Source of the DNA: Polynucleobacter hirudinilacicola
Lineage (GTDB): Bacteria; Pseudomonadota; Gammaproteobacteria; Burkholderiales; Burkholderiaceae
Direction: 5' to 3'
Assembly: GCF_002192535.1 (NCBI RefSeq)
Contig: NZ_NAIA01000003.1
Coordinates: forward strand, 62,001-126,000
Length of the DNA stretch: 64,000 bases
A model generated the notes under the pieces. The model saw only the letters and a list, made by a program, of their open reading frames with translations. It was not told the DNA's origin and made no database searches. Every line of letters starts with the position of its first letter. Positions within the stretch are counted from its first letter, which is position 1. Shown one piece after another: positions 1 to 64,000 of the stretch. The position numbers and the translations under genes were made by a program.

Positions 1-468
1 GGGTTCTTTCTCGCTACCATCGTAATTTGGCCCAAAATCGACGGTTTCCTTATCCAAATCGGCCAAAAGCTCATGGGCGATCTTGCGCAGGCGGATCTCC
101 GTATACCGCATTGCAGCAGCGTTATCACCGTCTACAGAGCCAAAGTTGCCCTGGCCGTCAACCAGCATATAGCGCAGGGAGAAATCCTGGGCCATACGAA
201 CGATAGTGTCATACACCGCAGAATCACCGTGCGGATGGTATTTACCGATTACATCGCCAACTATACGGGCAGATTTTTTGTAAGCTCGGTTCCAATCGTT
301 GTTTAATTCATACATTGCGAATAAGACCCGGCGGTGAACCGGTTTGAGGCCGTCACGTACGTCTGGCAGGGCTCTGCCGACGATGACGCTCATAGCGTAG
401 TCCAAATAGGACCGCCGCATTTCGTCTTCGAGGGATATTGGTAGTGTTTCTTTAGCGGCTTGTTCCAT
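1..468 (-). CDS. gyrA: DNA gyrase subunit A, N-terminal part (runs off the left edge)
   Basis: This is the first 156 codons of GyrA, the subunit of the type II topoisomerase that cuts and rejoins DNA to introduce negative supercoils. The ORF track shows only shadows here; I read the gene on the minus strand from ATG at 468 ([16 protein letters not shown]). The breakage-reunion core is clear: the quinolone-determining stretch [15 protein letters not shown] has Ser83 and Asp87, the usual sensitive residues, and the catalytic tyrosine is Tyr122 in AAMRYTE. Numbering matches the E. coli protein. The gene is cut by the window, not broken. It is divergent from the ompA-like gene across about 160 bp. 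Confidence 0.97.
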
Positions 469-626
469 CTATAAATAATATCATTTTGATGACAGGTAGC
501 CCCTATGCTAAGATTCTGTCAGTTTGTACGAAATTGAGATGTGTCGCTTTGCGGTCTTTTGCTTCAAAGTAGGGCGAATTACATTTAAGTTTGACTTTAA
601 TTAAAAAAGAGATTTGAGGACTAAAA

Positions 627-1208
627 ATGAACAAAACCCTAAAACTGGTACTTGCTGGTGTAATTTCTGTTGCTGCTACTGCTGCTTCTGCTCAAAACGT
701 TGACAACTGGGTCAACGCGACTGGTACAGCTTGGAAAAACGGTGACGGCACATTGTGCTGGCGTGATGCTAGCTGGACTCCTGCAACTGCAGCTAAAGGT
801 TGTGATGGTGCTTTGACACCAGCGGCTCCTAGAGCAGCTTCTGGCGTTAGCCAAAGCAAAATCACTTTGCAAGCTGACACACTCTATGACTTCGACAAAG
901 CTACATTGAAGCCAGAAGGTCAAGCTACATTGGATAAGATCGCTAGAGATTTGAGCAAGATCAAATTAGAAGTAATCATCGCTGTTGGTAACACTGACAG
1001 CGTTGGTTCAGATGCATACAACATGGCCCTCGGTCAGCGTCGTGCGCAATCCGTTAAAGCATACTTGGTAAGCAAGGGTGTTGACGGTAGCCGCATCTAC
1101 ACAGAATCAAAAGGCAAGAGCAATCCAGTTGCAAGCAATGCAACTGCTGAAGGCCGCGCTAAGAACCGCCGCACCGACATCGAAGTTGTTGGTACAGCTG
1201 CTAAGTAA
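627..1208 (+). CDS. OmpA-family outer membrane/peptidoglycan-binding protein
   Basis: A 193-residue exported protein with a cleavable signal peptide (residues 1-22, ending ASA before Q) and a C-terminal OmpA-like peptidoglycan-binding domain at about 75-190, with the family segments LYDFDKATLKPEG and NRRTDIEV. The N-terminal mature part is short with two cysteines and has no room for an eight-stranded barrel, so it probably anchors to the cell wall from the periplasm or outer membrane. In many family members the second segment reads GHTD; here it reads VGNTDSVGSD. A GAGGA ribosome site precedes the ATG, and a strong terminator follows, so it is probably a highly expressed single gene. Confidence 0.9.
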   Translation: MNKTLKLVLAGVISVAATAASAQNVDNWVNATGTAWKNGDGTLCWRDASWTPATAAKGCDGALTPAAPRAASGVSQSKITLQADTLYDFDKATLKPEGQATLDKIARDLSKIKLEVIIAVGNTDSVGSDAYNMALGQRRAQSVKAYLVSKGVDGSRIYTESKGKSNPVASNATAEGRAKNRRTDIEVVGTAAK

Positions 1209-1222
1209 TTCACTTTACTTGT

Positions 1223-1251
1223 AAAAAAGCCCGCTTCTTGCGGGCTTTTTT
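1223..1251 (+). terminator. Rho-independent terminator of the OmpA-like gene
   Basis: A perfect GCCCGC / GCGGGC stem with a five-base loop (TTCTT), preceded by six A and followed by six T, lies 14 bp after the stop codon. The A and T tracts make it potentially bidirectional. Confidence 0.93.
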
Positions 1252-1305
1252 ATTTCCGCTATATTCATAGAATCCTTCAATAGCCCTATACAAAGCCAAG
1301 CTGCC

Positions 1306-1995
1306 ATGAACGTCGATCAATCTGAAATTGCTAAATTTAGTGCTCTAGCCCATCGTTGGTGGGATCCGAATAGTGAATTCAAGCCACTTCACGCTATCAA
1401 TCCATTGCGTCTCGATTGGATTAAATCTTTCGTGAATCTAGAGGGTAAAAAAGTTGTGGATATTGGTTGTGGCGGTGGCATCTTAGCTGAATCTATTTCT
1501 CAATCCGGTGCTGATACCACTGGCATCGATCTTTCTGAAAAGGCGCTCAAGGTTGCTGAGTTGCATGCACTCGAAGTCGGCGCAAAACTCACCTACCGCT
1601 CTATCTCAGCAGAAGCATTGGCTGATGAACAGCCAGAACAATACGATGTAGTCACTTGCATGGAGATGCTTGAGCATGTTCCAGATCCCGCCTCTGTAGT
1701 TCGTGCCTGCGCTAAGCTTTGTAAACCCGGCGGCACGCTTTTTTTCAGCACCCTAAATCGCAATCCGAAGTCCTACTTATTTGCCATTATTGGGGCCGAA
1801 TATATTCTCAAACTACTCCCCAAGGGTACTCACGAATACGCCAAATTCATTAAGCCATCTGAACTGGTTGCCTTCACCCGCAATGCAGGTCTAGAGATGA
1901 TCGGTATCAAAGGTCTTAGTTACAACCCTCTAACTCAGGTTTATAGCTTGAGTGATGATGTCACCGTCAATTACATGATTGCCGTTCGGAAGTGA
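1306..1995 (+). CDS. ubiG: Ubiquinone biosynthesis O-methyltransferase UbiG
   Basis: A 229-residue class I SAM methyltransferase that carries out the two O-methylation steps of ubiquinone synthesis. Motif I is [14 protein letters not shown] (about 49-62), followed by GIDLSEKAL. The N-terminal [22 protein letters not shown] and the [15 protein letters not shown]-type segment near the middle are characteristic of UbiG. Its length fits the family. The stop codon overlaps the GTG start of the next gene (GTGA), so the two are translationally coupled. Confidence 0.96.
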
Positions 1996-2684
1996 CCCCT
2001 GGCGTGAGTAATGCAACAAGCCCCTATCATGGCGTCTTTTTTGACTTAGATGGCACCTTAGCGGATACAGCGCCTGATTTGGTTGCCGCTACCAATCAAC
2101 TACTGGTAGCTCGCAATCTAGCTCCCAAGCCTTATGAGGTTCTGCGCCCCCATGCTTCTGCTGGCGCACGCGGTCTTCTAGAGGGTGCTTTTGGCATCAC
2201 TCCTGATCACCCTGACTTCATCTCACTACGGGATGAGTTTTATACAAACTATGAGAATGCACTCCTCGTCCACAGTACATTATTTGAGGGGGCAGATCAT
2301 CTGTTAGAGCAAATGGAGAAAGCAAATCTTCCCTGGGGAATCGTGACTAACAAAAGTGAACGTTTCACTAACCCACTCACTGATCTCATGGGTTTACGTC
2401 AAAGAGCTGTTTCAACAGTTTCTGGCGATACAACGCCTTATTCAAAACCGCATCCAGAACCGATTTTGCACGCTGCCAGAATTGCCAACATTGATCCTAA
2501 AAAATCAATTTATGTAGGTGACGACATTCGCGATGTGATTGCAGGTAAAGCTGCTGGCATGCTCACAGTTGCTGCCGCATACGGTTACTGCGGCTGCAAA
2601 GAGCCCCCTACGCTCTGGGGAGCCGATTACATCATTAATCACCCTCTCGATTTATTGCAAATCATCTTCCCCAATAGGGGATAA
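1992..2684 (+). CDS. gph: Phosphoglycolate phosphatase, HAD family
   Basis: A 230-residue HAD hydrolase that removes phosphate from 2-phosphoglycolate, a by-product of DNA repair. The catalytic motif [15 protein letters not shown] has the nucleophile Asp and the acid/base Asp; the lysine motif (SKPHPEP) and the metal-binding GDDIRD follow in order. It begins with GTG overlapping the ubiG stop; a second in-frame GTG 12 bases later is an alternative start. The ubiG-gph pairing is common in betaproteobacteria. Substrate is inferred from similarity and context, since HAD phosphatases are hard to separate by sequence alone. Confidence 0.9.
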
Positions 2685-2756
2685 CAACACTTCCAAAAGA
2701 TATTCGGCAATTTAAGGCTAGCGGCTTTAAAATGGAGTTTCCTATGCATGAACTCC

Positions 2757-3115
2757 GGGGTCGACATGGTTTCGACGTGGATTACAAAGCATCAAGGGCA
2801 TACCGAGGACCCGTTATCTCGTAAATCAATGGGAATGTAATAACTGCTAACGACGAACGTTACGCACTAGCCGCTTAATTGCGGTTGCCCCTGAACTGAT
2901 TCTCTCTTGGGTCAGGTAGCGCAAGCTACATCAGGGTCATTTACAAGAGATAAGACTATTTCGTGTCACGAGGGATAGTACGAAAATTTAGTGAATCGTC
3001 AGCGAGGAACGTGTCAATCTGTGCCTAACTGATTAAATTAAATGATATGACTAAGTATGTAGAACTTGTTGTGGAGGATTTGCGGACGCGGGTTCGATTC
3101 CCGCCGACTCCACCA
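2757..3115 (+). ncRNA. ssrA: tmRNA (ssrA), tag peptide ANDERYALAA
   Basis: A 359-nt transfer-messenger RNA that rescues stalled ribosomes. The 5' end (GGGGTCG) pairs over seven bases, with one G-U pair, with CGACTCC just before the 3' ACCA, and the T-arm GGTTCGATTCC is intact. The open reading frame GCTAACGACGAACGTTAC... at 2846-2878 encodes ANDERYALAA and a stop, the form expected for Burkholderiales tags. The last ~24 bases are the integration site of the island that follows, and the gene stays complete because the island supplies or preserves the 3' end. Confidence 0.97.
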
Positions 3116-3167
3116 TTTTGAAGTATGTAACAGTCCAACGCCACCCACCAGGGTGGCGTTTTTCTTT
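3092..3167 (+). repeat. attL: left direct repeat of the island (3' end of ssrA plus terminator)
   Basis: The T-arm and acceptor end of ssrA together with the following hairpin (GTTCGATTCCCGCCGAC...CCACCATTTTGAAGT, then AACGCCACCC/GGGTGGCGTT) recur at 50175-50249 in the same orientation with a few differences. With an integrase next to it, this is the left attachment site of an element of about 47 kb. The exact crossover cannot be fixed, but the longest identical run starts in the T-arm, as usual for tmRNA-targeting elements. Confidence 0.93.
3137..3167 (+). terminator. Rho-independent terminator after ssrA
   Basis: AACGCCACCC, loop ACCA, GGGTGGCGTT, then TTTCTTT. A ten-base-pair stem directly after the tmRNA. 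A second copy with one loop change lies at the right island end. Confidence 0.9.
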
Positions 3168-3228
3168 ATGGATAAAGGCCCGCAAGGCCATCATGGTCTT
3201 TCTAAATCCAGCTCTAGCCAAAACCTCT

Positions 3229-3290
3229 GGGGGTATTATTGGGGGTATTCAAGCAAAATCGAACTGGATAAAAAACATGGTTGGGGGTAC
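3229..3290 (+). repeat. Candidate integrase arm-type sites, left end
   Basis: GGGGGTATT occurs at 3229 and again exactly 12 bp later at 3241, and GGGGGTAC at 3283. A pair with the same 12-bp step and orientation (GGGGGTACT at 50089 and 50101) lies just inside the right end. Repeats of this type flanking both att sites are what arm-binding sites of a tyrosine integrase would look like. Binding is inferred. Confidence 0.6.
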
Positions 3291-4530
3291 GTCTGGAAAG
3301 CTTACGGATAAAGGGATTAAAAGTTTTATCGCCCGCAAAGTTATTGGCAGCAAGCTTGCAGATGGACAAGGTCTTTATCTACTTATCACTCGTGCCAAAA
3401 CTGCTTCATGGCGAATTAAATATCGCATTGAAGGCAAAGAAAAAAGTTACACCATCGGTACGTATCCTCAGAGCAGTTTGGCTCAGGCAAGACTTGAGCT
3501 AAAGGAAGTTAAAGCTTCACTGAATAAGGGCCGCGATCCCGTAGTTGCTAGGCGTATAACAATGGCCCAGGCGGCAGCCCATTCTGAGAGTACCTTCAGG
3601 GCTGTGGCCGAGGAATGGTTCGCTATGAAGGAGAAAGAATGGAGCCTAACCCACCATACCAAGTCTAAAAGGGCATTTGAGAGGGATATTTATAAAGCCC
3701 TGGGCGAACTTCCCATTGAAAGCATCACCCCTTCTGTCATCGCTAAGGCTATTGAAACAATCAATAAGCGAGATGTTCTGGAAACCGCCACAAGAATTTT
3801 GCAGCACTTGAATGGCGTCTTTCGTTATGCGCAAGCAAAAGGCTTATGTGAAATTAATTCTGCCGCGCCCGTAAAAGAAATTCTTCCTAGAAAGAAAACT
3901 AATGGTCACATGCCTGCATTACTTGATTGGAATTCTTTGGGCGCCCTCTTACGCGCAGCAGAAGCTGCGCGTCTTTCACCATCAGTGAGAGCTGCTCATC
4001 GCCTTCTCGCATTTAGTGCAACGCGTATTAGTAACGTTGTGCAGGCTGAGTGGAAAGAGTTTGATCTTGATGCAGATATTCCGATCTGGGTAATACCTCG
4101 CGCGAAGATGAAAGATCACACACGTATTGGCGATCATCGAATTCCTCTAGGCCCACAAATTACTGCAGAGTTGAAACAATGGGGAAAACTTTTTGGAAGA
4201 AAAGGTTATGTATTTCCATCGCCGACAGGCAATCAATTCATTAGTCGTGAGAGTCTAGAGAAAGCTTATCGGGTAACACTCAATATGTCAGGAAAGCATG
4301 CGCCACATGGCTGGCGCAGCGCCTTCTCCACCCTAGCCAGAGATAATGGGTTTGAGCAAGATGTTGTTGAGCTAGCACTCGATCATGCTCATGGGAATGA
4401 GGTTGTAAGGGCCTATGACCGTGGCGAACGATTTACACAACGAGTTGGTCTTTACAAATGGTGGGGCGAGAAACTAACTCAGGCTCAGAATGGTGCTGAG
4501 GTTATTGAGCTACAGAGGAAGGTTGCATAA
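3277..4530 (+). CDS. Tyrosine-type site-specific integrase (DUF4102/P4-like)
   Basis: The integrase that would insert and excise the island at ssrA. The N-terminal DUF4102-like arm-binding domain (KLTDKGIKSFIARK..., GQGLYLLI, YTIGTYPQSSLAQAR) is followed by a core-binding domain and a catalytic domain with the first Arg in FSATRISNVVQAEW, HGWRSAF (HxxR) and the Tyr in VVRAYDRGE. The ORF track starts at 3118 inside the att repeat. I prefer ATG 3277 (417 residues), because family members begin just before LTDK and because the upstream part translates the att/arm region; ATG 3193 is possible. No frame break is seen, so the enzyme may be active. Confidence 0.95.
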   Translation: MVGGTSGKLTDKGIKSFIARKVIGSKLADGQGLYLLITRAKTASWRIKYRIEGKEKSYTIGTYPQSSLAQARLELKEVKASLNKGRDPVVARRITMAQAAAHSESTFRAVAEEWFAMKEKEWSLTHHTKSKRAFERDIYKALGELPIESITPSVIAKAIETINKRDVLETATRILQHLNGVFRYAQAKGLCEINSAAPVKEILPRKKTNGHMPALLDWNSLGALLRAAEAARLSPSVRAAHRLLAFSATRISNVVQAEWKEFDLDADIPIWVIPRAKMKDHTRIGDHRIPLGPQITAELKQWGKLFGRKGYVFPSPTGNQFISRESLEKAYRVTLNMSGKHAPHGWRSAFSTLARDNGFEQDVVELALDHAHGNEVVRAYDRGERFTQRVGLYKWWGEKLTQAQNGAEVIELQRKVA

Positions 4531-4542
4531 TGAAATCTTCAA

Positions 4543-5061
4543 TTAGCTTTGCGGCTTCTCTGGTGGACTTTCCACTTTTATAGAAAGAGAGCGGGTACCC
4601 TCTAAAACTTCAATAGTTTTAGTCCGAATTGCCTGCTGCTCTTCCTCTAATTTTCCATGTGCAAGCGGTGAATAAGTGGCATTCTTAATATGCACTTTAT
4701 CAAATTTATAATCGAGGGATTTTCCCATTGCACTCAAAAGCTCTACAAGTAAATCAATCCTTCTCATACCCCACTGTTCTGCAGAGATAGTTTTATCACC
4801 AAGCAGATCTAGATATTCTTTCCACTTAGAAATTACTTCTCGCTCGCTATCTATCTTGCTTGAAAACTCTAGATCAATTCTATTGAGAGCTTCTACATGG
4901 GCATTTGAAACGGTATAAGCACGGGTTGCCATCAGGGTTTTAAATATCGCTAATTTCCTACCCCGCTCCTCTTTTTTATCGTCCAAATATCTAGTAACCT
5001 GAACTGCAATTATTGGGCCAGATAAAGTAGCGAGAATTATTAAACCGTCAGCAATAGTCAT
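4543..5061 (-). CDS. Membrane-anchored protein resembling DUF6680
   Basis: A 172-residue protein with one N-terminal membrane segment (about 3-22, TIADGLIILATLSGPIIAVQV) followed by a charged, mainly helical cytoplasmic part. The pattern LSGPIIAVQVTRYLDDKKEERGRKL and the length resemble an uncharacterised family (DUF6680) often found in mobile elements; this is recalled similarity, not a search result. I start at the second Met (5061), which has AAGG eight bases upstream; the track start at 5085 has no ribosome site. It is convergent with the integrase, with a 12-bp gap. Function unknown. Confidence 0.7.
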   Translation of the reverse strand: MTIADGLIILATLSGPIIAVQVTRYLDDKKEERGRKLAIFKTLMATRAYTVSNAHVEALNRIDLEFSSKIDSEREVISKWKEYLDLLGDKTISAEQWGMRRIDLLVELLSAMGKSLDYKFDKVHIKNATYSPLAHGKLEEEQQAIRTKTIEVLEGTRSLSIKVESPPEKPQS

Positions 5062-5139
5062 TGAAATGCCTTTATATATTTGCAATTTTTTTATATATTA
5101 ACTTTACTTCCGCTAAGTTATCACCTCAAAGGTCTAAAA

Positions 5140-5376
5140 ATGAGTAAATGGTCTCAATCCGTTAAAAAAGATGATGAAGTTTATGTTCTTCATCACACAC
5201 CTCAGCTTATGGGAAATGGTAAATTTGCGTCTAAGCTAGTTATTGCAAGGCACTACCCAGATAGAATTGAAGAATTTCAAGTCCCACTTATTGGAAACCC
5301 AGAATTTGAAACGGAAATTGAAGCGGCTGAGCTTGGACTCAAAGCTGGAAAAGAGTGGGTGCGAGACTTGGGCTAA
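5140..5376 (+). CDS. Small hypothetical protein
   Basis: A 78-residue soluble acidic protein starting MSKWSQSVKKDD. I chose ATG 5140, preceded by AAAGG; the track start at 5080 would overlap the divergent gene and has no ribosome site. The C-terminus is a helix-like ELGLKAGKEWVRDLG. Not recognised. It is divergent from the DUF6680-like gene and convergent with the endolysin gene, so it is a separate transcript between integrase and phage genes. Confidence 0.6.
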   Translation: MSKWSQSVKKDDEVYVLHHTPQLMGNGKFASKLVIARHYPDRIEEFQVPLIGNPEFETEIEAAELGLKAGKEWVRDLG

Positions 5377-5412
5377 CCTAAAAATGTCTAAATAGAGGAG
5401 GAGGGGTAATAA

Positions 5413-5754
5413 TCAAGCAACTCTCTCGAAATGTGGAACATCCACAAACCCCTTGAAATTCCCACCCCATCTATTCTTGGGGCCAAGGCTTTCCCAGTAT
5501 TCGCCTACAGTACGAATGAGCTCTTTATCCCAGACTAGCTTTCCATTCCAGAAGAAATTCAGGTCTATAGCGCAGCGTCTCAAATGATTGCTATTCATGG
5601 TCTTAGATCTACCGCTTTTGAAATAGATCTCCTGCTGTTCTGGAGACCTCCAGAGTTCCCCACCAGTGATAACCCATCCTTCTGCAGTTGCAAATTGGAT
5701 GAGGCGGCTAACATCAATTAAGAATGCCGCTTGCTCTGCCACTAAACCACTCAT
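5413..5754 (-). CDS. Phage endolysin, M15 (VanY-like) peptidase
   Basis: A 113-residue peptidoglycan peptidase, as used by phages to open the host wall. The zinc-site pattern of M15C L-alanyl-D-glutamate peptidases is present: SNHLRRCAIDLNFF (His and Asp ligands) and a late VDVPHFE (His ligand), with GELWRSPEQQEIYF upstream. No signal peptide, so it should need the holin encoded just before it; the start overlaps the holin stop by four bases (ATGA). It is the last gene of the minus-strand phage operon. No spanin gene is visible. Confidence 0.88.
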   Translation of the reverse strand: MSGLVAEQAAFLIDVSRLIQFATAEGWVITGGELWRSPEQQEIYFKSGRSKTMNSNHLRRCAIDLNFFWNGKLVWDKELIRTVGEYWESLGPKNRWGGNFKGFVDVPHFERVA

Positions 5755-6287
5755 GCCTGCTCTTCTTTTTTATTTGAGCTATTCATACGCATCTCAAAGA
5801 TCTTCTCTACTGATCTCCCGCCAAAGTAAGCCAGCATGACTAACTGCCCCCACTCACCTAGGAGCTTTACATAAGCCTCGTTAATGTCGATGCCCATAGC
5901 TGAAAGTAATGCAAACAGTAGATAGGCCGTCAGAATGTAGACCAGCGTTCCCGGTCTAATGTTCTTCGATAGCTTGGAATCGCTACCCATATCGGATTGC
6001 CACCGGTGTGTAGCGTTCTCTTGTGAAGCTCGATGCATCTCAGCTAGAAGCTTTGATTCTTCTATTTCTAACTCTTTTTGCTTAAGTGTGTATTGCAACA
6101 GAAGCTGTTCTTGCTCGATCTCAAGTTGCTTGAGCTTGATTAGATCCTCATGACTGGGATTCTCGGGAATGCGCGCGCCAATCTTGCTCTCAATGAACTC
6201 TTTACCCTTAGCCTGGACTGCGCCCGCAAGTAAACCAAGACCATTGACGGCCAAGGTTTGCACTAGAGAGGTAATGATTGGAAGCAT
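5751..6287 (-). CDS. Holin, 3TM (GTA-like) family
   Basis: A 178-residue protein that fits the three-transmembrane holin family found in gene transfer agents and many phages. There is a hydrophobic N-terminal stretch, a long charged coiled coil (IKLKQLEIEQEQLLLQYTLKQ), then RPGTLVYILTAYLLFALLSA and a final membrane segment ending LAYFGGRSVEKI. I start at the internal Met (6287), where family members begin; the 36-residue extension in the track translates a hairpin-containing leader. It forms a lysis pair with the endolysin. Role as a pore former is inferred from family and position. Confidence 0.8.
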   Translation of the reverse strand: MLPIITSLVQTLAVNGLGLLAGAVQAKGKEFIESKIGARIPENPSHEDLIKLKQLEIEQEQLLLQYTLKQKELEIEESKLLAEMHRASQENATHRWQSDMGSDSKLSKNIRPGTLVYILTAYLLFALLSAMGIDINEAYVKLLGEWGQLVMLAYFGGRSVEKIFEMRMNSSNKKEEQA

Positions 6288-6328
6288 GTAATAAGTTCTA
6301 TTCTTGATGCTTGTATTTAGAAGTTCAC

Positions 6329-6376
6329 CGCCCCACAGCCACCTGGGGGATTTATTAGTATGTTGGCAGTGGGGCG
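6329..6376 (-). other. Stem-loop in the leader of the holin gene
   Basis: CGCCCCAC-A-GCC pairs with GGC-A-GTGGGGCG (eleven pairs with one mismatch, 24-base loop) about 42 bases before the holin start. It has no T-tract on the minus strand, so it is not a classic terminator. The remaining stretch to 6462 shows only a short CCGCTAGCGG palindrome. Confidence 0.45.
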
Positions 6377-6462
6377 CAATTAAGCGCGCCCACACACCAT
6401 CGTTACTTCAGCACCCACAGCCGCACCCAAACACCTGCCGCTAGCGGTGATCATTCCTGCTA

Positions 6463-6840
6463 CTAGCGTTTCTTGGCTCCTTTGGTTTCTATCTCCACTT
6501 CTGGAGTCTTTTCTATTTGAGGCTCTTCAGGAATAACCTTTTCAGACATCAGACCCTCTACGATCTCCATTAGCCGATCACCATCATCTTCGCCAAAGAC
6601 TTTGGCTACGACTTCATGACCATACTTGGCACAGAGACGGTCATACTCCTGCTCTGGAGTGATCGTAGTTTTAGATTGGCGCTCGAACACCGTGACGTTC
6701 TCACGCCCAAACAGGTTACGAAGGATATTGGTCTCATATGGCGGTACGTGCACATGGATGGTCGTGAATGCATCCCTGCGCACTACCGCCTCCACCTCTT
6801 TAATTTGGAAGTCGCTATGAATGAGTTCTTTTCTGTTCAT
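6463..6840 (-). CDS. Hypothetical phage protein next to the capsid gene
   Basis: A 125-residue hydrophilic protein with a conserved-looking N-terminal half (AFTTIHVHVPPYETNILRNLFGRENV) and an acidic/lysine C-terminal tail (EEPQIEKTPEVEIETKGAKKR). It starts ten bases after the capsid stop, so it is in the capsid operon. Its position behind the major capsid gene would suit a minor head or completion protein, but nothing in the sequence proves it. Not recognised. Confidence 0.65.
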   Translation of the reverse strand: MNRKELIHSDFQIKEVEAVVRRDAFTTIHVHVPPYETNILRNLFGRENVTVFERQSKTTITPEQEYDRLCAKYGHEVVAKVFGEDDGDRLMEIVEGLMSEKVIPEEPQIEKTPEVEIETKGAKKR

Positions 6841-6850
6841 TTACTTTTCC

Positions 6851-7897
6851 TTATTGAATCGCTAATACCGCATGGGCATTAGCTCGTGAGATGGATAAAG
6901 CACAACGTAGGTTCACCATGGCGTACATGGCTAGCGTGTCATGCGGACGAATTGGGGCAACGATGTCCAGATCGTCATCTCGCAGCTTCATGAAGCGCGT
7001 GTTGAGGAAATAGCAGCGCTTACTCCACTCCACTGTGCGATTGGCCATGGCATCAAGTTCATCAAACTGGGGATCCCAGATGATTTCGACACCTTTAAAG
7101 GCAAGGCCTGTATTTACTCCAGCACCTACGCCAGCATCGATGTACTTGGTTTCACCAGACCCGGCGATATGAGTCACTGTCACTTGCTTGCGATAGGTAT
7201 CAATGAACTTACCACCTGCGATGATGAAATCAGGGCTACCGCCGTGCTTAATACATTGGCGCCAAGCGGTCTCCATCTCGCCCACTAAGTTACCTGGCGT
7301 GGTTGATGTGATGTCTTTGACTGCATAGTTACGCCAGTAACTTGCCTTGGCTCGATCTATACCGCCCACCGTGCCAGCATCCGGTGCTAGGCTGACTAGG
7401 CTATCCAACCCAACTACCGCATCTGCGCCATGCGAGCCGTCGCGATGAAGCTCTAGGTCTAACTTATTGAGAAAGCCTTCTCGCAGGACTTCTAACTGCT
7501 CATCAAGCAAGTTAATGAGTTGTACGCGCTCGTTGTATTCCAATTGGAAGCCTCGCGCCCCACCCTCACGTACTTTGATGCCATTACTAAATAAGCGGTC
7601 ATAGTCGATATAGAGGCCATCTACTGCTCTACGCCAAGGGAAAGAGGCTTGCTCAGTGGTATTGCGTTTATTGAACTTGACCGTCTCCTCGCCAAAGGCC
7701 CAGGTGAAGTTACTTCCATGTTCCTTGCGAATGTTCTCAACAACGTTTTGCTTGGCACCTAATAGGCTCTTGCGCCCTTGCATCAATTTCTTGAGAAAAG
7801 GCCTCTCTACTGCGATTTGATCTACTGGAAGATTGCGCAAATATTCATCTAAGGAGACCTTAGCTAACTCTTGCAAGTCTGTATTTGAAATTGGCAT
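6851..7897 (-). CDS. Phage major capsid protein
   Basis: A 348-residue protein with the features of a phage major capsid protein: an N-terminal arm, a middle region RRAVDGLYIDYDRLFSNGIKV, the GNLVGEMETAWRQCIKHGGSPDFIIAGGKFIDTYRK segment seen in capsid proteins, and a C-terminal part with FKGVEIIWDPQFD and WSKRCYFLNTRFMKL. The usual HK97 prohead protease gene is not seen nearby. The assignment rests on these segments and on its place downstream of terminase, portal and scaffold-like genes, from which it is now separated by the plus-strand HTH/Fic module. Intact by length. Confidence 0.78.
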   Translation of the reverse strand: MPISNTDLQELAKVSLDEYLRNLPVDQIAVERPFLKKLMQGRKSLLGAKQNVVENIRKEHGSNFTWAFGEETVKFNKRNTTEQASFPWRRAVDGLYIDYDRLFSNGIKVREGGARGFQLEYNERVQLINLLDEQLEVLREGFLNKLDLELHRDGSHGADAVVGLDSLVSLAPDAGTVGGIDRAKASYWRNYAVKDITSTTPGNLVGEMETAWRQCIKHGGSPDFIIAGGKFIDTYRKQVTVTHIAGSGETKYIDAGVGAGVNTGLAFKGVEIIWDPQFDELDAMANRTVEWSKRCYFLNTRFMKLRDDDLDIVAPIRPHDTLAMYAMVNLRCALSISRANAHAVLAIQ

Positions 7898-8263
7898 ATG
7901 CCACCCCTATCTGTATTTATGAATTAGTTAGATTCATCCTGATTGATAGGGCGTGAAACTATCCATTGCTACGCTGCTAGGCGCGACTCTAGCGATAACG
8001 CGTGAGATGAATCAGTAGCTAAAGCTATTAACTCTTGCTACGTGTATTGATTATTGGGGCTGCGCAAGCTTGGTTTGAATATTTCTGGGGTTTTTGTTGT
8101 TCGCGAGTTGTCTTTATGCCCAATGTGTCATTGCGCCACCTTGGGCATAAAAGAGCGTTTCTTTGATAGTGCCCATCAAGGGTTCGCAAGCCACCCCGTT
8201 GGGGTGCCCTTGACGGAATGACGTTGTTATTTAGCCTAAAACCCCTACTTCTTATAGCTATTT
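7898..8263. other. Gene-free region between capsid gene and HTH/Fic module
   Basis: No coding potential was found in these 366 bp. They hold two inverted repeats: TTTATGCCCAA / TTGGGCATAAA (8113-8123 and 8141-8151, 11 bp perfect, 17-base loop) and a nested hairpin CAAGGG...CACCCC GTT GGGGTG CCCTTG (8176-8212). The minus-strand transcript would carry both as leader of the capsid gene. Neither has a T-tract. A promoter for the capsid gene is expected here but I cannot point to one with confidence. Confidence 0.55.
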
Positions 8264-8344
8264 GATACCTATGGGTATCAATTTATTGTATTAATTCATA
8301 CCTATAGGTTACAATTAGATATATTAATTAATACCTATAGGTAT
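8264..8344 (+). promoter_or_regulatory. Promoter with three palindromic operators of the HTH/Fic module
   Basis: Three copies of the palindrome ATACCTATAGGTAT lie at 8264-8279 (GATACCTATGGGTATC), 8298-8311 (ATACCTATAGGTTA) and 8331-8344 (ATACCTATAGGTAT), the last ending four bases before the ATG. A plausible promoter TTGTAT (8286-8291), 18 bp, TACAAT (8310-8315) straddles the middle copy. This is the arrangement of an autorepressed toxin-antitoxin promoter; the HTH protein encoded next is the obvious candidate repressor (inference). Confidence 0.8.
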
Positions 8345-8348
8345 CAAT

Positions 8349-8807
8349 ATGAACAAGAAATTCGCTAACTTACAACTCCATCAAATGGATTTGGCCCTTA
8401 CTAAGTTAAGGGATGCTCGCCCCCCAAGCCGCCCAGGAAATGGGTGGGTTAAGGCTATCCGTGAATCTTTGGGTATGTCAGCCTCTGCATTGGCTCGCAA
8501 GCTCGGTGTTACGCCTGCCAGTATTACCAAGCTCGAAAAGGCTGAGGCTGATGAAAAGATCACCTTGGCTAGCCTACGCAAGCTGGCGAGCGCCTTAGAT
8601 TGCGAGTTGCAATACACCTTAGTGCCACGCAAATCTTTAGAAGAAATCTTGGAAGATCGCGCCATTACGGTTGCGCGTGAAAGACTGCGCCCTATTTCTC
8701 ATTCAATGAGTCTTGAGGATCAGTCGGTAGACAAGTCCGCCAGTGAAAAGCAACTGCAATTATTGGCAAAAGAGATTTTGGACGGTCCTAGAAGGAATTT
8801 ATGGTGA
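8349..8807 (+). CDS. Mobile mystery protein A, HTH regulator/antitoxin
   Basis: A 152-residue protein with a central XRE-type helix-turn-helix (about 38-85; IRESLGMSASALARKLGVTPASITKLEKAEADEKITLASLRKLASALDC) and a hydrophilic tail. The N-terminal QLHQMDLALTKLRDARPPSRPGNGWVKAIRE matches what I know as mobile mystery protein A, always found with a Fic protein. It probably binds the three palindromes upstream and may neutralise its partner. The start has only a weak ribosome site (AGG in the operator). It overlaps the next gene by seven bases. Confidence 0.88.
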   Translation: MNKKFANLQLHQMDLALTKLRDARPPSRPGNGWVKAIRESLGMSASALARKLGVTPASITKLEKAEADEKITLASLRKLASALDCELQYTLVPRKSLEEILEDRAITVARERLRPISHSMSLEDQSVDKSASEKQLQLLAKEILDGPRRNLW

Positions 8808-9391
8808 TGCAGTTTGAATATGCGCCAGGAGCCACTCCGATTGATCCGGATGAAGCTCTTGGTCTCATCCCCATACATATTAGGACTCAAGCCGAGTTAA
8901 ATGCTTGGGAAGAGTTAAATATTGTCGAAGGGGCAGACTGGATTGCGCGTCAAAAGGTCATTCAAGGTTTGAATGAGGGATTGGTGCGTGAATTGCATAG
9001 TCGTATGTTTAATCAAACTTGGCAGTGGGCTGGCACATTCAGAAAGAGCGCTAAGAGTATCGGCATTGATTGGACTCAGATTGCGGTTGCCCTCAAGAAT
9101 CTTTTAGATAACACTGCCTATCAGATTGAAAACAAGGCGATGCCTATTGATGAACTCGTAGTGCGTTTTCATCATCAGCTGGTATTGATCCATGCGTTTC
9201 CAAATGGCAATGGTCGTCATGCACGTTTGATAGCAGATGCTCTCATTGTCAGCCTGGGTGGTAAAAGATTTTCTTGGGGTGGGAACACTTCAATTGCCAC
9301 CCCAGGCACTACACGCCAAAACTACTTATCAGCTCTACGCGCCGCAGATAAGGGCGATATCGCGCCCTTAATGCTATTTGCTAGACAATGA
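8801..9391 (+). CDS. Mobile mystery protein B, Fic-domain protein
   Basis: A 196-residue Fic-family protein, expected to transfer AMP or a related group to a target protein. The core Fic motif reads HAFPNGNGRHAR (about 143-154) with all catalytic residues, preceded by RFHHQLVLI. The upstream LHSRMFNQTWQWAGTFRKS is typical of the mobile mystery B family. It pairs with the HTH protein as a toxin-antitoxin-like module. An inhibitory S/TxxxE(G/N) helix is not obvious. The target is unknown. The pair runs opposite to the phage genes on both sides. Confidence 0.88.
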   Translation: MVMQFEYAPGATPIDPDEALGLIPIHIRTQAELNAWEELNIVEGADWIARQKVIQGLNEGLVRELHSRMFNQTWQWAGTFRKSAKSIGIDWTQIAVALKNLLDNTAYQIENKAMPIDELVVRFHHQLVLIHAFPNGNGRHARLIADALIVSLGGKRFSWGGNTSIATPGTTRQNYLSALRAADKGDIAPLMLFARQ

Positions 9392-9393
9392 AA

Positions 9394-10677
9394 CTAAATT
9401 CCCATATTGCCCAGATGCTGGGCAATTCGATCCATTGGCTCTTCAGAGCTCGCTACTGGCGCTCCTAGAGTAGCCGTTCTCGCCCGAATAGGTTGGGGTT
9501 TATAACTTATAGGCTTTACCTTAGACCAGTCTTTTGGCTGAAGATCAATCGCGTTATAGATTGCATCTATCGTAGGCCACCATTGTGAAACTTGATGGTT
9601 CTGTACGAAGACATTCATATAGAAGGGATCTTGCATGTACTTTAGGAATAGCTGTGACTTATCCAAATAATCTACCTCACCATGACGCGTAGAGAGATAG
9701 TTCAAGATCTCTTTCTTGGCTTCATCAATAACACTCCAGCGATCATTCTTTAAGTAGTTAGCCTCACTCTTTTCGCGCCATTTTTCTCTCTTGTTTCGAT
9801 CGACCGAGGTCATGATGCTACCTACCAGCTCACCTTCAATCTCATAGCCATGAAGTTTATCGAGGAGATCTTCAACCTTTGACTTGAGAGAGTCGTTTTC
9901 TTTTGAAAGCTCACGATTGGTATTGATAATTTTTTGAAATCGATTTTCACTGCGATTCGTTTGCGCCACTTCTTGGGACTGATTTTCAGAAGCTTGCTCA
10001 GTTGAATGAAGAACTCTTTCAATTAATTCTTTGCCGCTCTCAACCTGTATAGGGGCTTCTGGCTCAGATTCAACTGTAAGGACGGTAGGTGGTGGCAATA
10101 ACTCACTGATATCGTGGGCTACCAGTGGCTCTGATTCTGGCTTAGCTTCAAATGAAGAGATTTCGACCGGTATTTGCACCTCGCCTTTGACTGGTGCGAA
10201 TATCGGCTCCTGCACTTCATCAGAGTCCTCGGCACTGACTTCCTCTTGGGTGGCTGCGTCTTTGCCTAAGTCATCCAATAAGGCGGCAGACAGGCTCTTA
10301 CGCCTAGCTTCATCTTGTTGCTGAGCAGCAGCTCTCTCAGCATTTCTTCTCTCAAGGTCTTGCTGTCTTTCTAATCTGGCCACTTCTTTATCTGCAACTG
10401 CTTTCAGTCTTGCAACTTCATCTTGGGCAGCTTTCTCATCAGCCTTTCTTCGCTTTTCTTCTTCTGCAAACTGCCGAGCTTTTGATTGCTCAGCTAATTC
10501 AATCGCGCGCTCTTCTTTTGCCTTTTGACGCCGAGCAACAGATTCAGCTGCGTTCTTTTCTTCCGCTTCTTTTCTTAAACGCTCTTCCTCTCTTTTAGCT
10601 TCACGGCTCTGTACCCTCTGAATGGAGCCCCCATTAGTTAATACTCCAGAGTTAAAGTTTTTCACTTCTTGTGTCAT
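9394..10677 (-). CDS. Coiled-coil phage protein in the scaffold position
   Basis: A 427-residue protein. The first ~130 residues are a highly charged Glu/Lys/Arg/Ala coiled coil (REAKREEERLRKEAEEKN...), followed by an acidic low-complexity middle, a second coiled coil near 250-280 and a more ordered C-terminus (about 290-400) with KKEILNYLSTRHGEVDYLDKSQ. It starts inside the end of the portal gene (26-bp overlap) and in phages this slot between portal and capsid usually encodes the scaffolding protein. That role is inferred from position and composition; no motif proves it. Confidence 0.65.
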   Translation of the reverse strand: MTQEVKNFNSGVLTNGGSIQRVQSREAKREEERLRKEAEEKNAAESVARRQKAKEERAIELAEQSKARQFAEEEKRRKADEKAAQDEVARLKAVADKEVARLERQQDLERRNAERAAAQQQDEARRKSLSAALLDDLGKDAATQEEVSAEDSDEVQEPIFAPVKGEVQIPVEISSFEAKPESEPLVAHDISELLPPPTVLTVESEPEAPIQVESGKELIERVLHSTEQASENQSQEVAQTNRSENRFQKIINTNRELSKENDSLKSKVEDLLDKLHGYEIEGELVGSIMTSVDRNKREKWREKSEANYLKNDRWSVIDEAKKEILNYLSTRHGEVDYLDKSQLFLKYMQDPFYMNVFVQNHQVSQWWPTIDAIYNAIDLQPKDWSKVKPISYKPQPIRARTATLGAPVASSEEPMDRIAQHLGNMGI

Positions 10678-12598
10678 CTACTGTCTCCTCTTTTAAATGT
10701 TGATGTTTACTTTGCTTATCCGCGTTCATTTCCCATAGCCGATGCATTGAAATTTCATGTGGAAGATCTACGAATCCATCGGCTTGTTTTGCAACGTTTG
10801 GCATAAATAGATTTGAATCGATCCGATCGTCATATCGCAAGAGAGTCTCGCGTAGGAGACTACGGATATGTTCGTAATCCATCCCTCTTGCTTGTAGGTT
10901 TTGGATCTGGATAGATAGGCTGGTAACCATCGGTAGAACTTTGAGCCAACCTTCTTTTTCCTCTATACCATCAGGGGCTCCAGTAGTACCGGCCCTAATA
11001 CGCAGGTCAACCATGTCAAAGATTCGCTCTTTGCTGAGCTCTGGCCAATCATAGGTTTTCTCTTTGCTTATGGTGAGCTTGCCATCGACCATAGTTGTTT
11101 TAGTGATTGGCGCGCCCATATAGCGCTCTACCTGCTCTTTGGTCAGTTCCTGTAAGAGGACTTGTGCGCTGTATTGCGCTATCTCTTGCAACCAATCCTC
11201 TATCTGGTCTTTGAATTCAAATACGCGCCCTGATAAGGCTCTTTGCAGAATGTTCGCCTCGGTGGCTGTCTTAGGTCTTACTACGGTAGACCTTGATGCA
11301 TCTTGTAGACCGGTGACTTGCTCCCAGTCATATCGCACTGCACTGGTGTCATACACGATCGGATCTATCTTTGGGTGACCCCTAGGAATGATGACTTGGT
11401 TAAGGGGCTTGCCTTCAGTATCAACAATGGTGATCTCACCAAATCGAGAATCGTAGTGTTTCTTAATTGTCTTTTCATTAATGTCGGCAGATGCAACCCA
11501 TCCAGGAATACAGAGATCTCGATGCTGGTTAAATCTATCTCTTGCTTCGTTATGCTCATCCTGTAGTCGTTCAGTGAGATCTACTAGGCTTGGGCCAACA
11601 AACTGCCCATCGACTACCTGATAAGGCAATAAGAAGAAAGGGTACCAGCGCTCACCTGCTCTTGATGGTGAATATGGTTCACGTAGCCACTCTGTTGCGC
11701 CCTCCACCATTGTGTACACACGCTGAGTAGTTCTATCCCAGATTTCTAAAACAGCAATTTGCTGGTCGTCTGCAACTGGTCCAGCCTCCAGTTGCATTGA
11801 GGCTAAGCGCTTGGCCTTCTTGTGCGAGGGTTCGCTTTGGCCTACTTGGTAGATCTTAGCGTTAGCGAGATTCTTTTTATATAAAGCCTCAGCCTGCGCT
11901 CGCTTCATAGGGATAACCTGGCACATCCAATCAGCGTCGGTGTAATCCCAAAACTCGCAGACGGATGGATCAATCAGAAGGTTTTCTGTAAGGACTCTAT
12001 CGATAACTATACCCTCAGCAGACCAGACTTCTGATTGCTCATATATTCCTAGCAATTGCTCTTCTAGTTCAATCTCTTTTTCTTCGCGGTGTTTTTTCTG
12101 ACTGCCATCTTCTAGATCTTGCTTAAGATCTCTAATCGCCAATCTATTTTCTTGTTGGTCGTTAATACGCCCCTGAATATAGGCATCCTCGTCTATATCT
12201 CTTTGATACATCACCTTTAAGATTCCGAAACTGCAGGTAAGAGCCGCCCTTACTGTGGACTTGGCTCGATTCTTTAGTTGGGCATGCTCTAAGGCCCTAT
12301 TGGTAACCTTCTCTAAGGTATTGCAAAAGAGTTTGATGTCCGCGCCCGAATGGGCTGGGGCGATTGAGATCTCTGGGTTACGAGCATAGACGTTAGGCAG
12401 TACAGCAGAGATCGTTCCATGGATGAGATTTGCTCTAAGGCTGTAGAAGTCTTTTCCAGTAGGATCTGCGTTCCAATTAAATCCAGAGACAGTATTGCGG
12501 TTGTGTTTTACCCGCTTATGAAAAGTCGCCCAATGAGTGCGCGCATATTTAATACGGGCATTCCATTTTTGTTGAAGAGCTTTAGAGTCTTGGGGCAC
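10652..12598 (-). CDS. Phage portal protein (podovirus-type)
   Basis: A 648-residue protein that follows the terminase and fits the long portal proteins of podovirus-like phages, which form the dodecameric DNA gate of the head. Segments such as RANLIHGTISAVLPNVYARNPEI, FLLPYQVVDGQFVGPSLVDLTERLQDEHNEARDR and ATEANILQRALSGRVFEFKDQIEDWLQEIA are of the kind seen in the stem and helical parts of portals. The start is GTG at 12598 with a GGGTG-like ribosome site. Its size argues against the shorter HK97-type portal. Confidence 0.8.
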   Translation of the reverse strand: MPQDSKALQQKWNARIKYARTHWATFHKRVKHNRNTVSGFNWNADPTGKDFYSLRANLIHGTISAVLPNVYARNPEISIAPAHSGADIKLFCNTLEKVTNRALEHAQLKNRAKSTVRAALTCSFGILKVMYQRDIDEDAYIQGRINDQQENRLAIRDLKQDLEDGSQKKHREEKEIELEEQLLGIYEQSEVWSAEGIVIDRVLTENLLIDPSVCEFWDYTDADWMCQVIPMKRAQAEALYKKNLANAKIYQVGQSEPSHKKAKRLASMQLEAGPVADDQQIAVLEIWDRTTQRVYTMVEGATEWLREPYSPSRAGERWYPFFLLPYQVVDGQFVGPSLVDLTERLQDEHNEARDRFNQHRDLCIPGWVASADINEKTIKKHYDSRFGEITIVDTEGKPLNQVIIPRGHPKIDPIVYDTSAVRYDWEQVTGLQDASRSTVVRPKTATEANILQRALSGRVFEFKDQIEDWLQEIAQYSAQVLLQELTKEQVERYMGAPITKTTMVDGKLTISKEKTYDWPELSKERIFDMVDLRIRAGTTGAPDGIEEKEGWLKVLPMVTSLSIQIQNLQARGMDYEHIRSLLRETLLRYDDRIDSNLFMPNVAKQADGFVDLPHEISMHRLWEMNADKQSKHQHLKEETVDDTRSEKL

Positions 12599-12646
12599 AC
12601 CCTATTTATAAATTCAGGGGCAATAGCTTAAGAATTTATTTTGGAT

Positions 12647-13954
12647 TTATTCTGCAACCCTTCGTGCTCGCATGACTCCATACCTTGTTGCATCCCAAGC
12701 ATGATCTTCGGCATCAGTATCTACATCTTCTGGATTTAGTGAATCTGGTGGCAATTGAGGAATTGTTCTAAGCCAATGCTTACAAGTGCTAAATACCTTT
12801 AGCCTTCCTTCAGCCAATAGGCGAATAATTTCTTGGGCTCCGTTAACCCTACTTCTCGGGGCGTTATAGGCTTCAGTCCATTTAACCCCTTTATCTCTAA
12901 AGATCTGGCCAATTGATCTTTCTGCTCCAATTTTGGAAAAGATAGATGGGTCAGCCAAGTTCATTCGATATTCATATCCAAGGCGTTGGTCGTGAATTTC
13001 TATCTTCTTAATTTTCTCTGCAACTACCGTTGCATCCTCCCTGGTGCCGGTATTTTCTTTATCTCCATATCCATAAAGCTCTCTCCACAGGTAATAGACT
13101 CCATCGTTAGATAAAGCAAACCAATAAACGGCATATGGTCTTGCATATCCCCAATCCATTGAGCGCCATACCTTCCATGTTGGTGGGATTGCGAAGGGCT
13201 CTATAACGTGTTTAGAGGGCTGCCATACGCCTTCCAAGAAACTTCCCACGTGGATATCCCAATCTCCTTCAAACCAGGCTCTGCGCCTGTTTGGATCGCT
13301 TAGTGACTCTAGACTCATGAGGTAGTTGGGATCATTTTTGAGAAGGTGTGTGTTCTCATAAATGGTGGAATGTATTCGCACTCTTGGTAGTGCGCCCTCT
13401 TGTCTGATGATTTGTCCCGCGGGTATTGTCCCAATCTGAAATCGCTCTTTTACGGATGCATGCCCAACTCCAAATGGATTACAGGTAGCTCTCACCATTC
13501 TTGGCATTCCAGGGTGTGATGACCTGCAGGTGGAATGCATTGCTTCGTAGAAGGCCAGATTGCGCCAGTTAGTAAGCTCTTCAAATCCTAGCCATGGATA
13601 TTCATGGCCGTGATAGTTCCAATAGTCATCTTCATTGGCCCCATACCGAAAGTACAACATCTCTCCAGTGGGCCACTTCCACACATAGTCAGATTCATTG
13701 AACTTGGCCCCTGGAAAGATTTGATAGAACCAGCGCTTACTCTTAGCTACTACATCAGCAAGCTGCGGGTACGTGAGGCGAAAGAGTGTTCCGCGCCAAT
13801 GATCACCGAAACCTCTGCCCACATGCTGGGCATAACTCATCAGCAAGGTATCTGTCTTACCCCCTCCCCTAGTTCCCTCAAGCAATACCTCGTAGACAGG
13901 ACAAGTCAGAAACAAAGTCTGACTACCGGGCAATGGCGCCCAGATGGTTTTCAT
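12647..13954 (-). CDS. terL: Phage terminase large subunit
   Basis: A 435-residue packaging motor and nuclease. The ATPase has Walker A GTRGGGKT (27-34), Walker B WLGFEE (121-126) and a coupling motif near RATCNPFG (156-162). The nuclease domain begins at MDWGYARPYAVYWF (Asp267) and ends with DAEDHAWDATRYG, a typical terminal pattern. All key acidic residues are present, so the enzyme looks functional. The portal gene follows after 48 bp, and the small-subunit candidate precedes it by 17 bp. Confidence 0.93.
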   Translation of the reverse strand: MKTIWAPLPGSQTLFLTCPVYEVLLEGTRGGGKTDTLLMSYAQHVGRGFGDHWRGTLFRLTYPQLADVVAKSKRWFYQIFPGAKFNESDYVWKWPTGEMLYFRYGANEDDYWNYHGHEYPWLGFEELTNWRNLAFYEAMHSTCRSSHPGMPRMVRATCNPFGVGHASVKERFQIGTIPAGQIIRQEGALPRVRIHSTIYENTHLLKNDPNYLMSLESLSDPNRRRAWFEGDWDIHVGSFLEGVWQPSKHVIEPFAIPPTWKVWRSMDWGYARPYAVYWFALSNDGVYYLWRELYGYGDKENTGTREDATVVAEKIKKIEIHDQRLGYEYRMNLADPSIFSKIGAERSIGQIFRDKGVKWTEAYNAPRSRVNGAQEIIRLLAEGRLKVFSTCKHWLRTIPQLPPDSLNPEDVDTDAEDHAWDATRYGVMRARRVAE

Positions 13955-13971
13955 GACTTACGTTTATTGCA

Positions 13972-14376
13972 CTAATGCTTGGGCTGGGCGGATCTTTCCC
14001 AATCCTCAACACTCATGGAACTTGGGACGACTAACACGCCACTTTGTAGCGGGGCACCATCTTTGCCCGTGTGCTCAATTGCAGATAGTCGTGGATGAAT
14101 ATAAGGTGCCGCATGCCTTCCAACGGTGGCTGCCATATTAAGGAGTTTGATTCGGGCTTCGCTTACCAACTCCTTATCGCCAAGATCTTGTTCGCTAACA
14201 TTGCCGGCCTCCTCATAAAGTTGGTGCATTACCTTCATCATGACTTCCAAAGGTGTGATACCTTGGGTTGCAACAGCTTCGGCTATCTGACGGGTTCGTT
14301 TAGTTAAGCTGCCAGTCTTTCGACCTGCCCCAGCCCTTGCGCCTCCCTTTGATTTCTTTTGATTGTTTTCAATCAT
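13972..14376 (-). CDS. Probable terminase small subunit
   Basis: A 134-residue protein with the N-terminal basic motif GARAGAGRKTGSLTKRTRQIAEA, common in small terminase subunits and related phage DNA-binding proteins, followed by a helical segment. It lies directly before terL. It would recognise the packaging site. The assignment is by position and this motif; the family is diverse and the protein could be another DNA-binding phage protein. Its start overlaps the end of the preceding gene by four bases. Confidence 0.7.
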   Translation of the reverse strand: MIENNQKKSKGGARAGAGRKTGSLTKRTRQIAEAVATQGITPLEVMMKVMHQLYEEAGNVSEQDLGDKELVSEARIKLLNMAATVGRHAAPYIHPRLSAIEHTGKDGAPLQSGVLVVPSSMSVEDWERSAQPKH

Positions 14377-14603
14377 GGTTTTTTGATCATCGTCAGCAGG
14401 TGGGGTTGAAGTGCTACTGAATCACCTATCGGATCCTCAAACTCGATGATGATTCTTTGGAATAAGTCATGTCGGCTTTGGGCACCGCGATGCTTAACGA
14501 CCGTACCTACACGCCCACTAGGCGTCTTAACAATGGACCCAATAGGAAAGTCTTCCATATCAGGGCGATGAACAACTCCAGCTAAGGCTTGGTTAACCAG
14601 CAT
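14373..14603 (-). CDS. Small hypothetical phage protein
   Basis: A 76-residue protein starting MLVNQALAGVVHR; I prefer ATG 14603, which overlaps the end of the DUF1376-like gene by eleven bases, over the track start at 14660 deep inside that gene. The middle IGSIVKTPSGRVGTVVKHRG resembles a small SH3-like barrel motif that fits nucleic acid or protein binding. Not recognised. It is coupled to genes on both sides. Confidence 0.6.
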   Translation of the reverse strand: MLVNQALAGVVHRPDMEDFPIGSIVKTPSGRVGTVVKHRGAQSRHDLFQRIIIEFEDPIGDSVALQPHLLTMIKKP

Positions 14604-15477
14604 TCGCCATCTCCTTACGCTTACGTAACTCAATAAGAATTCTTGCCTTGAATGATTCATAGCTTTCTGAACCTTGGGCTCTCATATCAAGCTCTCGCCC
14701 TTTAGCATCTATGCCTTCATTGGTTTTCCACCAGGCATTCTCTGAGCTTTCTTGGCCTTGAATCTTTTTTCGTATTCCTTTGAGAATTGCTAGAACTAGC
14801 CCCGGGTTGATGGGGGTAGAACTTGAAGCCTTTTTTCTCATTTCTTTTGCCTGGGTTATCGCCTCCTGAATTTCTTCCTCTGCAGCCATGAGCTTTGCAA
14901 TTTCCCCAATCTTTTCATCCCTAGTGGCGATGTTTACTCCATGAACAGCAAAGACATTGGCAATCTTCTGCCTTGTCTCAAGATCATCGTTCGGACATTT
15001 TTCTTTTTCACCCCCATTGTTTTGTTTGCTTGGAGTATGGAGATTGGTGACTGGTGTTTGGTGTATGGTGTTTGGTGAGCATTGCGTTGGCAATGCGTTC
15101 GCATTTCGATCGCATACCGAGTTAGGCGTACTGTCTGACAGTATTTGCTCTACTGGAGATGTCTGCCACCTCCATTCAGCGCTCCGCCTAGCCTTGGATT
15201 GCCGGTCTTTAAAGCGAGCTATCTCATGGTCACAGCGCTCTTGTCGCCAGCCATCGTCTGTAAGGGTAAAAAACTCATTAAGGACTGAGACAACTGCGTT
15301 TTTTTCCTCTTTTGATCTGGCATTGATTAATCGCTGGACCGTCTTCATTTCGATTGGCAACGGCTTTTCAGTGGCGTAATACTTTCGAATGAGGCGGCTA
15401 TAGGTTGCGTCCTCAATAAAGGTCAGGTGGGCGGTTGCTTCTGAGTAATCTCCAATGTGATGCTCGTAGTAATTCAT
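14593..15477 (-). CDS. DUF1376 (YdaU-like) phage replication-region protein
   Basis: A 294-residue protein whose N-terminal ~100 residues are a DUF1376 domain (MNYYEHHIGDYSEATAHLTFIEDATYSRLIRKYY...KPLP), as in the Rac prophage protein YdaU. Family members sit in replication regions of prophages and may help recruit host replication proteins, but the activity is not established. The middle is low-complexity linker and the C-terminus is helical. It is the first gene of the minus-strand phage operon. No DnaC, helicase or polymerase gene accompanies it here. Confidence 0.83.
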   Translation of the reverse strand: MNYYEHHIGDYSEATAHLTFIEDATYSRLIRKYYATEKPLPIEMKTVQRLINARSKEEKNAVVSVLNEFFTLTDDGWRQERCDHEIARFKDRQSKARRSAEWRWQTSPVEQILSDSTPNSVCDRNANALPTQCSPNTIHQTPVTNLHTPSKQNNGGEKEKCPNDDLETRQKIANVFAVHGVNIATRDEKIGEIAKLMAAEEEIQEAITQAKEMRKKASSSTPINPGLVLAILKGIRKKIQGQESSENAWWKTNEGIDAKGRELDMRAQGSESYESFKARILIELRKRKEMANAG

Positions 15478-15905
15478 CTAAAACAGTCTCCGTGTAGTTC
15501 TTTTTTTCTTGCTAAATAGTTTTCGCAAGAGATGAATCTAACAATCGGAAAGCGTATCGTCAAACGTGTTTTTTATGAATTTATTTTGAATTTATTTATT
15601 TACTTTTTCGCTGTAATCCATCTTTAAGAAATTTAGGTTGTTTATTTTTTCCTCTTGAAGTGTTAATTGATCTATGTGTGTCCACTGCTCTCCTCATGCC
15701 ATCAGAAAATACTGACAAGGCTGTAGCCCTTTACTGGATTAGCTTGTAGCATTTATGTGAATAAATATTTTTTTGTAGTCAAAAATTAATATGCGTCTTC
15801 AAAGTGGGTATTGACATTTGATTGACCATCAAAATTTCATTGACTACATTGCTTCTCAGTAGCACACATATTGATACATAACAAAACTAGATGGAGAGCA
15901 ATTTG
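15478..15905. other. Gene-free regulatory region between phage operon and alpA
   Basis: About 430 bp of AT-rich sequence that separates the leftward phage operon from the rightward alpA transcript. Apart from the promoter listed separately I see no gene, RNA or long repeat in it. TTGAC occurs three times within 35 bp around 15811-15845. Confidence 0.5.
15822..15850 (+). promoter_or_regulatory. Candidate sigma-70 promoter for the alpA transcript
   Basis: TTGACC, 17 bp, TACATT; about 55 bp before the small ORF that leads into alpA. A second TTGACA eleven bases upstream has no good -10 partner and might mark a repeated operator half. Confidence 0.55.
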
Positions 15906-16034
15906 ATGGTAGCAATTCGGCTTTACAGTTTGTACCGTTCATACGGTTACACGAAGATGAGTTCAGCAAAAATGGCTTTGCAGGTTTATCGAAAAAATAT
16001 AAAGCGCGCCCGTCAGGGAGGTCGTCATGAGTAA
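15906..16034 (+). CDS. Small basic protein translated ahead of alpA (not in the ORF track)
   Basis: A 42-residue ORF, MVAIRLYSLYRSYGYTKMSS... ending RQGGRHE, with a GGAG ribosome site nine bases before its ATG. Its stop overlaps the alpA start (ATGAGTAA), so alpA translation is probably coupled to it. It is rich in Arg, Lys and Tyr. Either a real small protein or a leader peptide; the good ribosome site and overlap argue that it is translated. Not recognised. Confidence 0.55.
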   Translation: MVAIRLYSLYRSYGYTKMSSAKMALQVYRKNIKRARQGGRHE

Positions 16035-16227
16035 TTTAAATTCAGAGGTAACCTTGATGAGGATTCCACAGATTCTGGAAGTCATACCGATTTCTAAATC
16101 TAAGTTTTGGCTTATGGTTCAGAAAGGTGAGTTTCCTAAGCCAATTAAGATTGGCCGTTCCTCCTTCTGGACGATTGATCAGGTTCAGGCCTTTATCCGA
16201 GAAAGGACAAAGCAATCCAATAATTAA
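16027..16227 (+). CDS. alpA: AlpA-family transcriptional regulator
   Basis: A 66-residue winged-helix/MerR-like DNA-binding protein of the AlpA family. The sequence has the expected RIPQILEVIPISKSKFWLMVQKGEFPKPIKIGRSSFW and DQVQAFIRER. In P4-like elements and satellites AlpA activates integrase expression or acts as excisionase, so it is the likely switch for mobilisation of this island. A terminator hairpin follows directly. It is preceded by the coupled small ORF. Confidence 0.93.
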   Translation: MSNLNSEVTLMRIPQILEVIPISKSKFWLMVQKGEFPKPIKIGRSSFWTIDQVQAFIRERTKQSNN

Positions 16228-16229
16228 AA

Positions 16230-16257
16230 AATGGGGATTCGCTCCCCATTTCTCATG
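16230..16257. terminator. Terminator hairpin between alpA and the defence operon
   Basis: AATGGGGA, loop TTCGC, TCCCCATT, then TCTCATGTTT; A-rich on the other side (TAATTAAAA). It lies between two convergent genes and could serve both directions. Confidence 0.75.
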
Positions 16258-16268
16258 TTTTAAATAGA

Positions 16269-18065
16269 CTAGAGCTGTTGATAGTAATCTCGTATCTTCT
16301 TAGCCATGAGCACACGACGCTCCGCTAAGAATGCAGGGTAGTCACTTAGGTTGCCTGATAAGGCCATGTCAATTGGAATGCAGTTTTCTTTAAAGTTTTG
16401 CAGTAAGTCAGCCTTCTCCTGAATGCCGCCAAATATTGGATTTCCTGATTCACACTGGGCAAGAGCCTGGGCAAAATATTCAGAAGGGTTCTTATCTCCG
16501 ATTTTGATATTAATCTCTTGCTGAGTTAAGGCATAGTTAGCTACTTGGTTATATTCGGCGCGCGAATTACCTTTACCTTTAAGGAAGTTTTTGGGGAAGA
16601 TATGGTGAATATCTCCTTGGTGAACCAACAATTCAGTAGCTTTAATATCTTTAGAGAATAAGCCCCTATCACCCAATTTAGACTGAGCAGCCCAATAGAC
16701 ATGTAAAGAAGGTCGGCTATTTGAGGAGGTATTGAGATCCTGGACAAGCCCAACATCCCAAAAGGCTGACGAAAGCTCTGCAGCCTCAACTTGAGCAAGG
16801 ATTTCATCAAATGGTCGTGAATGTATCTGTCGTATATCAAAGTCCATACTGGACTCTGGTGAGCTAGAGTATCTACCAGTAAGAAGGCTCATAACAAACC
16901 ATCTTCTAACCCAAGATTCAATTCTTGGGTCATTGCCATATTGTGCCTTTAACCTCAGATAAAGCACATAAGCAAAATTAAGAGCACCTGCAGAACGGAT
17001 TAAAGTGTTTGTTACAAATCCCGCTGATTTAATAATCATGAGGATCCGCTGAAAATGGGTTTGGTTTACAAAATCCATTACCCCAGCAGTTAGCTTCTTA
17101 TAGCTATCTTCTTCAATCTCGCGCTCATAGGTACGAGTCTCAAAGTTTCTACCTGAGAGCAATCCAACTAAATCAGCAATCTTGCCGCGCGGGAATTGAC
17201 TCATGAAGGCTACACGAAGAAGATCGCTATAACTAGGATCGTATAAGTCTTCGTTATCCTGCTTTAACCACTTAATAGCTTGCCAATATGGCGTTGCCAC
17301 AAACTCTCTATCGTTTTCTTCAATTTGCGCGGCAAATTCAGGTGCCCTAGCAAGATGGCAAAAGTAATCTATTGCCTTGCGCAATACATTGCCACCAAGA
17401 TCCTCATTAGCGGCTATCTTAGACATTGCAAAGTCTGCCTGAGAAAGAACTACGCCTTTGGAGTTAATTCGGATAAAAATCTCAGTAACAGTTTCAATAT
17501 CTAAATCACCGGCTAGTTCAATCATGCCAATTTGCTTTTTAGTAACGCCTTTTAGAAGCTCAATTCTGTCCTCTATTAGATCGGCATCTACTCCTGGATT
17601 TGCCTCGCAATAATCCTTAACTAACTTGCTTACACGCAATTCCCCGGTCACGATTGGGCAAACGTCAGGAAACCAAGAGGAATCTCGCTCAATAGCTGGG
17701 TTAGATACTTCAAATCTCTCCTCAACCGGATGAAAGGCTATCTTGATATTTACAGATTTATATTCCTTGTTGATAACCCGCTGACCTAGTAAGGCTGCTG
17801 TCAAAGCTGTAACCCGCTGCTGGCCATCAATTAATATCTTTTTACCCTCAGATAGGGTGCCGTCCTTAAGTTTTACCGTTGGATTCTTCCAGGCAATGAT
17901 GTAGCCAACAGGGTAGCCTTGATACAAGCTGTCTAATAAGTCCCTTACCTGAGTGGCATCCCAAACAAATGGTCGCTGTATTTCCGGAATAGCAATCTCG
18001 CCTGATTTAACCCAAGCAAGCAGAGTTTCGATCAAATGCTGATTAACTGAGTATTTTTGAGACAT
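16269..18065 (-). CDS. DUF262 / HNH-like protein at the end of the restriction operon
   Basis: A 598-residue protein of the GmrSD-related group. The N-terminal DUF262 domain (ParB-like fold) has [29 protein letters not shown] and the nucleotide-binding-like [16 protein letters not shown]. The C-terminal part has an HNH-type nuclease motif, [16 protein letters not shown]...[18 protein letters not shown]. Known relatives cut modified phage DNA. It follows hsdR by 23 bp on the same strand and so is probably co-transcribed, giving the type I system an extra nuclease for modified DNA. That partnership is inference from position. Confidence 0.85.
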
Positions 18066-18088
18066 TTATTAGCCTTGCGCTGATATTG

Positions 18089-21000
18089 TTAAGCAACTGC
18101 TCTGAGTCTTACTTCATTAATGGATGCAAACAACTGCTCTACTTTTGCAGATGAAAAGATGCTTTCAGGTCCCGTAGGAGTAATATCTACAAAAGGACTT
18201 TGGTATAGTCGGTCATCGTCCATGGCGCCATTTTTTGTCAATTCGTCAACAATCAAAGTGACAAATTCAATCTGCTTCGAGGTTGCTGAAGCATCCGTCA
18301 GAAATGCATTCATAGCTTCAGTAGCTGCCACCCGATCCAGACCTATTAGTGAACGCACAAAAAGTCCAAGCCCATGGGCATCTTCTTTTGCGCGTTTAAT
18401 TAGAGTGGCATCCCCACTAGCTTGCTCAAGCAATATCGCCTCAAGCTCTTCTAAATCAGTGGAAGTGATCGGTAAATTACGCTTTAATTTGTTAATGGCT
18501 AACTTATTTTCATGCTGACGCAAGAAATCCCTAGCCTTGGCCTTAAATTTCTCATAATTTAATCCACCAACACTGATCGGGAGGTCAAATTCAACACCTT
18601 CGCCAATAGAATCTCCAAAATTAGTAAAGACAATATTGCGCTTAGATTTCTCAATTAATTTGACTAAGCTTCGCAGCTGAATGCGAACATGCTCCAGCAT
18701 ACCTACTGTTACATCCTGCCACCATTCATTAGAATTAATGCTTTGAATTAATTCAATTTGCTTTCTAATTGCTGGAATACTCTCTTGCAGCTCCAATGCA
18801 GCCGCAATAGCTCTTACATAACCTTGCAATCGCTCAAACCCCTTATCAGCCCTTAGAACGCATAGTTGTAATTTGAGAATCGCCAGGTCGAAACGCTTCG
18901 CTTCCTCCTCCGTATCAATCTTTTTAGAGGGTAGGCTAGCTAACTCGGTAGCAGCTTCAGCGGCATCTCCACTGCTAAGCGCTTTCCAGCTTAAGGCATT
19001 GCTAAATTTCTCAACAAACTTACGCTTGGGCCGAACTATGATGTTCTCAAGTGTCATATTAGCCACAAGCTCATGCAAGTAGTTGGCTGTGTAATCCCTC
19101 AGCTCAATTTCTTCTTTGGTGGACTTATCTTTTAGACCCTCTAAGGTTGTTAATACCTCTATACGGTTTTTAAATAACTGTGTATCAAGGCTTTCACCAC
19201 TAGAGCCATCAGATGCGTCAGGATTTTCTTTGAAATATTCTAGATTTTGACAATAGTCCAAAATATAGAAAAATTTCTTATCCTCATTAGGCGCAAATAA
19301 ATCCTTGCAAAGCCTTGTACCACGACCAATCATCTGCCAAAACTTAGTTTTACTTCGCACACGCTTAAAGAAAACAAGATTAAGCACTTCAGGAACATCT
19401 ATGCCTGTATCAAGCATATCCACACTAATTGCAATATGAGGTGCCTTATCTTTATTAGAGAAATCATCAATCAAACTTTGCGCATATTCAGTCTGATAAG
19501 TAATTACTCTTGCCATCTCACCCTTGTATTGAGGGTAGTTAATATTAAATCGCTCGGCAATAAATTCTGCATGTAGATTATTCTTGGCAAAGATTATGGT
19601 CTTACCAATTCTGTCGCCACTGGCAACTTTCTGCCCTCTAATCATCATATGCCTGATAACCTGATCAACAGTATCCTGATTAAATAACCACTGATTCATG
19701 GCTGCCGGGTCTACCTCTTCAGGCGGCCCATTCTCACCCCACTCCAATTCATCCCACTGCTGCTTTTCATCTTCACTTAGCTCGTCATACTTAATACCTT
19801 CTCGAGGAAAATGAACTGGAACCGAGATCGCCCTAGGCGGCACCAGGTATCCCGCATCAATAGCGTCATCAAGACTGTAGGCATATGTAGGTACGCCATT
19901 TTGCATTTGGAAGAGGTTATAAGTATTTCTATCCACCTCATCTTTAGGTGTAGCAGTAAGGCCAACTAAATAACTATCGAAGTAACTAAAAATAGCGCCG
20001 TATTTACTATAAATACTACGATGGGCCTCATCAACAATGATCAAATCAAAATAGCCAATACCAAACTTCTTAACAGTACTGTCTGTGCTATTAATTTGAT
20101 TAAGCATTGTTTGATAAGTGCTGACATAGACCCGACCTTCTACATCAGACCCGTCCAACAGATTCACCACTTGAACATTTGGCAGATGCTTTCCAAACTC
20201 TCTACTTGCCTGCTTCACCAAGGAAACCCTATCGGCCAGAAATAAAACTCGCTTTACCCAACCAGCGCGCATTAGCATATCAACTAAGGCAATTACGGTC
20301 CTAGTTTTACCGCTACCAGTAGCCATCACAACTAAGCTGCGTCTTTGATTGTGCTGTTCAATCGCTTCAGTAATGCTGCGAATAGCTTGATGCTGATAGC
20401 TGCGCTCAACAATTGCCTTATCAATCTCAACAGTGGCCAAAGGATGGCGACTACTTCGACGCTGCATTAAAAGCTCTAACTCATCCTTTTTATGGAATCC
20501 CTGCACAGGTCTTGGAGACGCATTTTTATCATCCCAAAACCAATGCTCATATCCATTTGTGTAGTAAATAACTGGTCGACGTCCAAATTGAGCCTCAAGA
20601 CAATCTGCATAGAGCTTTGCTTGCTGCTGCCCTACCCGCGCATCACGTCTCGTACGCTTAGCTTCAACAACTGCTAAAGGCTTCCCATCATTACCCCACA
20701 ATACGTAATCTACAAACCCTATACCCTGATTATTAGGCATTCCAGAGACTTCGTATTCCCTATCCTCTTTTTTGTCTAATGACCATCCAGCCTCATTAAG
20801 CAGCAAGTCAATGAAGTAATCTCGTGTTTGCTCTTCGTTGTAGTTATGTAGGTCAGGAGTCTTAGAATTGATGACCTTAGCTTTAACAAACTCAATTCTT
20901 AGCGTATCAAGCTCTTGCTTAATAGCATCTTTTTCGGCCTGCTCTAATCGTAATTTCTCTTCGGCGGCCTGCAATTGACTAGCAGTAATGACATCTTGTT

Positions 21001-21430
21001 TTTTGGCAGCAGGAATTAGTTTTTCATCAAATTGCAAAGAAGGATCTGGCCTAGCCTTATCCCCATAAGTTCTAGCCAGCCAGTAGGCTATATGGAACAG
21101 CTCCTGTATAGCCGTATAAGCCTCAGCTTGCTTGGCAGCCTTACCATGCGCGGCACGATTACCAATTGAAATAATCACCGTGGCTTTAGTAAAGATGTTT
21201 TCACCAGCATTACTCCTAAAGCAAGGATCATGCACCCGGGCGCCTAAACTTGGTTCATAGCTTTTATATGCCGGATCATATCTATAGAGCCAATCTACAA
21301 TCTGCTCCAATGTCATGCGCGAATACCAACATGCCGCACGAGCATCTGAATTTAAATAACTCTCAGCCTTGGTGGCGCTATCGCATATAGAAAAAAATTC
21401 TTTTTGCAGGAAAGTAAAATTACTCATCAA
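18089..21430 (-). CDS. hsdR: Type I restriction endonuclease subunit R
   Basis: A 1113-residue motor and nuclease subunit. In order: a DUF4145-like helical domain (1-120), a coiled coil (155-185), the HsdR nuclease domain with a PD-(D/E)xK site (Asp241 in FVDYVLW, Glu256 and Lys258 in AVVEAKR), then the SF2 translocase with Walker A MATGSGKT (369-376), DEAH (467-470) and motif VI IGRGTR. It cuts unmodified DNA after translocation, together with HsdM and HsdS. The start overlaps the hsdS stop (ATGA). Long for the family only because of the DUF4145 domain. All catalytic residues are present. Confidence 0.96.
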   Translation of the reverse strand: MMSNFTFLQKEFFSICDSATKAESYLNSDARAACWYSRMTLEQIVDWLYRYDPAYKSYEPSLGARVHDPCFRSNAGENIFTKATVIISIGNRAAHGKAAKQAEAYTAIQELFHIAYWLARTYGDKARPDPSLQFDEKLIPAAKKQDVITASQLQAAEEKLRLEQAEKDAIKQELDTLRIEFVKAKVINSKTPDLHNYNEEQTRDYFIDLLLNEAGWSLDKKEDREYEVSGMPNNQGIGFVDYVLWGNDGKPLAVVEAKRTRRDARVGQQQAKLYADCLEAQFGRRPVIYYTNGYEHWFWDDKNASPRPVQGFHKKDELELLMQRRSSRHPLATVEIDKAIVERSYQHQAIRSITEAIEQHNQRRSLVVMATGSGKTRTVIALVDMLMRAGWVKRVLFLADRVSLVKQASREFGKHLPNVQVVNLLDGSDVEGRVYVSTYQTMLNQINSTDSTVKKFGIGYFDLIIVDEAHRSIYSKYGAIFSYFDSYLVGLTATPKDEVDRNTYNLFQMQNGVPTYAYSLDDAIDAGYLVPPRAISVPVHFPREGIKYDELSEDEKQQWDELEWGENGPPEEVDPAAMNQWLFNQDTVDQVIRHMMIRGQKVASGDRIGKTIIFAKNNLHAEFIAERFNINYPQYKGEMARVITYQTEYAQSLIDDFSNKDKAPHIAISVDMLDTGIDVPEVLNLVFFKRVRSKTKFWQMIGRGTRLCKDLFAPNEDKKFFYILDYCQNLEYFKENPDASDGSSGESLDTQLFKNRIEVLTTLEGLKDKSTKEEIELRDYTANYLHELVANMTLENIIVRPKRKFVEKFSNALSWKALSSGDAAEAATELASLPSKKIDTEEEAKRFDLAILKLQLCVLRADKGFERLQGYVRAIAAALELQESIPAIRKQIELIQSINSNEWWQDVTVGMLEHVRIQLRSLVKLIEKSKRNIVFTNFGDSIGEGVEFDLPISVGGLNYEKFKAKARDFLRQHENKLAINKLKRNLPITSTDLEELEAILLEQASGDATLIKRAKEDAHGLGLFVRSLIGLDRVAATEAMNAFLTDASATSKQIEFVTLIVDELTKNGAMDDDRLYQSPFVDITPTGPESIFSSAKVEQLFASINEVRLRAVA

Positions 21431-22566
21431 TTTCCATAACTTTCTAGCTGCACCATCTTGATTAATTTAGAGGTTAAATGCAAATAGGAATCAAAGCTGG
21501 CATTAGCTGCCTCATATTTTGCAATAAAATTATCATAAGCCAACTGTTGCGATAAGGGTGGCATTAAAACCTCGAATCCACCTAAAAGTTGAAGATTTAA
21601 GTTTTCCTGGTTACCCCCTCTACCTAAAGCCCTTAAGTCCTCATAAGCAAATTTTAATTGCCAAAACATAAAGTTTGATGAGAATGTCTCATTAGGCCTA
21701 ATTACACCGCAAGCTTGATTAGTTGCTGCAGCGGCGCTCAATAAACCAACGCGCCCCCTGGTTTGACCTTGTCCATACATTGCAACAAGAATAGAGTTCT
21801 CAGGATTAATCTTGCCGCCAATACTCTGAAGACCTTTTTTGGATAATTTCTCTTGCGAATCGTATATTTTTTTTCCAACTAACTCAGTAGTTTTAATCCA
21901 CAATATATCGCCACCCATTAAATCGCTCTCTGATCTGCTCGGAGTAGAGCCACTAGATATGCTTGCAATCTTGCTAAGAGGCAACTTGTCAAGCTTGAGA
22001 TTATTAGATTTTCTATCTCCAAACATTTCTATAAAAACACTCTTAGCCAACTCTCCCAGCTTTTTGATGGCTAATTCACGATTTCTATATATGACTTCTG
22101 CACTATCTAAAATTTTTGCAATGCGAATTTGCTCACTTATATCCGGAACCTCAATTTCAATTGAATTAATTTTTTCATTTGTTATTGCTTTTTGCGTAGC
22201 TCCACTACACAGTGAATTTTTTTTAATTTGAAAAGGAATAGAATTTAATAAATGGTAGAGAAATCTTGGAAAGATGATATCCAAATTCGGTCTGATAACA
22301 GCAAAACCTGTTGAGTAGATAAATTTCTCTTTTTTCTCAGTAATCAAACAAATCTTTTTTGTATCCTGCATTCTTGCAAAACATAGATCGTTTCTTTTAA
22401 CTATCAAATCAGCCCTGGAAGGACGATCTTTATAGGTAACATATTCGCCTGAGATATTTTCTCGATCGTCTAGGCTTCCAGTTGCTACATATAATTTTTC
22501 ACCCTCAAAAGATGGCACTCTTTCGGCAATTAATGGCGCAACTTCAGTTAATTTATATTGCATCAC
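21427..22566 (-). CDS. hsdS: Type I restriction-modification specificity subunit
   Basis: A 379-residue specificity subunit with two target recognition domains: the first in residues ~1-150, the second starting at LPLSKIASISSGSTPSRSE (about 195-350). Conserved helical spacers separate them (SEQIRIAKILDSAEVIYRNRELAIKKL and LSQQLAYDNFIAKYEAANASF). It directs HsdM and HsdR to a bipartite site that cannot be read from the sequence. Coupled by four-base overlaps to hsdM and hsdR. AT-rich compared with its neighbours, as usual for fast-changing hsdS genes. Confidence 0.93.
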   Translation of the reverse strand: MMQYKLTEVAPLIAERVPSFEGEKLYVATGSLDDRENISGEYVTYKDRPSRADLIVKRNDLCFARMQDTKKICLITEKKEKFIYSTGFAVIRPNLDIIFPRFLYHLLNSIPFQIKKNSLCSGATQKAITNEKINSIEIEVPDISEQIRIAKILDSAEVIYRNRELAIKKLGELAKSVFIEMFGDRKSNNLKLDKLPLSKIASISSGSTPSRSESDLMGGDILWIKTTELVGKKIYDSQEKLSKKGLQSIGGKINPENSILVAMYGQGQTRGRVGLLSAAAATNQACGVIRPNETFSSNFMFWQLKFAYEDLRALGRGGNQENLNLQLLGGFEVLMPPLSQQLAYDNFIAKYEAANASFDSYLHLTSKLIKMVQLESYGN

Positions 22567-24101
22567 TTAACAATTCCCTCAAGCTCACTTAAATTTTGCT
22601 GTATTTCTGATTCAAGTTGTTTTAGCTCAGCGATCAACCTTATAGGGGGGATATGCTCAATAGCCTGGTGCACCACCTCTTTATATCGATTCAAACTGAG
22701 GTCATAGTCATTGGCAATTATGTCCGCCTTGCTTACTACAAAACTTTGAGCAGTTTTATTATTACTTCGCTCTTTACCCTCACGCTCCTTCCACCTACTT
22801 ACAACATCAGGTAAGTTGTTTTTTAAATGCTCGTCCTCTGATAATTGCTTAAGTGGAGAAGATCCTAACTTTTCTAAATCGAGAAGAGGTTGCCGCTTTG
22901 CATCTAAACTCCATCCATCAGCCAGAATGTCATAAAACCAAACCGAGTCTGTACCGCCGCTATTTGTTTTGGTAAACAGTAAAATTGCCGTGCTAACACC
23001 AGCGTAAGGCATAAAAACACCCCCAGGAAGCGAAATAACCCCTTCCAATTTTTGCTCTTCAACTAACATTCGTCTGATTTGTTTATGCGCCTTGCTATTT
23101 CCGAAAAGTACCCCATCTGGAATGATGACTGCAGCACGACCACCTGGTTTCAGAAGCTTCAAGAAGAGCGCCAAAAATAAAAGCTCCGTCTTCTTAGTAT
23201 TAACAATTGCAAGGAGATCTTTTGCAGCATTTGCAATATTAATGCTGCCAGCAAAAGGTGGATTTGCAAGAATAAGGCTATATTTTTCTTCCTCAACTGC
23301 AAAATCTTGACTTAAGGAATCACGATAAGTGATAACTGGATTCTCAACACCATGTAGAAGCATATTCATACTACCAATACGTAACATAGTGTTATCAAAA
23401 TCATAGCCATGAAACATACTGTTATGGAAGTGCTCTCTACTTGTCGCATCAGTTAACACTTCTGGATGAGTCTCACGCATATACTCACTTGCATTAACAA
23501 GGAATCCACATGTTCCACTAGCTGGATCACAAATCGTGTCTTTGGCTGTCGGGGCGGTTAACTCCACCATCAATCTAATAATATGTCTTGGTGTTCTGAA
23601 TTGGCCATTCTGTCCAGCACTAGCTAATTTACCCAACATATATTCATACAAATCACCCTTTGTATCTCGATCATCCATAGGGATTTGGTCAAGTAAGTCA
23701 ATTGCAGTAGAAAGCAACATGGGCGTTGGAATAGTGAAACGAGCACCCTGCATTTGTTTGCTGTAGGTGCTCCCATCTCCGCCTATATCTCGCAAAAATG
23801 GGAAAACATGATCACTCATTACATTGAACATTTCTTGAGGGGCCATATTCTTCAGTCGGCTCCAACGCATATCTTCATATTTACAACTCTTACTATCAGC
23901 GCCTTCCGGGAAAAACCTTTTTGCTAGAGGCTTGCCTAACCTTGCGCTCCTGTTCTCCTCCAAAGTCTGTAAATCATCCAGCCTGCGTAAAAATAGCAAG
24001 TATGTAATTTGCTCAATAATTTCCAGGGGGTTTGAAATGCCACCTGACCAGAAACTATCCCAAACCTTATCAACCTGACTGCGTAATTCACCTGTTAGCA
24101 T
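22563..24101 (-). CDS. hsdM: Type I restriction-modification DNA methyltransferase
   Basis: A 512-residue N6-adenine methyltransferase. It has the helical HsdM N-terminal domain (LRSQVDKVWDSFWSGGISNPLEIIEQITYLLFLRRLDD), motif I CDPASGTCGFLV (191-202) and motif IV ANPPFAG (279-285), both intact. It protects host DNA and forms the M2S core of the restriction complex. Preceded by a second, degenerate methylase gene with a 27-bp gap and followed by hsdS with a four-base overlap. Confidence 0.96.
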   Translation of the reverse strand: MLTGELRSQVDKVWDSFWSGGISNPLEIIEQITYLLFLRRLDDLQTLEENRSARLGKPLAKRFFPEGADSKSCKYEDMRWSRLKNMAPQEMFNVMSDHVFPFLRDIGGDGSTYSKQMQGARFTIPTPMLLSTAIDLLDQIPMDDRDTKGDLYEYMLGKLASAGQNGQFRTPRHIIRLMVELTAPTAKDTICDPASGTCGFLVNASEYMRETHPEVLTDATSREHFHNSMFHGYDFDNTMLRIGSMNMLLHGVENPVITYRDSLSQDFAVEEEKYSLILANPPFAGSINIANAAKDLLAIVNTKKTELLFLALFLKLLKPGGRAAVIIPDGVLFGNSKAHKQIRRMLVEEQKLEGVISLPGGVFMPYAGVSTAILLFTKTNSGGTDSVWFYDILADGWSLDAKRQPLLDLEKLGSSPLKQLSEDEHLKNNLPDVVSRWKEREGKERSNNKTAQSFVVSKADIIANDYDLSLNRYKEVVHQAIEHIPPIRLIAELKQLESEIQQNLSELEGIVK

Positions 24102-24128
24102 CGTATTCTTTCAATTTATATAAGTATT

Positions 24129-25910
24129 CTAGAGTTTCCAAATATTTTTAGATAGCGATTCCTGCTCTACTCTAATTTTCTGGATTCCCCTTTCCAATCG
24201 CTCTTCAGAATCAACTATTTCTCGTGATTTAGTATCCTGATCCGAAGTAGATTGCACCACCTCTAGTTTCATCAACTCTCTGAGCTGTATTAACTTAATA
24301 GTTGCTCCGGACACAATTCCAGCAAGTAATTCCTGCCCCATGGGTGACCTGAGTTGTACAAATAACGATTGCGCGCAATATTCAGGATGGACCCTTAAAA
24401 CTATGGCGGATTGCCCTGCAACCCAGCCGCCATTTCCAGGGCCAGGAACATCTGCCGGGACGATTCCAATCTTTCCAACGCTACCCTTAACTATTAAGAC
24501 AATATCTAGAGGTCTTAGAAAACAATCTTCGTAGCGTTTGGCTAAATTTTCATCTACAGAGATGGTTTTACCCTTAGGGGCGATATACCCAAATTGAGAT
24601 AAATCGGCCGCCCCTATTTCCATTACAGCTATTGGCTTGCTTTCTATGGACCCCAGGGGGATTGCACGCACAGTTCGCGCAATGTCACCCAATTGAATTT
24701 TGCGTAATCCACTAAGTTGTTTTTCAAGCCTCTTTCTACTATCAGATACAACATATCGGTCTACCTGTAGCTGGGCATCGTTACTTAATACAACTTGGTT
24801 TGAAACAATTGAACAATTTGTAGACTCTTTATTAGACTTAATTAGCTCTAATAACCCATCAATATTTCTCAGATCGTTTCTAGTCCTAGCAACTCCTACA
24901 TAAAATTCTGGAGAATCTGCATTTATGAACTTGACTGAATTTAGTCCACCTTTTGGATTTATAACCAAAATCGTAAACGCTATATTAGTAAGACTTAGCA
25001 AACCATTTGGCATGGCAATAACAGCCTCAATCATTCCCTTTTCTACCAAATCCTTACGTAACTCTTTTTCGTAACCGTGGCTAAAAAGCAGGCTATTTTG
25101 AACAGCAATTACTAGCTTTGATTTGGTTTGCGACATAGCATGGCGCACTGCCAAGACTGAGCCTATAGAGGTTCTCTCTGGAAACCTATTAAATAGATCC
25201 CTTCTAATTTCATCGGCTGGGTATTTCATTCCAAATGGAGGAAAAGCTACCGTAATGTCAAACAATCTAGGTTTGCCACCTTCTATAGCTGTGGGCTGAA
25301 GAATGGGATTGCTTATAGATACTTCAAACTCATTGGTGGAAAGAAGACTTACCAATGCTGGAATTGAAGAATGCAGAATCGATTCATAGTAAACATCCCT
25401 AGATTTAATGGCCGCTCTCGAAGCAAGTTGAGCAAAGCTGCTATCCCAGGGCGTGTAAACAGAATCACTTGATCTAATATCCGCTATTGCTGACATTAGA
25501 TCCGCAACTTCGCCAGGCATATTGAGATAACCCCCGACAGGAGATATAAATCTTTCTTCAGCTAAATTTAGTACATCGACATTTTCTAAAACCCCAGTTG
25601 CGCTCAGACGGCTAACTACTTCTAGGGCATCTCTTAGGGCGTAAGGATTAACTCCGATCACCGATGGGATATTGCTGAAAGCCTTAAACATCAAACCACC
25701 ACTGGCTGAAAGGGCCTGAAATACGTTTAAAACCTTTTCTGGATATTTTATGTATTCAGCACTAAAAGCCAACTCCTTTGCAATCCTATTTTTTCTGGAT
25801 AATTTTTCCCAGGCCAGCAACTGGAGGGCCAACTCCAAAGATTTATCTCGATCTAAACCGGTACCTCTAACTGAATCTACTATTTGATATATCGCTCTAT
25901 TAGTCATCAT
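24129..25910 (-). CDS. Degenerate N6-methylase with specificity-like C-terminus
   Basis: A 593-residue protein organised like an HsdM fused to an HsdS half: helical N-terminus (1-125), methyltransferase-like middle (125-345, with FNADSPEF-like end) and a target-recognition-like C-terminus (about 400-570; KIQLGDIARTVRAIPLG..., CFLRPLDIVLIVKGSVGKIGIV, then a closing coiled coil). Catalytic motifs are altered: motif IV reads VAFPPFG where active enzymes have (D/N)PPF, and the motif I region reads YTPWDSSFAQ without the glycines that bind SAM. The frame is intact, so this is conserved loss of catalysis, not decay. It sits ahead of hsdM in the same operon and may bind DNA or modulate the complex. 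Role unknown. Confidence 0.8.
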   Translation of the reverse strand: MMTNRAIYQIVDSVRGTGLDRDKSLELALQLLAWEKLSRKNRIAKELAFSAEYIKYPEKVLNVFQALSASGGLMFKAFSNIPSVIGVNPYALRDALEVVSRLSATGVLENVDVLNLAEERFISPVGGYLNMPGEVADLMSAIADIRSSDSVYTPWDSSFAQLASRAAIKSRDVYYESILHSSIPALVSLLSTNEFEVSISNPILQPTAIEGGKPRLFDITVAFPPFGMKYPADEIRRDLFNRFPERTSIGSVLAVRHAMSQTKSKLVIAVQNSLLFSHGYEKELRKDLVEKGMIEAVIAMPNGLLSLTNIAFTILVINPKGGLNSVKFINADSPEFYVGVARTRNDLRNIDGLLELIKSNKESTNCSIVSNQVVLSNDAQLQVDRYVVSDSRKRLEKQLSGLRKIQLGDIARTVRAIPLGSIESKPIAVMEIGAADLSQFGYIAPKGKTISVDENLAKRYEDCFLRPLDIVLIVKGSVGKIGIVPADVPGPGNGGWVAGQSAIVLRVHPEYCAQSLFVQLRSPMGQELLAGIVSGATIKLIQLRELMKLEVVQSTSDQDTKSREIVDSEERLERGIQKIRVEQESLSKNIWKL

Positions 25911-25919
25911 CGTTCTCTA

Positions 25920-26180
25920 TTAATTAGGTTTATAGCTATTGCAGTTATATGTCGTAATAAGGACATCATCCTGAGCAACAACGGTCACGCCACCCTTATC
26001 TAAGATCTTCTTAACTAGACGCTCCTGCTTCTTAAGATCATTCAGCAGCTCCAAAGCCTGTCTTTTTCCAAGAACATACTTATCCTGCTCTACGAACCCA
26101 TAGTTAAGTACAAAATCGACCATATCCCCTGTAACTCCCCGCTGGGACATTCTTTGCATTGCATGTTGCGTTGTTTGCAT
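25920..26180 (-). CDS. Small DUF4258-like protein, first gene of the restriction operon
   Basis: An 86-residue protein with the pattern HAMQRMSQRGVTGDMVDFVLNYG...VLTTTYNCNSYKPN-like end, as in DUF4258 proteins, which are related to RelE-type small toxins. I start at ATG 26180 (GGGGG ribosome site seven bases upstream) and not at GTG 26186. It lies nine bases before the degenerate methylase gene and 22 bp after the predicted transcript start, so it leads the operon. It could be a toxin guarding the operon or a regulator. No antitoxin gene is next to it. Confidence 0.7.
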   Translation of the reverse strand: MQTTQHAMQRMSQRGVTGDMVDFVLNYGFVEQDKYVLGKRQALELLNDLKKQERLVKKILDKGGVTVVAQDDVLITTYNCNSYKPN

Positions 26181-26207
26181 TCTCACACCCCCGTTGTTGA
26201 TGTAAGA

Positions 26208-26236
26208 ACTTTAACAAAGTTTTCCGATAATTGCAA
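26208..26236 (-). promoter_or_regulatory. Promoter of the restriction operon
   Basis: On the minus strand TTGCAA, 17 bp, TAAAGT; transcription should begin near 26201 and reach the first ATG within about 20 bases. The rest of the gap to zorD (26237-26407) is AT-rich with no gene or clear terminator seen. Confidence 0.6.
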
Positions 26237-26407
26237 ATAGTATTAGTTACTTTTTAATATTTATTGTTACTAATTTTATTAACCCATATAAAACAATGAC
26301 TTATAAAAAGGTATTAATTTACCAAAAATACAACATACGAATCAATCAAGGTGTTGACGGGGTAATTTTGCATAAAAGGTATAGAAATTAACCCAATAGT
26401 TATCTGC

Positions 26408-29374
26408 TTAACCTGTAGATTTGCCAAAAATATAGTCAATATCGCCAGCTGATTCCATTGGAACAAGCATCTCTCTTGAAAGTGCCCTCTTATTCTCAAG
26501 GATTTCATGTAGCAGACAATCAAAGCTTTCATTGCCGTATAAGGGATGAATCGCTCTTGGGATAAAGACGGTAACCTCTTTGTCCTGCCCAATTCTATAA
26601 ACCCTGTCCGTGCATTGATCCTCAACCGCAGGATTCCACCATCTAGTCAGGTGGATGACATTAGCGGCTGCAGTTAGAGTCAATCCAACGCCAGCGGCCT
26701 TAGGCGACAACAGCAGAATATCAAAACCTTTATTTTCAACACTTTGAAATTGAGTAACAATCTTCGTACGCTTATCTGCTGAAGTGTTTCCATATATACG
26801 AAGAGGATATTCTGGAAGATTGAAGTGCTCTTTCAAAAAATATGCAAGCCACTGTTGCATAGACAAGCTCTCAATGAAGATGAGAACCTTTTCTGATTTA
26901 GCGTGAATACTTTCTAGTATTTCTAGCATCACCTTTAATCGTGCTGAGTCGCCAATAAAAGCATCGCCTGAATCTTCTGTTTCAAATTTACCGTAATTAG
27001 GGTGCAATGAAATACTTCTCATCTGATGAATCATCTCAAGCTTGCTCTTTCCTGCATGACCACTCTTAGCGCTGGTGATAACCTCGTGATAAGAGCCCGC
27101 CTGTAAGGATGGCATCTGCTCATCAATAATCTTCTCTGTTTTCTTAGGTAAGTCTTTAGCAACCTCATGCTTCATTCTTCTAAGCATTGGTGCGGGATGA
27201 CCAGCCTTGCTACTGGATAACCTTGTCTTTAGCTCTCTAAGATTGTCAGGGTTCTCAGTGGTGTAGTGCCCCATAAACCTTCTGAGATCGCCAAGACCTA
27301 AAAAGCCCGGCATTAGGGTGTCAAATATTGTCCATATATCCGCAAGACTATTCTCAATAGGTGTGCCAGTTAATCCAATTTGGAATTCAGCATTCAGAGA
27401 CTGAGCTGCATTTGTCATCATCGCTTGCGGATTTTTTATATTCTGCATTTCATCAAAAACAATGCATTGAAAATCTATTGAAGCAAGTGAAATATGATAG
27501 TCACGCATTGTGTTGTAATTTGTGAGAATCCAGTCATATCCCTTTAACTGACTAATATCTAACGTAGCGCTACCTTCAACAACATCAGACCTTGTTCCAG
27601 AATTTATTTTGTAGTCTTTTATATTGCTTCCATATAAAAGGGCCATAGAACCCAATGCGTCATCATTAAGATGAATGGCCGCTTCCTTTTCCCAGTTACC
27701 AAGCAGAGATATTGGCGCCACAACCAGAATTGGCTGCTTGTTCTTATTTTTTGATTTTTCTTTTAGCCAGCACAAAAAACTCAGAGCCTGAAATGTTTTT
27801 CCAAGCCCCATGTCATCCGCCAATAGAACGCCGGGGTAGCCTAATGACCAGGCCTCCTGCATCCAACTAACGCCCTCATTTTGATGATCCTTGAGTGAAG
27901 TTTTTAGACCGCTAGGAATTTCTAAACCCTTAAAGGTATAGCGGGGCGAGAACTGGGCCACAAATGATTCAGATTGAAAATTATCCTGAACGCGTAAGAT
28001 GGATTTTTGAGACCTTGTTAGAGGTGGTTTTATTTTTTCAACTGGATTTGGCTTATTGATCTGAACGTTAGGATCAAGCTCTACAGGTGGAAGTTTAAGT
28101 ACATGCTCTATTAGGGCGTTTAATGCCTGCAAACTATCATTAGTTGCGGGCAACTCATCAACGCCATCCCCAATTTTTACGCCACTCTGCTGATCCTTGA
28201 TTGCCTGGGCTACAGACTGGGCAAGCGCATGAATATCTGTCTCTTTAATTACATAGGATTTAGATCCGACTTTTAGGCCATATCCTTCGGGCACCCATGT
28301 CTTAGGGTTACGCTTAACAAAAGGAAGTACTGGAGGCTGCCATAGGCCAATCTCTAGAACCCTTGATGAAAATCCATCAGTCTCAACAAATGATGTAGAA
28401 ACTATTTGATCTACAGCATCCTCTGGAACACCCCCCGCAATCAACTCATCCCTAATAAAACTCTGTGGTGACTTGACGAATCTAGCTCGAACCTCAGGCG
28501 ATTCATTTTGATATTTCTTAATACATGCTATTGCCTGGCGAATTGTCGGATCGATATAAACATAATGCCCACGCTCAAGCACATAGGTTGGCCTGGGTGA
28601 TGACTGGCTTCTAAATTGTTGTGCAAACACTTTCTGCAGCTCGGGAGATAAAAGCGCTTGAGACTCCTTGACGCCCTCCCCACTGTCAGCACTTGAATCA
28701 ATAGTGTCTTGAGAAAATATCACGGGATCGAAATCAACACCAGATTTTGATATTTTCAGATCCAAAGAAACTGCTGCCGCATGACTAAAACGCATTGTTC
28801 CCAATCCGTTGTCAGCGCTGATTTTCTCCCCAGAACATAATTCAAGCGCATCTTTCAAATTCGAAACTAAGCTCAATCGATCATCCAGAGATTGGCCATT
28901 CCATTCATTGAATGCATCAGCACAGGTTATCAATGAATAGATAGGATCTGGAATCCTATAGTGCGTTATTCCATCGAAGAATATGGCTCCAGCCTCTTGA
29001 CCTCTGATTTTTGTGCCTGAAGAGTTATGCCAAGCAACTACAGTCTTAGTTTTCTCGTTTACCAATGGCCCAGATAAAGTTAGTCTCAACTCAAGAGGAA
29101 TATTTGCCGGCAAATTAAGTGCTACAGCTTGATGTTCAGATAAGGTGGCGAGAGTATGGTCAGAAATAAAATAGCCATCTACCAGTCTTTGTACGCCTGT
29201 ATCTCCATCCTCACACAAGGCCTCAATCTTAGAAAGTGCGCTGATAGATTTTTGCTTTGCGTCACTAGGCCAATTATTTATCGCAATACTTTGCTTACTG
29301 GCTCCATCCAAGATGATGCCTTTTACCTCTATTCCATTTGGTACCGGATTCCACGCGAATGTAAATTTAGTCAT
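26408..29374 (-). CDS. zorD: Zorya type I effector ZorD, SNF2-type helicase
   Basis: A 988-residue protein: an unrecognised N-terminal half (1-490) and a C-terminal SWI2/SNF2 ATPase with Walker A DDMGLGKT (520-527), Walker B DEMQ (641-644), GLTGTPIENS and the helicase C-terminal lobe ending in LTRWWNPAVEDQCTDRVYRIGQ. In type I Zorya, ZorD is the nuclease/helicase that attacks invading DNA after ZorAB senses it at the membrane. The identity rests on the gene order A-B-C-D and this domain layout. The start overlaps the zorC stop (ATGA). Confidence 0.92.
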   Translation of the reverse strand: MTKFTFAWNPVPNGIEVKGIILDGASKQSIAINNWPSDAKQKSISALSKIEALCEDGDTGVQRLVDGYFISDHTLATLSEHQAVALNLPANIPLELRLTLSGPLVNEKTKTVVAWHNSSGTKIRGQEAGAIFFDGITHYRIPDPIYSLITCADAFNEWNGQSLDDRLSLVSNLKDALELCSGEKISADNGLGTMRFSHAAAVSLDLKISKSGVDFDPVIFSQDTIDSSADSGEGVKESQALLSPELQKVFAQQFRSQSSPRPTYVLERGHYVYIDPTIRQAIACIKKYQNESPEVRARFVKSPQSFIRDELIAGGVPEDAVDQIVSTSFVETDGFSSRVLEIGLWQPPVLPFVKRNPKTWVPEGYGLKVGSKSYVIKETDIHALAQSVAQAIKDQQSGVKIGDGVDELPATNDSLQALNALIEHVLKLPPVELDPNVQINKPNPVEKIKPPLTRSQKSILRVQDNFQSESFVAQFSPRYTFKGLEIPSGLKTSLKDHQNEGVSWMQEAWSLGYPGVLLADDMGLGKTFQALSFLCWLKEKSKNKNKQPILVVAPISLLGNWEKEAAIHLNDDALGSMALLYGSNIKDYKINSGTRSDVVEGSATLDISQLKGYDWILTNYNTMRDYHISLASIDFQCIVFDEMQNIKNPQAMMTNAAQSLNAEFQIGLTGTPIENSLADIWTIFDTLMPGFLGLGDLRRFMGHYTTENPDNLRELKTRLSSSKAGHPAPMLRRMKHEVAKDLPKKTEKIIDEQMPSLQAGSYHEVITSAKSGHAGKSKLEMIHQMRSISLHPNYGKFETEDSGDAFIGDSARLKVMLEILESIHAKSEKVLIFIESLSMQQWLAYFLKEHFNLPEYPLRIYGNTSADKRTKIVTQFQSVENKGFDILLLSPKAAGVGLTLTAAANVIHLTRWWNPAVEDQCTDRVYRIGQDKEVTVFIPRAIHPLYGNESFDCLLHEILENKRALSREMLVPMESAGDIDYIFGKSTG

Positions 29375-30879
29375 CTAGTTCTCACATTTCCGCCACCACA
29401 GCTCAAGCAAACACCCCTAGCATCAAGCCATCTCGGCGGCACTTCTTGACCGCAATTTGCACAAAGACTTTGGGCAGCCCTTACTATTTGCGGGGTAGTA
29501 ACTGGGATACCTCTTCTAGGTCCAGGAATTTGTGTAGAGCGATAGATATATGTATCGACATCCCACTCCCAATCGCCGAGGTGAACCTTAACAAAATCAG
29601 CAGCCGAATCATCGCGCATATCCGAAGGGTAATACCTTGAGCTGTAAAGCTTTGGTTTACGTGAATTACCCTCGGTATATATTCGGATCTTACCGTCATG
29701 GGTCCACTCAGAAACAATGAGCTTACCAATTCTCATCAAAATAGCAGAGTGAATCGGCTGTATATTTTCCCTCTCAAGCACCCCAAAGGCGCCTCGAGAC
29801 TTTATCTCACCCTCACGAACAAGGCGATTGGCTTGACGATATGCATCAGGACCAAATACTACCCAAGCCTCAGAAACAAATTGGTGCTTGATGTAATGGC
29901 CCCAGAATTTTGCTCTATCTTTCCATTGACCAGTATTGTTAGTGCTAGATAAAACCTGCATTAATAACTCGAATGATTGCTGGGTTAGCCAGCGACTTAA
30001 TACACCAACCTCTTCCTCGCCAACTTTTGACCAGCGCATTCTATTAACACGTGGATCCCCAAACCTAGCAAGTAAGAAATTCTCAATTCTTTCCTTAATG
30101 GGCTCTGGTGGGTTTTCTTGCAAATACGGACGCAAAAGAGCTGAACATGTAGTGCCTATATCGCCTGTTTGAGGATGGGTAAAAGGATAAATAGGCTCAC
30201 CAACGGCATTTAATTCCTCTAAGAGAGCAAAAAACTTTTCTAATGCCTCTTCTTTATGTCCGCTAGAAAGTATTGCAGCCATTGAGGAGAAAGCCTCCTT
30301 CGAGAATCCTCCGCCCAGCATTAACCCCCTCTTAATGCCTGCATTTTCAAGTGCCTGTATTGCAGATTCTTCTTCAGAAAATAGCATCAGCTTAGCCAAA
30401 CCAAGACCTAATGGCTTGTCTAGAAGCTCATATTTTTCTATTCTCTTTAACCATCTATCAGGCAGAAAATCTTTTCTACGAGTAAGTATGTTTCTAAGAG
30501 CTTCAGTTAGTGAAGAGTCCGAGCTAGCTATACGCAAATACCCTAAAAGCAAGCTTTTCATCAATAAAGTGCTTCCACTTGCAACCACCAACTGAATGAA
30601 GCGCTCTACTAAGTTTTGACCATCCTCTTGATCGGCAAGATATTGAATTCCACCCGCCGCAACCAGCTTGAGTGATTTTCTTGGAATTTGGGTATCGTTC
30701 TTTCGTAATGCTCGAGCAACTTCCTCAACAACCTCACGGGGCGGCTCTAGCAATTTGGCATCTAGCCCCTCTGCCTGGCGCTCAATCCTTACCAGCGCTT
30801 TTTCAACAGAGTTGCCAGTAGGCCTGGATACTCTTAATTGAGCTGGATTAAAAGTGGATAAGCGCGCTCTTAATGACAT
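29371..30879 (-). CDS. zorC: Zorya type I protein ZorC (EH-signature family)
   Basis: A 502-residue protein of the EH-signature family that defines type I Zorya; it is thought to bind DNA and work with ZorD. The signature region is near the C-terminal third (VSEAWVVFGPDAYRQANRLVRE, then FGVLERENIQPIHSAILMRIGKLIVSEWTHDGKIRI). The extreme C-terminus has two CxxC pairs (CANCGQE...CLSCGGG), which look like a small zinc ribbon. Whether most ZorC proteins carry this I cannot check. It overlaps zorB by one base and zorD by four. Confidence 0.9.
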   Translation of the reverse strand: MSLRARLSTFNPAQLRVSRPTGNSVEKALVRIERQAEGLDAKLLEPPREVVEEVARALRKNDTQIPRKSLKLVAAGGIQYLADQEDGQNLVERFIQLVVASGSTLLMKSLLLGYLRIASSDSSLTEALRNILTRRKDFLPDRWLKRIEKYELLDKPLGLGLAKLMLFSEEESAIQALENAGIKRGLMLGGGFSKEAFSSMAAILSSGHKEEALEKFFALLEELNAVGEPIYPFTHPQTGDIGTTCSALLRPYLQENPPEPIKERIENFLLARFGDPRVNRMRWSKVGEEEVGVLSRWLTQQSFELLMQVLSSTNNTGQWKDRAKFWGHYIKHQFVSEAWVVFGPDAYRQANRLVREGEIKSRGAFGVLERENIQPIHSAILMRIGKLIVSEWTHDGKIRIYTEGNSRKPKLYSSRYYPSDMRDDSAADFVKVHLGDWEWDVDTYIYRSTQIPGPRRGIPVTTPQIVRAAQSLCANCGQEVPPRWLDARGVCLSCGGGNVRTR

Positions 30880-31658
30880 TATTGTGCGGCACCAATTTTC
30901 TTCTGGGCATCTTTAAAGTCAGCAAGGGCTTTACCGTTTTTCGGCACCCACATTACAAAGCGGATATCAATCCTACGGTTCGCATCCTGTCCAAATGGCG
31001 TCAAATTAGAGGTCACTGGTCTTTGCTCACCATAAGCAGCGACACTAATTACCTCTTCATTTTCAGGATTCTTATATTTCACAAAATTAGGGTTCTTTTC
31101 AAGGAGAGCCTTATATGTATTGGTCGCCCTTTTTGCGCTTAATTCAAGATTATTCTTACTACCATCTGCCAACCCGCCAGGTGGCACTGCCTGGTTATCG
31201 GTATGACCCTCAACAAATACAGACTCCAAAAAGATTAAATCCTTGTTGTTGCATTTATTACCCTTTGGATCGACAGTAGAACCATATACGTAGCATCCCA
31301 TTTGCGAGTAGAGAACATCGGAGAGGTATTCAATTTTTTCCTTTGAATTTTCTTTGCTATCTACCCTTGATTCGCCAGTAGCAAAAATTCCACTGCCTCT
31401 CAGCGTCACAACGCCTGGATTTTTAGCGGAGACTTCAGCATCAATATTTTTCTTGCGCAGATCATCCGCAACCTTTTCAGCCAAACCTTGTCTAAGTTTT
31501 TCTCCCCTATCGATATAGACCAATAGAGGACTCTGCTTGTCTTTATTTACAACTTGAAATGCAAAATAGGCAATCATGATGATAAAAATGAATAGGATGC
31601 CCACCATCATGTCTGTCATGGAGGCAAAATAATTAGCCCCAGATTCTTTCTTAGCCAT
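30879..31658 (-). CDS. zorB: Zorya protein ZorB, MotB/OmpA-like stator subunit
   Basis: A 259-residue inner membrane protein with one N-terminal membrane segment. Asp16 in ASMTDMMVGILFIFIIM is in the place of the proton-carrying Asp of MotB-type stators. The C-terminal OmpA-like domain (about 85-250) has VEGHTDNQAV and NRRIDIRFVMW for peptidoglycan binding. With ZorA it forms the proton-driven motor of Zorya. Two bases after the zorA stop. Confidence 0.94.
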   Translation of the reverse strand: MAKKESGANYFASMTDMMVGILFIFIIMIAYFAFQVVNKDKQSPLLVYIDRGEKLRQGLAEKVADDLRKKNIDAEVSAKNPGVVTLRGSGIFATGESRVDSKENSKEKIEYLSDVLYSQMGCYVYGSTVDPKGNKCNNKDLIFLESVFVEGHTDNQAVPPGGLADGSKNNLELSAKRATNTYKALLEKNPNFVKYKNPENEEVISVAAYGEQRPVTSNLTPFGQDANRRIDIRFVMWVPKNGKALADFKDAQKKIGAAQ

Positions 31659-31660
31659 GC

Positions 31661-33568
31661 TTAATTACGCCTTGTATTACTATCTTCTAAGGCGTCAGAT
31701 AATTCTTGCACAATAGATGCCAGGCTATTTAAGGCGGCACCTAGCTTGACGTCTACATCAGTTGTAAATCTTTGCAATGTATCTAATGACTGAGTAAGAT
31801 TGTCAGTAATTGCCTCAAATGCTGTTTCAAGTTCAGTATCGGCAGATGACAATTGACCTGCTTGTCTTTCCCAATTTTCAGCAAGTTGGGTGATAGCAGT
31901 TGAAATTCCTTTTGATGCAGAATCAGTAGTATTTACAAGGCGCTCAACTTGCGCAAATGTATCTGAAACAGATTTACGAATTGCATCACTTGCTGCGGTC
32001 AATTGTATTGAGACTTGGCTTAATGGTTGAGTTGATGATCTAACGGCCTCAGCTGCTCCGCCCATCGCACTAGCTGTATCCTGCAATTTGGTATTGGCTA
32101 GCTGCAGACTTTGATTGTGTCTATCAATCTCCTGATTAACTCTGCCTAGCGCTGCAACAAGATCACCTATGCCAACCCCCACGGAATCGGTTACATCTTT
32201 GCTGGCTGATTTTGCCTGTTCTAAAACTACCTTCATGGCTTCAGAAATTCCGCTTGCAACATTTGCGCTTGCCTCATCAGAACTATTTTTCAGTGATGTA
32301 GCAGCATCTTTTGAAGCTGTATCAAGGCGATCTACCAATGAACTCATTGCATTATTTGCACTGGCCTGTTGCGAGCTTAGATCTCTCAATACCGACTCCA
32401 AACCAGAGGTCAATGCAGCAGAAGATGCAGTGAGCTGTGATGATGCAGCATCAGCACTAGCTTGTACAGACGAATCAAATTTCTTAGTGGTCTCAGTTAA
32501 GGCAAGCATCACTGTTTGAATGCCGCTTGTAATCTCGTGATTGCTTTGCGCTAATGAGCCAACAGTGTCATTCAGAGTTGTTGAGAGCGTATTTAATTGA
32601 GTCACAACCTGATTCATTGTGCTTTCACCAGCACCCTGTAGTTGACCTCTAAAATCTGTCACCATCTCTCTTAGCGCGTCAGTACTTGACTTGGACAAAC
32701 TATCAGTCATGGTAGAAAGCTGCTGAGTGATAGGGTCCATTGCTTTACCCATTAAATCGGGCATTTGCAACATAGCCGACTCAATACGCTGACCAATCGC
32801 TAATGTAATTTCAGTGCCCATTTCTTCGAGGCGCGCAGTTTGTCTCTTTGCATGACCATATTGGTCTGCAGCTATGCGCTCTAAACTTGCAAAAGTCAAA
32901 AGACCTTCTAGCCGGTCATTGAATATCTTTAATTGGTCATCAACTTGATGTTTCAATCGGTTCATGTAAATTGTTTGTATCAATGAACCAGCTACACCGC
33001 CAATTGAAGCAAAAAATTTAGCTCCGGCGGTGGATAGCAATGCACGAATTGCTTCCATCACGTCGTTTGAGTCTGCAGTATTTCCAATCTTAAGCCCTGC
33101 ATGAACCAATGCTGCAACAAGCCCAAAGAAGGTTAAAACTAAACCAATACCAATCAAGCTCTCTCCATCAATGATTGGCTTAATTTTGGAGTTGAGATGA
33201 TCAATATCGAAATAATCTGATGGACGTTTCGCCGTTCTATAGACCCTATACTCTGGCTCATCAATAGCATCCAGCGGGGGTAGAAGAGTTTTTGTGAATT
33301 CTTCCCAGCTCCTACCAACCCTTTTATTTCCTTTTAACTGCCCATCAATTAAATAAAATTTTTCAGTAAATTCAAGTGGGTCCTTAACCTCTTCTAAAGT
33401 CTTGTTTGCCTGCTCAAGCTCCTCGAGAATTTCAGCAGTTTCCCTTTTCATTCTGATTGCAGATAAAAAAGCCATGAACAGCAAAAATCCGCATGCCAGC
33501 AATCCGAAATAAACCTGCCTAAATGGGATCAGAAGGTTATCTAAAAGATTAATTACTAAGGTATCCAT
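31661..33568 (-). CDS. zorA: Zorya protein ZorA, MotA-like motor with long tail
   Basis: A 635-residue protein. Membrane segments lie at about 18-38, 136-158 and 177-200 (SLIGIGLVLTFFGLVAALVHAG and AGAKFFASIGGVAGSLIQTI, the MotA/ExbB core). The remaining ~430 residues form a Ser/Ala/Gln-rich helical tail with many heptads, as known for ZorA, whose tail reaches into the cytoplasm and passes the signal to ZorC and ZorD. First gene of the zorABCD operon. A -10 element TATACT is seen at 33600-33605 (minus), and a GCTC-N7-GAGC palindrome lies about 65 bp upstream of the predicted transcript start. Confidence 0.94.
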   Translation of the reverse strand: MDTLVINLLDNLLIPFRQVYFGLLACGFLLFMAFLSAIRMKRETAEILEELEQANKTLEEVKDPLEFTEKFYLIDGQLKGNKRVGRSWEEFTKTLLPPLDAIDEPEYRVYRTAKRPSDYFDIDHLNSKIKPIIDGESLIGIGLVLTFFGLVAALVHAGLKIGNTADSNDVMEAIRALLSTAGAKFFASIGGVAGSLIQTIYMNRLKHQVDDQLKIFNDRLEGLLTFASLERIAADQYGHAKRQTARLEEMGTEITLAIGQRIESAMLQMPDLMGKAMDPITQQLSTMTDSLSKSSTDALREMVTDFRGQLQGAGESTMNQVVTQLNTLSTTLNDTVGSLAQSNHEITSGIQTVMLALTETTKKFDSSVQASADAASSQLTASSAALTSGLESVLRDLSSQQASANNAMSSLVDRLDTASKDAATSLKNSSDEASANVASGISEAMKVVLEQAKSASKDVTDSVGVGIGDLVAALGRVNQEIDRHNQSLQLANTKLQDTASAMGGAAEAVRSSTQPLSQVSIQLTAASDAIRKSVSDTFAQVERLVNTTDSASKGISTAITQLAENWERQAGQLSSADTELETAFEAITDNLTQSLDTLQRFTTDVDVKLGAALNSLASIVQELSDALEDSNTRRN

Positions 33569-33650
33569 AAGTATTTCTTAATATTTGAAGTATCTTTATA
33601 GTATAGGTTACGTGAGGGTTAATTCGGGCCATAAATAACCCCCCGAAGAG

Positions 33651-33665
33651 GCTCACACCTTGAGC
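33651..33665. promoter_or_regulatory. Palindromic site A (GCTC-N7-GAGC) between zorA and the acidic-protein gene
   Basis: GCTCACACCTTGAGC. It lies in the divergent promoter region of zorA (minus) and the gene at 33720 (plus). It matches the sites before the WYL regulator gene and three other places. Proposed WYL operator (inference). Confidence 0.6.
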
Positions 33666-33719
33666 TAGAAACTTGAATTCATTAACTTAACTACGACTGC
33701 AGACTAGCGCTACTAATTA

Positions 33720-34172
33720 ATGACAAATTCTAATAACGACTGGAATTTAGATGAGGAAGCTATTGAATTGCTGGGGCAGCTGGCAGCAGCAATTCATTCC
33801 TTAAAATCTTTGGCAATAACCGGTAATGACCTAATTGGCCTTGGCGAAGCAATAGAGGCAATTGATTCGATCATTGAGGATGGTGAAATCGAGGTTAATG
33901 TCGGCCTTTCAGTAGGTTTCAGGGCTGGAGATGGTGATTTTGAAGAGGGTACGTTTATGTGCCTAAGAATTAATGCAGATGAACTTAATTTAGATGAGCT
34001 CAACACAACATATTCTCGTGCCATAGGTTCTGATCACAGTACGGTTGATTACGTTTACTTAACCCCAAATTCAGCATTAGATGAATTTGAATTAAATAAT
34101 TGGCTCAATAGACTTGACGAAATTAAATCATTTCCAGAGGCTAGGTTAAGCGTCTCCCGTGATCATGTGTGA
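33720..34172 (+). CDS. Acidic hypothetical protein divergent from zorA
   Basis: A 150-residue, very acidic soluble protein (MTNSNNDWNLDEEAIELLGQL...), with a helical N-terminal part and an alternating middle (EIEVNVGLSVGFRAGDGDFEEGTFMCLRI) that suggests a beta sheet. Not recognised. Strong negative charge is seen in DNA mimics and inhibitors, but nothing else points there. It shares the intergenic region and the GCTC-N7-GAGC palindrome with zorA, so the two may be co-regulated. Confidence 0.7.
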   Translation: MTNSNNDWNLDEEAIELLGQLAAAIHSLKSLAITGNDLIGLGEAIEAIDSIIEDGEIEVNVGLSVGFRAGDGDFEEGTFMCLRINADELNLDELNTTYSRAIGSDHSTVDYVYLTPNSALDEFELNNWLNRLDEIKSFPEARLSVSRDHV

Positions 34173-34186
34173 ATAATCATTTGATC

Positions 34187-34765
34187 CTAAGCAATCACAT
34201 CCCACTCCCCCGTCTCCTCCATCCCCTCCATATCCTTAGGGCAAATAGGCGGGCCTAGATCAAGATGCTTTTTAAGCATAACAACTTCATATCCACATTT
34301 TGCGCACTTCGCTCCGGGTCTTTTCGGGGCTTTTTGGGCGGTTGGAATTGGCAGACTTAGTCTTCCATGAGGGAATACTCCTAATTTTTCAGTAATTCTT
34401 ATTAGATCTTGCTTAAGGTGATCTCCAGCTCCCGCACTTCTCATTGGACCTTTAAGCCCAACGTCAAGTGCAATCTTTTTAAAACCTTCGCCGTGCCCAC
34501 TCTCACAGTTATCTACTGCATGTACCAGTTCATGAACTAGTGTGTCCAAAAAATCCAGCGGAGTCTTTAAGTGTGGCGCTATGAAGATTTGATTAAGTCC
34601 ATCCTCTGCAGCTTTTGATGACCAACACTGTCCGAGGTGGCGCCCCTTTCCCCCAGTACTTGGAAAGCCTACTGACACTTTCACAGCCGGCACCGAATAC
34701 CCCCTTGCCTCAAAGATGGGGACGAGATGATCCACCGCAGCCATTAACCATTGCTCTCTATTCAC
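34187..34765 (-). CDS. SprT-like zinc metalloprotease family protein
   Basis: A 192-residue protein with the SprT/Spartan-type active site HELVHAVDNCESGHGEGFKKIALDVGL (HExxH near residue 79) and a C-terminal zinc ribbon (CAKCGYEV...GPPICPKDM). Eukaryotic relatives cut proteins crosslinked to DNA; the bacterial members are poorly characterised and common in phages and islands. All metal ligands are present. It lies nine bases after the neighbouring minus-strand gene and is likely its operon partner. Confidence 0.85.
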   Translation of the reverse strand: MNREQWLMAAVDHLVPIFEARGYSVPAVKVSVGFPSTGGKGRHLGQCWSSKAAEDGLNQIFIAPHLKTPLDFLDTLVHELVHAVDNCESGHGEGFKKIALDVGLKGPMRSAGAGDHLKQDLIRITEKLGVFPHGRLSLPIPTAQKAPKRPGAKCAKCGYEVVMLKKHLDLGPPICPKDMEGMEETGEWDVIA

Positions 34766-34773
34766 ATTAGCTC

Positions 34774-35325
34774 CTAGTGAGTTAGCTTGCTACGGTTTTC
34801 AGCCATTCTCATGAATTCGAGATGCATGGATTTGGAAGATTTAAAGTTCCAGTCTTTGGGGAATGCAATCTCATCTCTGCCCCAGCCATGCAACCTCACT
34901 TCCTCTTTCTCATCTACCTCTCTATCTGTAGCTGCGATGACGATGTTTTCTCTATCGCCTATTTTGTTCTTGGGCGTATTGTTTCTTTTTCTCGCCTTGC
35001 TATGAGGATTAGGACTTAGGTGAATGAAATCCAACCAATAGACCCTAAAGCTTGGGCCAAAGACTTGGTCTACAAGCAAAGCATCCGCGTTGTGAGGGTT
35101 GTCTTCATTGATCATCATGATCTTGAGACCTTTTTGAGCGACGAACTGAAGATAGTCTCTAGCCTCCCCATGACTACTAAAGCTGATGCTAAGTAATTCA
35201 TTGCTTTCAATGAGTTTGCTTTGATCATGCAGATCAAATAGAAATTGACCATAGCCACCTTGATAGCGCTCTATGACGGATCCTTTTTTCAATAAGACAC
35301 AGACGCCCTCTATGAGTACAGGCAT
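34774..35325 (-). CDS. Hypothetical protein upstream of the SprT-like gene
   Basis: A 183-residue protein, MPVLIEGVCVLLKKGSVIERYQGG..., starting at ATG 35325, which has a strong AAGGAG ribosome site; the longer track ORF (from 35421) runs through the operator region and is unlikely. The first half looks like an alpha/beta fold; the C-terminal half is charged and includes VDEKEEVRLHGWGRDEIAFPKDW. Not recognised. Probably co-transcribed with the SprT-like gene from a promoter near palindromic site B. Confidence 0.7.
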   Translation of the reverse strand: MPVLIEGVCVLLKKGSVIERYQGGYGQFLFDLHDQSKLIESNELLSISFSSHGEARDYLQFVAQKGLKIMMINEDNPHNADALLVDQVFGPSFRVYWLDFIHLSPNPHSKARKRNNTPKNKIGDRENIVIAATDREVDEKEEVRLHGWGRDEIAFPKDWNFKSSKSMHLEFMRMAENRSKLTH

Positions 35326-35400
35326 ATCAGCTCCTTTAGCTTGTGGTGGGTGAGACTGGAATTGTTTTGTGGGTTTTGAGATGAGCTTATGGATACATGA

Positions 35401-35415
35401 GCTCATATATCGAGC
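35401..35415. promoter_or_regulatory. Palindromic site B (GCTC-N7-GAGC)
   Basis: GCTCATATATCGAGC, 76 bp upstream of the ATG at 35325 (minus) and about 110 bp upstream of the ATG at 35526 (plus). Same pattern as sites A, C, D and E. Confidence 0.6.
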
Positions 35416-35525
35416 CATCAATTATTTTTATGAATTACTCATTTTTCTCATGATGTGAAATGCGAATGTGTCATGCTATATGAGGGCATTTAATTTCTTT
35501 GCACCCTTCAAACTGGAGATCATTT

Positions 35526-35873
35526 ATGCATGTAGCCAACGACTTTGATATGTCTAACCTATTGATTTTATTAAAGGTTAGCGATGACCATAAAGCCTTT
35601 GCACACGGCCAGCTCAGAAGGGCTGCTTCAAAAGCCATTCGGGACTTTGGCTATGAATGGGCCTCTATCCCTCCCGGCCTGCAGCTCGAGGAATCTGCTC
35701 AATTATTGCGCTTGAGAAGTCGAATCAAAAAGGCAGTTTTTGAATCCACAAAGGGATGGCACTCCAACCAAAGTGTTGTTTGGAGAAGGTTTAGTGATTA
35801 CACAAAAAAGGTGGCTGCCAGACATGAGGCCTTAAAGCTGATTGCAAAGATTAGAAAGCAAATATCCCAGTAA
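35526..35873 (+). CDS. Basic helical hypothetical protein
   Basis: A 115-residue basic, helical protein (MHVANDFDMSNLLILLKVSDDHKAF...). I chose ATG 35526 because of the GGAG ribosome site ten bases upstream; the track start at 35499 has none. It is rich in Arg and Lys in the second half (RSRIKKAVFESTKGW, DYTKKVAARHEALKLIAKIRK), which could bind nucleic acid. Not recognised. Confidence 0.6.
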   Translation: MHVANDFDMSNLLILLKVSDDHKAFAHGQLRRAASKAIRDFGYEWASIPPGLQLEESAQLLRLRSRIKKAVFESTKGWHSNQSVVWRRFSDYTKKVAARHEALKLIAKIRKQISQ

Positions 35874-35889
35874 AAATAGTTTATGTATA

Positions 35890-35904
35890 GCTCGCTTATT
35901 GAGC
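35890..35904. promoter_or_regulatory. Palindromic site C (GCTC-N7-GAGC)
   Basis: GCTCGCTTATTGAGC, followed 11 bp later by a good -10 element TATAAA (35916-35921). It precedes the gene starting at 35971, so it would overlap the -35 region. Confidence 0.62.
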
Positions 35905-35970
35905 TTTGGACTCTCTATAAATAGGTGATTGATTTGCATCTCATCACTCGACCACTACTTCAGGGGATAT

Positions 35971-36441
35971 ATGACAGCACAGGTTTCAGAGCGACTGATT
36001 TATGGTGGCAAGGAGATTCCCTTGTTTACCAATCCTTTATCGCTATATTTAAAGAATAGTGGCACTCGTTTTGTTTCGCCTCATACAGCCAATTGGCGTG
36101 GTTATGTTGGCACATGGGAAATTCTTGAACATGCCGGGGTTGAACGTCTGTATTTAGTGGGTTTATCTGCGCACAAGTCTTACGAAGAACTTTTAGATCT
36201 TTCAGATGTCTTCCCGGGTCATGACAAGGTCTTTGCGCATTGGTTTACCGGTGAACTGCGTTGCCCTCAAGGTGCTCAGTTGGAGTATCGCCATATGGGT
36301 TATGGCAGTGTTTATGAATACGACCTCTTGATGGAGTTCAAACAAGGCGTTTTAGTTAATAAGCATGCACGCCATAACCAAGTGCCTGAGAAAAAAGAAG
36401 AAAAAGACTATCCATCCTTCTTAAGACGAGGCGCTCAGTGA
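35971..36441 (+). CDS. Hypothetical protein, first of a coupled pair
   Basis: A 156-residue soluble protein (MTAQVSERLIYGGKEIPLF...). ATG 35971 has an AGGGGA ribosome site, so I prefer it to the track start at 35929. The repeated aromatic pattern (NWRGYVGTWEILEH, YEYDLLMEF) suggests a compact beta-rich fold. Not recognised. It overlaps the next gene by four bases (GTGA), so the two products probably act together. Expressed from a promoter at palindromic site C. Confidence 0.7.
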   Translation: MTAQVSERLIYGGKEIPLFTNPLSLYLKNSGTRFVSPHTANWRGYVGTWEILEHAGVERLYLVGLSAHKSYEELLDLSDVFPGHDKVFAHWFTGELRCPQGAQLEYRHMGYGSVYEYDLLMEFKQGVLVNKHARHNQVPEKKEEKDYPSFLRRGAQ

Positions 36442-37058
36442 GTGGTTTGATGGATTTCTTATCAGGCGTTAGTTTCTTTGGGCTATCTGGGTATGAGCTA
36501 CTTGCTATCTATACCTTGCCTGGAGTGTCGTACGCCCTATTTCACTTGGCGAAAGAATATCTCAATCGTCCTTCTAAATTTGCAAGAGGCATGCTGGCTG
36601 CTATAGGCAAGAAAAGAAGTGTTGCTGATCATCTTATCAATGGCTTTGCTTACACCATTGCTTTCCTGTGCATTGCCTTTGGCTGGCCTCTATTTGGTAT
36701 TTGGGCAATCTTTCAATCTAGGAAAGAAGCTGCTCTAGAGATTGAGAGGAATAAGCCTGACTTTAATTGTTTGCCAGAACATTTAATTTGCAAGGTAGAT
36801 CCGCATGATGCTGAGATAGCAAGTTATGTTGTTGATCCTCTTGGCACAGTTCCACCTCTACCCTTTGGCCACCTTAATCAAGGTTGGGTAAATTTCCTGA
36901 CCGAGATGTTGGAGCCCGAGGATGAGATGTGGTCCTTCTACATTCCCAAGGGCGGTGAGCAGGGAAAGCATCGCTTTGCAGCTAGCAGTGCTATTCGGGG
37001 ATATGCCAAGGTTTGCAATGGCGAGATTCTTGGAGAATTTATATATGAGCGTGATTAG
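36438..37058 (+). CDS. Hypothetical membrane protein, second of the pair
   Basis: A 206-residue protein with two likely membrane segments (about 15-40 and 72-98; FAYTIAFLCIAFGWPLFGIWAIF) and a soluble C-terminal domain that ends with a sensor-like stretch (MWSFYIPKGGEQGKHRFAASSAIRGYAKVCNGEILGEFIYE). Start is GTG, overlapping the previous stop; ATG 36450 is possible. Not recognised. Soluble-plus-membrane pairs of this kind are common in defence islands, but no evidence beyond location supports that. Confidence 0.7.
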   Translation: MSGLMDFLSGVSFFGLSGYELLAIYTLPGVSYALFHLAKEYLNRPSKFARGMLAAIGKKRSVADHLINGFAYTIAFLCIAFGWPLFGIWAIFQSRKEAALEIERNKPDFNCLPEHLICKVDPHDAEIASYVVDPLGTVPPLPFGHLNQGWVNFLTEMLEPEDEMWSFYIPKGGEQGKHRFAASSAIRGYAKVCNGEILGEFIYERD

Positions 37059-37134
37059 TCAAACCTTGATTCCGAATGGTTGTTAGGTCATATTTGGGAG
37101 TAGTAACATAGTAATTAGCGATATATACGAAACT

Positions 37135-39372
37135 ATGACCACAATAATTCCGCCCAACATTAGCGATTACACCGCAAGAAATATTTCGCTCAAACAACTT
37201 AGACTATGGAGTGAGTCTGGTGACGGTCACAAACAAGAGCTCATCAAGCTCCTAAAAGAAATTCGGGGGAAACTTGCAAGGGGTGCATCACCCTCAAAGG
37301 TCATTACCTTTGCCACAAAAAGTCTCGAGGCTTTTTACTCCAAAAAGGAAGTTAGGGGCGAGGTTCAGCTGTTAAATAATCGCCACATTGTATTTAAGCT
37401 AATGTTTCCTGGAGTCAATGACCAAGATCTGCAGTTTTGCCTAGTTTATGGAGAGATTAACGGAAGAACTAAGGCCTGCAAGTTTGATGAGACAACACCC
37501 ATTAAGATCAGTGCACATGCACTACAAAGACTTCTTGCCAGGCTCGATGTTAGCTCTGATAGTAAAGCTTTGGATGAGCTATATAGCTGTATAAAGTTAG
37601 CAATCCCATGGCACCAGGCTGCTTCCGAAACTGATGCGCAGTGCTGGCCCTTGATGAGTGAGCATGGATTTTTTGTTGGCGCACCTTCCCCCGACTCCTT
37701 AGTTACAACACTGATTACATGGATGAAGGCAGATGGTCTCAGCAAAAAATGGCTTGAACCACTTGAAAATTTATGGCGCCTGAAATCAAAAAAACCGAGG
37801 ACACTAGAAGATCCAGTGTTTGCTCAGGAATTTCTCATTTCATTTCCTTGGATGCTTAAAGAACATGTACCAGGTCTAGATCTACCAAGCTTAGCTTGGG
37901 AGTCAAAAGATCTAGATAGGAAAAATGATCCGATATCCCATGAGAATACAGATGATCTTATGGAACAGGATGTTGAGGACAACCAAGAAATTACTACGTA
38001 TAAAAAAAGATCGGTATCTTATTTATCGGGCCTTAACTATAGCAATACGCCGCCGCCATTAAAAATATATGATCAGATTAAAGGGTTAGTTGTTCAAAAG
38101 AGGGCTGATGGAAATATTATTGTTGGGCTAAAAAATGGTTGGGTTGGAAAAATACCTAAGATTTCCATTGAAAAAGGTAGTCTCCTGATTGAAAACTATA
38201 TTGAACCCGAGATCGGAGATGAGATTGCAGTCTCCATCCAAAAAATTAAACGCTGGATTGATGAAGATGCTTTCCTCATATCACTTGATCCAGTAGATAT
38301 ATCCGACGCTCATTGGGCTGAAATTGAAAAACTTATACCCATTAATAGCCAAGTATTTGGCAAAATCTCTGTTGATTTAAAGAATAAGTTTGGCGTACAG
38401 CTATCAGATGGCCATCGCGGTTTGATAGATAAAACTGATGTAATAACGTATTTACAGGCTACAAATAATACCGATATAAACCTTTTTAATTTGGAGCTTG
38501 AGTTTAATGTCATCGGATTTAATGCGCCGAAAAAGAATTTATTGCTAAGCATTCCCAACCTAACAGAGCTCCATAAAACTTCAATAATTGAGAAAATACA
38601 AATTGGTAAAACCTATCACGGAACCTGCATACGTTTTTGCAATAATTTTTCACAAATTCAACTAGACAATGGTTACACAGGAGTGCTGCATAGAAATAAT
38701 TCCTGGGGTCTACCCCTTCCAAACGTCGGGGATTCTGTTGAAGTAAATTCAATCTATCTTGATCCAACTGAAAATGAAATTTGGTTGTCAAGAATTCATG
38801 AAAAATTGATCTCAGAATATTTTAATTGCCTACCAGTAACAGATACACTTTGGAATTCTTTTGTTAACAATCACTCTGAAGGCGATATCGTTGAGGTACA
38901 AGTTAAAGACTGGATTGAAGGTAGTCAAGGTTTCATAGTGGCTACCAGATGCGGTATGCGGGGTCTAATGTCGAAAAAGGAGTTCACATGGTACGAACTA
39001 GGCACAACTCAAGACATCACTCTTGGCGATATATTTACTGTAAAGATTACCAAGATAAATAACTTAAAGAGAAAGGTGGCCTTCTCCAAGAAAATGGCCG
39101 AACCGCACGCCCTTGATGATCCTAAAGTTCTGAGTCATAAAGGGGAGGTTTTTTCAGGGCAAATCACATCAATAGTAGATTACGGGTATTTTATTGCCAT
39201 TCCCCAATTAAAAGCCGATGGATTACTTCATAAATCTAAAATTCCTGAGGGTGTATCGTTCTCAAAAAATGAGTTAATCAAAGTATCTATTGCTGATATA
39301 GATTTGCAGAAAAAAAGAATTAGTTTGTCACTTGTCCAAGAGAATCAAGATCGAAATATATCTAAAATTTAA
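37135..39372 (+). CDS. Protein with five S1-type RNA-binding domains and unknown N-terminal half
   Basis: A 745-residue protein. Residues 1-270 form an unrecognised domain with a conserved-looking core (KISAHALQRLLARLDV, about 124-139). Then come five S1-like OB folds, at roughly 311-385, 405-474, 490-552, 583-651 and 669-734; the last (GEVFSGQITSIVDYGYFIAIPQLKADGLLHKSKI) is a textbook S1 domain, while the first three are divergent. It is not ribosomal protein S1, which lacks this N-terminus and has six domains. It should bind RNA; whether it acts on translation, phage RNA or host stress is unknown. Single gene, no coupled neighbour. Confidence 0.8.
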   Translation: MTTIIPPNISDYTARNISLKQLRLWSESGDGHKQELIKLLKEIRGKLARGASPSKVITFATKSLEAFYSKKEVRGEVQLLNNRHIVFKLMFPGVNDQDLQFCLVYGEINGRTKACKFDETTPIKISAHALQRLLARLDVSSDSKALDELYSCIKLAIPWHQAASETDAQCWPLMSEHGFFVGAPSPDSLVTTLITWMKADGLSKKWLEPLENLWRLKSKKPRTLEDPVFAQEFLISFPWMLKEHVPGLDLPSLAWESKDLDRKNDPISHENTDDLMEQDVEDNQEITTYKKRSVSYLSGLNYSNTPPPLKIYDQIKGLVVQKRADGNIIVGLKNGWVGKIPKISIEKGSLLIENYIEPEIGDEIAVSIQKIKRWIDEDAFLISLDPVDISDAHWAEIEKLIPINSQVFGKISVDLKNKFGVQLSDGHRGLIDKTDVITYLQATNNTDINLFNLELEFNVIGFNAPKKNLLLSIPNLTELHKTSIIEKIQIGKTYHGTCIRFCNNFSQIQLDNGYTGVLHRNNSWGLPLPNVGDSVEVNSIYLDPTENEIWLSRIHEKLISEYFNCLPVTDTLWNSFVNNHSEGDIVEVQVKDWIEGSQGFIVATRCGMRGLMSKKEFTWYELGTTQDITLGDIFTVKITKINNLKRKVAFSKKMAEPHALDDPKVLSHKGEVFSGQITSIVDYGYFIAIPQLKADGLLHKSKIPEGVSFSKNELIKVSIADIDLQKKRISLSLVQENQDRNISKI

Positions 39373-39403
39373 TCTCAGGTTTTAATCAGATATTTATTCA
39401 TTG

Positions 39404-41311
39404 TTACTCATAGAAGATCTGCCCCCTCATATCTTTTATGAAGACTTGATAGAAATCTTTCCAGTTCTCTAGCTCTCTGGGCTCACAGACTGCTCCCGGC
39501 CTTTGAATAGCTAACTTTCTAACAACAAAGATATTATTCTTTACTTCGCTGTAAGTGGCTTCGTATTCAATGCCAGCTTTTTTGTAGCTGACATTTGGTG
39601 GAATGCGTGTCACCTTGGTATTGGCCGGGAATCTGATTTGATAGGATTCACCAACCGTTCTAGTAGCGCAGGTATATGGCACCGTGAATTTCTCTGGAGG
39701 CCTATCGTTAGCAATGGAGGCTAACTCTCCTGGCGCAAGGCCGACTGGTACTGTGATCGCTCCCGGTCCTGGCACATTAGCAATCGCATCAAGAGTGAAC
39801 TCGGTATTGGTCGTAAAGGGTTTATCTAGGTCATAGACATAGCTAGTGGTGATCTTGCCCTCGCCTGTTTGTCTAAATTTAGCTAATTGGTTTTTGACTA
39901 ACTTATCTGAAAGTGTAGTTTCAGCGCCTTCGTATTTATAACGGGCATTGATTTCTGCGCTGCCAAAGTACATGGTGTGAGCTTTACCGGTAATGCGACC
40001 ATCTTTTTCTATTTGCATAGTGATGCCGGTTGCAGTCTCGCTATCCTCTTTCTTCGGCTTGGGTGTACTTCCAACTTTAGCTAACTTTGTAAGTAGTACC
40101 GGTTTATCCATTTCATCACTAGGCAACGTGCCATATGGCGCCATCTCATCTGTAGAGTCCAGAAATAGATTCCAGGCAGGTATATAGGTAATGACATGAT
40201 TAAAGGGTCCAAGTACAGGGTATTTAGGCAGCGTGTAAGCGCTACCTGAATTAATCAATGCACTGGTAGCGTCAATTCCTTTGGCCGCTAGTAAAGTAAT
40301 TAAGAGCGCATTGTGATCCTTGCAGTCTCCGTAGCGGTTTCTGAGAATACTATTGGCATCATGAGGAACTATGCCTCCGTCACCTAAGTAGATCGCCACA
40401 TACCGAATGTTTCTGGTGACCCAGTTATAGAGCGCTCTGGCCTGCTCTTTTTTGAGGTCTAGCTTTGGATCAGCCGCTACTTTCTTTTCCAAACCTTTGG
40501 TGATTTCATCTGCTTGCTTTTGAATTTCTGGGGTGATGATGAATTTGTCTTTAATGCGCTCTTCATAAGCCTTGGCAAAAGCCTCTTGGCTTGGGAAGCT
40601 GGAAATATAAATGTGAGGCGCATAGTCACCGCTAGAGACTTGGTATTGCTCTTTCTTCTTCATCTGCAGGTTCTGATAGGTATAACTTACCTGACGCATG
40701 CCATCTACCACTTCATCCTTTGTCTGCTTAACTCCCTTGATATCGGTATAGAGCTTTAAGTCCTCTGGGTAACTGAGGCTGTATTCATAAGAACGTATTT
40801 CTACGCTGGGCGAGAAAATCAGCCTTGTATAAAAATAGCCTGGTAGCAATGGCTTATACGTAGTGAGCTTAGTCTTGTAATAGGTTTTAGAGCCTGGCGT
40901 CACCTTCGGAAAGATGATGATCTTATGTTTTTGATCAGAGAACATGGCCGCGCCCGAGCTATTGTCATCTTCCACTGTGCGGATGGCATTAGCTGCTACT
41001 GGAATCTTTTCTCCTTTGGGGGTAATGGTATAAGCCTCAAGCACTTCTAGCTTGGATAGTGTTGAGTTATATGGCAAGTCAGCCTGCGATTCTGAATCAA
41101 CGACTAATTGTGATTTCACCAAGGTAGTGAGCTCATTTATCTCGACAACTGTGCCATCAGCCTGAATGGTTTCTGTGATGATGGCTTTTTCAATAGCAGT
41201 AAGAGATTCCAGTTCCCCTCTTCCTGCGCTTGTAATGCCTACATTTGCGAGTAGGAGAAATCCTAATAGAACTGCGCCTAGACTACTGATGGATTGAATT
41301 GCAAATTTCAT
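39404..41311 (-). CDS. DUF3857/transglutaminase-like exported protein
   Basis: A 635-residue exported protein: signal peptide (1-30), a DUF3857 beta domain (about 40-230), then a transglutaminase-like domain with the catalytic Cys in RNRYGDCKDHNALLITLLAAKGIDA, the His in PFNHVITYI and the Asp in LFLDSTDEMAPYG, and a C-terminal DUF3858-like beta domain. The papain-like triad looks complete. Function of this family is not established; a cell-envelope protease or amidase is likely. It is followed by a small gene eight bases upstream on the same strand, forming a two-gene unit. Confidence 0.85.
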   Translation of the reverse strand: MKFAIQSISSLGAVLLGFLLLANVGITSAGRGELESLTAIEKAIITETIQADGTVVEINELTTLVKSQLVVDSESQADLPYNSTLSKLEVLEAYTITPKGEKIPVAANAIRTVEDDNSSGAAMFSDQKHKIIIFPKVTPGSKTYYKTKLTTYKPLLPGYFYTRLIFSPSVEIRSYEYSLSYPEDLKLYTDIKGVKQTKDEVVDGMRQVSYTYQNLQMKKKEQYQVSSGDYAPHIYISSFPSQEAFAKAYEERIKDKFIITPEIQKQADEITKGLEKKVAADPKLDLKKEQARALYNWVTRNIRYVAIYLGDGGIVPHDANSILRNRYGDCKDHNALLITLLAAKGIDATSALINSGSAYTLPKYPVLGPFNHVITYIPAWNLFLDSTDEMAPYGTLPSDEMDKPVLLTKLAKVGSTPKPKKEDSETATGITMQIEKDGRITGKAHTMYFGSAEINARYKYEGAETTLSDKLVKNQLAKFRQTGEGKITTSYVYDLDKPFTTNTEFTLDAIANVPGPGAITVPVGLAPGELASIANDRPPEKFTVPYTCATRTVGESYQIRFPANTKVTRIPPNVSYKKAGIEYEATYSEVKNNIFVVRKLAIQRPGAVCEPRELENWKDFYQVFIKDMRGQIFYE

Positions 41312-41318
41312 AATAGTT

Positions 41319-41606
41319 TTAGCGCTTTACGTAGGATTGAATGTAGGCTTTGCGCATGGTTATATCGCTGACCATTGGCATACCAGCATGTTGCAGAACG
41401 ATCGCAGAGGGTTCTTGCATCATTGCCTTGCAAGGCGAATATGGATTGCCTTTAGCATCTCTGAGTTTGAATTTAGGTAAGCCCAAAATCTTAGCGCCAT
41501 CCACAAAGGCAGCAACAGCCAACGGTCTTGAGAGTGGCACCCCTGAATTACCACTTGGCGAGACCTGTAATGGCATGAAGGTGATGAAAACGAGTGAACT
41601 GAGCAT
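41319..41606 (-). CDS. Small exported hypothetical protein
   Basis: A 95-residue protein with a weakly hydrophobic N-terminus (MLSSLVFITFMPLQVSPSG) and a short mature part (LPKFKLRDAKGNPYSPCKAMMQEP, then ITMRKAYIQSYVKR). It precedes the transglutaminase-like gene by eight bases. No convincing ribosome site or signal peptidase site; the start is uncertain. Not recognised. Its promoter would face site D. Confidence 0.5.
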   Translation of the reverse strand: MLSSLVFITFMPLQVSPSGNSGVPLSRPLAVAAFVDGAKILGLPKFKLRDAKGNPYSPCKAMMQEPSAIVLQHAGMPMVSDITMRKAYIQSYVKR

Positions 41607-41657
41607 GGGTTCTGAGTTTTAACTAATTTAGAGTTTTTTCATTGTGATGAGCTACTA

Positions 41658-41672
41658 GCTCATTAGGTGAGC
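41658..41672. promoter_or_regulatory. Palindromic site D (GCTC-N7-GAGC)
   Basis: GCTCATTAGGTGAGC, in CTAGCTCATTAGGTGAGCCTTAA. The flanks CTA...CTTAA are the same as at site E before the WYL regulator gene. It lies between divergent genes at 41606 (minus) and 41720 (plus). Confidence 0.68.
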
Positions 41673-41719
41673 CTTAAGCTTTTTAATCTAGCTCCATATA
41701 GACATTTATGGAGGTAAAT

Positions 41720-42034
41720 ATGAAATACCTGATCACCCTACTTTTGATTGCCCAAGCGATTCTTTTAGTACGCGGGGCTGCTGCACAGGCTATTTATGGT
41801 CCGACCGGTGAATACCGCGGCTATAGCCAAACTTCGCCAAGTGGCGTAACGAATGTCTATAACGCTACCGGCCAGAATGTTCAGTCCTTTCAAACCGATA
41901 ACGGGCAGACTAATTTTTATAGCCCCCAGGGCGCGTACCAAGGAACTTCCACTACTCCTTTTTACGCAACCCCTAATACGTCGATTAATGCACCGCGCCA
42001 AGCACCTCAGGCACCCTCTGTGAAAGGTTGGTAA
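41720..42034 (+). CDS. Small exported repeat-type protein with SPSGVTNVY motif
   Basis: A 104-residue exported protein: signal peptide (1-22, ending AAA), then a Gly/Tyr/Asn/Gln/Ser-rich mature part (YGPTGEYRGYSQTSPSGVTNVYNATGQN). I use ATG 41720, preceded by GGAGG; the track start at 41708 contains the ribosome site itself. SPSGVTNVYN recurs as SPTGVTNVFD in the protein at 42240, so the two are related. Function unknown; low-complexity exported or surface protein. Confidence 0.75.
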   Translation: MKYLITLLLIAQAILLVRGAAAQAIYGPTGEYRGYSQTSPSGVTNVYNATGQNVQSFQTDNGQTNFYSPQGAYQGTSTTPFYATPNTSINAPRQAPQAPSVKGW

Positions 42035-42037
42035 GAA

Positions 42038-42229
42038 ATGAAAAGATTACTTATTGCCGCATTGTTGGCTAGCTTCATGATCCCTTGTTTTGCAAGGACT
42101 GATGGCGGAGGCAAAAAGAGTTCTCAAAAATATAACAACCCAAGTGGTCATGAAAATTGCTACTACTGCTGGAAGGACTTAAGTACGACCTATACGCCCT
42201 CCCGCCACAAATACGCTAAAAAATCTTAA
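42038..42229 (+). CDS. Small exported cysteine-containing protein
   Basis: A 63-residue protein with a signal peptide (1-19, LASFMIPCFA before RTD) and a short basic mature part with a CYYC motif (HENCYYCWKDLSTTY). CxxC in the periplasm suggests a disulfide or metal site. It begins three bases after the previous stop and lies in a run of co-directional small exported genes. Not recognised. Confidence 0.68.
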   Translation: MKRLLIAALLASFMIPCFARTDGGGKKSSQKYNNPSGHENCYYCWKDLSTTYTPSRHKYAKKS

Positions 42230-42239
42230 GGAGATCTAA

Positions 42240-42545
42240 ATGAAACAATTCCTTTGCATAAGCGCACTTCTTATCTCTAGCGGCAGTTATGCCCAGGTAA
42301 CTAGTTGGGAAAACTCGCCTTTCAATTACAACAATAGCCAGTACAACTACAACAATAGTTCGTATAACTACAATAACTCGCCATATAACTACAACAACAG
42401 TCAATACAACTACAACGCCAATAACGGCGTGTACGACAACAGCGGCAACCGTATTGGGTATGAGACCCAATCTCCGACAGGCGTGACTAATGTCTTTGAT
42501 AACAACGGAAATCGGATTGGGTACTCCCCTAGCAAAAGACAATGA
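42240..42545 (+). CDS. Exported NYNNSxY-repeat protein
   Basis: A 101-residue exported protein: signal peptide (1-18), then four 7-residue NYNNSxY repeats (about 29-56) and a C-terminal part with two copies of N(S/N)GNRIGY separated by SPTGVTNVF. It has a GGAG ribosome site and overlaps the next gene by four bases (ATGA). Repeats of Asn/Tyr suggest a surface or matrix protein; this is inference from composition only. The minus-strand 108-residue ORF here is the shadow of the repeats. Confidence 0.75.
   Translation: MKQFLCISALLISSGSYAQVTSWENSPFNYNNSQYNYNNSSYNYNNSPYNYNNSQYNYNANNGVYDNSGNRIGYETQSPTGVTNVFDNNGNRIGYSPSKRQ
42324..42407 (+). repeat. Tandem 21-bp coding repeats (NYNNSxY)
   Basis: Four consecutive 21-bp units, AA(T/C)TA(C/T)AA(C/T)AA(T/C)..., with third-position differences, so they are kept at protein level. 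In frame with the gene at 42240. Confidence 0.8.
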
Positions 42546-43099
42546 TCGCCGAAATGATTATCGATACCGAGGAGTTTCTGGCGGTATTGAAGCGATTAAA
42601 GCCCAGAAAAACGACGAAGGCCTCCTTAGCTGAAGAGCTTTATATTGCACTCTTTAATGGTGAGGCCATCTTCTGCTTAAGAGGGGTCCAGACTAGATGC
42701 TTGGTTGAGAAATCAATCAATTGGAGGGGTTACATTGAAGTCAATTCTGGGGTTGTACTGTCATTCTTAGCGGCACGGCCTGCCGGGCCGAATATTAAGC
42801 TGAGCGTTCGTGGTGATGTATTTCAGATAGAGAACATTAAAGTGCCCTGTAAGACCATGCAATCCCCAGAGTGGATTACTGCAATGAGCTTTGAGGCTCA
42901 CCTACATGATGATCCTAAAGCTAAACCTCACACCATCAATTTGTATTGCCCAAAATGCGGCAAGAAGCGCGGGGAACTCTTTAAACAAAAGCTTGTGAAG
43001 CAAAGGGAACTGGGTGATCCACCGCCCCCAAAATATCCAAGCTCTAGAAGATGTGCGGCTTGTAGGCATGAATGGCTAGAATTTGCTGACGTATTATGA
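42542..43099 (+). CDS. Hypothetical zinc-ribbon protein
   Basis: A 185-residue cytoplasmic protein. The first ~125 residues look like a beta-rich domain (FLAARPAGPNIKLSVRGDVFQIENIKVPCK), and the C-terminus is a four-cysteine zinc ribbon (CPKCGKKRGE...CAACRHEW). Not recognised. It overlaps both neighbours by four bases (ATGA), so it is coupled to the exported repeat protein and to the HAD phosphatase, which is an unusual mix of cytoplasmic and exported products in one transcript. Confidence 0.7.
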   Translation: MIAEMIIDTEEFLAVLKRLKPRKTTKASLAEELYIALFNGEAIFCLRGVQTRCLVEKSINWRGYIEVNSGVVLSFLAARPAGPNIKLSVRGDVFQIENIKVPCKTMQSPEWITAMSFEAHLHDDPKAKPHTINLYCPKCGKKRGELFKQKLVKQRELGDPPPPKYPSSRRCAACRHEWLEFADVL

Positions 43100-43512
43100 A
43101 TAAATTACTCTTCTTGGATTTTGATGGAGTACTTCACCCGACTCACTTCGCTGGGCAAGCTCCTTTTAATAGAGCTCATCTTCTTGAGAAAACTCTTGAA
43201 AGATCAAATATCGGAATTGTGATTTCTTCGAGTTGGCGCTTCACACATAGCCTTGAAAAGCTACAGAAACTATTACCAAACTCAATCTCCAGTCTGGTTA
43301 TTGGCGTTACTGGATCACCAGTCATTGGCAAACATCCACGCTATCAAGAGATTATGAATTTTTTACAATCTCATGGGTCTAGTAACTGGAAGGCCTTAGA
43401 CGACTCCTATTGGGAATTTCCAACTCCTTGCCCAGAACTCATTCGCTGCAACCCCAATACCGGAATCTCAGAAAAGCAGATTCAAGAATTACGTCATTGG
43501 ATGATTGCGTGA
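43096..43512 (+). CDS. HAD-family phosphatase (HAD_SAK-like)
   Basis: A 138-residue HAD domain protein. Motif I is FLDFDGVLHPTHF with both catalytic Asp; motif II lies in VISSSWRF; the third acidic motif is KALDDSYWEF. The short form with SSWR resembles the HAD domains associated with RNA repair proteins. Substrate unknown. Last gene of the 41720-43512 transcript, convergent with the repeat protein that follows. Confidence 0.8.
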   Translation: MNKLLFLDFDGVLHPTHFAGQAPFNRAHLLEKTLERSNIGIVISSSWRFTHSLEKLQKLLPNSISSLVIGVTGSPVIGKHPRYQEIMNFLQSHGSSNWKALDDSYWEFPTPCPELIRCNPNTGISEKQIQELRHWMIA

Positions 43513-43519
43513 CGACCAC

Positions 43520-43933
43520 TTATTGACCGTAAGTATTCCACCCGCCAGCACCATTGGGTAGAGTTTGTATTAGGTTTCCATTAGGCGTGTAGGTGTTGTA
43601 ACCACCCGCACCACTCGGCAATGTTTGAGTCACCCCTCCATTGGGTCCATAGGTGTTGTAACCACCCGCACCATTTGGCAAGGTTTGCGTGAGCTGTCCA
43701 TTTGGTGAATAGGTGTTGTAACCACCGGCGCCGTTAGGTAATGTCTGTGTCAACTGCCCATTTGGCCCATAAGAGTTGTAACCGCCAGCCCCATTAGGCA
43801 ATGTCTGAGTGAGTGCCCCGTTGCGACCATAGGTGTTGTAACCTCCTGCGCCGTTGGGTAATGTCTGAATGGGTTGGGCCAATACAAAGTTGCTTGCAGT
43901 ACCAAATATCACTACAGTGATTAATTTTTTCAT
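43520..43933 (-). CDS. Exported 20-residue-repeat protein (QTLPNGAGGYNTYGPNGQLT)
   Basis: A 137-residue exported protein: signal peptide (1-19, ending VLA before Q), then five full and one partial copies of a 20-residue unit of the form QTLPNGAGGYNTYGPNGQLT. The Gly/Asn/Tyr pattern with GPNG resembles YGPTGEY in the protein at 41720, so the three exported proteins of this region may be one family. A beta-solenoid or surface adhesin-like fold is possible; function unknown. Confidence 0.78.
   Translation of the reverse strand: MKKLITVVIFGTASNFVLAQPIQTLPNGAGGYNTYGRNGALTQTLPNGAGGYNSYGPNGQLTQTLPNGAGGYNTYSPNGQLTQTLPNGAGGYNTYGPNGGVTQTLPSGAGGYNTYTPNGNLIQTLPNGAGGWNTYGQ
43523..43867 (-). repeat. 60-bp tandem repeats inside the exported protein gene
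   Basis: Five and three quarter units of 60 bp, each coding for one 20-residue repeat, directly abutting without spacers. Copy number may vary between strains by slippage or recombination. Confidence 0.85.
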
Positions 43934-43950
43934 TGTTTTTTCTTATGTTA

Positions 43951-44301
43951 TTAGAGCGCCATTGGCTCTAGATTAGGTTCGGGCTCATAGTCCTCAAACT
44001 CAAAACGCATTTGCCCAGATAAAGGGGTAAGGCATCGCAAGAATCGATCTGGCACCAAACCCACTTTCTCATGCCTCAACTCCCCTTTTTTGGGTAGGTG
44101 ATAACAAATCGTATGGCCCTGAGCCAATACTTGTACGCGCCAAATTGGCATGACCTCTGTATCAAAGCCTGGCCAACGCATCAAGCCCATAGGCTCAATC
44201 ACCTTCACAATTAAGCCGCGATTAACCGAGAACTTGCTATCGGAAATCATAGCGATAGAACCTAGTTCACAACGTAAATGAATGTGTCCGTTTCTAGACA
44301 T
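43951..44301 (-). CDS. Small hypothetical protein, paralogue of the one at 44762
   Basis: A 116-residue soluble protein. It shares with the product of 44762-45118 the order G..A.I...K...N.G.IV+V, W.GF, W.V.V...G, and PD.(F/Y)LR.LTP..G....EFE, so the two are paralogues separated by one gene. Start may be at residue 18 (MISDSKF). Not recognised. Last gene of the minus-strand operon that begins at 45312; it overlaps the previous gene by eight bases. Confidence 0.65.
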   Translation of the reverse strand: MSRNGHIHLRCELGSIAMISDSKFSVNRGLIVKVIEPMGLMRWPGFDTEVMPIWRVQVLAQGHTICYHLPKKGELRHEKVGLVPDRFLRCLTPLSGQMRFEFEDYEPEPNLEPMAL

Positions 44302-44761
44302 TCTTTAACCTTTTAAATTCAATATATTCATACTCGGTATGCTCTTCAAGAGTCTGACCTAGTAAATCTATTACTTCATCTCTTAGAAAAAAACGTTTGA
44401 CTCTATCTTTATCTCGAATGAAGCCATCTTTCAGTATTAGCCTGGGGTATCTAAACCCATTGTGGGTATAACTATCAGTCCAGACCTTAGGCGAGTAGAC
44501 CTCGCTAATACCCGAATGAATCAAAAGGCAGTAGTCAAAATAGTTTTTATCGCTATCTGCGCGAGCGTTGCTATAGCTATTAATCGTGTCAGCAAAATCA
44601 TCGTTTAAAACAAATTCATATGAGCAATCCCATTTAATTGCACGCTTATCCAATATCTCCTGCTGCCGAGTAGTCCATGGCCCGCCAAAGTACAGCGCAA
44701 TTGGTCTGCGATAGATCTTCTCGTCCTCTGGGATGGTGTGGTGTATTACAGGATTTTCCAA
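44294..44761 (-). CDS. Hypothetical protein of the operon 45312-43951
   Basis: A 155-residue soluble protein (MENPVIHHTIPEDEKIYRRPIALYFGGPWTTRQQEILDK...), starting with TTG directly after the stop of the preceding gene; no ATG is available. Mixed alpha/beta composition with many aromatic residues. Not recognised. It lies between two paralogous small genes. Confidence 0.6.
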   Translation of the reverse strand: MENPVIHHTIPEDEKIYRRPIALYFGGPWTTRQQEILDKRAIKWDCSYEFVLNDDFADTINSYSNARADSDKNYFDYCLLIHSGISEVYSPKVWTDSYTHNGFRYPRLILKDGFIRDKDRVKRFFLRDEVIDLLGQTLEEHTEYEYIEFKRLKNV

Positions 44762-45118
44762 TTACTCAACGCTCTCTAAACAGTCTTGCTCATATAACTC
44801 CATCTGCAACTGCTCTGACTCGGAGAATTCTTCTAAAAGATAACCTTGCGGTGGAGTCAAGCGCCTAAGGTAAATATCTGGAGCTGGCCCTGAGGTATAT
44901 GCCTCAATACCGTCTTCGCCTTCATAAAATAGTGCGCCACCTTCAGTGGCTACTTCTACATTCCAGGTGTAGAGCGGTTCACTATATCCTTGCCATTCCT
45001 GAAATCCGCCGGACGAAACAATGCGCACAATATTGCCAAGGTTTTCAGGAATCTTGCAGTTCACCGTGATGGCTAAATCACCTACCGAGCAATTGAGCTT
45101 TGAGAATTGTTCGCTCAT
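44762..45118 (-). CDS. Small acidic hypothetical protein, paralogue of the one at 43951
   Basis: A 118-residue acidic protein (MSEQFSKLNCSVGDLAITVNCKIPENLGNIVRI...). It matches the product of 43951 along its length in motif order, ending IYLRRLTPPQGYLLEEF. The DLAITV...NLGNIVRIV part is the kind of short beta barrel seen in KOW- or SH3-like domains. Start overlaps the previous stop by four bases. Not recognised. Confidence 0.66.
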   Translation of the reverse strand: MSEQFSKLNCSVGDLAITVNCKIPENLGNIVRIVSSGGFQEWQGYSEPLYTWNVEVATEGGALFYEGEDGIEAYTSGPAPDIYLRRLTPPQGYLLEEFSESEQLQMELYEQDCLESVE

Positions 45119-45312
45119 CTTCTTCTCCTGTATTGGGCGCGTACCTTCTCTCGCTCTACGAATAGGAGGTGGCCAAAGATACCTTGGCTACACACTAGAA
45201 AGAGGCCGAATAGAAACCACAGAACTAGGCTCAGACTTAGCCCGTTCGACGAAGCGGCCCAACTCAAAAACATGAAGAAAATACCGATAAATTTGATCAC
45301 TTTGACCTCCAT
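45115..45312 (-). CDS. Small membrane protein
   Basis: A 65-residue protein with two hydrophobic stretches (VIKFIGIFFMFLSWAASSNGLSLSLVLWFLFGLFLVCSQGIFGHLLF) and a basic C-terminus (REKVRAQYRRRR), so a two-span membrane protein with cytoplasmic tail is likely. First gene of the operon; it faces site E and the divergent WYL regulator gene. Not recognised. Confidence 0.6.
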   Translation of the reverse strand: MEVKVIKFIGIFFMFLSWAASSNGLSLSLVLWFLFGLFLVCSQGIFGHLLFVEREKVRAQYRRRR

Positions 45313-45360
45313 CCAGTCTTTTGCTGTTTTGTTACTTATAGGTAGATTAATTACTTGCTA

Positions 45361-45375
45361 GCTCATTACATGAGC
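45361..45375. promoter_or_regulatory. Palindromic site E (GCTC-N7-GAGC) before the WYL regulator gene
   Basis: GCTCATTACATGAGC in CTAGCTCATTACATGAGCCTTAA, followed by TATAAA (45393-45398) for the plus-strand gene. Between divergent genes at 45312 and 45428. Suggests that the regulator controls its own gene. Confidence 0.7.
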
Positions 45376-45427
45376 CTTAAACTAATTAAAGTTATAAAAA
45401 CAATAAAAGTCTCAATTTGGAGGTTTT

Positions 45428-46396
45428 ATGAGCAATATGGAACGCCTGCACCGCATTAAATACATGCTCCAGCACCGTAAATGCGTGCCAATTGAGGACT
45501 TTATGACAGAGCTAGAGGTCTCAAAAGCGACCTTTAAGCGCGACCTAGAGTTCTTAAGGTCACGCTCAAAGGCGGATATTGAATATGACCGCTTTTTGGG
45601 TGGCTATAAATTCAAGGATGGATCTGACGTCAATAAGATTGAGATGACCGGTCTTTGGTTTTCTGAAAAGGAAGCAACCGCACTAGTGCTAATGCAGCAT
45701 TTACTGTCATCACTTGACCAAGGAGGTTTGATTGGACCTCATATTGAACCACTCACTGCAATCATTGATGGCATCTTAGGCCAAAGCGAAGCCACTACCA
45801 AAGAACTGCGTAAACGAATCAAGGTTCTAGGCATGGGTTCACGTAAGAATTCAATTGAGAATTTTTCTGAGATTGGTGCCGCCCTTTTAAAACGCAATCG
45901 ACTAGTAATTAAATACTACGCTAAGAGCAAGGATGAAGAAACTGAGCGTGAGATTTCCCCGCAGCGCCTCATTTACTACCGTGAGAATTGGTATCTTGAT
46001 GGCTACTGCCACATGCGTGAAGGATTACGTAGTTTTGCTTTGGATGGCATTCGAAGCGCAATACTTACCAACACAAAAGCGCAAGAAATATCCGACAAGG
46101 AGTGCCAGGAACACTTTGCCGAAAGTTATGGCATTTTTTCTGGCAAGGCTACCAAAAGAGCTAAGTTACGCTTTACACCCGAGCATGCGCGCTGGGTTTC
46201 GGGTGAAAATTGGCACGGGCAACAAGTAGGCAGCTTTGATAAAGAAGGTTATTTCAATCTTGAGTTTGATTACAACCAGGATCCCGAGCTGCTCATGGAC
46301 ATTTTGAAGCATGGCTCAGGCGTTGAAGTCATTGGACCCGCAAGTTTAAAAAGTCGCGTGAAAGAAGAGTTAAAGAAAACTTTAGCCAACTACTAA
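45428..46396 (+). CDS. WYL-domain transcriptional regulator
   Basis: A 322-residue regulator with an N-terminal winged helix-turn-helix (about 5-60; MLQHRKCVPIEDFMTELEVSKATFKRDLEFLRSRSKADIEYDR), a middle helical part, and a WYL domain (about 150-235) containing NWYLDGYCHMREGLRSFALDGIRS, then a C-terminal dimerisation-like extension. WYL proteins sense ligands, possibly nucleic acids, and several known members (BrxR, CapW) control defence systems. A GGAG ribosome site and palindromic site E precede it. I infer that it binds the five GCTC-N7-GAGC sites. Confidence 0.9.
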   Translation: MSNMERLHRIKYMLQHRKCVPIEDFMTELEVSKATFKRDLEFLRSRSKADIEYDRFLGGYKFKDGSDVNKIEMTGLWFSEKEATALVLMQHLLSSLDQGGLIGPHIEPLTAIIDGILGQSEATTKELRKRIKVLGMGSRKNSIENFSEIGAALLKRNRLVIKYYAKSKDEETEREISPQRLIYYRENWYLDGYCHMREGLRSFALDGIRSAILTNTKAQEISDKECQEHFAESYGIFSGKATKRAKLRFTPEHARWVSGENWHGQQVGSFDKEGYFNLEFDYNQDPELLMDILKHGSGVEVIGPASLKSRVKEELKKTLANY

Positions 46397-46408
46397 GCAC
46401 ATCTGAAA

Positions 46409-48475
46409 TTAAGATCTTAAATTTTCCAACCAACTAGTGGCCAAACTTTCAGCAGCCAATATTTGCTCTGATGTTAATTTTGGACTAATTTCCTCAATTG
46501 ATAGTTTTGCATCAAAGCCCAGCTGATTAGATATTGAAAACCATTTATAGGCCTCAACTAAATCTATATCAGTCCCCCAGCCCTGCTCATAGCAATTGGC
46601 CAAATTGACCTGGGCTGAAATATGGCCCTTTTTTGCTGCCTTATTAAATAATTCAAAGGCTTTTGTAAGATTTACCTGAACTCCTAGCCCTTTAAAATAG
46701 GCCCAACCTAGATTGTTCGTAGCATAGGTATCGCCTTGATAGGCTGCCTCTTCAAGTAAAGCAAATCCTTTCTCCAGATTTACCTCAACGCCATTGCCAT
46801 TTTGATATAGATGCCCAAGACAGGATTTAGCCGATGCGTCACCTTGTTTGGAGGCTAAATCCAAGTAATAAACCGCTTTTATTAAATCTTTCTCAATATT
46901 TTCACCAACAGAATATTTATAACCCAAAAGTGATTCAGCAACTGCTAGACCTGCATCGGCTGCATACTTCAGAAGATTGAAAGCTCTTTCTATATCTTTA
47001 TCAATACCATCAATCCCGCTATAAAATATTAAAGAAAGATGATAGTAGGACTCAATACATCCAAGGTGAGCAGCCCTCTCATAGTACTCATATGCTCTTT
47101 GAGCGCTTTTCTCAAAATAAATTCCTTGCTCATACATCACTCCTAGATCATTGAGCGCACTTTCATTGTTCTGCTCAGCAGCAAGAAAGAATAAAGTAAC
47201 ACCCAATTCAAGATTTTGATCTACGTTTCTACCATGAACATAACGAAATCCGAGCTTAGCCTGTGCGTCTGCATTACCTTGTTTTGCTGCCTCAGTTAAT
47301 AATTGAATGCCCTTCTCAATGTCAGCCTCGGCCCCAATGCCCTCAAGGAAAAAGGAACCAAGTCGTTCGATGCTACTAACCATACCTTGCTTCGCTGCAA
47401 GATTATGAAAATGCATGGCTTGCTCTGTATTAACTTCTACAATGTCACCAATCAAATACATATCACCTAATGCCATTTGAGCCCATACAAAGTCCTTTTC
47501 TTCGGCAAATGCCTTGAGAACTTTTTCAATACTTTCAATATCATTAGCGGAAATTGATGACTTAAGACTTTGTATTTTTTTTCTAGCTTCCTTATAGCCC
47601 TGAGCCCAAGAAATTTGATACCAAACAATTGCCCAAGGGATATTAGGCTTATTATCTTTAGTGTCAATGCCATTTTCTGCATTTAAACCCAAGCAATAAG
47701 ATGACAAATTGCTGCCAAAGTTGGCCGCCCTTAAATACCAATGATGTGCCCGCTTCACATCTTTCTCAACCCCAGTTCCATTATGAAACATGACCCCTAG
47801 GTCATGCATAGCTTGCATATGATTTTGATTGGCAGCAATTTCAAAGTAGTGAATTGCTTTTTTATAGTCAACAGGAACTTGATTTCCAGATTCGTAAATT
47901 TTTGCTAAATCATATGCCGCCACATCAAAACCTGACTCGGCAGCACTTTCAAATAATTCAATGGCTTCTGGAATATTCTTTTCAATCTCTAAACCAGAAA
48001 ATTTATACCCTGCAAGTCTTGTCATAGCTCGCGCATCGCCTAATTCTGCGGCTTTTTCAAGGTACTCTAGTCCTAACTTAGTATCTTTTGGTATGTCCGA
48101 TCCATCCAAATAAGCTATTGCAAGTAGAAAATTTGCATAACCATTATTTTTTTCTGCAGCCTTATTGAGCCAAGTCATCCCTTCCGGAAAATTCTTTTCT
48201 ACACCAATTCCGCCACATAAGTTATTCCCAACCACCATCTGAGAGTCAGCAAAATCTAAATTAGCAGCCCTCAAATAAAGCTCATTAGCTTTGTATTGAT
48301 CAATTTGCACTCCATGGCCATAAAAATAATTACCTGCTAAGTAATGCATGCCCCAGGGATCATTTAACTCAACCATCTTATGCAAGCAGGTGTTTAATTC
48401 TTCAAATTTTTGATCAGAAAATAATTGCAATGCCTCAGACTTTAAATTTTCTATTTGGCCGATACCCATACTCAC
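46409..48475 (-). CDS. Sel1-repeat (TPR-like) protein
   Basis: A 688-residue protein built almost entirely from about 17 Sel1-like repeats of ~36 residues (A...G...A...L...Y..G.GV..D..KA...), for example AMHDLGVMFHNGTGVEKDVKRAHHWYLRAA. No signal peptide, so it is probably a cytoplasmic scaffold for protein contacts. Its function in the island is unknown. Convergent with the WYL regulator gene, 12 bp apart; the start region has no clear palindromic site. Confidence 0.88.
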   Translation of the reverse strand: MSMGIGQIENLKSEALQLFSDQKFEELNTCLHKMVELNDPWGMHYLAGNYFYGHGVQIDQYKANELYLRAANLDFADSQMVVGNNLCGGIGVEKNFPEGMTWLNKAAEKNNGYANFLLAIAYLDGSDIPKDTKLGLEYLEKAAELGDARAMTRLAGYKFSGLEIEKNIPEAIELFESAAESGFDVAAYDLAKIYESGNQVPVDYKKAIHYFEIAANQNHMQAMHDLGVMFHNGTGVEKDVKRAHHWYLRAANFGSNLSSYCLGLNAENGIDTKDNKPNIPWAIVWYQISWAQGYKEARKKIQSLKSSISANDIESIEKVLKAFAEEKDFVWAQMALGDMYLIGDIVEVNTEQAMHFHNLAAKQGMVSSIERLGSFFLEGIGAEADIEKGIQLLTEAAKQGNADAQAKLGFRYVHGRNVDQNLELGVTLFFLAAEQNNESALNDLGVMYEQGIYFEKSAQRAYEYYERAAHLGCIESYYHLSLIFYSGIDGIDKDIERAFNLLKYAADAGLAVAESLLGYKYSVGENIEKDLIKAVYYLDLASKQGDASAKSCLGHLYQNGNGVEVNLEKGFALLEEAAYQGDTYATNNLGWAYFKGLGVQVNLTKAFELFNKAAKKGHISAQVNLANCYEQGWGTDIDLVEAYKWFSISNQLGFDAKLSIEEISPKLTSEQILAAESLATSWLENLRS

Positions 48476-48532
48476 CTCAAAATTTATTTCATTCTTTTAC
48501 TGAAAATAGACGCCGAAAGAATCCAAAAGAAA

Positions 48533-48832
48533 TTATTTTTCACCATATTTCTTTTTTAGACGATCCCATTCTTTCTGCTTTTCTTTTTTTCTGGCTCGCT
48601 CTATTTGCTCGGATAGTTTTTGTGCCTTCTTTTTTCTTACTTCAGCCTCAATCTGTCGAATCTCATTAGCAACCTTTATCTCTTCTGGAGTTAAAGGTAT
48701 CTTCTTAGGCTTTGGTAATGGCTCACCTTTCGCAAATTTTTCTCCACAGGACAAGCAAAGTTTGTACCCAAGCCCCCATCTTGCAGGCGATACAAATGCA
48801 AAACAATTGGCGCAAATATGCTCTATTTCCAT
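48533..48832 (-). CDS. Small zinc-finger/coiled-coil protein
   Basis: A 99-residue protein with an N-terminal four-cysteine ribbon (ICANCFAF...LCLSCGEKF) and a long, Lys/Glu-rich coiled coil (EEIKVANEIRQIEAEVRKKKAQKLSEQIERARKKEKQ). Not recognised. Possibly nucleic-acid associated because of the ribbon and basic helix. It lies between the Sel1 and HTH-like genes on the same strand. Confidence 0.65.
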   Translation of the reverse strand: MEIEHICANCFAFVSPARWGLGYKLCLSCGEKFAKGEPLPKPKKIPLTPEEIKVANEIRQIEAEVRKKKAQKLSEQIERARKKEKQKEWDRLKKKYGEK

Positions 48833-48886
48833 CCGTTTATCTTAATTCTTTATGAATAATAAGTGGCTCTTTTTAAACTATATGCC

Positions 48887-50032
48887 TTATTCGAACCCAT
48901 CATCTCTCAAGGGCTCATTCTGCCCAGGTAGACTCATACCGCTAGCTACTTTATAAATTGGATCTCTCGCATTTATCTGCTCCTGGGCCCAACTAACCCA
49001 ATTATTTAACTCTTTATTTTTTCTCCTTACAACTCGGCTAGCCCTCATAGTTTTTACAAAATCCCTGAGTACGGCCAATTCATTCCAGCGCTCTGCTGCA
49101 TCCTTGAGCTGACCCCATTTCCAGGCATCGACCTCCTTGGCCCATTTGATGTCAGCTAGGCGCTTACGCTCTGTCTGCTCTCTGGCCTCGCTAGCCTCTC
49201 GCTCCACCCTTGCTATCTTGGCATCAAATGAAAGCTCAGCAATGAGATTTATCAATTTCCCAAGCTGCTCCTCAACGCTAGTCTTTTCAGAGTCTTTAAC
49301 AATCTTCCAGCCATATATATCGTTATGGCGAATTCTTAGCTCTAACCTTCCAGATGGGATGTATTCAATATCCATCATGTATGAGTGAGTGTGCCCGCCA
49401 CTAGTCCAACTCCTTTTTCTTTTCATTGGCTTTGGCGGTTTAGTACTTACTTCATAGAACTCAATTGTTACTACATCGTCATCTCTTTTAAATGCGGTAA
49501 CTTCTGCATTTGAATATTTTCGATGGACACCCAGCCTATAGCCGCGGGAGAGAAATTCGTTGATGAGGGTCTGAAGTATTCGCTTTACCCGTGGAACGCT
49601 ATGTGGACCAATCTGGACATCAAAGCCAGCTTTAGATTCTGACCTTCCAAATTTGGAATGGTTTTCCATCTGGAAGTCTTTGAAGGTCTTCTCGATCTCT
49701 TCATGGAATTTATTGCCCTTATAAATCTCTATGACAGGAATGGGCTCAGCAGGTTTATTTAACCTAGCCTCCATGATCGCTTTATCTCGAGTCCGCACAT
49801 GTATGAGGGGATCATGCTCATTCCACCAAGGCTCTAATGGAGGCTTTTCTGACGTTATCTTTCCATGTTCCAGCTTGGCCCAGTAACCCAATGGCGGCTT
49901 TGGTACACCGTATTGCTTGCACCACTTGCCAAGGGCAACATCGGAGAGCCCAATCCGCAGCGCAACCTTAGTGGCCGGCTCAGTCCACAGGAGTTCATAT
50001 ATTTCAGTGCGTGTGTATGATTCTCTTTCCAT
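48887..50032 (-). CDS. HTH-like hypothetical protein at the island edge
   Basis: A 381-residue protein. The N-terminus (YTRTEIYELLWTEPATKVALRIGLSDVALGKWCKQYGVPKPPLGYW) reads as a helix-turn-helix of a kind common at the ends of genomic islands; the rest is charged, with a long helical segment (about 255-340). It may bind DNA, perhaps near the att site, but no enzyme motif is seen. A perfect 15-bp palindrome lies directly upstream of the start, and the right-end arm repeats follow, so its promoter region overlaps the recombination region. Confidence 0.72.
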   Translation of the reverse strand: MERESYTRTEIYELLWTEPATKVALRIGLSDVALGKWCKQYGVPKPPLGYWAKLEHGKITSEKPPLEPWWNEHDPLIHVRTRDKAIMEARLNKPAEPIPVIEIYKGNKFHEEIEKTFKDFQMENHSKFGRSESKAGFDVQIGPHSVPRVKRILQTLINEFLSRGYRLGVHRKYSNAEVTAFKRDDDVVTIEFYEVSTKPPKPMKRKRSWTSGGHTHSYMMDIEYIPSGRLELRIRHNDIYGWKIVKDSEKTSVEEQLGKLINLIAELSFDAKIARVEREASEAREQTERKRLADIKWAKEVDAWKWGQLKDAAERWNELAVLRDFVKTMRASRVVRRKNKELNNWVSWAQEQINARDPIYKVASGMSLPGQNEPLRDDGFE

Positions 50033-50042
50033 CAGTAACCCC

Positions 50043-50057
50043 CTTCACAATGTGAAG
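50043..50057. promoter_or_regulatory. Palindrome before the edge gene
   Basis: CTTCACAATGTGAAG, a near-perfect 15-bp palindrome, 11 bp before the start at 50032. A candidate operator for autorepression by the HTH-like protein. Confidence 0.5.
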
Positions 50058-50088
50058 ACAATTAAAGCAAATTGTAAGGATGGAATGT

Positions 50089-50109
50089 GGGGGTACTTTT
50101 GGGGGTACT
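50089..50109 (+). repeat. Candidate integrase arm-type sites, right end
   Basis: GGGGGTACT at 50089 and, 12 bp later, at 50101, in the same orientation and spacing as the pair at 3229/3241. The bases after the pair (GAAATTCGAACT here, CAAAATCGAACT on the left) also agree. Confidence 0.6.
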
Positions 50110-50174
50110 TAGTGAAATTCGAACTCTTTTGACCTCTTCCAAGTACCTGTATTTAGAGCAGAAAGTGGCTTTTA

Positions 50175-50249
50175 GTTCGATTCCCGCCGACCCACCATTT
50201 TGAAGTCTGTAATAAATTAACGCCACCCACTAGGGTGGCGTTTTTCTTT
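50175..50249 (+). repeat. attR: right direct repeat (ssrA 3' end copy plus terminator)
   Basis: A copy of the left att region: GTTCGATTCCCGCCGAC-CCACCATTTTGAAGT, lacking one T relative to ssrA, followed by AACGCCACCC / GGGTGGCGTT and TTTCTTT (hairpin 50219-50242). It marks the right boundary of the island and probably was the original ssrA terminator before insertion. The hairpin may also terminate transcription from 50277 leftward. Confidence 0.92.
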
Positions 50250-50276
50250 CACTCAAGCATTATCTAGTCATGTTCA

Positions 50277-52355
50277 TTAGTTAAATTGATAACTCATGCC
50301 AGCCTGAAAATTCAGAGGCGCGCCTGCAAAAATCCCATCTGGATTTCTACTGGAGATATACCTTTTATTAAATAGATTATTGATCACTCCAAACACTTTC
50401 CAATCTTTATTGATAGAGTAGTTGGCACTCCAATTAACAGTCACAAATGCTGGCACTTCACCTAAAGTTCCAATAGCATTCTCAACAACCGTATTTGCTG
50501 CATCAGCGTATTGACTGGACACATAATTCAAGCTCACCAAGGTATTAAAACTGCTCTTCTCATAACTGACACCTAGATTGGAAGTCAACTTAGGGGTATA
50601 AGAAATGCGGTTTCCATCACGTCCCAAGGAATTTGTGCCGACAAATTTTGCTACTGGAATATAGGTAGCATTGCCGTTAATACCCCAGCCATGAGCAAAT
50701 GCATATCCAAGAGCTAACTCGGCACCCTGATGCAGACTCTTTCCTCCATTAGCCTTGGTTATTCCCGCTGCTAAGCTCTGATTCACGATTTGATTGCTAA
50801 AGTTCATACTAAATACTGCTGCATCATATGAAAAAGAACCCGATACTCCGCGCAAACCCAATTCCATATTCGTTGAGCGTTCAGGCGCTAACTGCTGGTC
50901 AACACCCTTGTCATCAATCGCAGCTGACAATTGTGCTGGTGCAAAACCTTTGTAAACACTGCCATACACTTGTGCCTGAGGTATTACTTGCCATGTAGCG
51001 CCAATTTGAGGAATTGTTTCTACATTCTTAGCACTCCCAGATGTGCCAGTAAGGATATTTGAGCGAGTCTGGTTATAACTTTCAACTCGCACCCCGGGAA
51101 TAAGGGCAAAGTCTTTAGTCAGTAGAAATCGATTTTGCCCATATATAGCTACAGAGTTAGCTTTGTTATCCTCATGCGCAGTAATTCGACCTGAATAGTC
51201 TGTGGTTTTAGAGCTCACCAGTTGATTTATTTGAGATTCAGTATGCAAGCGAATGCCAAACTCTGCTTCATTAGAAATTCCAAGGGCCTTATATGCATGA
51301 CTTAACCTAGAATCAAGGCCCAGCATTTGAAACTCACGATTACGGCCAATTAAACAATCTGAACCCTGATTGCAGGCCCTAAAAATTGTGGCATCTTGTG
51401 TGCGATTCACAACACTTTGTCGCCAATAGTTACGGGATAGCTTACTCCAATAGATTAAGGTATTTATTATGGTATCTGCATTCATTTCAAATGCGTGATT
51501 AATATCTACTGCATTTCTTTGGGTAATAAAACGATCATTAGGCGCCGGATTATCTCTCGATCCGTTCATGTATTGATTGGGGCGCAGACCTACATAGGAG
51601 GTATTGATATTGTTATCGTAATGAGTGTATTTCAGGCTTAACCACTGGTTCTGCGCAATCTCTATTCCACCCTTCATCAAAATGTCGTACATCTTGAATC
51701 CATTGCCTTGATAGCCATTAGACTCGGATTGAATGAGATTAATTCCTCCGATTGCGCCATTCGATGATGATTTACCGCCTGCCTCAATCTCCGCCAAACG
51801 ATATCCATAATTACCCACCTTACCGGTTAACTTAAAACCCTGGGATGGTGTTTTGCTGAGATAGTTCACCACCCCACCAATATTAGATGGGCCATATTTC
51901 AGACCTGATGCACCCTTTAAGACCTCAATGCCGCCAATACGGTCAACCGGTGAACTGTAATAGGAGGCATTGGAGATAAAGAGACTGGGTTGTATTGGAG
52001 CGCCATCTTCCAGAAGCAATACTTTTGCACTCCGCCCCGGACTCAAGCCACGAATACCAATATTCGGAATGGATCCTAAACCACCCTCATCTCCACGAAC
52101 ATTCACCCCAGGAATTGTCTTTAATACATCCTGCAATGACTGAGGCTGTAGCTCCTCCATTCTCTTCTGATCGATGACATCGACTGTTCCTGGAATTTTG
52201 CTCAGGGCATTCTCCTCCCGTCCAACAATATCAATTCTGGGTAATTGAATATCTTGTGCCTTTACCAGGATTGAAAATGAACTTCCATACAACAATGCAA
52301 TAGATGAAAGCCAGGCCAGCTTTTTTTGAGGACGAAAAACATCTTGATGCTTCAT
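50277..52355 (-). CDS. TonB-dependent outer membrane receptor (heme/iron type)
   Basis: A 692-residue outer membrane receptor with a signal peptide (about 1-33, ILVKA), a plug domain (RMEELQPQSLQDVLKTIPGVNVRG, then KVLLLEDGAPIQPS and GGIEVLKGASGLKYGPSNIGGVVN) and a beta barrel ending in FQAGMSYQFN with terminal Phe/Asn. It imports an iron compound with energy from TonB. The gene follows hemP and tonB on the same strand, so heme or a siderophore is the likely ligand; the plug resembles FecA-type receptors, so this cannot be settled. Confidence 0.9.
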   Translation of the reverse strand: MKHQDVFRPQKKLAWLSSIALLYGSSFSILVKAQDIQLPRIDIVGREENALSKIPGTVDVIDQKRMEELQPQSLQDVLKTIPGVNVRGDEGGLGSIPNIGIRGLSPGRSAKVLLLEDGAPIQPSLFISNASYYSSPVDRIGGIEVLKGASGLKYGPSNIGGVVNYLSKTPSQGFKLTGKVGNYGYRLAEIEAGGKSSSNGAIGGINLIQSESNGYQGNGFKMYDILMKGGIEIAQNQWLSLKYTHYDNNINTSYVGLRPNQYMNGSRDNPAPNDRFITQRNAVDINHAFEMNADTIINTLIYWSKLSRNYWRQSVVNRTQDATIFRACNQGSDCLIGRNREFQMLGLDSRLSHAYKALGISNEAEFGIRLHTESQINQLVSSKTTDYSGRITAHEDNKANSVAIYGQNRFLLTKDFALIPGVRVESYNQTRSNILTGTSGSAKNVETIPQIGATWQVIPQAQVYGSVYKGFAPAQLSAAIDDKGVDQQLAPERSTNMELGLRGVSGSFSYDAAVFSMNFSNQIVNQSLAAGITKANGGKSLHQGAELALGYAFAHGWGINGNATYIPVAKFVGTNSLGRDGNRISYTPKLTSNLGVSYEKSSFNTLVSLNYVSSQYADAANTVVENAIGTLGEVPAFVTVNWSANYSINKDWKVFGVINNLFNKRYISSRNPDGIFAGAPLNFQAGMSYQFN

Positions 52356-52439
52356 ATACTATCTCCAGTGATAAAAACGAAAAATCGCTGGCTATATGCA
52401 TATGAAAATGCTCTTGCTGGCTAGTAACTGATTAACTCC

Positions 52440-52619
52440 TTACTTTGTCAGAATGAGCTTTCCTAATTTAGTAATGCGTAATTGATATAAATTCCCATCA
52501 TGCAGAATGCAGATCTGCTTCAAATGGCCCAATAGAGCTTCACTTGAAATGGTTTTGGGTGCTAGATAGGGGGATGAATTTTGAGGCAGCCCTGAATTCG
52601 AATCATTTTTCTCGTTCAA
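52440..52619 (-). CDS. hemP: HemP-type hemin uptake protein (not in the ORF track)
   Basis: A 59-residue protein I translated by hand: LNEKNDSNSGLPQNSS..., then SSEALLGHLKQICILHDGNLYQLRITKLGKLILTK. The C-terminal HxGxxYxLRxTKxGKLILTK pattern is the hallmark of HemP/HmuP. Start is TTG at 52619, with AGGGG about nine bases before it and an in-frame stop just upstream, so no other start is available. It sits between tonB and the receptor gene. HemP acts in heme uptake regulation in related bacteria. Confidence 0.85.
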   Translation of the reverse strand: MNEKNDSNSGLPQNSSPYLAPKTISSEALLGHLKQICILHDGNLYQLRITKLGKLILTK

Positions 52620-52622
52620 ACG

Positions 52623-53189
52623 CTAAACCCCTAAGGTAAATTGAACGGGGCTCTGAAAGCATTGGGCAGAAGAGCTTATGGACGTTGATTTTATTGGCGC
52701 AAATCTCCACAATGCTAGAGCCTTGAGCGCTGAATTATCTAAACCTTGAAAACCGGAACTCTGAATAAGGCTAACCTGATTCACAATGCCCCACTCATTC
52801 ACGCATAACTTCACAATCACCAAGCCCTGCTCTCTCAGTTGCCTACTTGCTAAAGGGTAATGGGGTTTAGGGTTATGAATGGCTGACCTGGCTGCTCGAT
52901 CTACCGAATGGCCAATTTCCTTGCCATAGCCCGACACACCAGATTCATCAGAAGGAATTGAACTGGAACTTTTGACATTTAAGGATGGATCCACAAGGGT
53001 TGTACTAGAAGGCTTTTCACGCGAAGATGGGGAATTACTTGCGCCCGACAGATTTACCATGAGAACCCCCGGCGCTGATGGGCTGACTTCTATATCGGGC
53101 CCCGATAATAGAACTAGTAAAACAAATACATGGGAGATTAATACGCCTGAAATAACAAAAATGTTTCTGGGCAATCCACTACAGAGCAA
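52623..53189 (-). CDS. TonB-family energy transducer
   Basis: A 188-residue protein: N-terminal membrane anchor (about 11-30, VISGVLISHVFVLLVLLSG), a Ser/Pro-rich periplasmic linker, and a C-terminal TonB domain (about 105-188; PHYPLASRQLREQGLVIVKLCVNEWGIVNQVSLIQSSGFQGLDNSALKALALWRF). Start TTG 53189 has AAGGAAG seven bases upstream. It powers the receptor in the same operon. No clear Fur box was found upstream, though one would be expected. Confidence 0.88.
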   Translation of the reverse strand: MLCSGLPRNIFVISGVLISHVFVLLVLLSGPDIEVSPSAPGVLMVNLSGASNSPSSREKPSSTTLVDPSLNVKSSSSIPSDESGVSGYGKEIGHSVDRAARSAIHNPKPHYPLASRQLREQGLVIVKLCVNEWGIVNQVSLIQSSGFQGLDNSALKALALWRFAPIKSTSISSSAQCFQSPVQFTLGV

Positions 53190-53346
53190 ATGACTTCCTT
53201 AAATAATAAATGGGCAACAACCTAAATCACTTGCTGACAGTATTTGCAGTAGTGAACTATGTTTTCAAATATTTTAAGGATGATGTAGTTGATTAACAAC
53301 CATGATCCCAATGGGGATCGGGCTTGTAGGGCTATTTAGTGTGGTA

Positions 53347-54507
53347 CTACTTTGTGACTAAACGCCAAAGTGATGTGACCTCTTTAGATCTCGCAGCATG
53401 TAACGCATCTGTTTTATCAAATACTTTTTGGTGCTGCGGCTTGGTATCTAAACGAGCAATGACTTTTAAGCCAGCAGCATCAAACCAAGACAGTAGCTCC
53501 CCTCTCGATCTCAAACCTAGATGTTCAGCTAAGTCTGAAAGAATGAGCCAGCCCTCACCACCCGGTAACAAATGATCTTTTAATTTACTCAAAAATCCTC
53601 TCAGCATCTGGCTATCCAGGTCATATACGGCATGCTCAAGAGAAGAACTAGGTCTAGCCGGCAACCATGGTGGATTACAAACAATCAGTGCCGCTTTTGC
53701 TGTTGGAAATAAATTCGTTTTCTGAATCTCAATCTGCTCATTTAAGCGTAACCGATCAATATTGTCTTGAGCACAAGCAATCGCTCGATCATCTTGATCG
53801 GTTGCAATAATCTTTTTAATCTCTCGTATTGCTAGCACTACCGATAGGACCCCCGTTCCGACGCCGACATCAAAAGCGATGGAGTTTTGCTTCAGAGCAA
53901 TTGGTAACGGCGCCTTGAGAACCAGCTCAATATATTCCCCACGAATTGGCGAGAACACACCGTAATGCGGATGAATGCGAATCTCCTCATCATCCCTTGC
54001 GAGAACTGGTACACCCTTTTTACGCCACTCATGGGCGCTGATAACGCCAAGCAACTCTCTTAAAGAGATAACATAAGGCTCAGCCTTCTCTCCATAGACC
54101 TCAAGACAGGCTCTGGCAACATCAGGCGCACGTCTTAATGAAATACTGTGATCAGCATTAATCGGAATCAGTACCATCCCTAAAATACGCGCTCTTTGGG
54201 ATTGCGCTAAGCGATGCAGATTGAAGGCATCTAAGGGAGTCTTGGTTTTCTCTTTAGCGACCCTGTCAGATCTGGTGGATTTCTTAGAGGGCTTATCAAC
54301 CCTTCTCACCAAAGCTTGCAAGAGCTGCCTGGCATTCTGAAAGTCACCCTTGTAAAGCATTGCAGTGCCTTCACAAGCTAAACGGTAAGCAATGTCAGCC
54401 GTTAAGGTGTCGTCAGCAACTTGGATCTTTTGATGTGGTGCGATCCCATTTTCTGAATGCCATTTTGCTGAATGGATTTGGCCACCCTCATCCCATTGGA
54501 TCATCAC
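53347..54507 (-). CDS. SAM-dependent methyltransferase (NPPW type)
   Basis: A 386-residue protein whose C-terminal half is a class I methyltransferase with motif I IAFDVGVGTGVLSVVLA and motif IV VCNPPWLPARP, the signature of N-methyltransferases acting on bases or on glutamine side chains. The N-terminal half (about 1-170) is an unrecognised basic domain with a helix-rich segment. Similar to the HemK/RlmG group; the substrate (rRNA or release factor/ribosomal protein) cannot be told. Single gene, near tonB; the 157-bp gap to tonB shows nothing clear. Confidence 0.8.
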   Translation of the reverse strand: MMIQWDEGGQIHSAKWHSENGIAPHQKIQVADDTLTADIAYRLACEGTAMLYKGDFQNARQLLQALVRRVDKPSKKSTRSDRVAKEKTKTPLDAFNLHRLAQSQRARILGMVLIPINADHSISLRRAPDVARACLEVYGEKAEPYVISLRELLGVISAHEWRKKGVPVLARDDEEIRIHPHYGVFSPIRGEYIELVLKAPLPIALKQNSIAFDVGVGTGVLSVVLAIREIKKIIATDQDDRAIACAQDNIDRLRLNEQIEIQKTNLFPTAKAALIVCNPPWLPARPSSSLEHAVYDLDSQMLRGFLSKLKDHLLPGGEGWLILSDLAEHLGLRSRGELLSWFDAAGLKVIARLDTKPQHQKVFDKTDALHAARSKEVTSLWRLVTK

Positions 54508-54518
54508 TTCAGCAGCAC

Positions 54519-55373
54519 CTAGGCGACCACAAAGCGATTGTTTTGATAATCACTAATTGCTTGTTCAATCTCAGCCCGTGTATTCATTACAAAGGGGCCA
54601 TACTGCACAATCGGCTCATGCAAAGGCAGGGCTGCTAGCACAATGAACTGAGCGCCCGATTCTCCTGACTTGGCTTTTAAGCGATCACCATCACCAAGCA
54701 CAATCGCTGCTTGCTTGGGGGCTGGCCGCATGGGACCGCCTACCTCAAGATCGCCTTCATACACATAGACAAATGCATTGAGCTCTTTAGGAATGTGATA
54801 CTCAAATTCTGTATTAGGTGGTAGGTGAACATCTAGAAATAATGGTGATGTCGTAATTCCCTGAATTGGGCCTTGAACTTCATTGCCCTCTTCTTTATAG
54901 GAGCCTGCAATCACTTTTACGGAACTGCCATTAGCAAGCGATAACTTAGGAATATCTTCCACTTGAATATCTTTGTAACCCGCAGGCTTCATCTTTTCCA
55001 CTGCAGGTAAATTAATCCACAATTGAAAGCCACGCATTAAACCACTCACCTGCTGTGGCATCTCTGAATGAATAATGCCGCGCCCAGCTGTCATCCACTG
55101 CACACCACCCGTCTTGAGATGACCCTGATTGCCTAGATGATCCTCATGCAACATATGGCCTTCAAGCATGTAGGTCACAGTCTCAAAACCTCGATGTGGA
55201 TGGGCCGGAAAGCCTGCAACATAGTCATTTGGATCATTGGATGAAAACTCATCGAGCATCAAGAATGGATCTAATCTGACTTGCTGCTGACCTCCAAGAC
55301 TGCGCCGCAGCTTAACACCTGCACCATCTGAAGTGGCAACACCAGGAATGACAGTTTGAATATTACGGATCAT
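54519..55373 (-). CDS. Pirin family protein
   Basis: A 284-residue bicupin. The N-terminal cupin has the metal ligands in FPAHPHRGFETVTYMLEGHMLHEDHLGN and WMTAGRGIIHSEMP; the C-terminal cupin is shorter. Some pirins act as quercetin dioxygenases, others as regulators. It precedes the CMD protein gene on the same strand, so both may respond to the same metabolite or oxidative stress. Complete by length. Confidence 0.92.
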   Translation of the reverse strand: MIRNIQTVIPGVATSDGAGVKLRRSLGGQQQVRLDPFLMLDEFSSNDPNDYVAGFPAHPHRGFETVTYMLEGHMLHEDHLGNQGHLKTGGVQWMTAGRGIIHSEMPQQVSGLMRGFQLWINLPAVEKMKPAGYKDIQVEDIPKLSLANGSSVKVIAGSYKEEGNEVQGPIQGITTSPLFLDVHLPPNTEFEYHIPKELNAFVYVYEGDLEVGGPMRPAPKQAAIVLGDGDRLKAKSGESGAQFIVLAALPLHEPIVQYGPFVMNTRAEIEQAISDYQNNRFVVA

Positions 55374-55388
55374 CTTTTAGTCATTTCA

Positions 55389-55940
55389 TTAAGCCGGAGG
55401 ATGATCTTCAGGATTAACATCTAAAGCAATCAAGAAACGGGACACCATGTTGTACGCAGCAATCACGGTCACTAACTCAACCGTATCGGTGCTACCCAAT
55501 TCTTTTTGCAGGCGCTTCATTAATTCAGAATCCACCTTGATCTGACGAGTCATCTGAAAAGTTAAATCAGCGGCATCATTTTCAACTTGAGTAAAGAGAT
55601 TTCTTGGGAAGCTAGCCTGCCCAATCAATCGAAGTCCTTGTACTTGCTCTTCAGTGCCACCAGCCTTCTTAAAAGGAGGAGCATGATGAAAAAACTCATA
55701 CTCAGCGCCATTCAGAACTGCTACGCCACACATTGCAAGCTCACGCAGCTTGGGATCTAAAGAAAGATTATTCCGAATTTCGCCAATGAAATGATTCCAA
55801 CCCTCTGCGATTGGAACGCTGTGAAGAAGCATGCGGTCTAAATTAATAAACTGACCACCACGTCTTTTGCGAATAGCAGCAACTAGCTCAGCTGGCTCCG
55901 CTAAATCCATTGGTTGATAAGGAATTAAACGTTCAGACAT
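55389..55940 (-). CDS. Carboxymuconolactone decarboxylase family protein
   Basis: A 183-residue helical protein of the CMD family (LDPKLRELAMCGVAVLNGAEYEFFHHAPPFKKAG). The usual active-site CxxC of the AhpD type is replaced by ...NGAEYEFFHH, so it is not a peroxidase reductase of that type. It may handle ring-derived lactones or be of unknown activity. Sixteen bases before the pirin gene; follows the Bug protein gene by ten. Confidence 0.85.
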   Translation of the reverse strand: MSERLIPYQPMDLAEPAELVAAIRKRRGGQFINLDRMLLHSVPIAEGWNHFIGEIRNNLSLDPKLRELAMCGVAVLNGAEYEFFHHAPPFKKAGGTEEQVQGLRLIGQASFPRNLFTQVENDAADLTFQMTRQIKVDSELMKRLQKELGSTDTVELVTVIAAYNMVSRFLIALDVNPEDHPPA

Positions 55941-55949
55941 ATCTTCTTT

Positions 55950-56951
55950 CTACTGAGCAGTTTCTTTAATGTTGTTCTCAATTACGAACTTGCCCCAAAT
56001 ACCAATTTGTTTACCAATAAATTCACGGGCGGTTTCAGAGGTACCACCAATAAGCTCAATCCCCTGAGATTTAAATTTCTCAGCAACTGCTGGGGTTTTT
56101 AAGGCTTTATTTAAAGCTTTATTCATCGCATCCACAATCGCAGGTGGGGTTTTTCCTGGCGCTAACACTGCCCACCATGCTGGCGCATTAAAACCTGGGA
56201 AGCCGCTCTCAGAAACTGTAGGCACATTCGGCAAGGCAGCGGTTCGCTTAGCGGTAGTAATTACCAAAGGAATCACGCCACCACTATCCACATGGGGCTT
56301 GACCAAGAACTCTGAACCAACAGCTAGTTGCACTTGTCCACCTAAAGCGTCCTGCATTAAAGGACCGCCGCCACGATAAGGAATGTGATTCCAGTCAAAG
56401 CCTGCTTGCTTGGCAAGACGCGCCATTGATAAGTGCCCCAAGCTACCAATACCAATAGAGCCGTAACTAAATGGTTTGCCTGCCTTAGACATCTCTGTCA
56501 GCTGTTTGAAACTAGTGATGCCTGAATTTTTACTGGCCACCAAAACCATTGGTGAAGTACCTATCAAAATTACAGGTGCGATATCTTTAATCGTATCGTA
56601 GGGAAGTTTATCTTTAAGGCTGGGATTAACACCATGCGTATCAAACACCACAGCAAAGGTGTAACCATCTGCATCAGCCCTCGTCAATGCTGCAGTACCA
56701 ATCACACCAGATGCGCCACCAATATTTTCCACAATGACGTTTTGCTTTAGCTCGGATTGCAAAGCTGGCGCCAACACGCGGGCAACTTGGTCAACTGATC
56801 CACCAGGTGGAAATACTGCAATCATCCGAATCGGTTTTTGGGTAGGCCAAGTTCCCACTCCGGCCGTCTGGGCAAGTGACATACTGGCCGCCCCTAAGGT
56901 AAATAGGCCTAGAAATAGGACTCTTTTGGCCATTTTGGCTAGATGCAGCAT
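55950..56951 (-). CDS. TctC/Bug-family tripartite transporter substrate-binding protein
   Basis: A 333-residue periplasmic binding protein: signal peptide (about 1-27), then the Bug hallmarks KPIRMIAVFPPGGSVDQVARVLAPAL, IVENIGGASGVIGTAAL and PYRGGGPLMQDALGGQV. No TctA/TctB membrane genes are nearby, the usual state of Bug genes in Burkholderiales. Ligand is probably a carboxylate or aromatic acid. Probably co-transcribed with the CMD and pirin genes. Confidence 0.9.
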   Translation of the reverse strand: MLHLAKMAKRVLFLGLFTLGAASMSLAQTAGVGTWPTQKPIRMIAVFPPGGSVDQVARVLAPALQSELKQNVIVENIGGASGVIGTAALTRADADGYTFAVVFDTHGVNPSLKDKLPYDTIKDIAPVILIGTSPMVLVASKNSGITSFKQLTEMSKAGKPFSYGSIGIGSLGHLSMARLAKQAGFDWNHIPYRGGGPLMQDALGGQVQLAVGSEFLVKPHVDSGGVIPLVITTAKRTAALPNVPTVSESGFPGFNAPAWWAVLAPGKTPPAIVDAMNKALNKALKTPAVAEKFKSQGIELIGGTSETAREFIGKQIGIWGKFVIENNIKETAQ

Positions 56952-57039
56952 GGGTTGTCTCCTTTGAATAAGACCTCAAGATTACCACCCCCAAGGTCTA
57001 TTTGCTCGATAATGAAGGGGTAGCTTGAAGAGAGAAGAA

Positions 57040-57810
57040 ATGAAGTCGATTCTGAATATTGCCGCATATTTATTTGTCAGCCTTGATGGTCTGCCAGACT
57101 TGCGCACCAAAATGCTGAACGAATGCAATAGCCGTGGGCTGAAAGGGACCATTTTGCTCACAGGCGAAGGTATCAATATGTTTCTGGCTGGCAAAGAGAC
57201 AGAGTTACGCGGATTTTTAGATTGGCTGCGTGAAGACTCTCGCTTTCAGACGCTCCAAGCAAAAGAAAGTTGGTCAGACGAACAACCATTTAAAAAGATG
57301 CTGATCAAACTGAAGAACGAAATTATTCGCATGAACCACCCTGCGATTCGTCCTGAAGAAGGGCGCGCCAAGTTTATTACCCCAAAGAAATTAAAAGAGT
57401 GGCTTGATCGCGGTACTGATGACCTGGGTCGCCCCGTAGTGATGGTAGATACTCGTAATGCATTCGAAGTCGACTACGGTACATTTGAAAATGCGTTGCA
57501 CTTCAACATTGAAAAGTTCACAGAATTTCCGCAGGCCATTACAGCCCATAAAGATGAGCTTGCAGACAAAACCTTGGTGAGTTTTTGTACTGGCGGTATT
57601 CGCTGTGAAAAATCAGGGCTTTATATGCGTGAGATTGGAATGCACCATAGCTACCAACTCGAAGGTGGCATTCTGAAATATTTTGAGGAAGTTGGCTCCG
57701 CGCACTACCAAGGCAGCTGCTTTGTCTTTGATGAACGCGAAGCCCTTGAGCCGAATCTTGACTCTATCCCTGTCGAGCGCTCGATTAGGAAAAAACTGAA
57801 AGTAGGCTAA
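57040..57810 (+). CDS. trhO: tRNA uridine(34) hydroxylase TrhO, rhodanese family
   Basis: A 256-residue protein: N-terminal acylphosphatase-like domain (NIAAYLFVSLDGLPDLRTKMLNECNSRGLKGTILLTGEGIN) and a rhodanese domain with the active-site loop FCTGGIRCEKSG. TrhO makes 5-hydroxyuridine at the tRNA wobble position with oxygen. I use ATG 57040, preceded by GAGAGAAG; the track starts with TTG 57025. Single gene, divergent from the Bug gene. Confidence 0.92.
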   Translation: MKSILNIAAYLFVSLDGLPDLRTKMLNECNSRGLKGTILLTGEGINMFLAGKETELRGFLDWLREDSRFQTLQAKESWSDEQPFKKMLIKLKNEIIRMNHPAIRPEEGRAKFITPKKLKEWLDRGTDDLGRPVVMVDTRNAFEVDYGTFENALHFNIEKFTEFPQAITAHKDELADKTLVSFCTGGIRCEKSGLYMREIGMHHSYQLEGGILKYFEEVGSAHYQGSCFVFDEREALEPNLDSIPVERSIRKKLKVG

Positions 57811-57815
57811 ATAAC

Positions 57816-58118
57816 TTAGGCTGACTTAGCAACCAAAGTCATATGCTCCACATGGGGTGGCTTTGCGAAGTATGACCCAACAATGGCACGCCAATCTGCG
57901 AAGGCCGCAGATCCCCGGAAATCGACCGTATGATTCTCCAGAGTGTCCCAGTAAATCAGCAATAAATAGCGAGATGGGGTTTCCATGCTGTGATTTACCT
58001 TGTACCCACGAAACCCTTTTGCCTTAGAAATCACAGTCTCAACCCCCTGCACAATGGCTCTCTCGAAGTCTTTCTGTTTAGACGGGTCAATTTCAATGTC
58101 GCAATGCTCCAAAATCAT
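57816..58118 (-). CDS. Antibiotic biosynthesis monooxygenase-like protein
   Basis: A 100-residue ferredoxin-like (ABM) protein: ILEHCDIEIDPSKQKDFERAIVQGVETVISKAKGFRGYKVN and SRYLLLIYWDTLENHTVDFRGSAAFADWRAIVGSYF. Such small dimeric proteins oxidise or bind aromatic compounds, but the activity of most is unknown. Convergent with trhO, five bases apart. The 184 bp to the next gene show nothing definite. Confidence 0.85.
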   Translation of the reverse strand: MILEHCDIEIDPSKQKDFERAIVQGVETVISKAKGFRGYKVNHSMETPSRYLLLIYWDTLENHTVDFRGSAAFADWRAIVGSYFAKPPHVEHMTLVAKSA

Positions 58119-58302
58119 CAGATTTCCTTAGTCAAAATAGATAGCTCATCAATAGTAAACTTATTACACCAGAATTATATTCATACAAAACAATCGTCAA
58201 GACCGAAGAGATGTCTCAAGCTATTAATCGGCCACTGCCGATTTTTTTATCCACACTCAACACTCCTTTGCACCCAGGACCAATTCTTCAGAAAGCATTT
58301 CT

Positions 58303-59280
58303 ATGGCCTCATTACCAAACATTGTCATCCTAGGAGATTATGAGCGCGCCCTGCGCCGTTTTTCAAGCTGGGATAAGTTAGATCAAAAAGCAAAGTTGAC
58401 CATTCATCACGAGCCTTTGCGTGATGAGGCTTTATATGAAGCCGTTAAAGATGCGGATGCAATTGCGATTGTGCGCGATCGCTCACCATTTAATGAGGCG
58501 CTGATTGCGCGCCTACCAAAGCTAAAGTTTTTGATGTTTACTGGGGAGCGTAATGGTACCCTTGAAGCCGCAGCCCTAGTGTCACGCAATATTCCAATGG
58601 CTTGCACACTAGGTGGCCCCTCTAAGGAAACGACTGCAGAACTGACTTGGGCTTTAATTTTAGGGGCCTCTAAACGCCTCATTGAACAAAATAAACTCAT
58701 CGCTTCTGGTGGTTGGCGCGACTCACTCTCAGTGCTGCCAATGCTCTCTGGAGAGCGATTGGGCGTCATGGGGCTTGGCGCAATTGGTAGTCGAGTAGCT
58801 CGCGTCGGTGCAGCCTTTGGCATGGAGGTGGTTGCCTGGAGTCCGCGTATGACCCCAGAGCGTGCTGCTGCCGAGAATGCCAAATCCGTCAGCATGGAAG
58901 AGTTACTCAAAACTTCCAAGGTTGTCACCATGCACCTAGTAGCAGGACCCGGAACCAAGGGCTTGATTAGTGCAGATCAATTGGATTTAATGCGACCGGA
59001 CTCTATCCTAGTAAACACGTCACGTTCCGCACTCATCAATATGACAGATTTACAACAGGCTCTTGCTGCAGGCAAACCTGGGCAAGCAGCTGTAGATGTA
59101 TTTGATATTGAGCCATTACCCGAAAAAGATCCTCTACGCAATACGCAGAACTTACTCGTGACACCACATCTTGGTTTTATTGCTGAGCCTATTTTTGCCA
59201 CCTTCTCTAAAGGCATTACTGAAACTTTAGAGGCATGGCTGGAACAAAAGCCGGTGCCTCATCCATTTAAGCCTCAGTAA
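58303..59280 (+). CDS. D-isomer specific 2-hydroxyacid dehydrogenase family protein
   Basis: A 325-residue NAD(P)-dependent oxidoreductase. The nucleotide-binding loop GLGAIGSRVARVGAAFGMEV is intact and the catalytic Arg (NTSRSALIN), Glu (DIEPLPEKDPL) and His (VTPHLGF) are in order. It would reduce 2-ketoacids to D-2-hydroxyacids; which one is not clear. Followed by the chrA pair with a 12-bp gap, so it may share a transcript with them. Confidence 0.88.
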   Translation: MASLPNIVILGDYERALRRFSSWDKLDQKAKLTIHHEPLRDEALYEAVKDADAIAIVRDRSPFNEALIARLPKLKFLMFTGERNGTLEAAALVSRNIPMACTLGGPSKETTAELTWALILGASKRLIEQNKLIASGGWRDSLSVLPMLSGERLGVMGLGAIGSRVARVGAAFGMEVVAWSPRMTPERAAAENAKSVSMEELLKTSKVVTMHLVAGPGTKGLISADQLDLMRPDSILVNTSRSALINMTDLQQALAAGKPGQAAVDVFDIEPLPEKDPLRNTQNLLVTPHLGFIAEPIFATFSKGITETLEAWLEQKPVPHPFKPQ

Positions 59281-59292
59281 ATATCGCGCATT

Positions 59293-59832
59293 TTGAAAAC
59301 ACTCACGCCTAAACAACTTTTTATCAGCTTTAGCAAGATCGGGATGTCTGGTTTTGGCGGCGTCCTTCCTTGGGCGCGGCGCACTTTAGTAGAGCGCGAC
59401 AAAGTTCTGACCTCTGAAGAATTTAGTGCGATTTTAGGAATTTGCCAAATTGTTCCAGGCCCAAACATTATGAATCTAGCGGTGTGCGTTGGATCTAGAT
59501 TTGCAGGAGCAAGAGGTGCATTAGCCGCAATTCTCGGCTTATCTTTGGGGCCTATTGCAATCGTATTATGTTTGGCACTGCTTTATGAGCACTACAGCTA
59601 TCTCGAATCCGTTAAGGGCCTCCTGCGTGGTATATCAGCGGTAGGGGTTGGCTTAATAGCCTCAACTGGCTTCAAGATGCTAAGGGATGAATTTCGTTAC
59701 CCAGCGATGTTTCTAGTTGTAATACTCACCATCATTGCAGCCACAGTATTCCATCTTGGTTTAGGTTACGTTGTCCTGCTAGTTTCTCCGATTGCAATCT
59801 TCTTAGCGAGAAAAAAGGCGCAAGCTCTATGA
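59293..59832 (+). CDS. Chromate transporter, ChrA domain (first half)
   Basis: A 179-residue membrane protein of the short ChrA family (LFISFSKIGMSGFGGVLPWARRTLV, and GICQIVPGPNIMNLAVCVGSRFAGARGALAA). Short ChrA proteins are encoded as pairs that form the equivalent of one long chromate transporter. It starts with TTG and overlaps the second half by four bases (ATGA). Function for chromate or sulfate is inferred from family. Confidence 0.9.
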   Translation: MKTLTPKQLFISFSKIGMSGFGGVLPWARRTLVERDKVLTSEEFSAILGICQIVPGPNIMNLAVCVGSRFAGARGALAAILGLSLGPIAIVLCLALLYEHYSYLESVKGLLRGISAVGVGLIASTGFKMLRDEFRYPAMFLVVILTIIAATVFHLGLGYVVLLVSPIAIFLARKKAQAL

Positions 59833-60350
59833 GTATCTTGCTAAGCCTTTTCTTAAAACTATCGGCCTTTTCACTGGTTGCCTTTGGCGGAGTAAATGCC
59901 TTATTGCCAGTCTTATTTAATTTGGCCGTCAATCAAGAGCATTGGATTGATGTCCAGACATTTTCTGACTACTTTGCAATAGCCCAAGCTGCACCAGGCC
60001 CTAACTTTATGACCGTTACCTTAATTGGCTGGCATATTTATGGTGTGATTGGCGCACTTCTAGCTACCGTCGCTATAGCCTGGCCATCATCAATTCTGGT
60101 TTACTTCCTACAGCGCTTCATCATGGGAATGAAAAACCCATTAAGCAAAAAAACGATTCAATATGCCGCAGCTGCTCTTGCCATTGGCCTAGTTCTCTCT
60201 TCGGCATGGGAAATTTCCCTACACATTAATCACAGCTTAGCTGCATACCTATTGACGATTGCCACAATCACCATTACCTTCTTTACACGTTGGCATCCAC
60301 TGTATCTGATTGCAATCGGTGGGGCACTGGGAGCTTTAGGATTTATTTAA
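59829..60350 (+). CDS. Chromate transporter, ChrA domain (second half)
   Basis: A 173-residue membrane protein with the same fold and motif order as the preceding half (FLKLSAFSLVAFGGVNALLPVL, then AIAQAAPGPNFMTVTLIGW). The pair is a typical split ChrA. It ends 20 bp before a TctC-type gene. Confidence 0.9.
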   Translation: MSILLSLFLKLSAFSLVAFGGVNALLPVLFNLAVNQEHWIDVQTFSDYFAIAQAAPGPNFMTVTLIGWHIYGVIGALLATVAIAWPSSILVYFLQRFIMGMKNPLSKKTIQYAAAALAIGLVLSSAWEISLHINHSLAAYLLTIATITITFFTRWHPLYLIAIGGALGALGFI

Positions 60351-60370
60351 ACCTGAATTGGGATACAAGC

Positions 60371-61348
60371 ATGCGATTCATTCAAAAACTTTTTATCTGT
60401 GCGCTCAGTCTTGTAGGCATCTACACCTCGACAGCTGTTGCGCAAAACAATTACCCCAATAAGCCCATTAACTTCATCGTGCCTTACGGTGCCGGTGGAA
60501 GCGCAGACTCCCGCAGTCGTCAGCTCGCACAAAAAATGAGTGTGCTGCTCAAGCAGCCAATAGTAATTGATAACAAGCCTGGAGCGGGTGGCAATATTGG
60601 TACCGAGTTTATTGCCCGAGCAGCCCCGGATGGCTATACGATCGGCATGGGTAACTTTGCACCGATGGCAGTGAATAAAACACTATTTGGTAATTTACGT
60701 TACGACCCTGAAGTTGATTTGAGTCCAGTCATGCTGATTGAAAAAGGTCCACTTGTATTAGTAGTGAATCCCAATTCCCCCTATAAAACGATTGGCGATA
60801 TTGTGACTGCAGCCAAAGCTAAGCCCGATACCCTCACCTTCTCGTCTGGCGGGATCGGTGGAAGCCACCAACTTTCTGCTGAGCTCTTTGAGCTCAATGC
60901 CGGCATCACCATGATTCACGTGCCATACAAAAGTGGTTCAGCTGCCTTGACAGATCTCATGGCTGGCAATGTTGACATCATGTTTGATCAAATGTATTCC
61001 GCTGTACCAAACATCAAAGGCGATAAGCTTCGTCCAATTGCGATCACAAGCAAAAAACGCTCGCCGCTGTTGCCAAATGTGCCGAGCTTTGCAGAGCTGG
61101 GATACCCCAAGGTTGAGGTTCTCAATTGGCAAGGACTCATTGTCCCCAAGGGAACGCCTAAAGCAATCATTGATAAGTTGAATGCCGCTGCAAATGAAGC
61201 CCTAAAGGATCCTGGGATTCGGGAGATCATGCTCTCTCAAGGAAATGAGATTGGTGGCGGTAGTCCAGCAGAGTTTGCTGCGCTGATTAAATCAGAGTCT
61301 GCAAAATGGAGTGCTGTTGTTAAGGCGGCCAACATCAAGCCAGAGTGA
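60371..61348 (+). CDS. TctC/Bug-family substrate-binding protein
   Basis: A 325-residue periplasmic protein: signal peptide (about 1-23, TAVA before QNN), then KPINFIVPYGAGGSADSRSRQLAQKM, VIDNKPGAGGNIGTEFIARAAPDGYTIGMG and HVPYKSGSAALTDLMAGNVD. I start at ATG 60371; the track ORF extends upstream into chrA. No partner membrane genes. Ligand unknown. Confidence 0.9.
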   Translation: MRFIQKLFICALSLVGIYTSTAVAQNNYPNKPINFIVPYGAGGSADSRSRQLAQKMSVLLKQPIVIDNKPGAGGNIGTEFIARAAPDGYTIGMGNFAPMAVNKTLFGNLRYDPEVDLSPVMLIEKGPLVLVVNPNSPYKTIGDIVTAAKAKPDTLTFSSGGIGGSHQLSAELFELNAGITMIHVPYKSGSAALTDLMAGNVDIMFDQMYSAVPNIKGDKLRPIAITSKKRSPLLPNVPSFAELGYPKVEVLNWQGLIVPKGTPKAIIDKLNAAANEALKDPGIREIMLSQGNEIGGGSPAEFAALIKSESAKWSAVVKAANIKPE

Positions 61349-61361
61349 ATCTATTCAATCC

Positions 61362-61739
61362 TTACTTGAGAGCTTGATAGGTCAGAATACCTAAGAAGGT
61401 TAAAACCAGCGAGCCCACTAAATGTAGGAGCGCTGTTCCTAGGGCCCAGGTAATTTCTCCGCGCTGCATCAGAGTAACCACTTCAGCAGAAAAGCTCGAG
61501 AAGGTAGTTAAGCCCCCCAGAAAGCCCGTGATCACAAATAACCTCCATTCAGGAGAGAGGTTTGGATTATTGCCAAAAAAAGCAATCGCAATTCCAATCA
61601 GATAGCCGCCCACCAGATTAGATAGCAGGGTTCCCAACGGAATCATGGATGCCGAACCTGCAACCAGGAAATTAAATCCGGCTCTTAGCAATGCACCAAA
61701 GCCTGCGCCGAAGAAAATCGCAAAGATAGAGAGCCACAT
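61362..61739 (-). CDS. crcB: Fluoride exporter CrcB/Fluc
   Basis: A 125-residue four-span membrane protein: GAGFGALLRAGFNFL, PLGTLLSNLVGGYLIGIAI, FVITGFLGGLTTFSSFSAEVV. These are the conserved pore residues of Fluc channels, which expel fluoride as dimers. Complete. I looked for a fluoride riboswitch upstream but saw none; the nearest gene on the same strand (DODA-like) is nine bases away. Confidence 0.95.
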   Translation of the reverse strand: MWLSIFAIFFGAGFGALLRAGFNFLVAGSASMIPLGTLLSNLVGGYLIGIAIAFFGNNPNLSPEWRLFVITGFLGGLTTFSSFSAEVVTLMQRGEITWALGTALLHLVGSLVLTFLGILTYQALK

Positions 61740-61748
61740 AGTCAGTAT

Positions 61749-62528
61749 CTATTGAATTGAAAAACCCAGCATGCTGATGGAGCTCATCTCTATGCCGTTT
61801 ATATAGACTTTGGCATGCTCACCCTCTGCTTGTAAAGCTAAAGTATATAAAGCGGGCCAGTAGTGCTCTGCGGTCGGAACCGACATGCGAGCAGCCTCAC
61901 CATACCGCTCCCAATTGATGAGAGGCTCATGATGATTGACTTGAATCTCTGAGGTAAAAAAATCATTGAATTCTTTAGCCCACGGATAGGGCTCTGCACT
62001 CTCTTGCCAATGCATAGTGCGCAAGTTATGGACTACATTGCCGCTTGCCAGAATCAAAATATTCTCATCGCGCAAGGGACGAAGTTGCTTTGCCAATTCA
62101 TAGTGCTCACGGGCTGACCTAGAGCCATCTAGGCTCAACTGCACCACTGGAACGTCTGCATTTGGATACATATATTTAAGGACTGACCAGGCGCCGTGAT
62201 CAATACCCCATTCATTCTCTTCCATAACGATCGGTACGTTCAGCAACTCTTGAATGCGATCTGCTAGAGCAGGACTACCTGGAGCGGGATACTCAATCTC
62301 AAAGAGCTCTTGCGGAAAGCCGCCGAAGTCATGAATGGTTTTGGGTTTAGGCATTGCAGTAACCCAAACCCCACGGGTTACCCAATGCGCCGAGATCACT
62401 AAGATTGCGTCTGGGCGTTTTAATGATTTACCGAGAGATGCCCATGCTGAAGTGTAGCGATTGGGCTCAATGGCATACATCGGACTGCCATGGCCAGCAA
62501 ATACTGCAGGTTGGCGATGGCTAGTCAT
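61749..62528 (-). CDS. DODA-type extradiol dioxygenase
   Basis: A 259-residue protein of the class III ring-cleavage dioxygenase family related to DOPA 4,5-dioxygenase (YgiD). Metal ligands lie in VFAGHGSPMYAIEPN and SAHWVT, with the conserved GSWSVLKYMYP-like DHGAWSVLKYMYPNADVPVVQLSLD. It acts on catecholic compounds. Precedes crcB on the minus strand. Confidence 0.88.
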   Translation of the reverse strand: MTSHRQPAVFAGHGSPMYAIEPNRYTSAWASLGKSLKRPDAILVISAHWVTRGVWVTAMPKPKTIHDFGGFPQELFEIEYPAPGSPALADRIQELLNVPIVMEENEWGIDHGAWSVLKYMYPNADVPVVQLSLDGSRSAREHYELAKQLRPLRDENILILASGNVVHNLRTMHWQESAEPYPWAKEFNDFFTSEIQVNHHEPLINWERYGEAARMSVPTAEHYWPALYTLALQAEGEHAKVYINGIEMSSISMLGFSIQ

Positions 62529-62537
62529 TAATACTGG

Positions 62538-62675
62538 TTAACCGAATACGTAACCAGTATGAGCAGCAACCAATGCAAACAAGATAGCCAAGCTAGTAGC
62601 TGCAGCCAACATCACAATTAAGGTAATGATCTTTTTGTTAACTTCTTCTTTAGATTCGTTATGCCATTCGTTCAT
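62538..62675 (-). CDS. Small single-span membrane protein (not in the ORF track)
   Basis: A 45-residue protein I translated by hand: MNEWHNESKEEVNKKIITLIVMLAAATSLAILFALVAAHTGYVFG. One membrane segment (about 16-38) with a charged N-terminus. Nine bases upstream of the DODA-like gene on the same strand. Not recognised, but well formed and AGAGGAT precedes the ATG. Confidence 0.7.
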   Translation of the reverse strand: MNEWHNESKEEVNKKIITLIVMLAAATSLAILFALVAAHTGYVFG

Positions 62676-62717
62676 GCTAAATCCTCTGTAAATACATTAA
62701 TTAGTGGTAATTATCCA

Positions 62718-62885
62718 CTATCGCCCGCGGCCAGCCTTGCGCATCATGCCTTTTCCGCCTCCGAAACCTGCCTGAGGCTTTCCTGCTGGGCCGGATGGGC
62801 CTTTAGGTACCGGTGGACGCGCTGGCGGCTTAGCAATTACAGGCTTTGCCGGGGTTTTTGGGTCGGGTTTCTTATCGTCAGTCAC
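62718..62885 (-). CDS. Small Pro/Gly/Lys-rich protein (not in the ORF track)
   Basis: A 55-residue protein, MTDDKKPDPKTPAKPVIAKPPAR..., ending GKGMMRKAGRGR. Starts with GTG 62885, preceded by a perfect AGGAGGT. Very basic, disordered, with a Gly-rich tail; perhaps a nucleic acid-binding peptide. Not recognised. Divergent from the M50 protease gene, 28 bp away. Confidence 0.65.
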   Translation of the reverse strand: MTDDKKPDPKTPAKPVIAKPPARPPVPKGPSGPAGKPQAGFGGGKGMMRKAGRGR

Positions 62886-62913
62886 TTTTACCTCCTATAG
62901 ATATCATATTGCC

Positions 62914-63576
62914 ATGATTACTGACTATTCTATCCAAGCCATCGCCATCAATGCGATTCCCCTCATTTTTGCCATCACCATCCATGAGGCAGCCCATGGC
63001 TACGCTGCCCGCAAATTTGGAGACAACACGGCTTATATGATGGGCAGAGTCAGTCTAAATCCCGCCAAACATATAGATCCCGTAGGCACCATCCTCATAC
63101 CGCTAGTGCTTCTATTGACGGGGTCGCCTTTTTTGGTAGGTTACGCCAAGCCAGTACCAGTAAATTTTGGGCGTTTGCGAAACCCTAGAATTGATTCAAT
63201 TTGGGTCGCTTTAGCTGGGCCGGGGTCCAACTTTGTTCAAGCACTAATCTGGCTAATCTTTTTAATAGCACTCGTTGGACTTGGCATAAATGAGAAGTTT
63301 CTAGTATCGATGTCTCAAGCTGGGGTGACCTGGAATCTTGGCTTATTGGTGTTCAATTTATTCCCTTTGCCCCCTTTAGATGGTGGGCGCATTTTGTCGA
63401 GCCTTCTTCCAGCGCGTCAGTCAATTGCACTGGGACGATTAGAGCCTTGGGGATTTTTCATTGTTTTGGCCCTAGTATTCACTGGGGTCATTGGGTCGTT
63501 ATGGATGCAGCCTCTAATGAACTTCTTTGAGTGGCTCATACTATTCTTAACCACCCCCCTGAGAATGATCTTTTAA
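62914..63576 (+). CDS. Site-2 protease family metalloprotease (M50)
   Basis: A 220-residue integral membrane protease with the zinc motif HEAAHGYAARKFGDNTAYMMGRVSLNPAKHIDPVG (HExxH in the second membrane segment) and the second metal motif FPLPPLDGGRIL (Asp ligand). It is of the short type without PDZ domains, and so is not RseP. Probably cleaves small membrane proteins. It starts at ATG 62914. Confidence 0.92.
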   Translation: MITDYSIQAIAINAIPLIFAITIHEAAHGYAARKFGDNTAYMMGRVSLNPAKHIDPVGTILIPLVLLLTGSPFLVGYAKPVPVNFGRLRNPRIDSIWVALAGPGSNFVQALIWLIFLIALVGLGINEKFLVSMSQAGVTWNLGLLVFNLFPLPPLDGGRILSSLLPARQSIALGRLEPWGFFIVLALVFTGVIGSLWMQPLMNFFEWLILFLTTPLRMIF

Positions 63577-63645
63577 TTTAGACAAAAATCGCTATTCTGA
63601 GATATTCTGATCCAAGTAAGCCTTATCCACTAGAGGGAAATAACC

Positions 63646-64000
63646 ATGAAATTACATAAGATTGTTTTAGCAACAACTGCAACAGTTTTAGCAATCAGCG
63701 CTGGCTTTGCTTTTGCCCAATTCCAAAAGCCTGAAGATGCTATTAAATATCGTCAGAGTGTATTTACTGTAATGGCCAACTCCTTTGGAAAAATTGGCGC
63801 AGTAGTGAAAGGTGAAGCAACTTACAACAAAGATGAAGTTGCTAAGAACGCTGCCGTCGTTGCAATGATGTCCACATTGCCATGGCAAGCATTTGGTCCT
63901 GGTACAGAAGGCGGCAAAGCACAAGCGCTTGTGTGGTCTGATAACGCCAAATTCAAAGCCGCTTCAGAAAAAATGCAATTGGCTGTAGTTGACCTCAACA
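63646..64000 (+). CDS. Cytochrome c' family protein (runs off the right edge)
   Basis: The first 118 codons of an exported cytochrome c' (ATG 63646, ribosome site GAGGGA; signal peptide MKLHKIVLATTATVLAISAGFAFA). The mature start QFQKPEDAIKYRQSVFTVMANSFGKIGAVVKG is the first helix of this family, with the RQ-x-x-F-x-x-M pattern near the heme pocket. The CxxCH heme-binding site would lie beyond the window. Confidence 0.85.
   Translation, partial: MKLHKIVLATTATVLAISAGFAFAQFQKPEDAIKYRQSVFTVMANSFGKIGAVVKGEATYNKDEVAKNAAVVAMMSTLPWQAFGPGTEGGKAQALVWSDNAKFKAASEKMQLAVVDLN

Follow-up and report, generated by a model that had tools for sequence, protein, structure and literature searches.

The gene at positions 37135-39372 (forward strand) of the 64,000-nucleotide stretch of DNA analysed here (the window; contig 3, positions 62001-126000, of a 2.0-Mb source genome in 5 contigs) encodes a protein of new architecture, in which a known RNA-binding array of five S1-like repeats is joined to a member of an unnamed but real domain family. 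The open reading frame starts with an ATG and runs uninterrupted for 745 amino acids, a length far above chance, given that shuffling the 4 kb around it 200 times produced no stop-free frame longer than 166 codons. The orphan N-terminal domain (residues 1-265, 37135-37929) is a divergent member of a Burkholderiaceae family of uncharacterised standalone proteins and is followed by an acidic low-complexity linker (residues 266-305, 37930-38049, pI 4.28) and then by the repeats. The family has an invariant His/Arg/Thr core and no entry in the family libraries searched; its members lie on Burkholderia-type chromosomes, and one viral contig carries a distant relative. Its fusion to an RNA-binding S1 array offers a testable clue to the substrate of the N-terminal domain, namely RNA or the ribosome.

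The preliminary description of this DNA had proposed five tandem S1-like folds, which was borne out by Pfam, NCBIfam and PDB matches, repeats 1 and 3 being marginal when taken alone. The boundaries of the five repeats were set by reading the sequence, and profiles of each of the six bS1 domains were then used to score every repeat beside 200 shuffles. Repeats 2 (residues 403-475, 38341-38559), 4 (residues 578-653, 38866-39093) and 5 (residues 666-735, 39130-39339) outscored all 200 shuffles, and repeats 1 (residues 312-386, 38068-38292) and 3 (residues 490-555, 38602-38799) outscored 197 and 198 of them, their scores being reached by 3 and 2 shuffles respectively. Repeat 5 is a canonical Pfam S1 domain and the only one above threshold: PF00575 matches residues 669-732 with an E value of 1.2e-17 and 64.5 bits, against a gathering cut-off of 22. 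The NCBIfam rpsA model TIGR00717 aligns to residues 316-735 (E 2.6e-23) and bS1 chains in the PDB match the protein with a best E value of 4.9e-16. An AF2 model of residues 296-745 gave, weakly (pLDDT 54.7), the repeated strand pattern expected; Foldseek returned bS1 as its best match (E 3e-22), a value to be read knowing that bS1 sequences were in the input alignment. Binding of RNA through the S1 repeats, previously called likely, is a prediction well supported by the bS1-like character of the array.

Scoring domain by domain led us to abandon the simple view of the array as bS1 domains 1-5. The order of bS1 domains was not matched repeat by repeat, the best domains for repeats 1 to 5 being d1/d5, d4, d6, d3/d4 and d5. 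This lack of a one-to-one match indicates a bS1-like array rather than a bS1 copy, and displacement of bS1 is consequently not implied. Curated rpsA profiles did not place the protein within bS1 either, TIGR00717 giving 82 bits where its cut-off is 577 and the PRK06299 variants falling far under theirs. Both proteins have tandem S1 OB-fold repeats and W-containing linkers. In contrast to the six repeats of bS1 (RpsA), however, the window protein has five divergent ones, at 22-26% identity, and instead of the N-terminal ribosome-docking segment of bS1 it carries a foreign domain of 265 amino acids ahead of the array. The host's own rpsA sits elsewhere, 10 kb upstream of the window. Among the candidates set aside, L009 and L033 are rpsA and the reading frames at L008, L010 and L032 are rpsA-like.

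The N-terminal domain had been described as unrecognised. This holds for family libraries and PDB sequences, residues 1-265 giving no match in Pfam, NCBIfam, PHROGs, PADLOC or PDB sequences and thus none to a well-known housekeeping family. Relatives were not found in 369 genomes of the class, 399 of the order, 186 of the genus and 399 of the phylum, nor in the first searches of plasmids and phages. Standalone relatives do exist, however. A survey of 300 genomes of the family gave one match (E 3.4e-4), to a standalone 264-residue protein (L095) whose Smith-Waterman score with the window protein was 107, none of 1000 shuffles exceeding 58. Starting from L095, further relatives were reached in Burkholderia and Cupriavidus records, and a profile search found relatives in 11 of 180 family genomes, the source genome not counted. 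When the profile was built from standalone members with the window gene left out, this gene scored 29.3 bits (E 2.6e-8; best of 1000 shuffles 3.6) and was the sole match among all window ORFs (E 2.2e-7). The statement that the protein fits no known bacterial protein is therefore right for the fusion as a whole, which matches no named family, and too broad for the N-terminal domain.

Eleven residues besides M1 are invariant in the 13 aligned members (alignment A7, window numbering): H128, A129, R132, R136, G178, F180, G182, T195, W206, D249 and W255. The first four make up the motif H-A-x-x-R-x-x-x-R (residues 128-136, 37516-37542), and the window domain belongs by its invariant pattern and its profile score to the standalone HAxxRxxxR family as defined here. 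The standalone proteins of about 270 amino acids (for example the WP_148271836.1 region of Cupriavidus necator pBB2), for which there is no Pfam or NCBIfam model, align along most of their length with residues 1-265 and share these 11 residues. They differ from the window protein in being without S1 domains and are 14-20% identical to it. No S1 domain was found in any other family member, and within everything searched the S1 fusion appears unique to this island; no account of such a fusion was found in the literature searched, which left out most subscription journals. Structure prediction of the N-terminal domain, proposed earlier as a check, gave an unusable AF2 model of residues 1-295, made without an alignment (pLDDT 41, no meaningful fold matches).

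Scanning viral and genome contigs with patterns taken from a single protein gave no relatives, and a scan steered to the HAxxR motif by artificial alignments found nothing. A degenerate DNA pattern for ISxHALQRxxxR matched 2 viral and 56 genome sequences, none of which scored as a relative. We rejected a Hyalangium ORF with an HAxxR motif (L075), whose likeness was limited to 18 columns with an hhalign probability of 2.6, and attributed two weak BLAST matches (L005 and L006) to chance, one being to a helicase-like ORF and the other lying antisense within a phosphorylase-like gene.

The distant relative on a viral contig (L124) is a protein of 228 amino acids that keeps HALQRLMQRL. It scored 88 against the window protein, the maximum of 2000 shuffles being 76, and 11.2 bits (E 8.9e-6) in hmmsearch with the family profile, the match lying mainly over the motif. 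Its neighbours, read by eye, are RuvC-like, DNA-methyltransferase-like, ParB-like, helicase and primase-like ORFs. Together with the capsid, portal and terminase genes on the island, this setting would suit a phage-derived component, in which the N-terminal domain served the DNA metabolism of the element or phage and the S1 array recruited the host translation machinery to element transcripts. We regard this as improbable, however, as the viral relative is single and distant, no match was found among 50,697 annotated phages, and the gene lies far from the prophage-like block.

Out of the standalone relatives, those of 12 Burkholderia-type genomes lie at one syntenic chromosomal locus, in a block that contains type II secretion, FecR and TonB genes; other loci hold further standalone relatives in Burkholderia/Cupriavidus. 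They look like ordinary chromosomal genes and, because most occupy this conserved syntenic position, the free-standing domain is not defence-specific. No conserved cognate antitoxin adjoining the domain was found. A DDE-transposase-like protein that ends in a Phd/YefM antitoxin-like domain (L115, 6172-7848) is conserved beside the standalone gene in Burkholderia-type genomes; this neighbour is confined to the syntenic Burkholderia copies and is absent at L098, L099, L123 and the window. Stable chromosomal genes with no consistent antitoxin-like partner argue against a potent toxin. As to the core genome of relatives, where presence of the gene would have counted against an unusual role, the gene itself has no copy in 185 other genomes of the genus (single-sequence search), whereas the standalone domain is partly core-like in Burkholderia.

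The chromosomal and syntenic position of these homologues also fits an accessory gene of host type that plays no part in immunity. Such a gene would encode a regulator or nucleic-acid enzyme that the island acquired as cargo, the product of a chance fusion between a Burkholderia-like chromosomal protein and a duplicated S1 array. The GC content of the N-domain half (0.43) and of the S1 half (0.36) suggests different origins and points to a recent or chimeric fusion, and PADLOC gave no defence family for the protein at E values up to 1. Against this, the island carries the gene in intact form, with known defence systems flanking it, and no standalone copy was found in the genus. We hold this explanation to be possible, though somewhat doubtful.

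The island is integrated at ssrA (tmRNA; 2757-3115, forward strand, ARAGORN), whose tag is ANDERYALAA, and a tyrosine integrase identified with Pfam (3118-4530, forward strand) adjoins this gene. The left repeat, attL (3097-3167, forward strand), comprises the tmRNA 3' end and terminator and is 89% identical to attR (50180-50250, forward strand), which is a duplicated tmRNA 3' tail with terminator and is contiguous with the tmRNA in six relatives. Since in these six relatives the site is empty, the tmRNA being joined directly to the sequence past the second repeat, the 47-kb stretch between the repeats is an insertion. It encodes a Zorya type I system (ZorD, ZorC, ZorB and ZorA; 26408-33568, reverse strand, PADLOC), a type I restriction-modification cluster (HsdR, HsdS, HsdM and a second N6-MTase/specificity protein; 18089-25910, reverse strand, PADLOC and Pfam) and a GmrSD-N protein. 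Zorya, restriction-modification, integrase, att repeats and empty sites all support the defence-island setting. A defence role of the protein is plausible but hypothetical, and so is the sensing or blocking of phage RNA or translation that had been suggested for it. That the gene is encoded alone, as had been stated, is uncertain because two overlapping co-directional ORFs of 170 and 206 amino acids (35929-36441 and 36438-37058, together 35929-37058, forward strand) end 76 bp upstream of it; they are possibly its operon partners or separate cargo. The first of them has no Pfam, PHROGs or PADLOC match. A relative of it lies directly downstream of ZorD on a Nitrosospira plasmid, and it is possibly a Zorya-associated gene.

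We tentatively propose that the fusion is an RNA-directed protein of two parts, the S1 array and an N-terminal domain that is most likely an endoribonuclease, cutting or silencing mRNA under phage attack. The array would bind single-stranded mRNA and/or the ribosome and hold the N-terminal domain against RNA. This domain would act as an enzyme through the invariant H128, R132, R136 and T195 on phage or host mRNA when the island or host is attacked, and the acidic linker would let the two parts move independently. It is read as an enzyme, most probably a ribonuclease, because one His, two Arg and one Thr are invariant, polar residues that could form an acid-base active site, and because of its partnership with S1 domains. 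The HALQRLMQRL retained in the distant viral relative, the flexibility of the acidic linker and the location on an ssrA island that also holds Zorya I and type I restriction-modification likewise count for it. The T4 endoribonuclease RegB is stimulated 10- to 100-fold by the host S1, through mRNA binding by S1 and without direct contact (PMC9409239). The analogy is functional, S1 domains delivering mRNA to a small nuclease (PMC9409239), and differs in that RegB and S1 are two separate proteins whereas the window protein would do the job of both in a single polypeptide. On the other side, no Pfam or PDB link joins the domain to any nuclease, its fold and catalytic activity are putative, and no other member carries S1 domains. 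With BECR-fold RNases (RelE, EndoU and barnase type) in particular, there was no PDB sequence match and the His/Arg/Thr set is at most suggestive, the model being unusable.

RNA binding is an equally possible function for the invariant arginines, and a bS1-like array with bS1-like W-containing linkers, attached to a family that resembles an ordinary chromosomal gene, could be an RNA chaperone or translation regulator that has no catalytic activity. The array and bS1 would then compete for mRNA or the 30S subunit, and specificity would come from the N-terminal domain as a second module, binding RNA or protein. The His and Thr of the invariant set are, however, typical of catalysis, and the domain scoring of the repeats does not imply displacement of bS1. 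We give the ribonuclease-type reading the same limited credence as this regulator and as the accessory role outside defence. A more specific proposal is unlikely in our estimation, namely that the protein is an immune effector in which S1 domains guide a new catalytic domain on the same polypeptide to cleave RNA or block translation, fusing the two halves of a RegB-S1-type system on an ssrA-integrated defence island. If the protein proves to be an RNA-targeting immune effector, S1-assisted mRNA cleavage would extend from a phage weapon to a bacterial or island-borne one.

Other features of the island and its site were recorded. In five genomes of the genus (G004, G012, G014, G018 and G060) the match to the tmRNA tail and the match to the downstream flank lie kilobases apart (45 kb in G004), which suggests that islands have used ssrA repeatedly as a hotspot in this genus. 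At the integrase end, positions 6851-15477 encode a prophage-type major head protein, a portal, a terminase large subunit and a DUF1376/primosomal protein. Only from position 266 onwards does the 807-position terminase profile match, and this gene is possibly truncated. The block may be a prophage remnant or a capsid-forming satellite with defence cargo. The second N6-methyltransferase of the restriction-modification cluster (24129-25910) adjoins HsdM/HsdS, has a specificity-like C-terminal half and is possibly a fused M-S subunit. The SprT-like protein at 34187-34765 is close to PHROG 6361 and has relatives on 70 plasmid records, mostly sphingomonad. Finally, two small, apparently secreted proteins (43520-43933 and 42240-42545) are made of short repeats, with LPNGAGGYNTYGPNGQLTQT and YNYNNSQ units.
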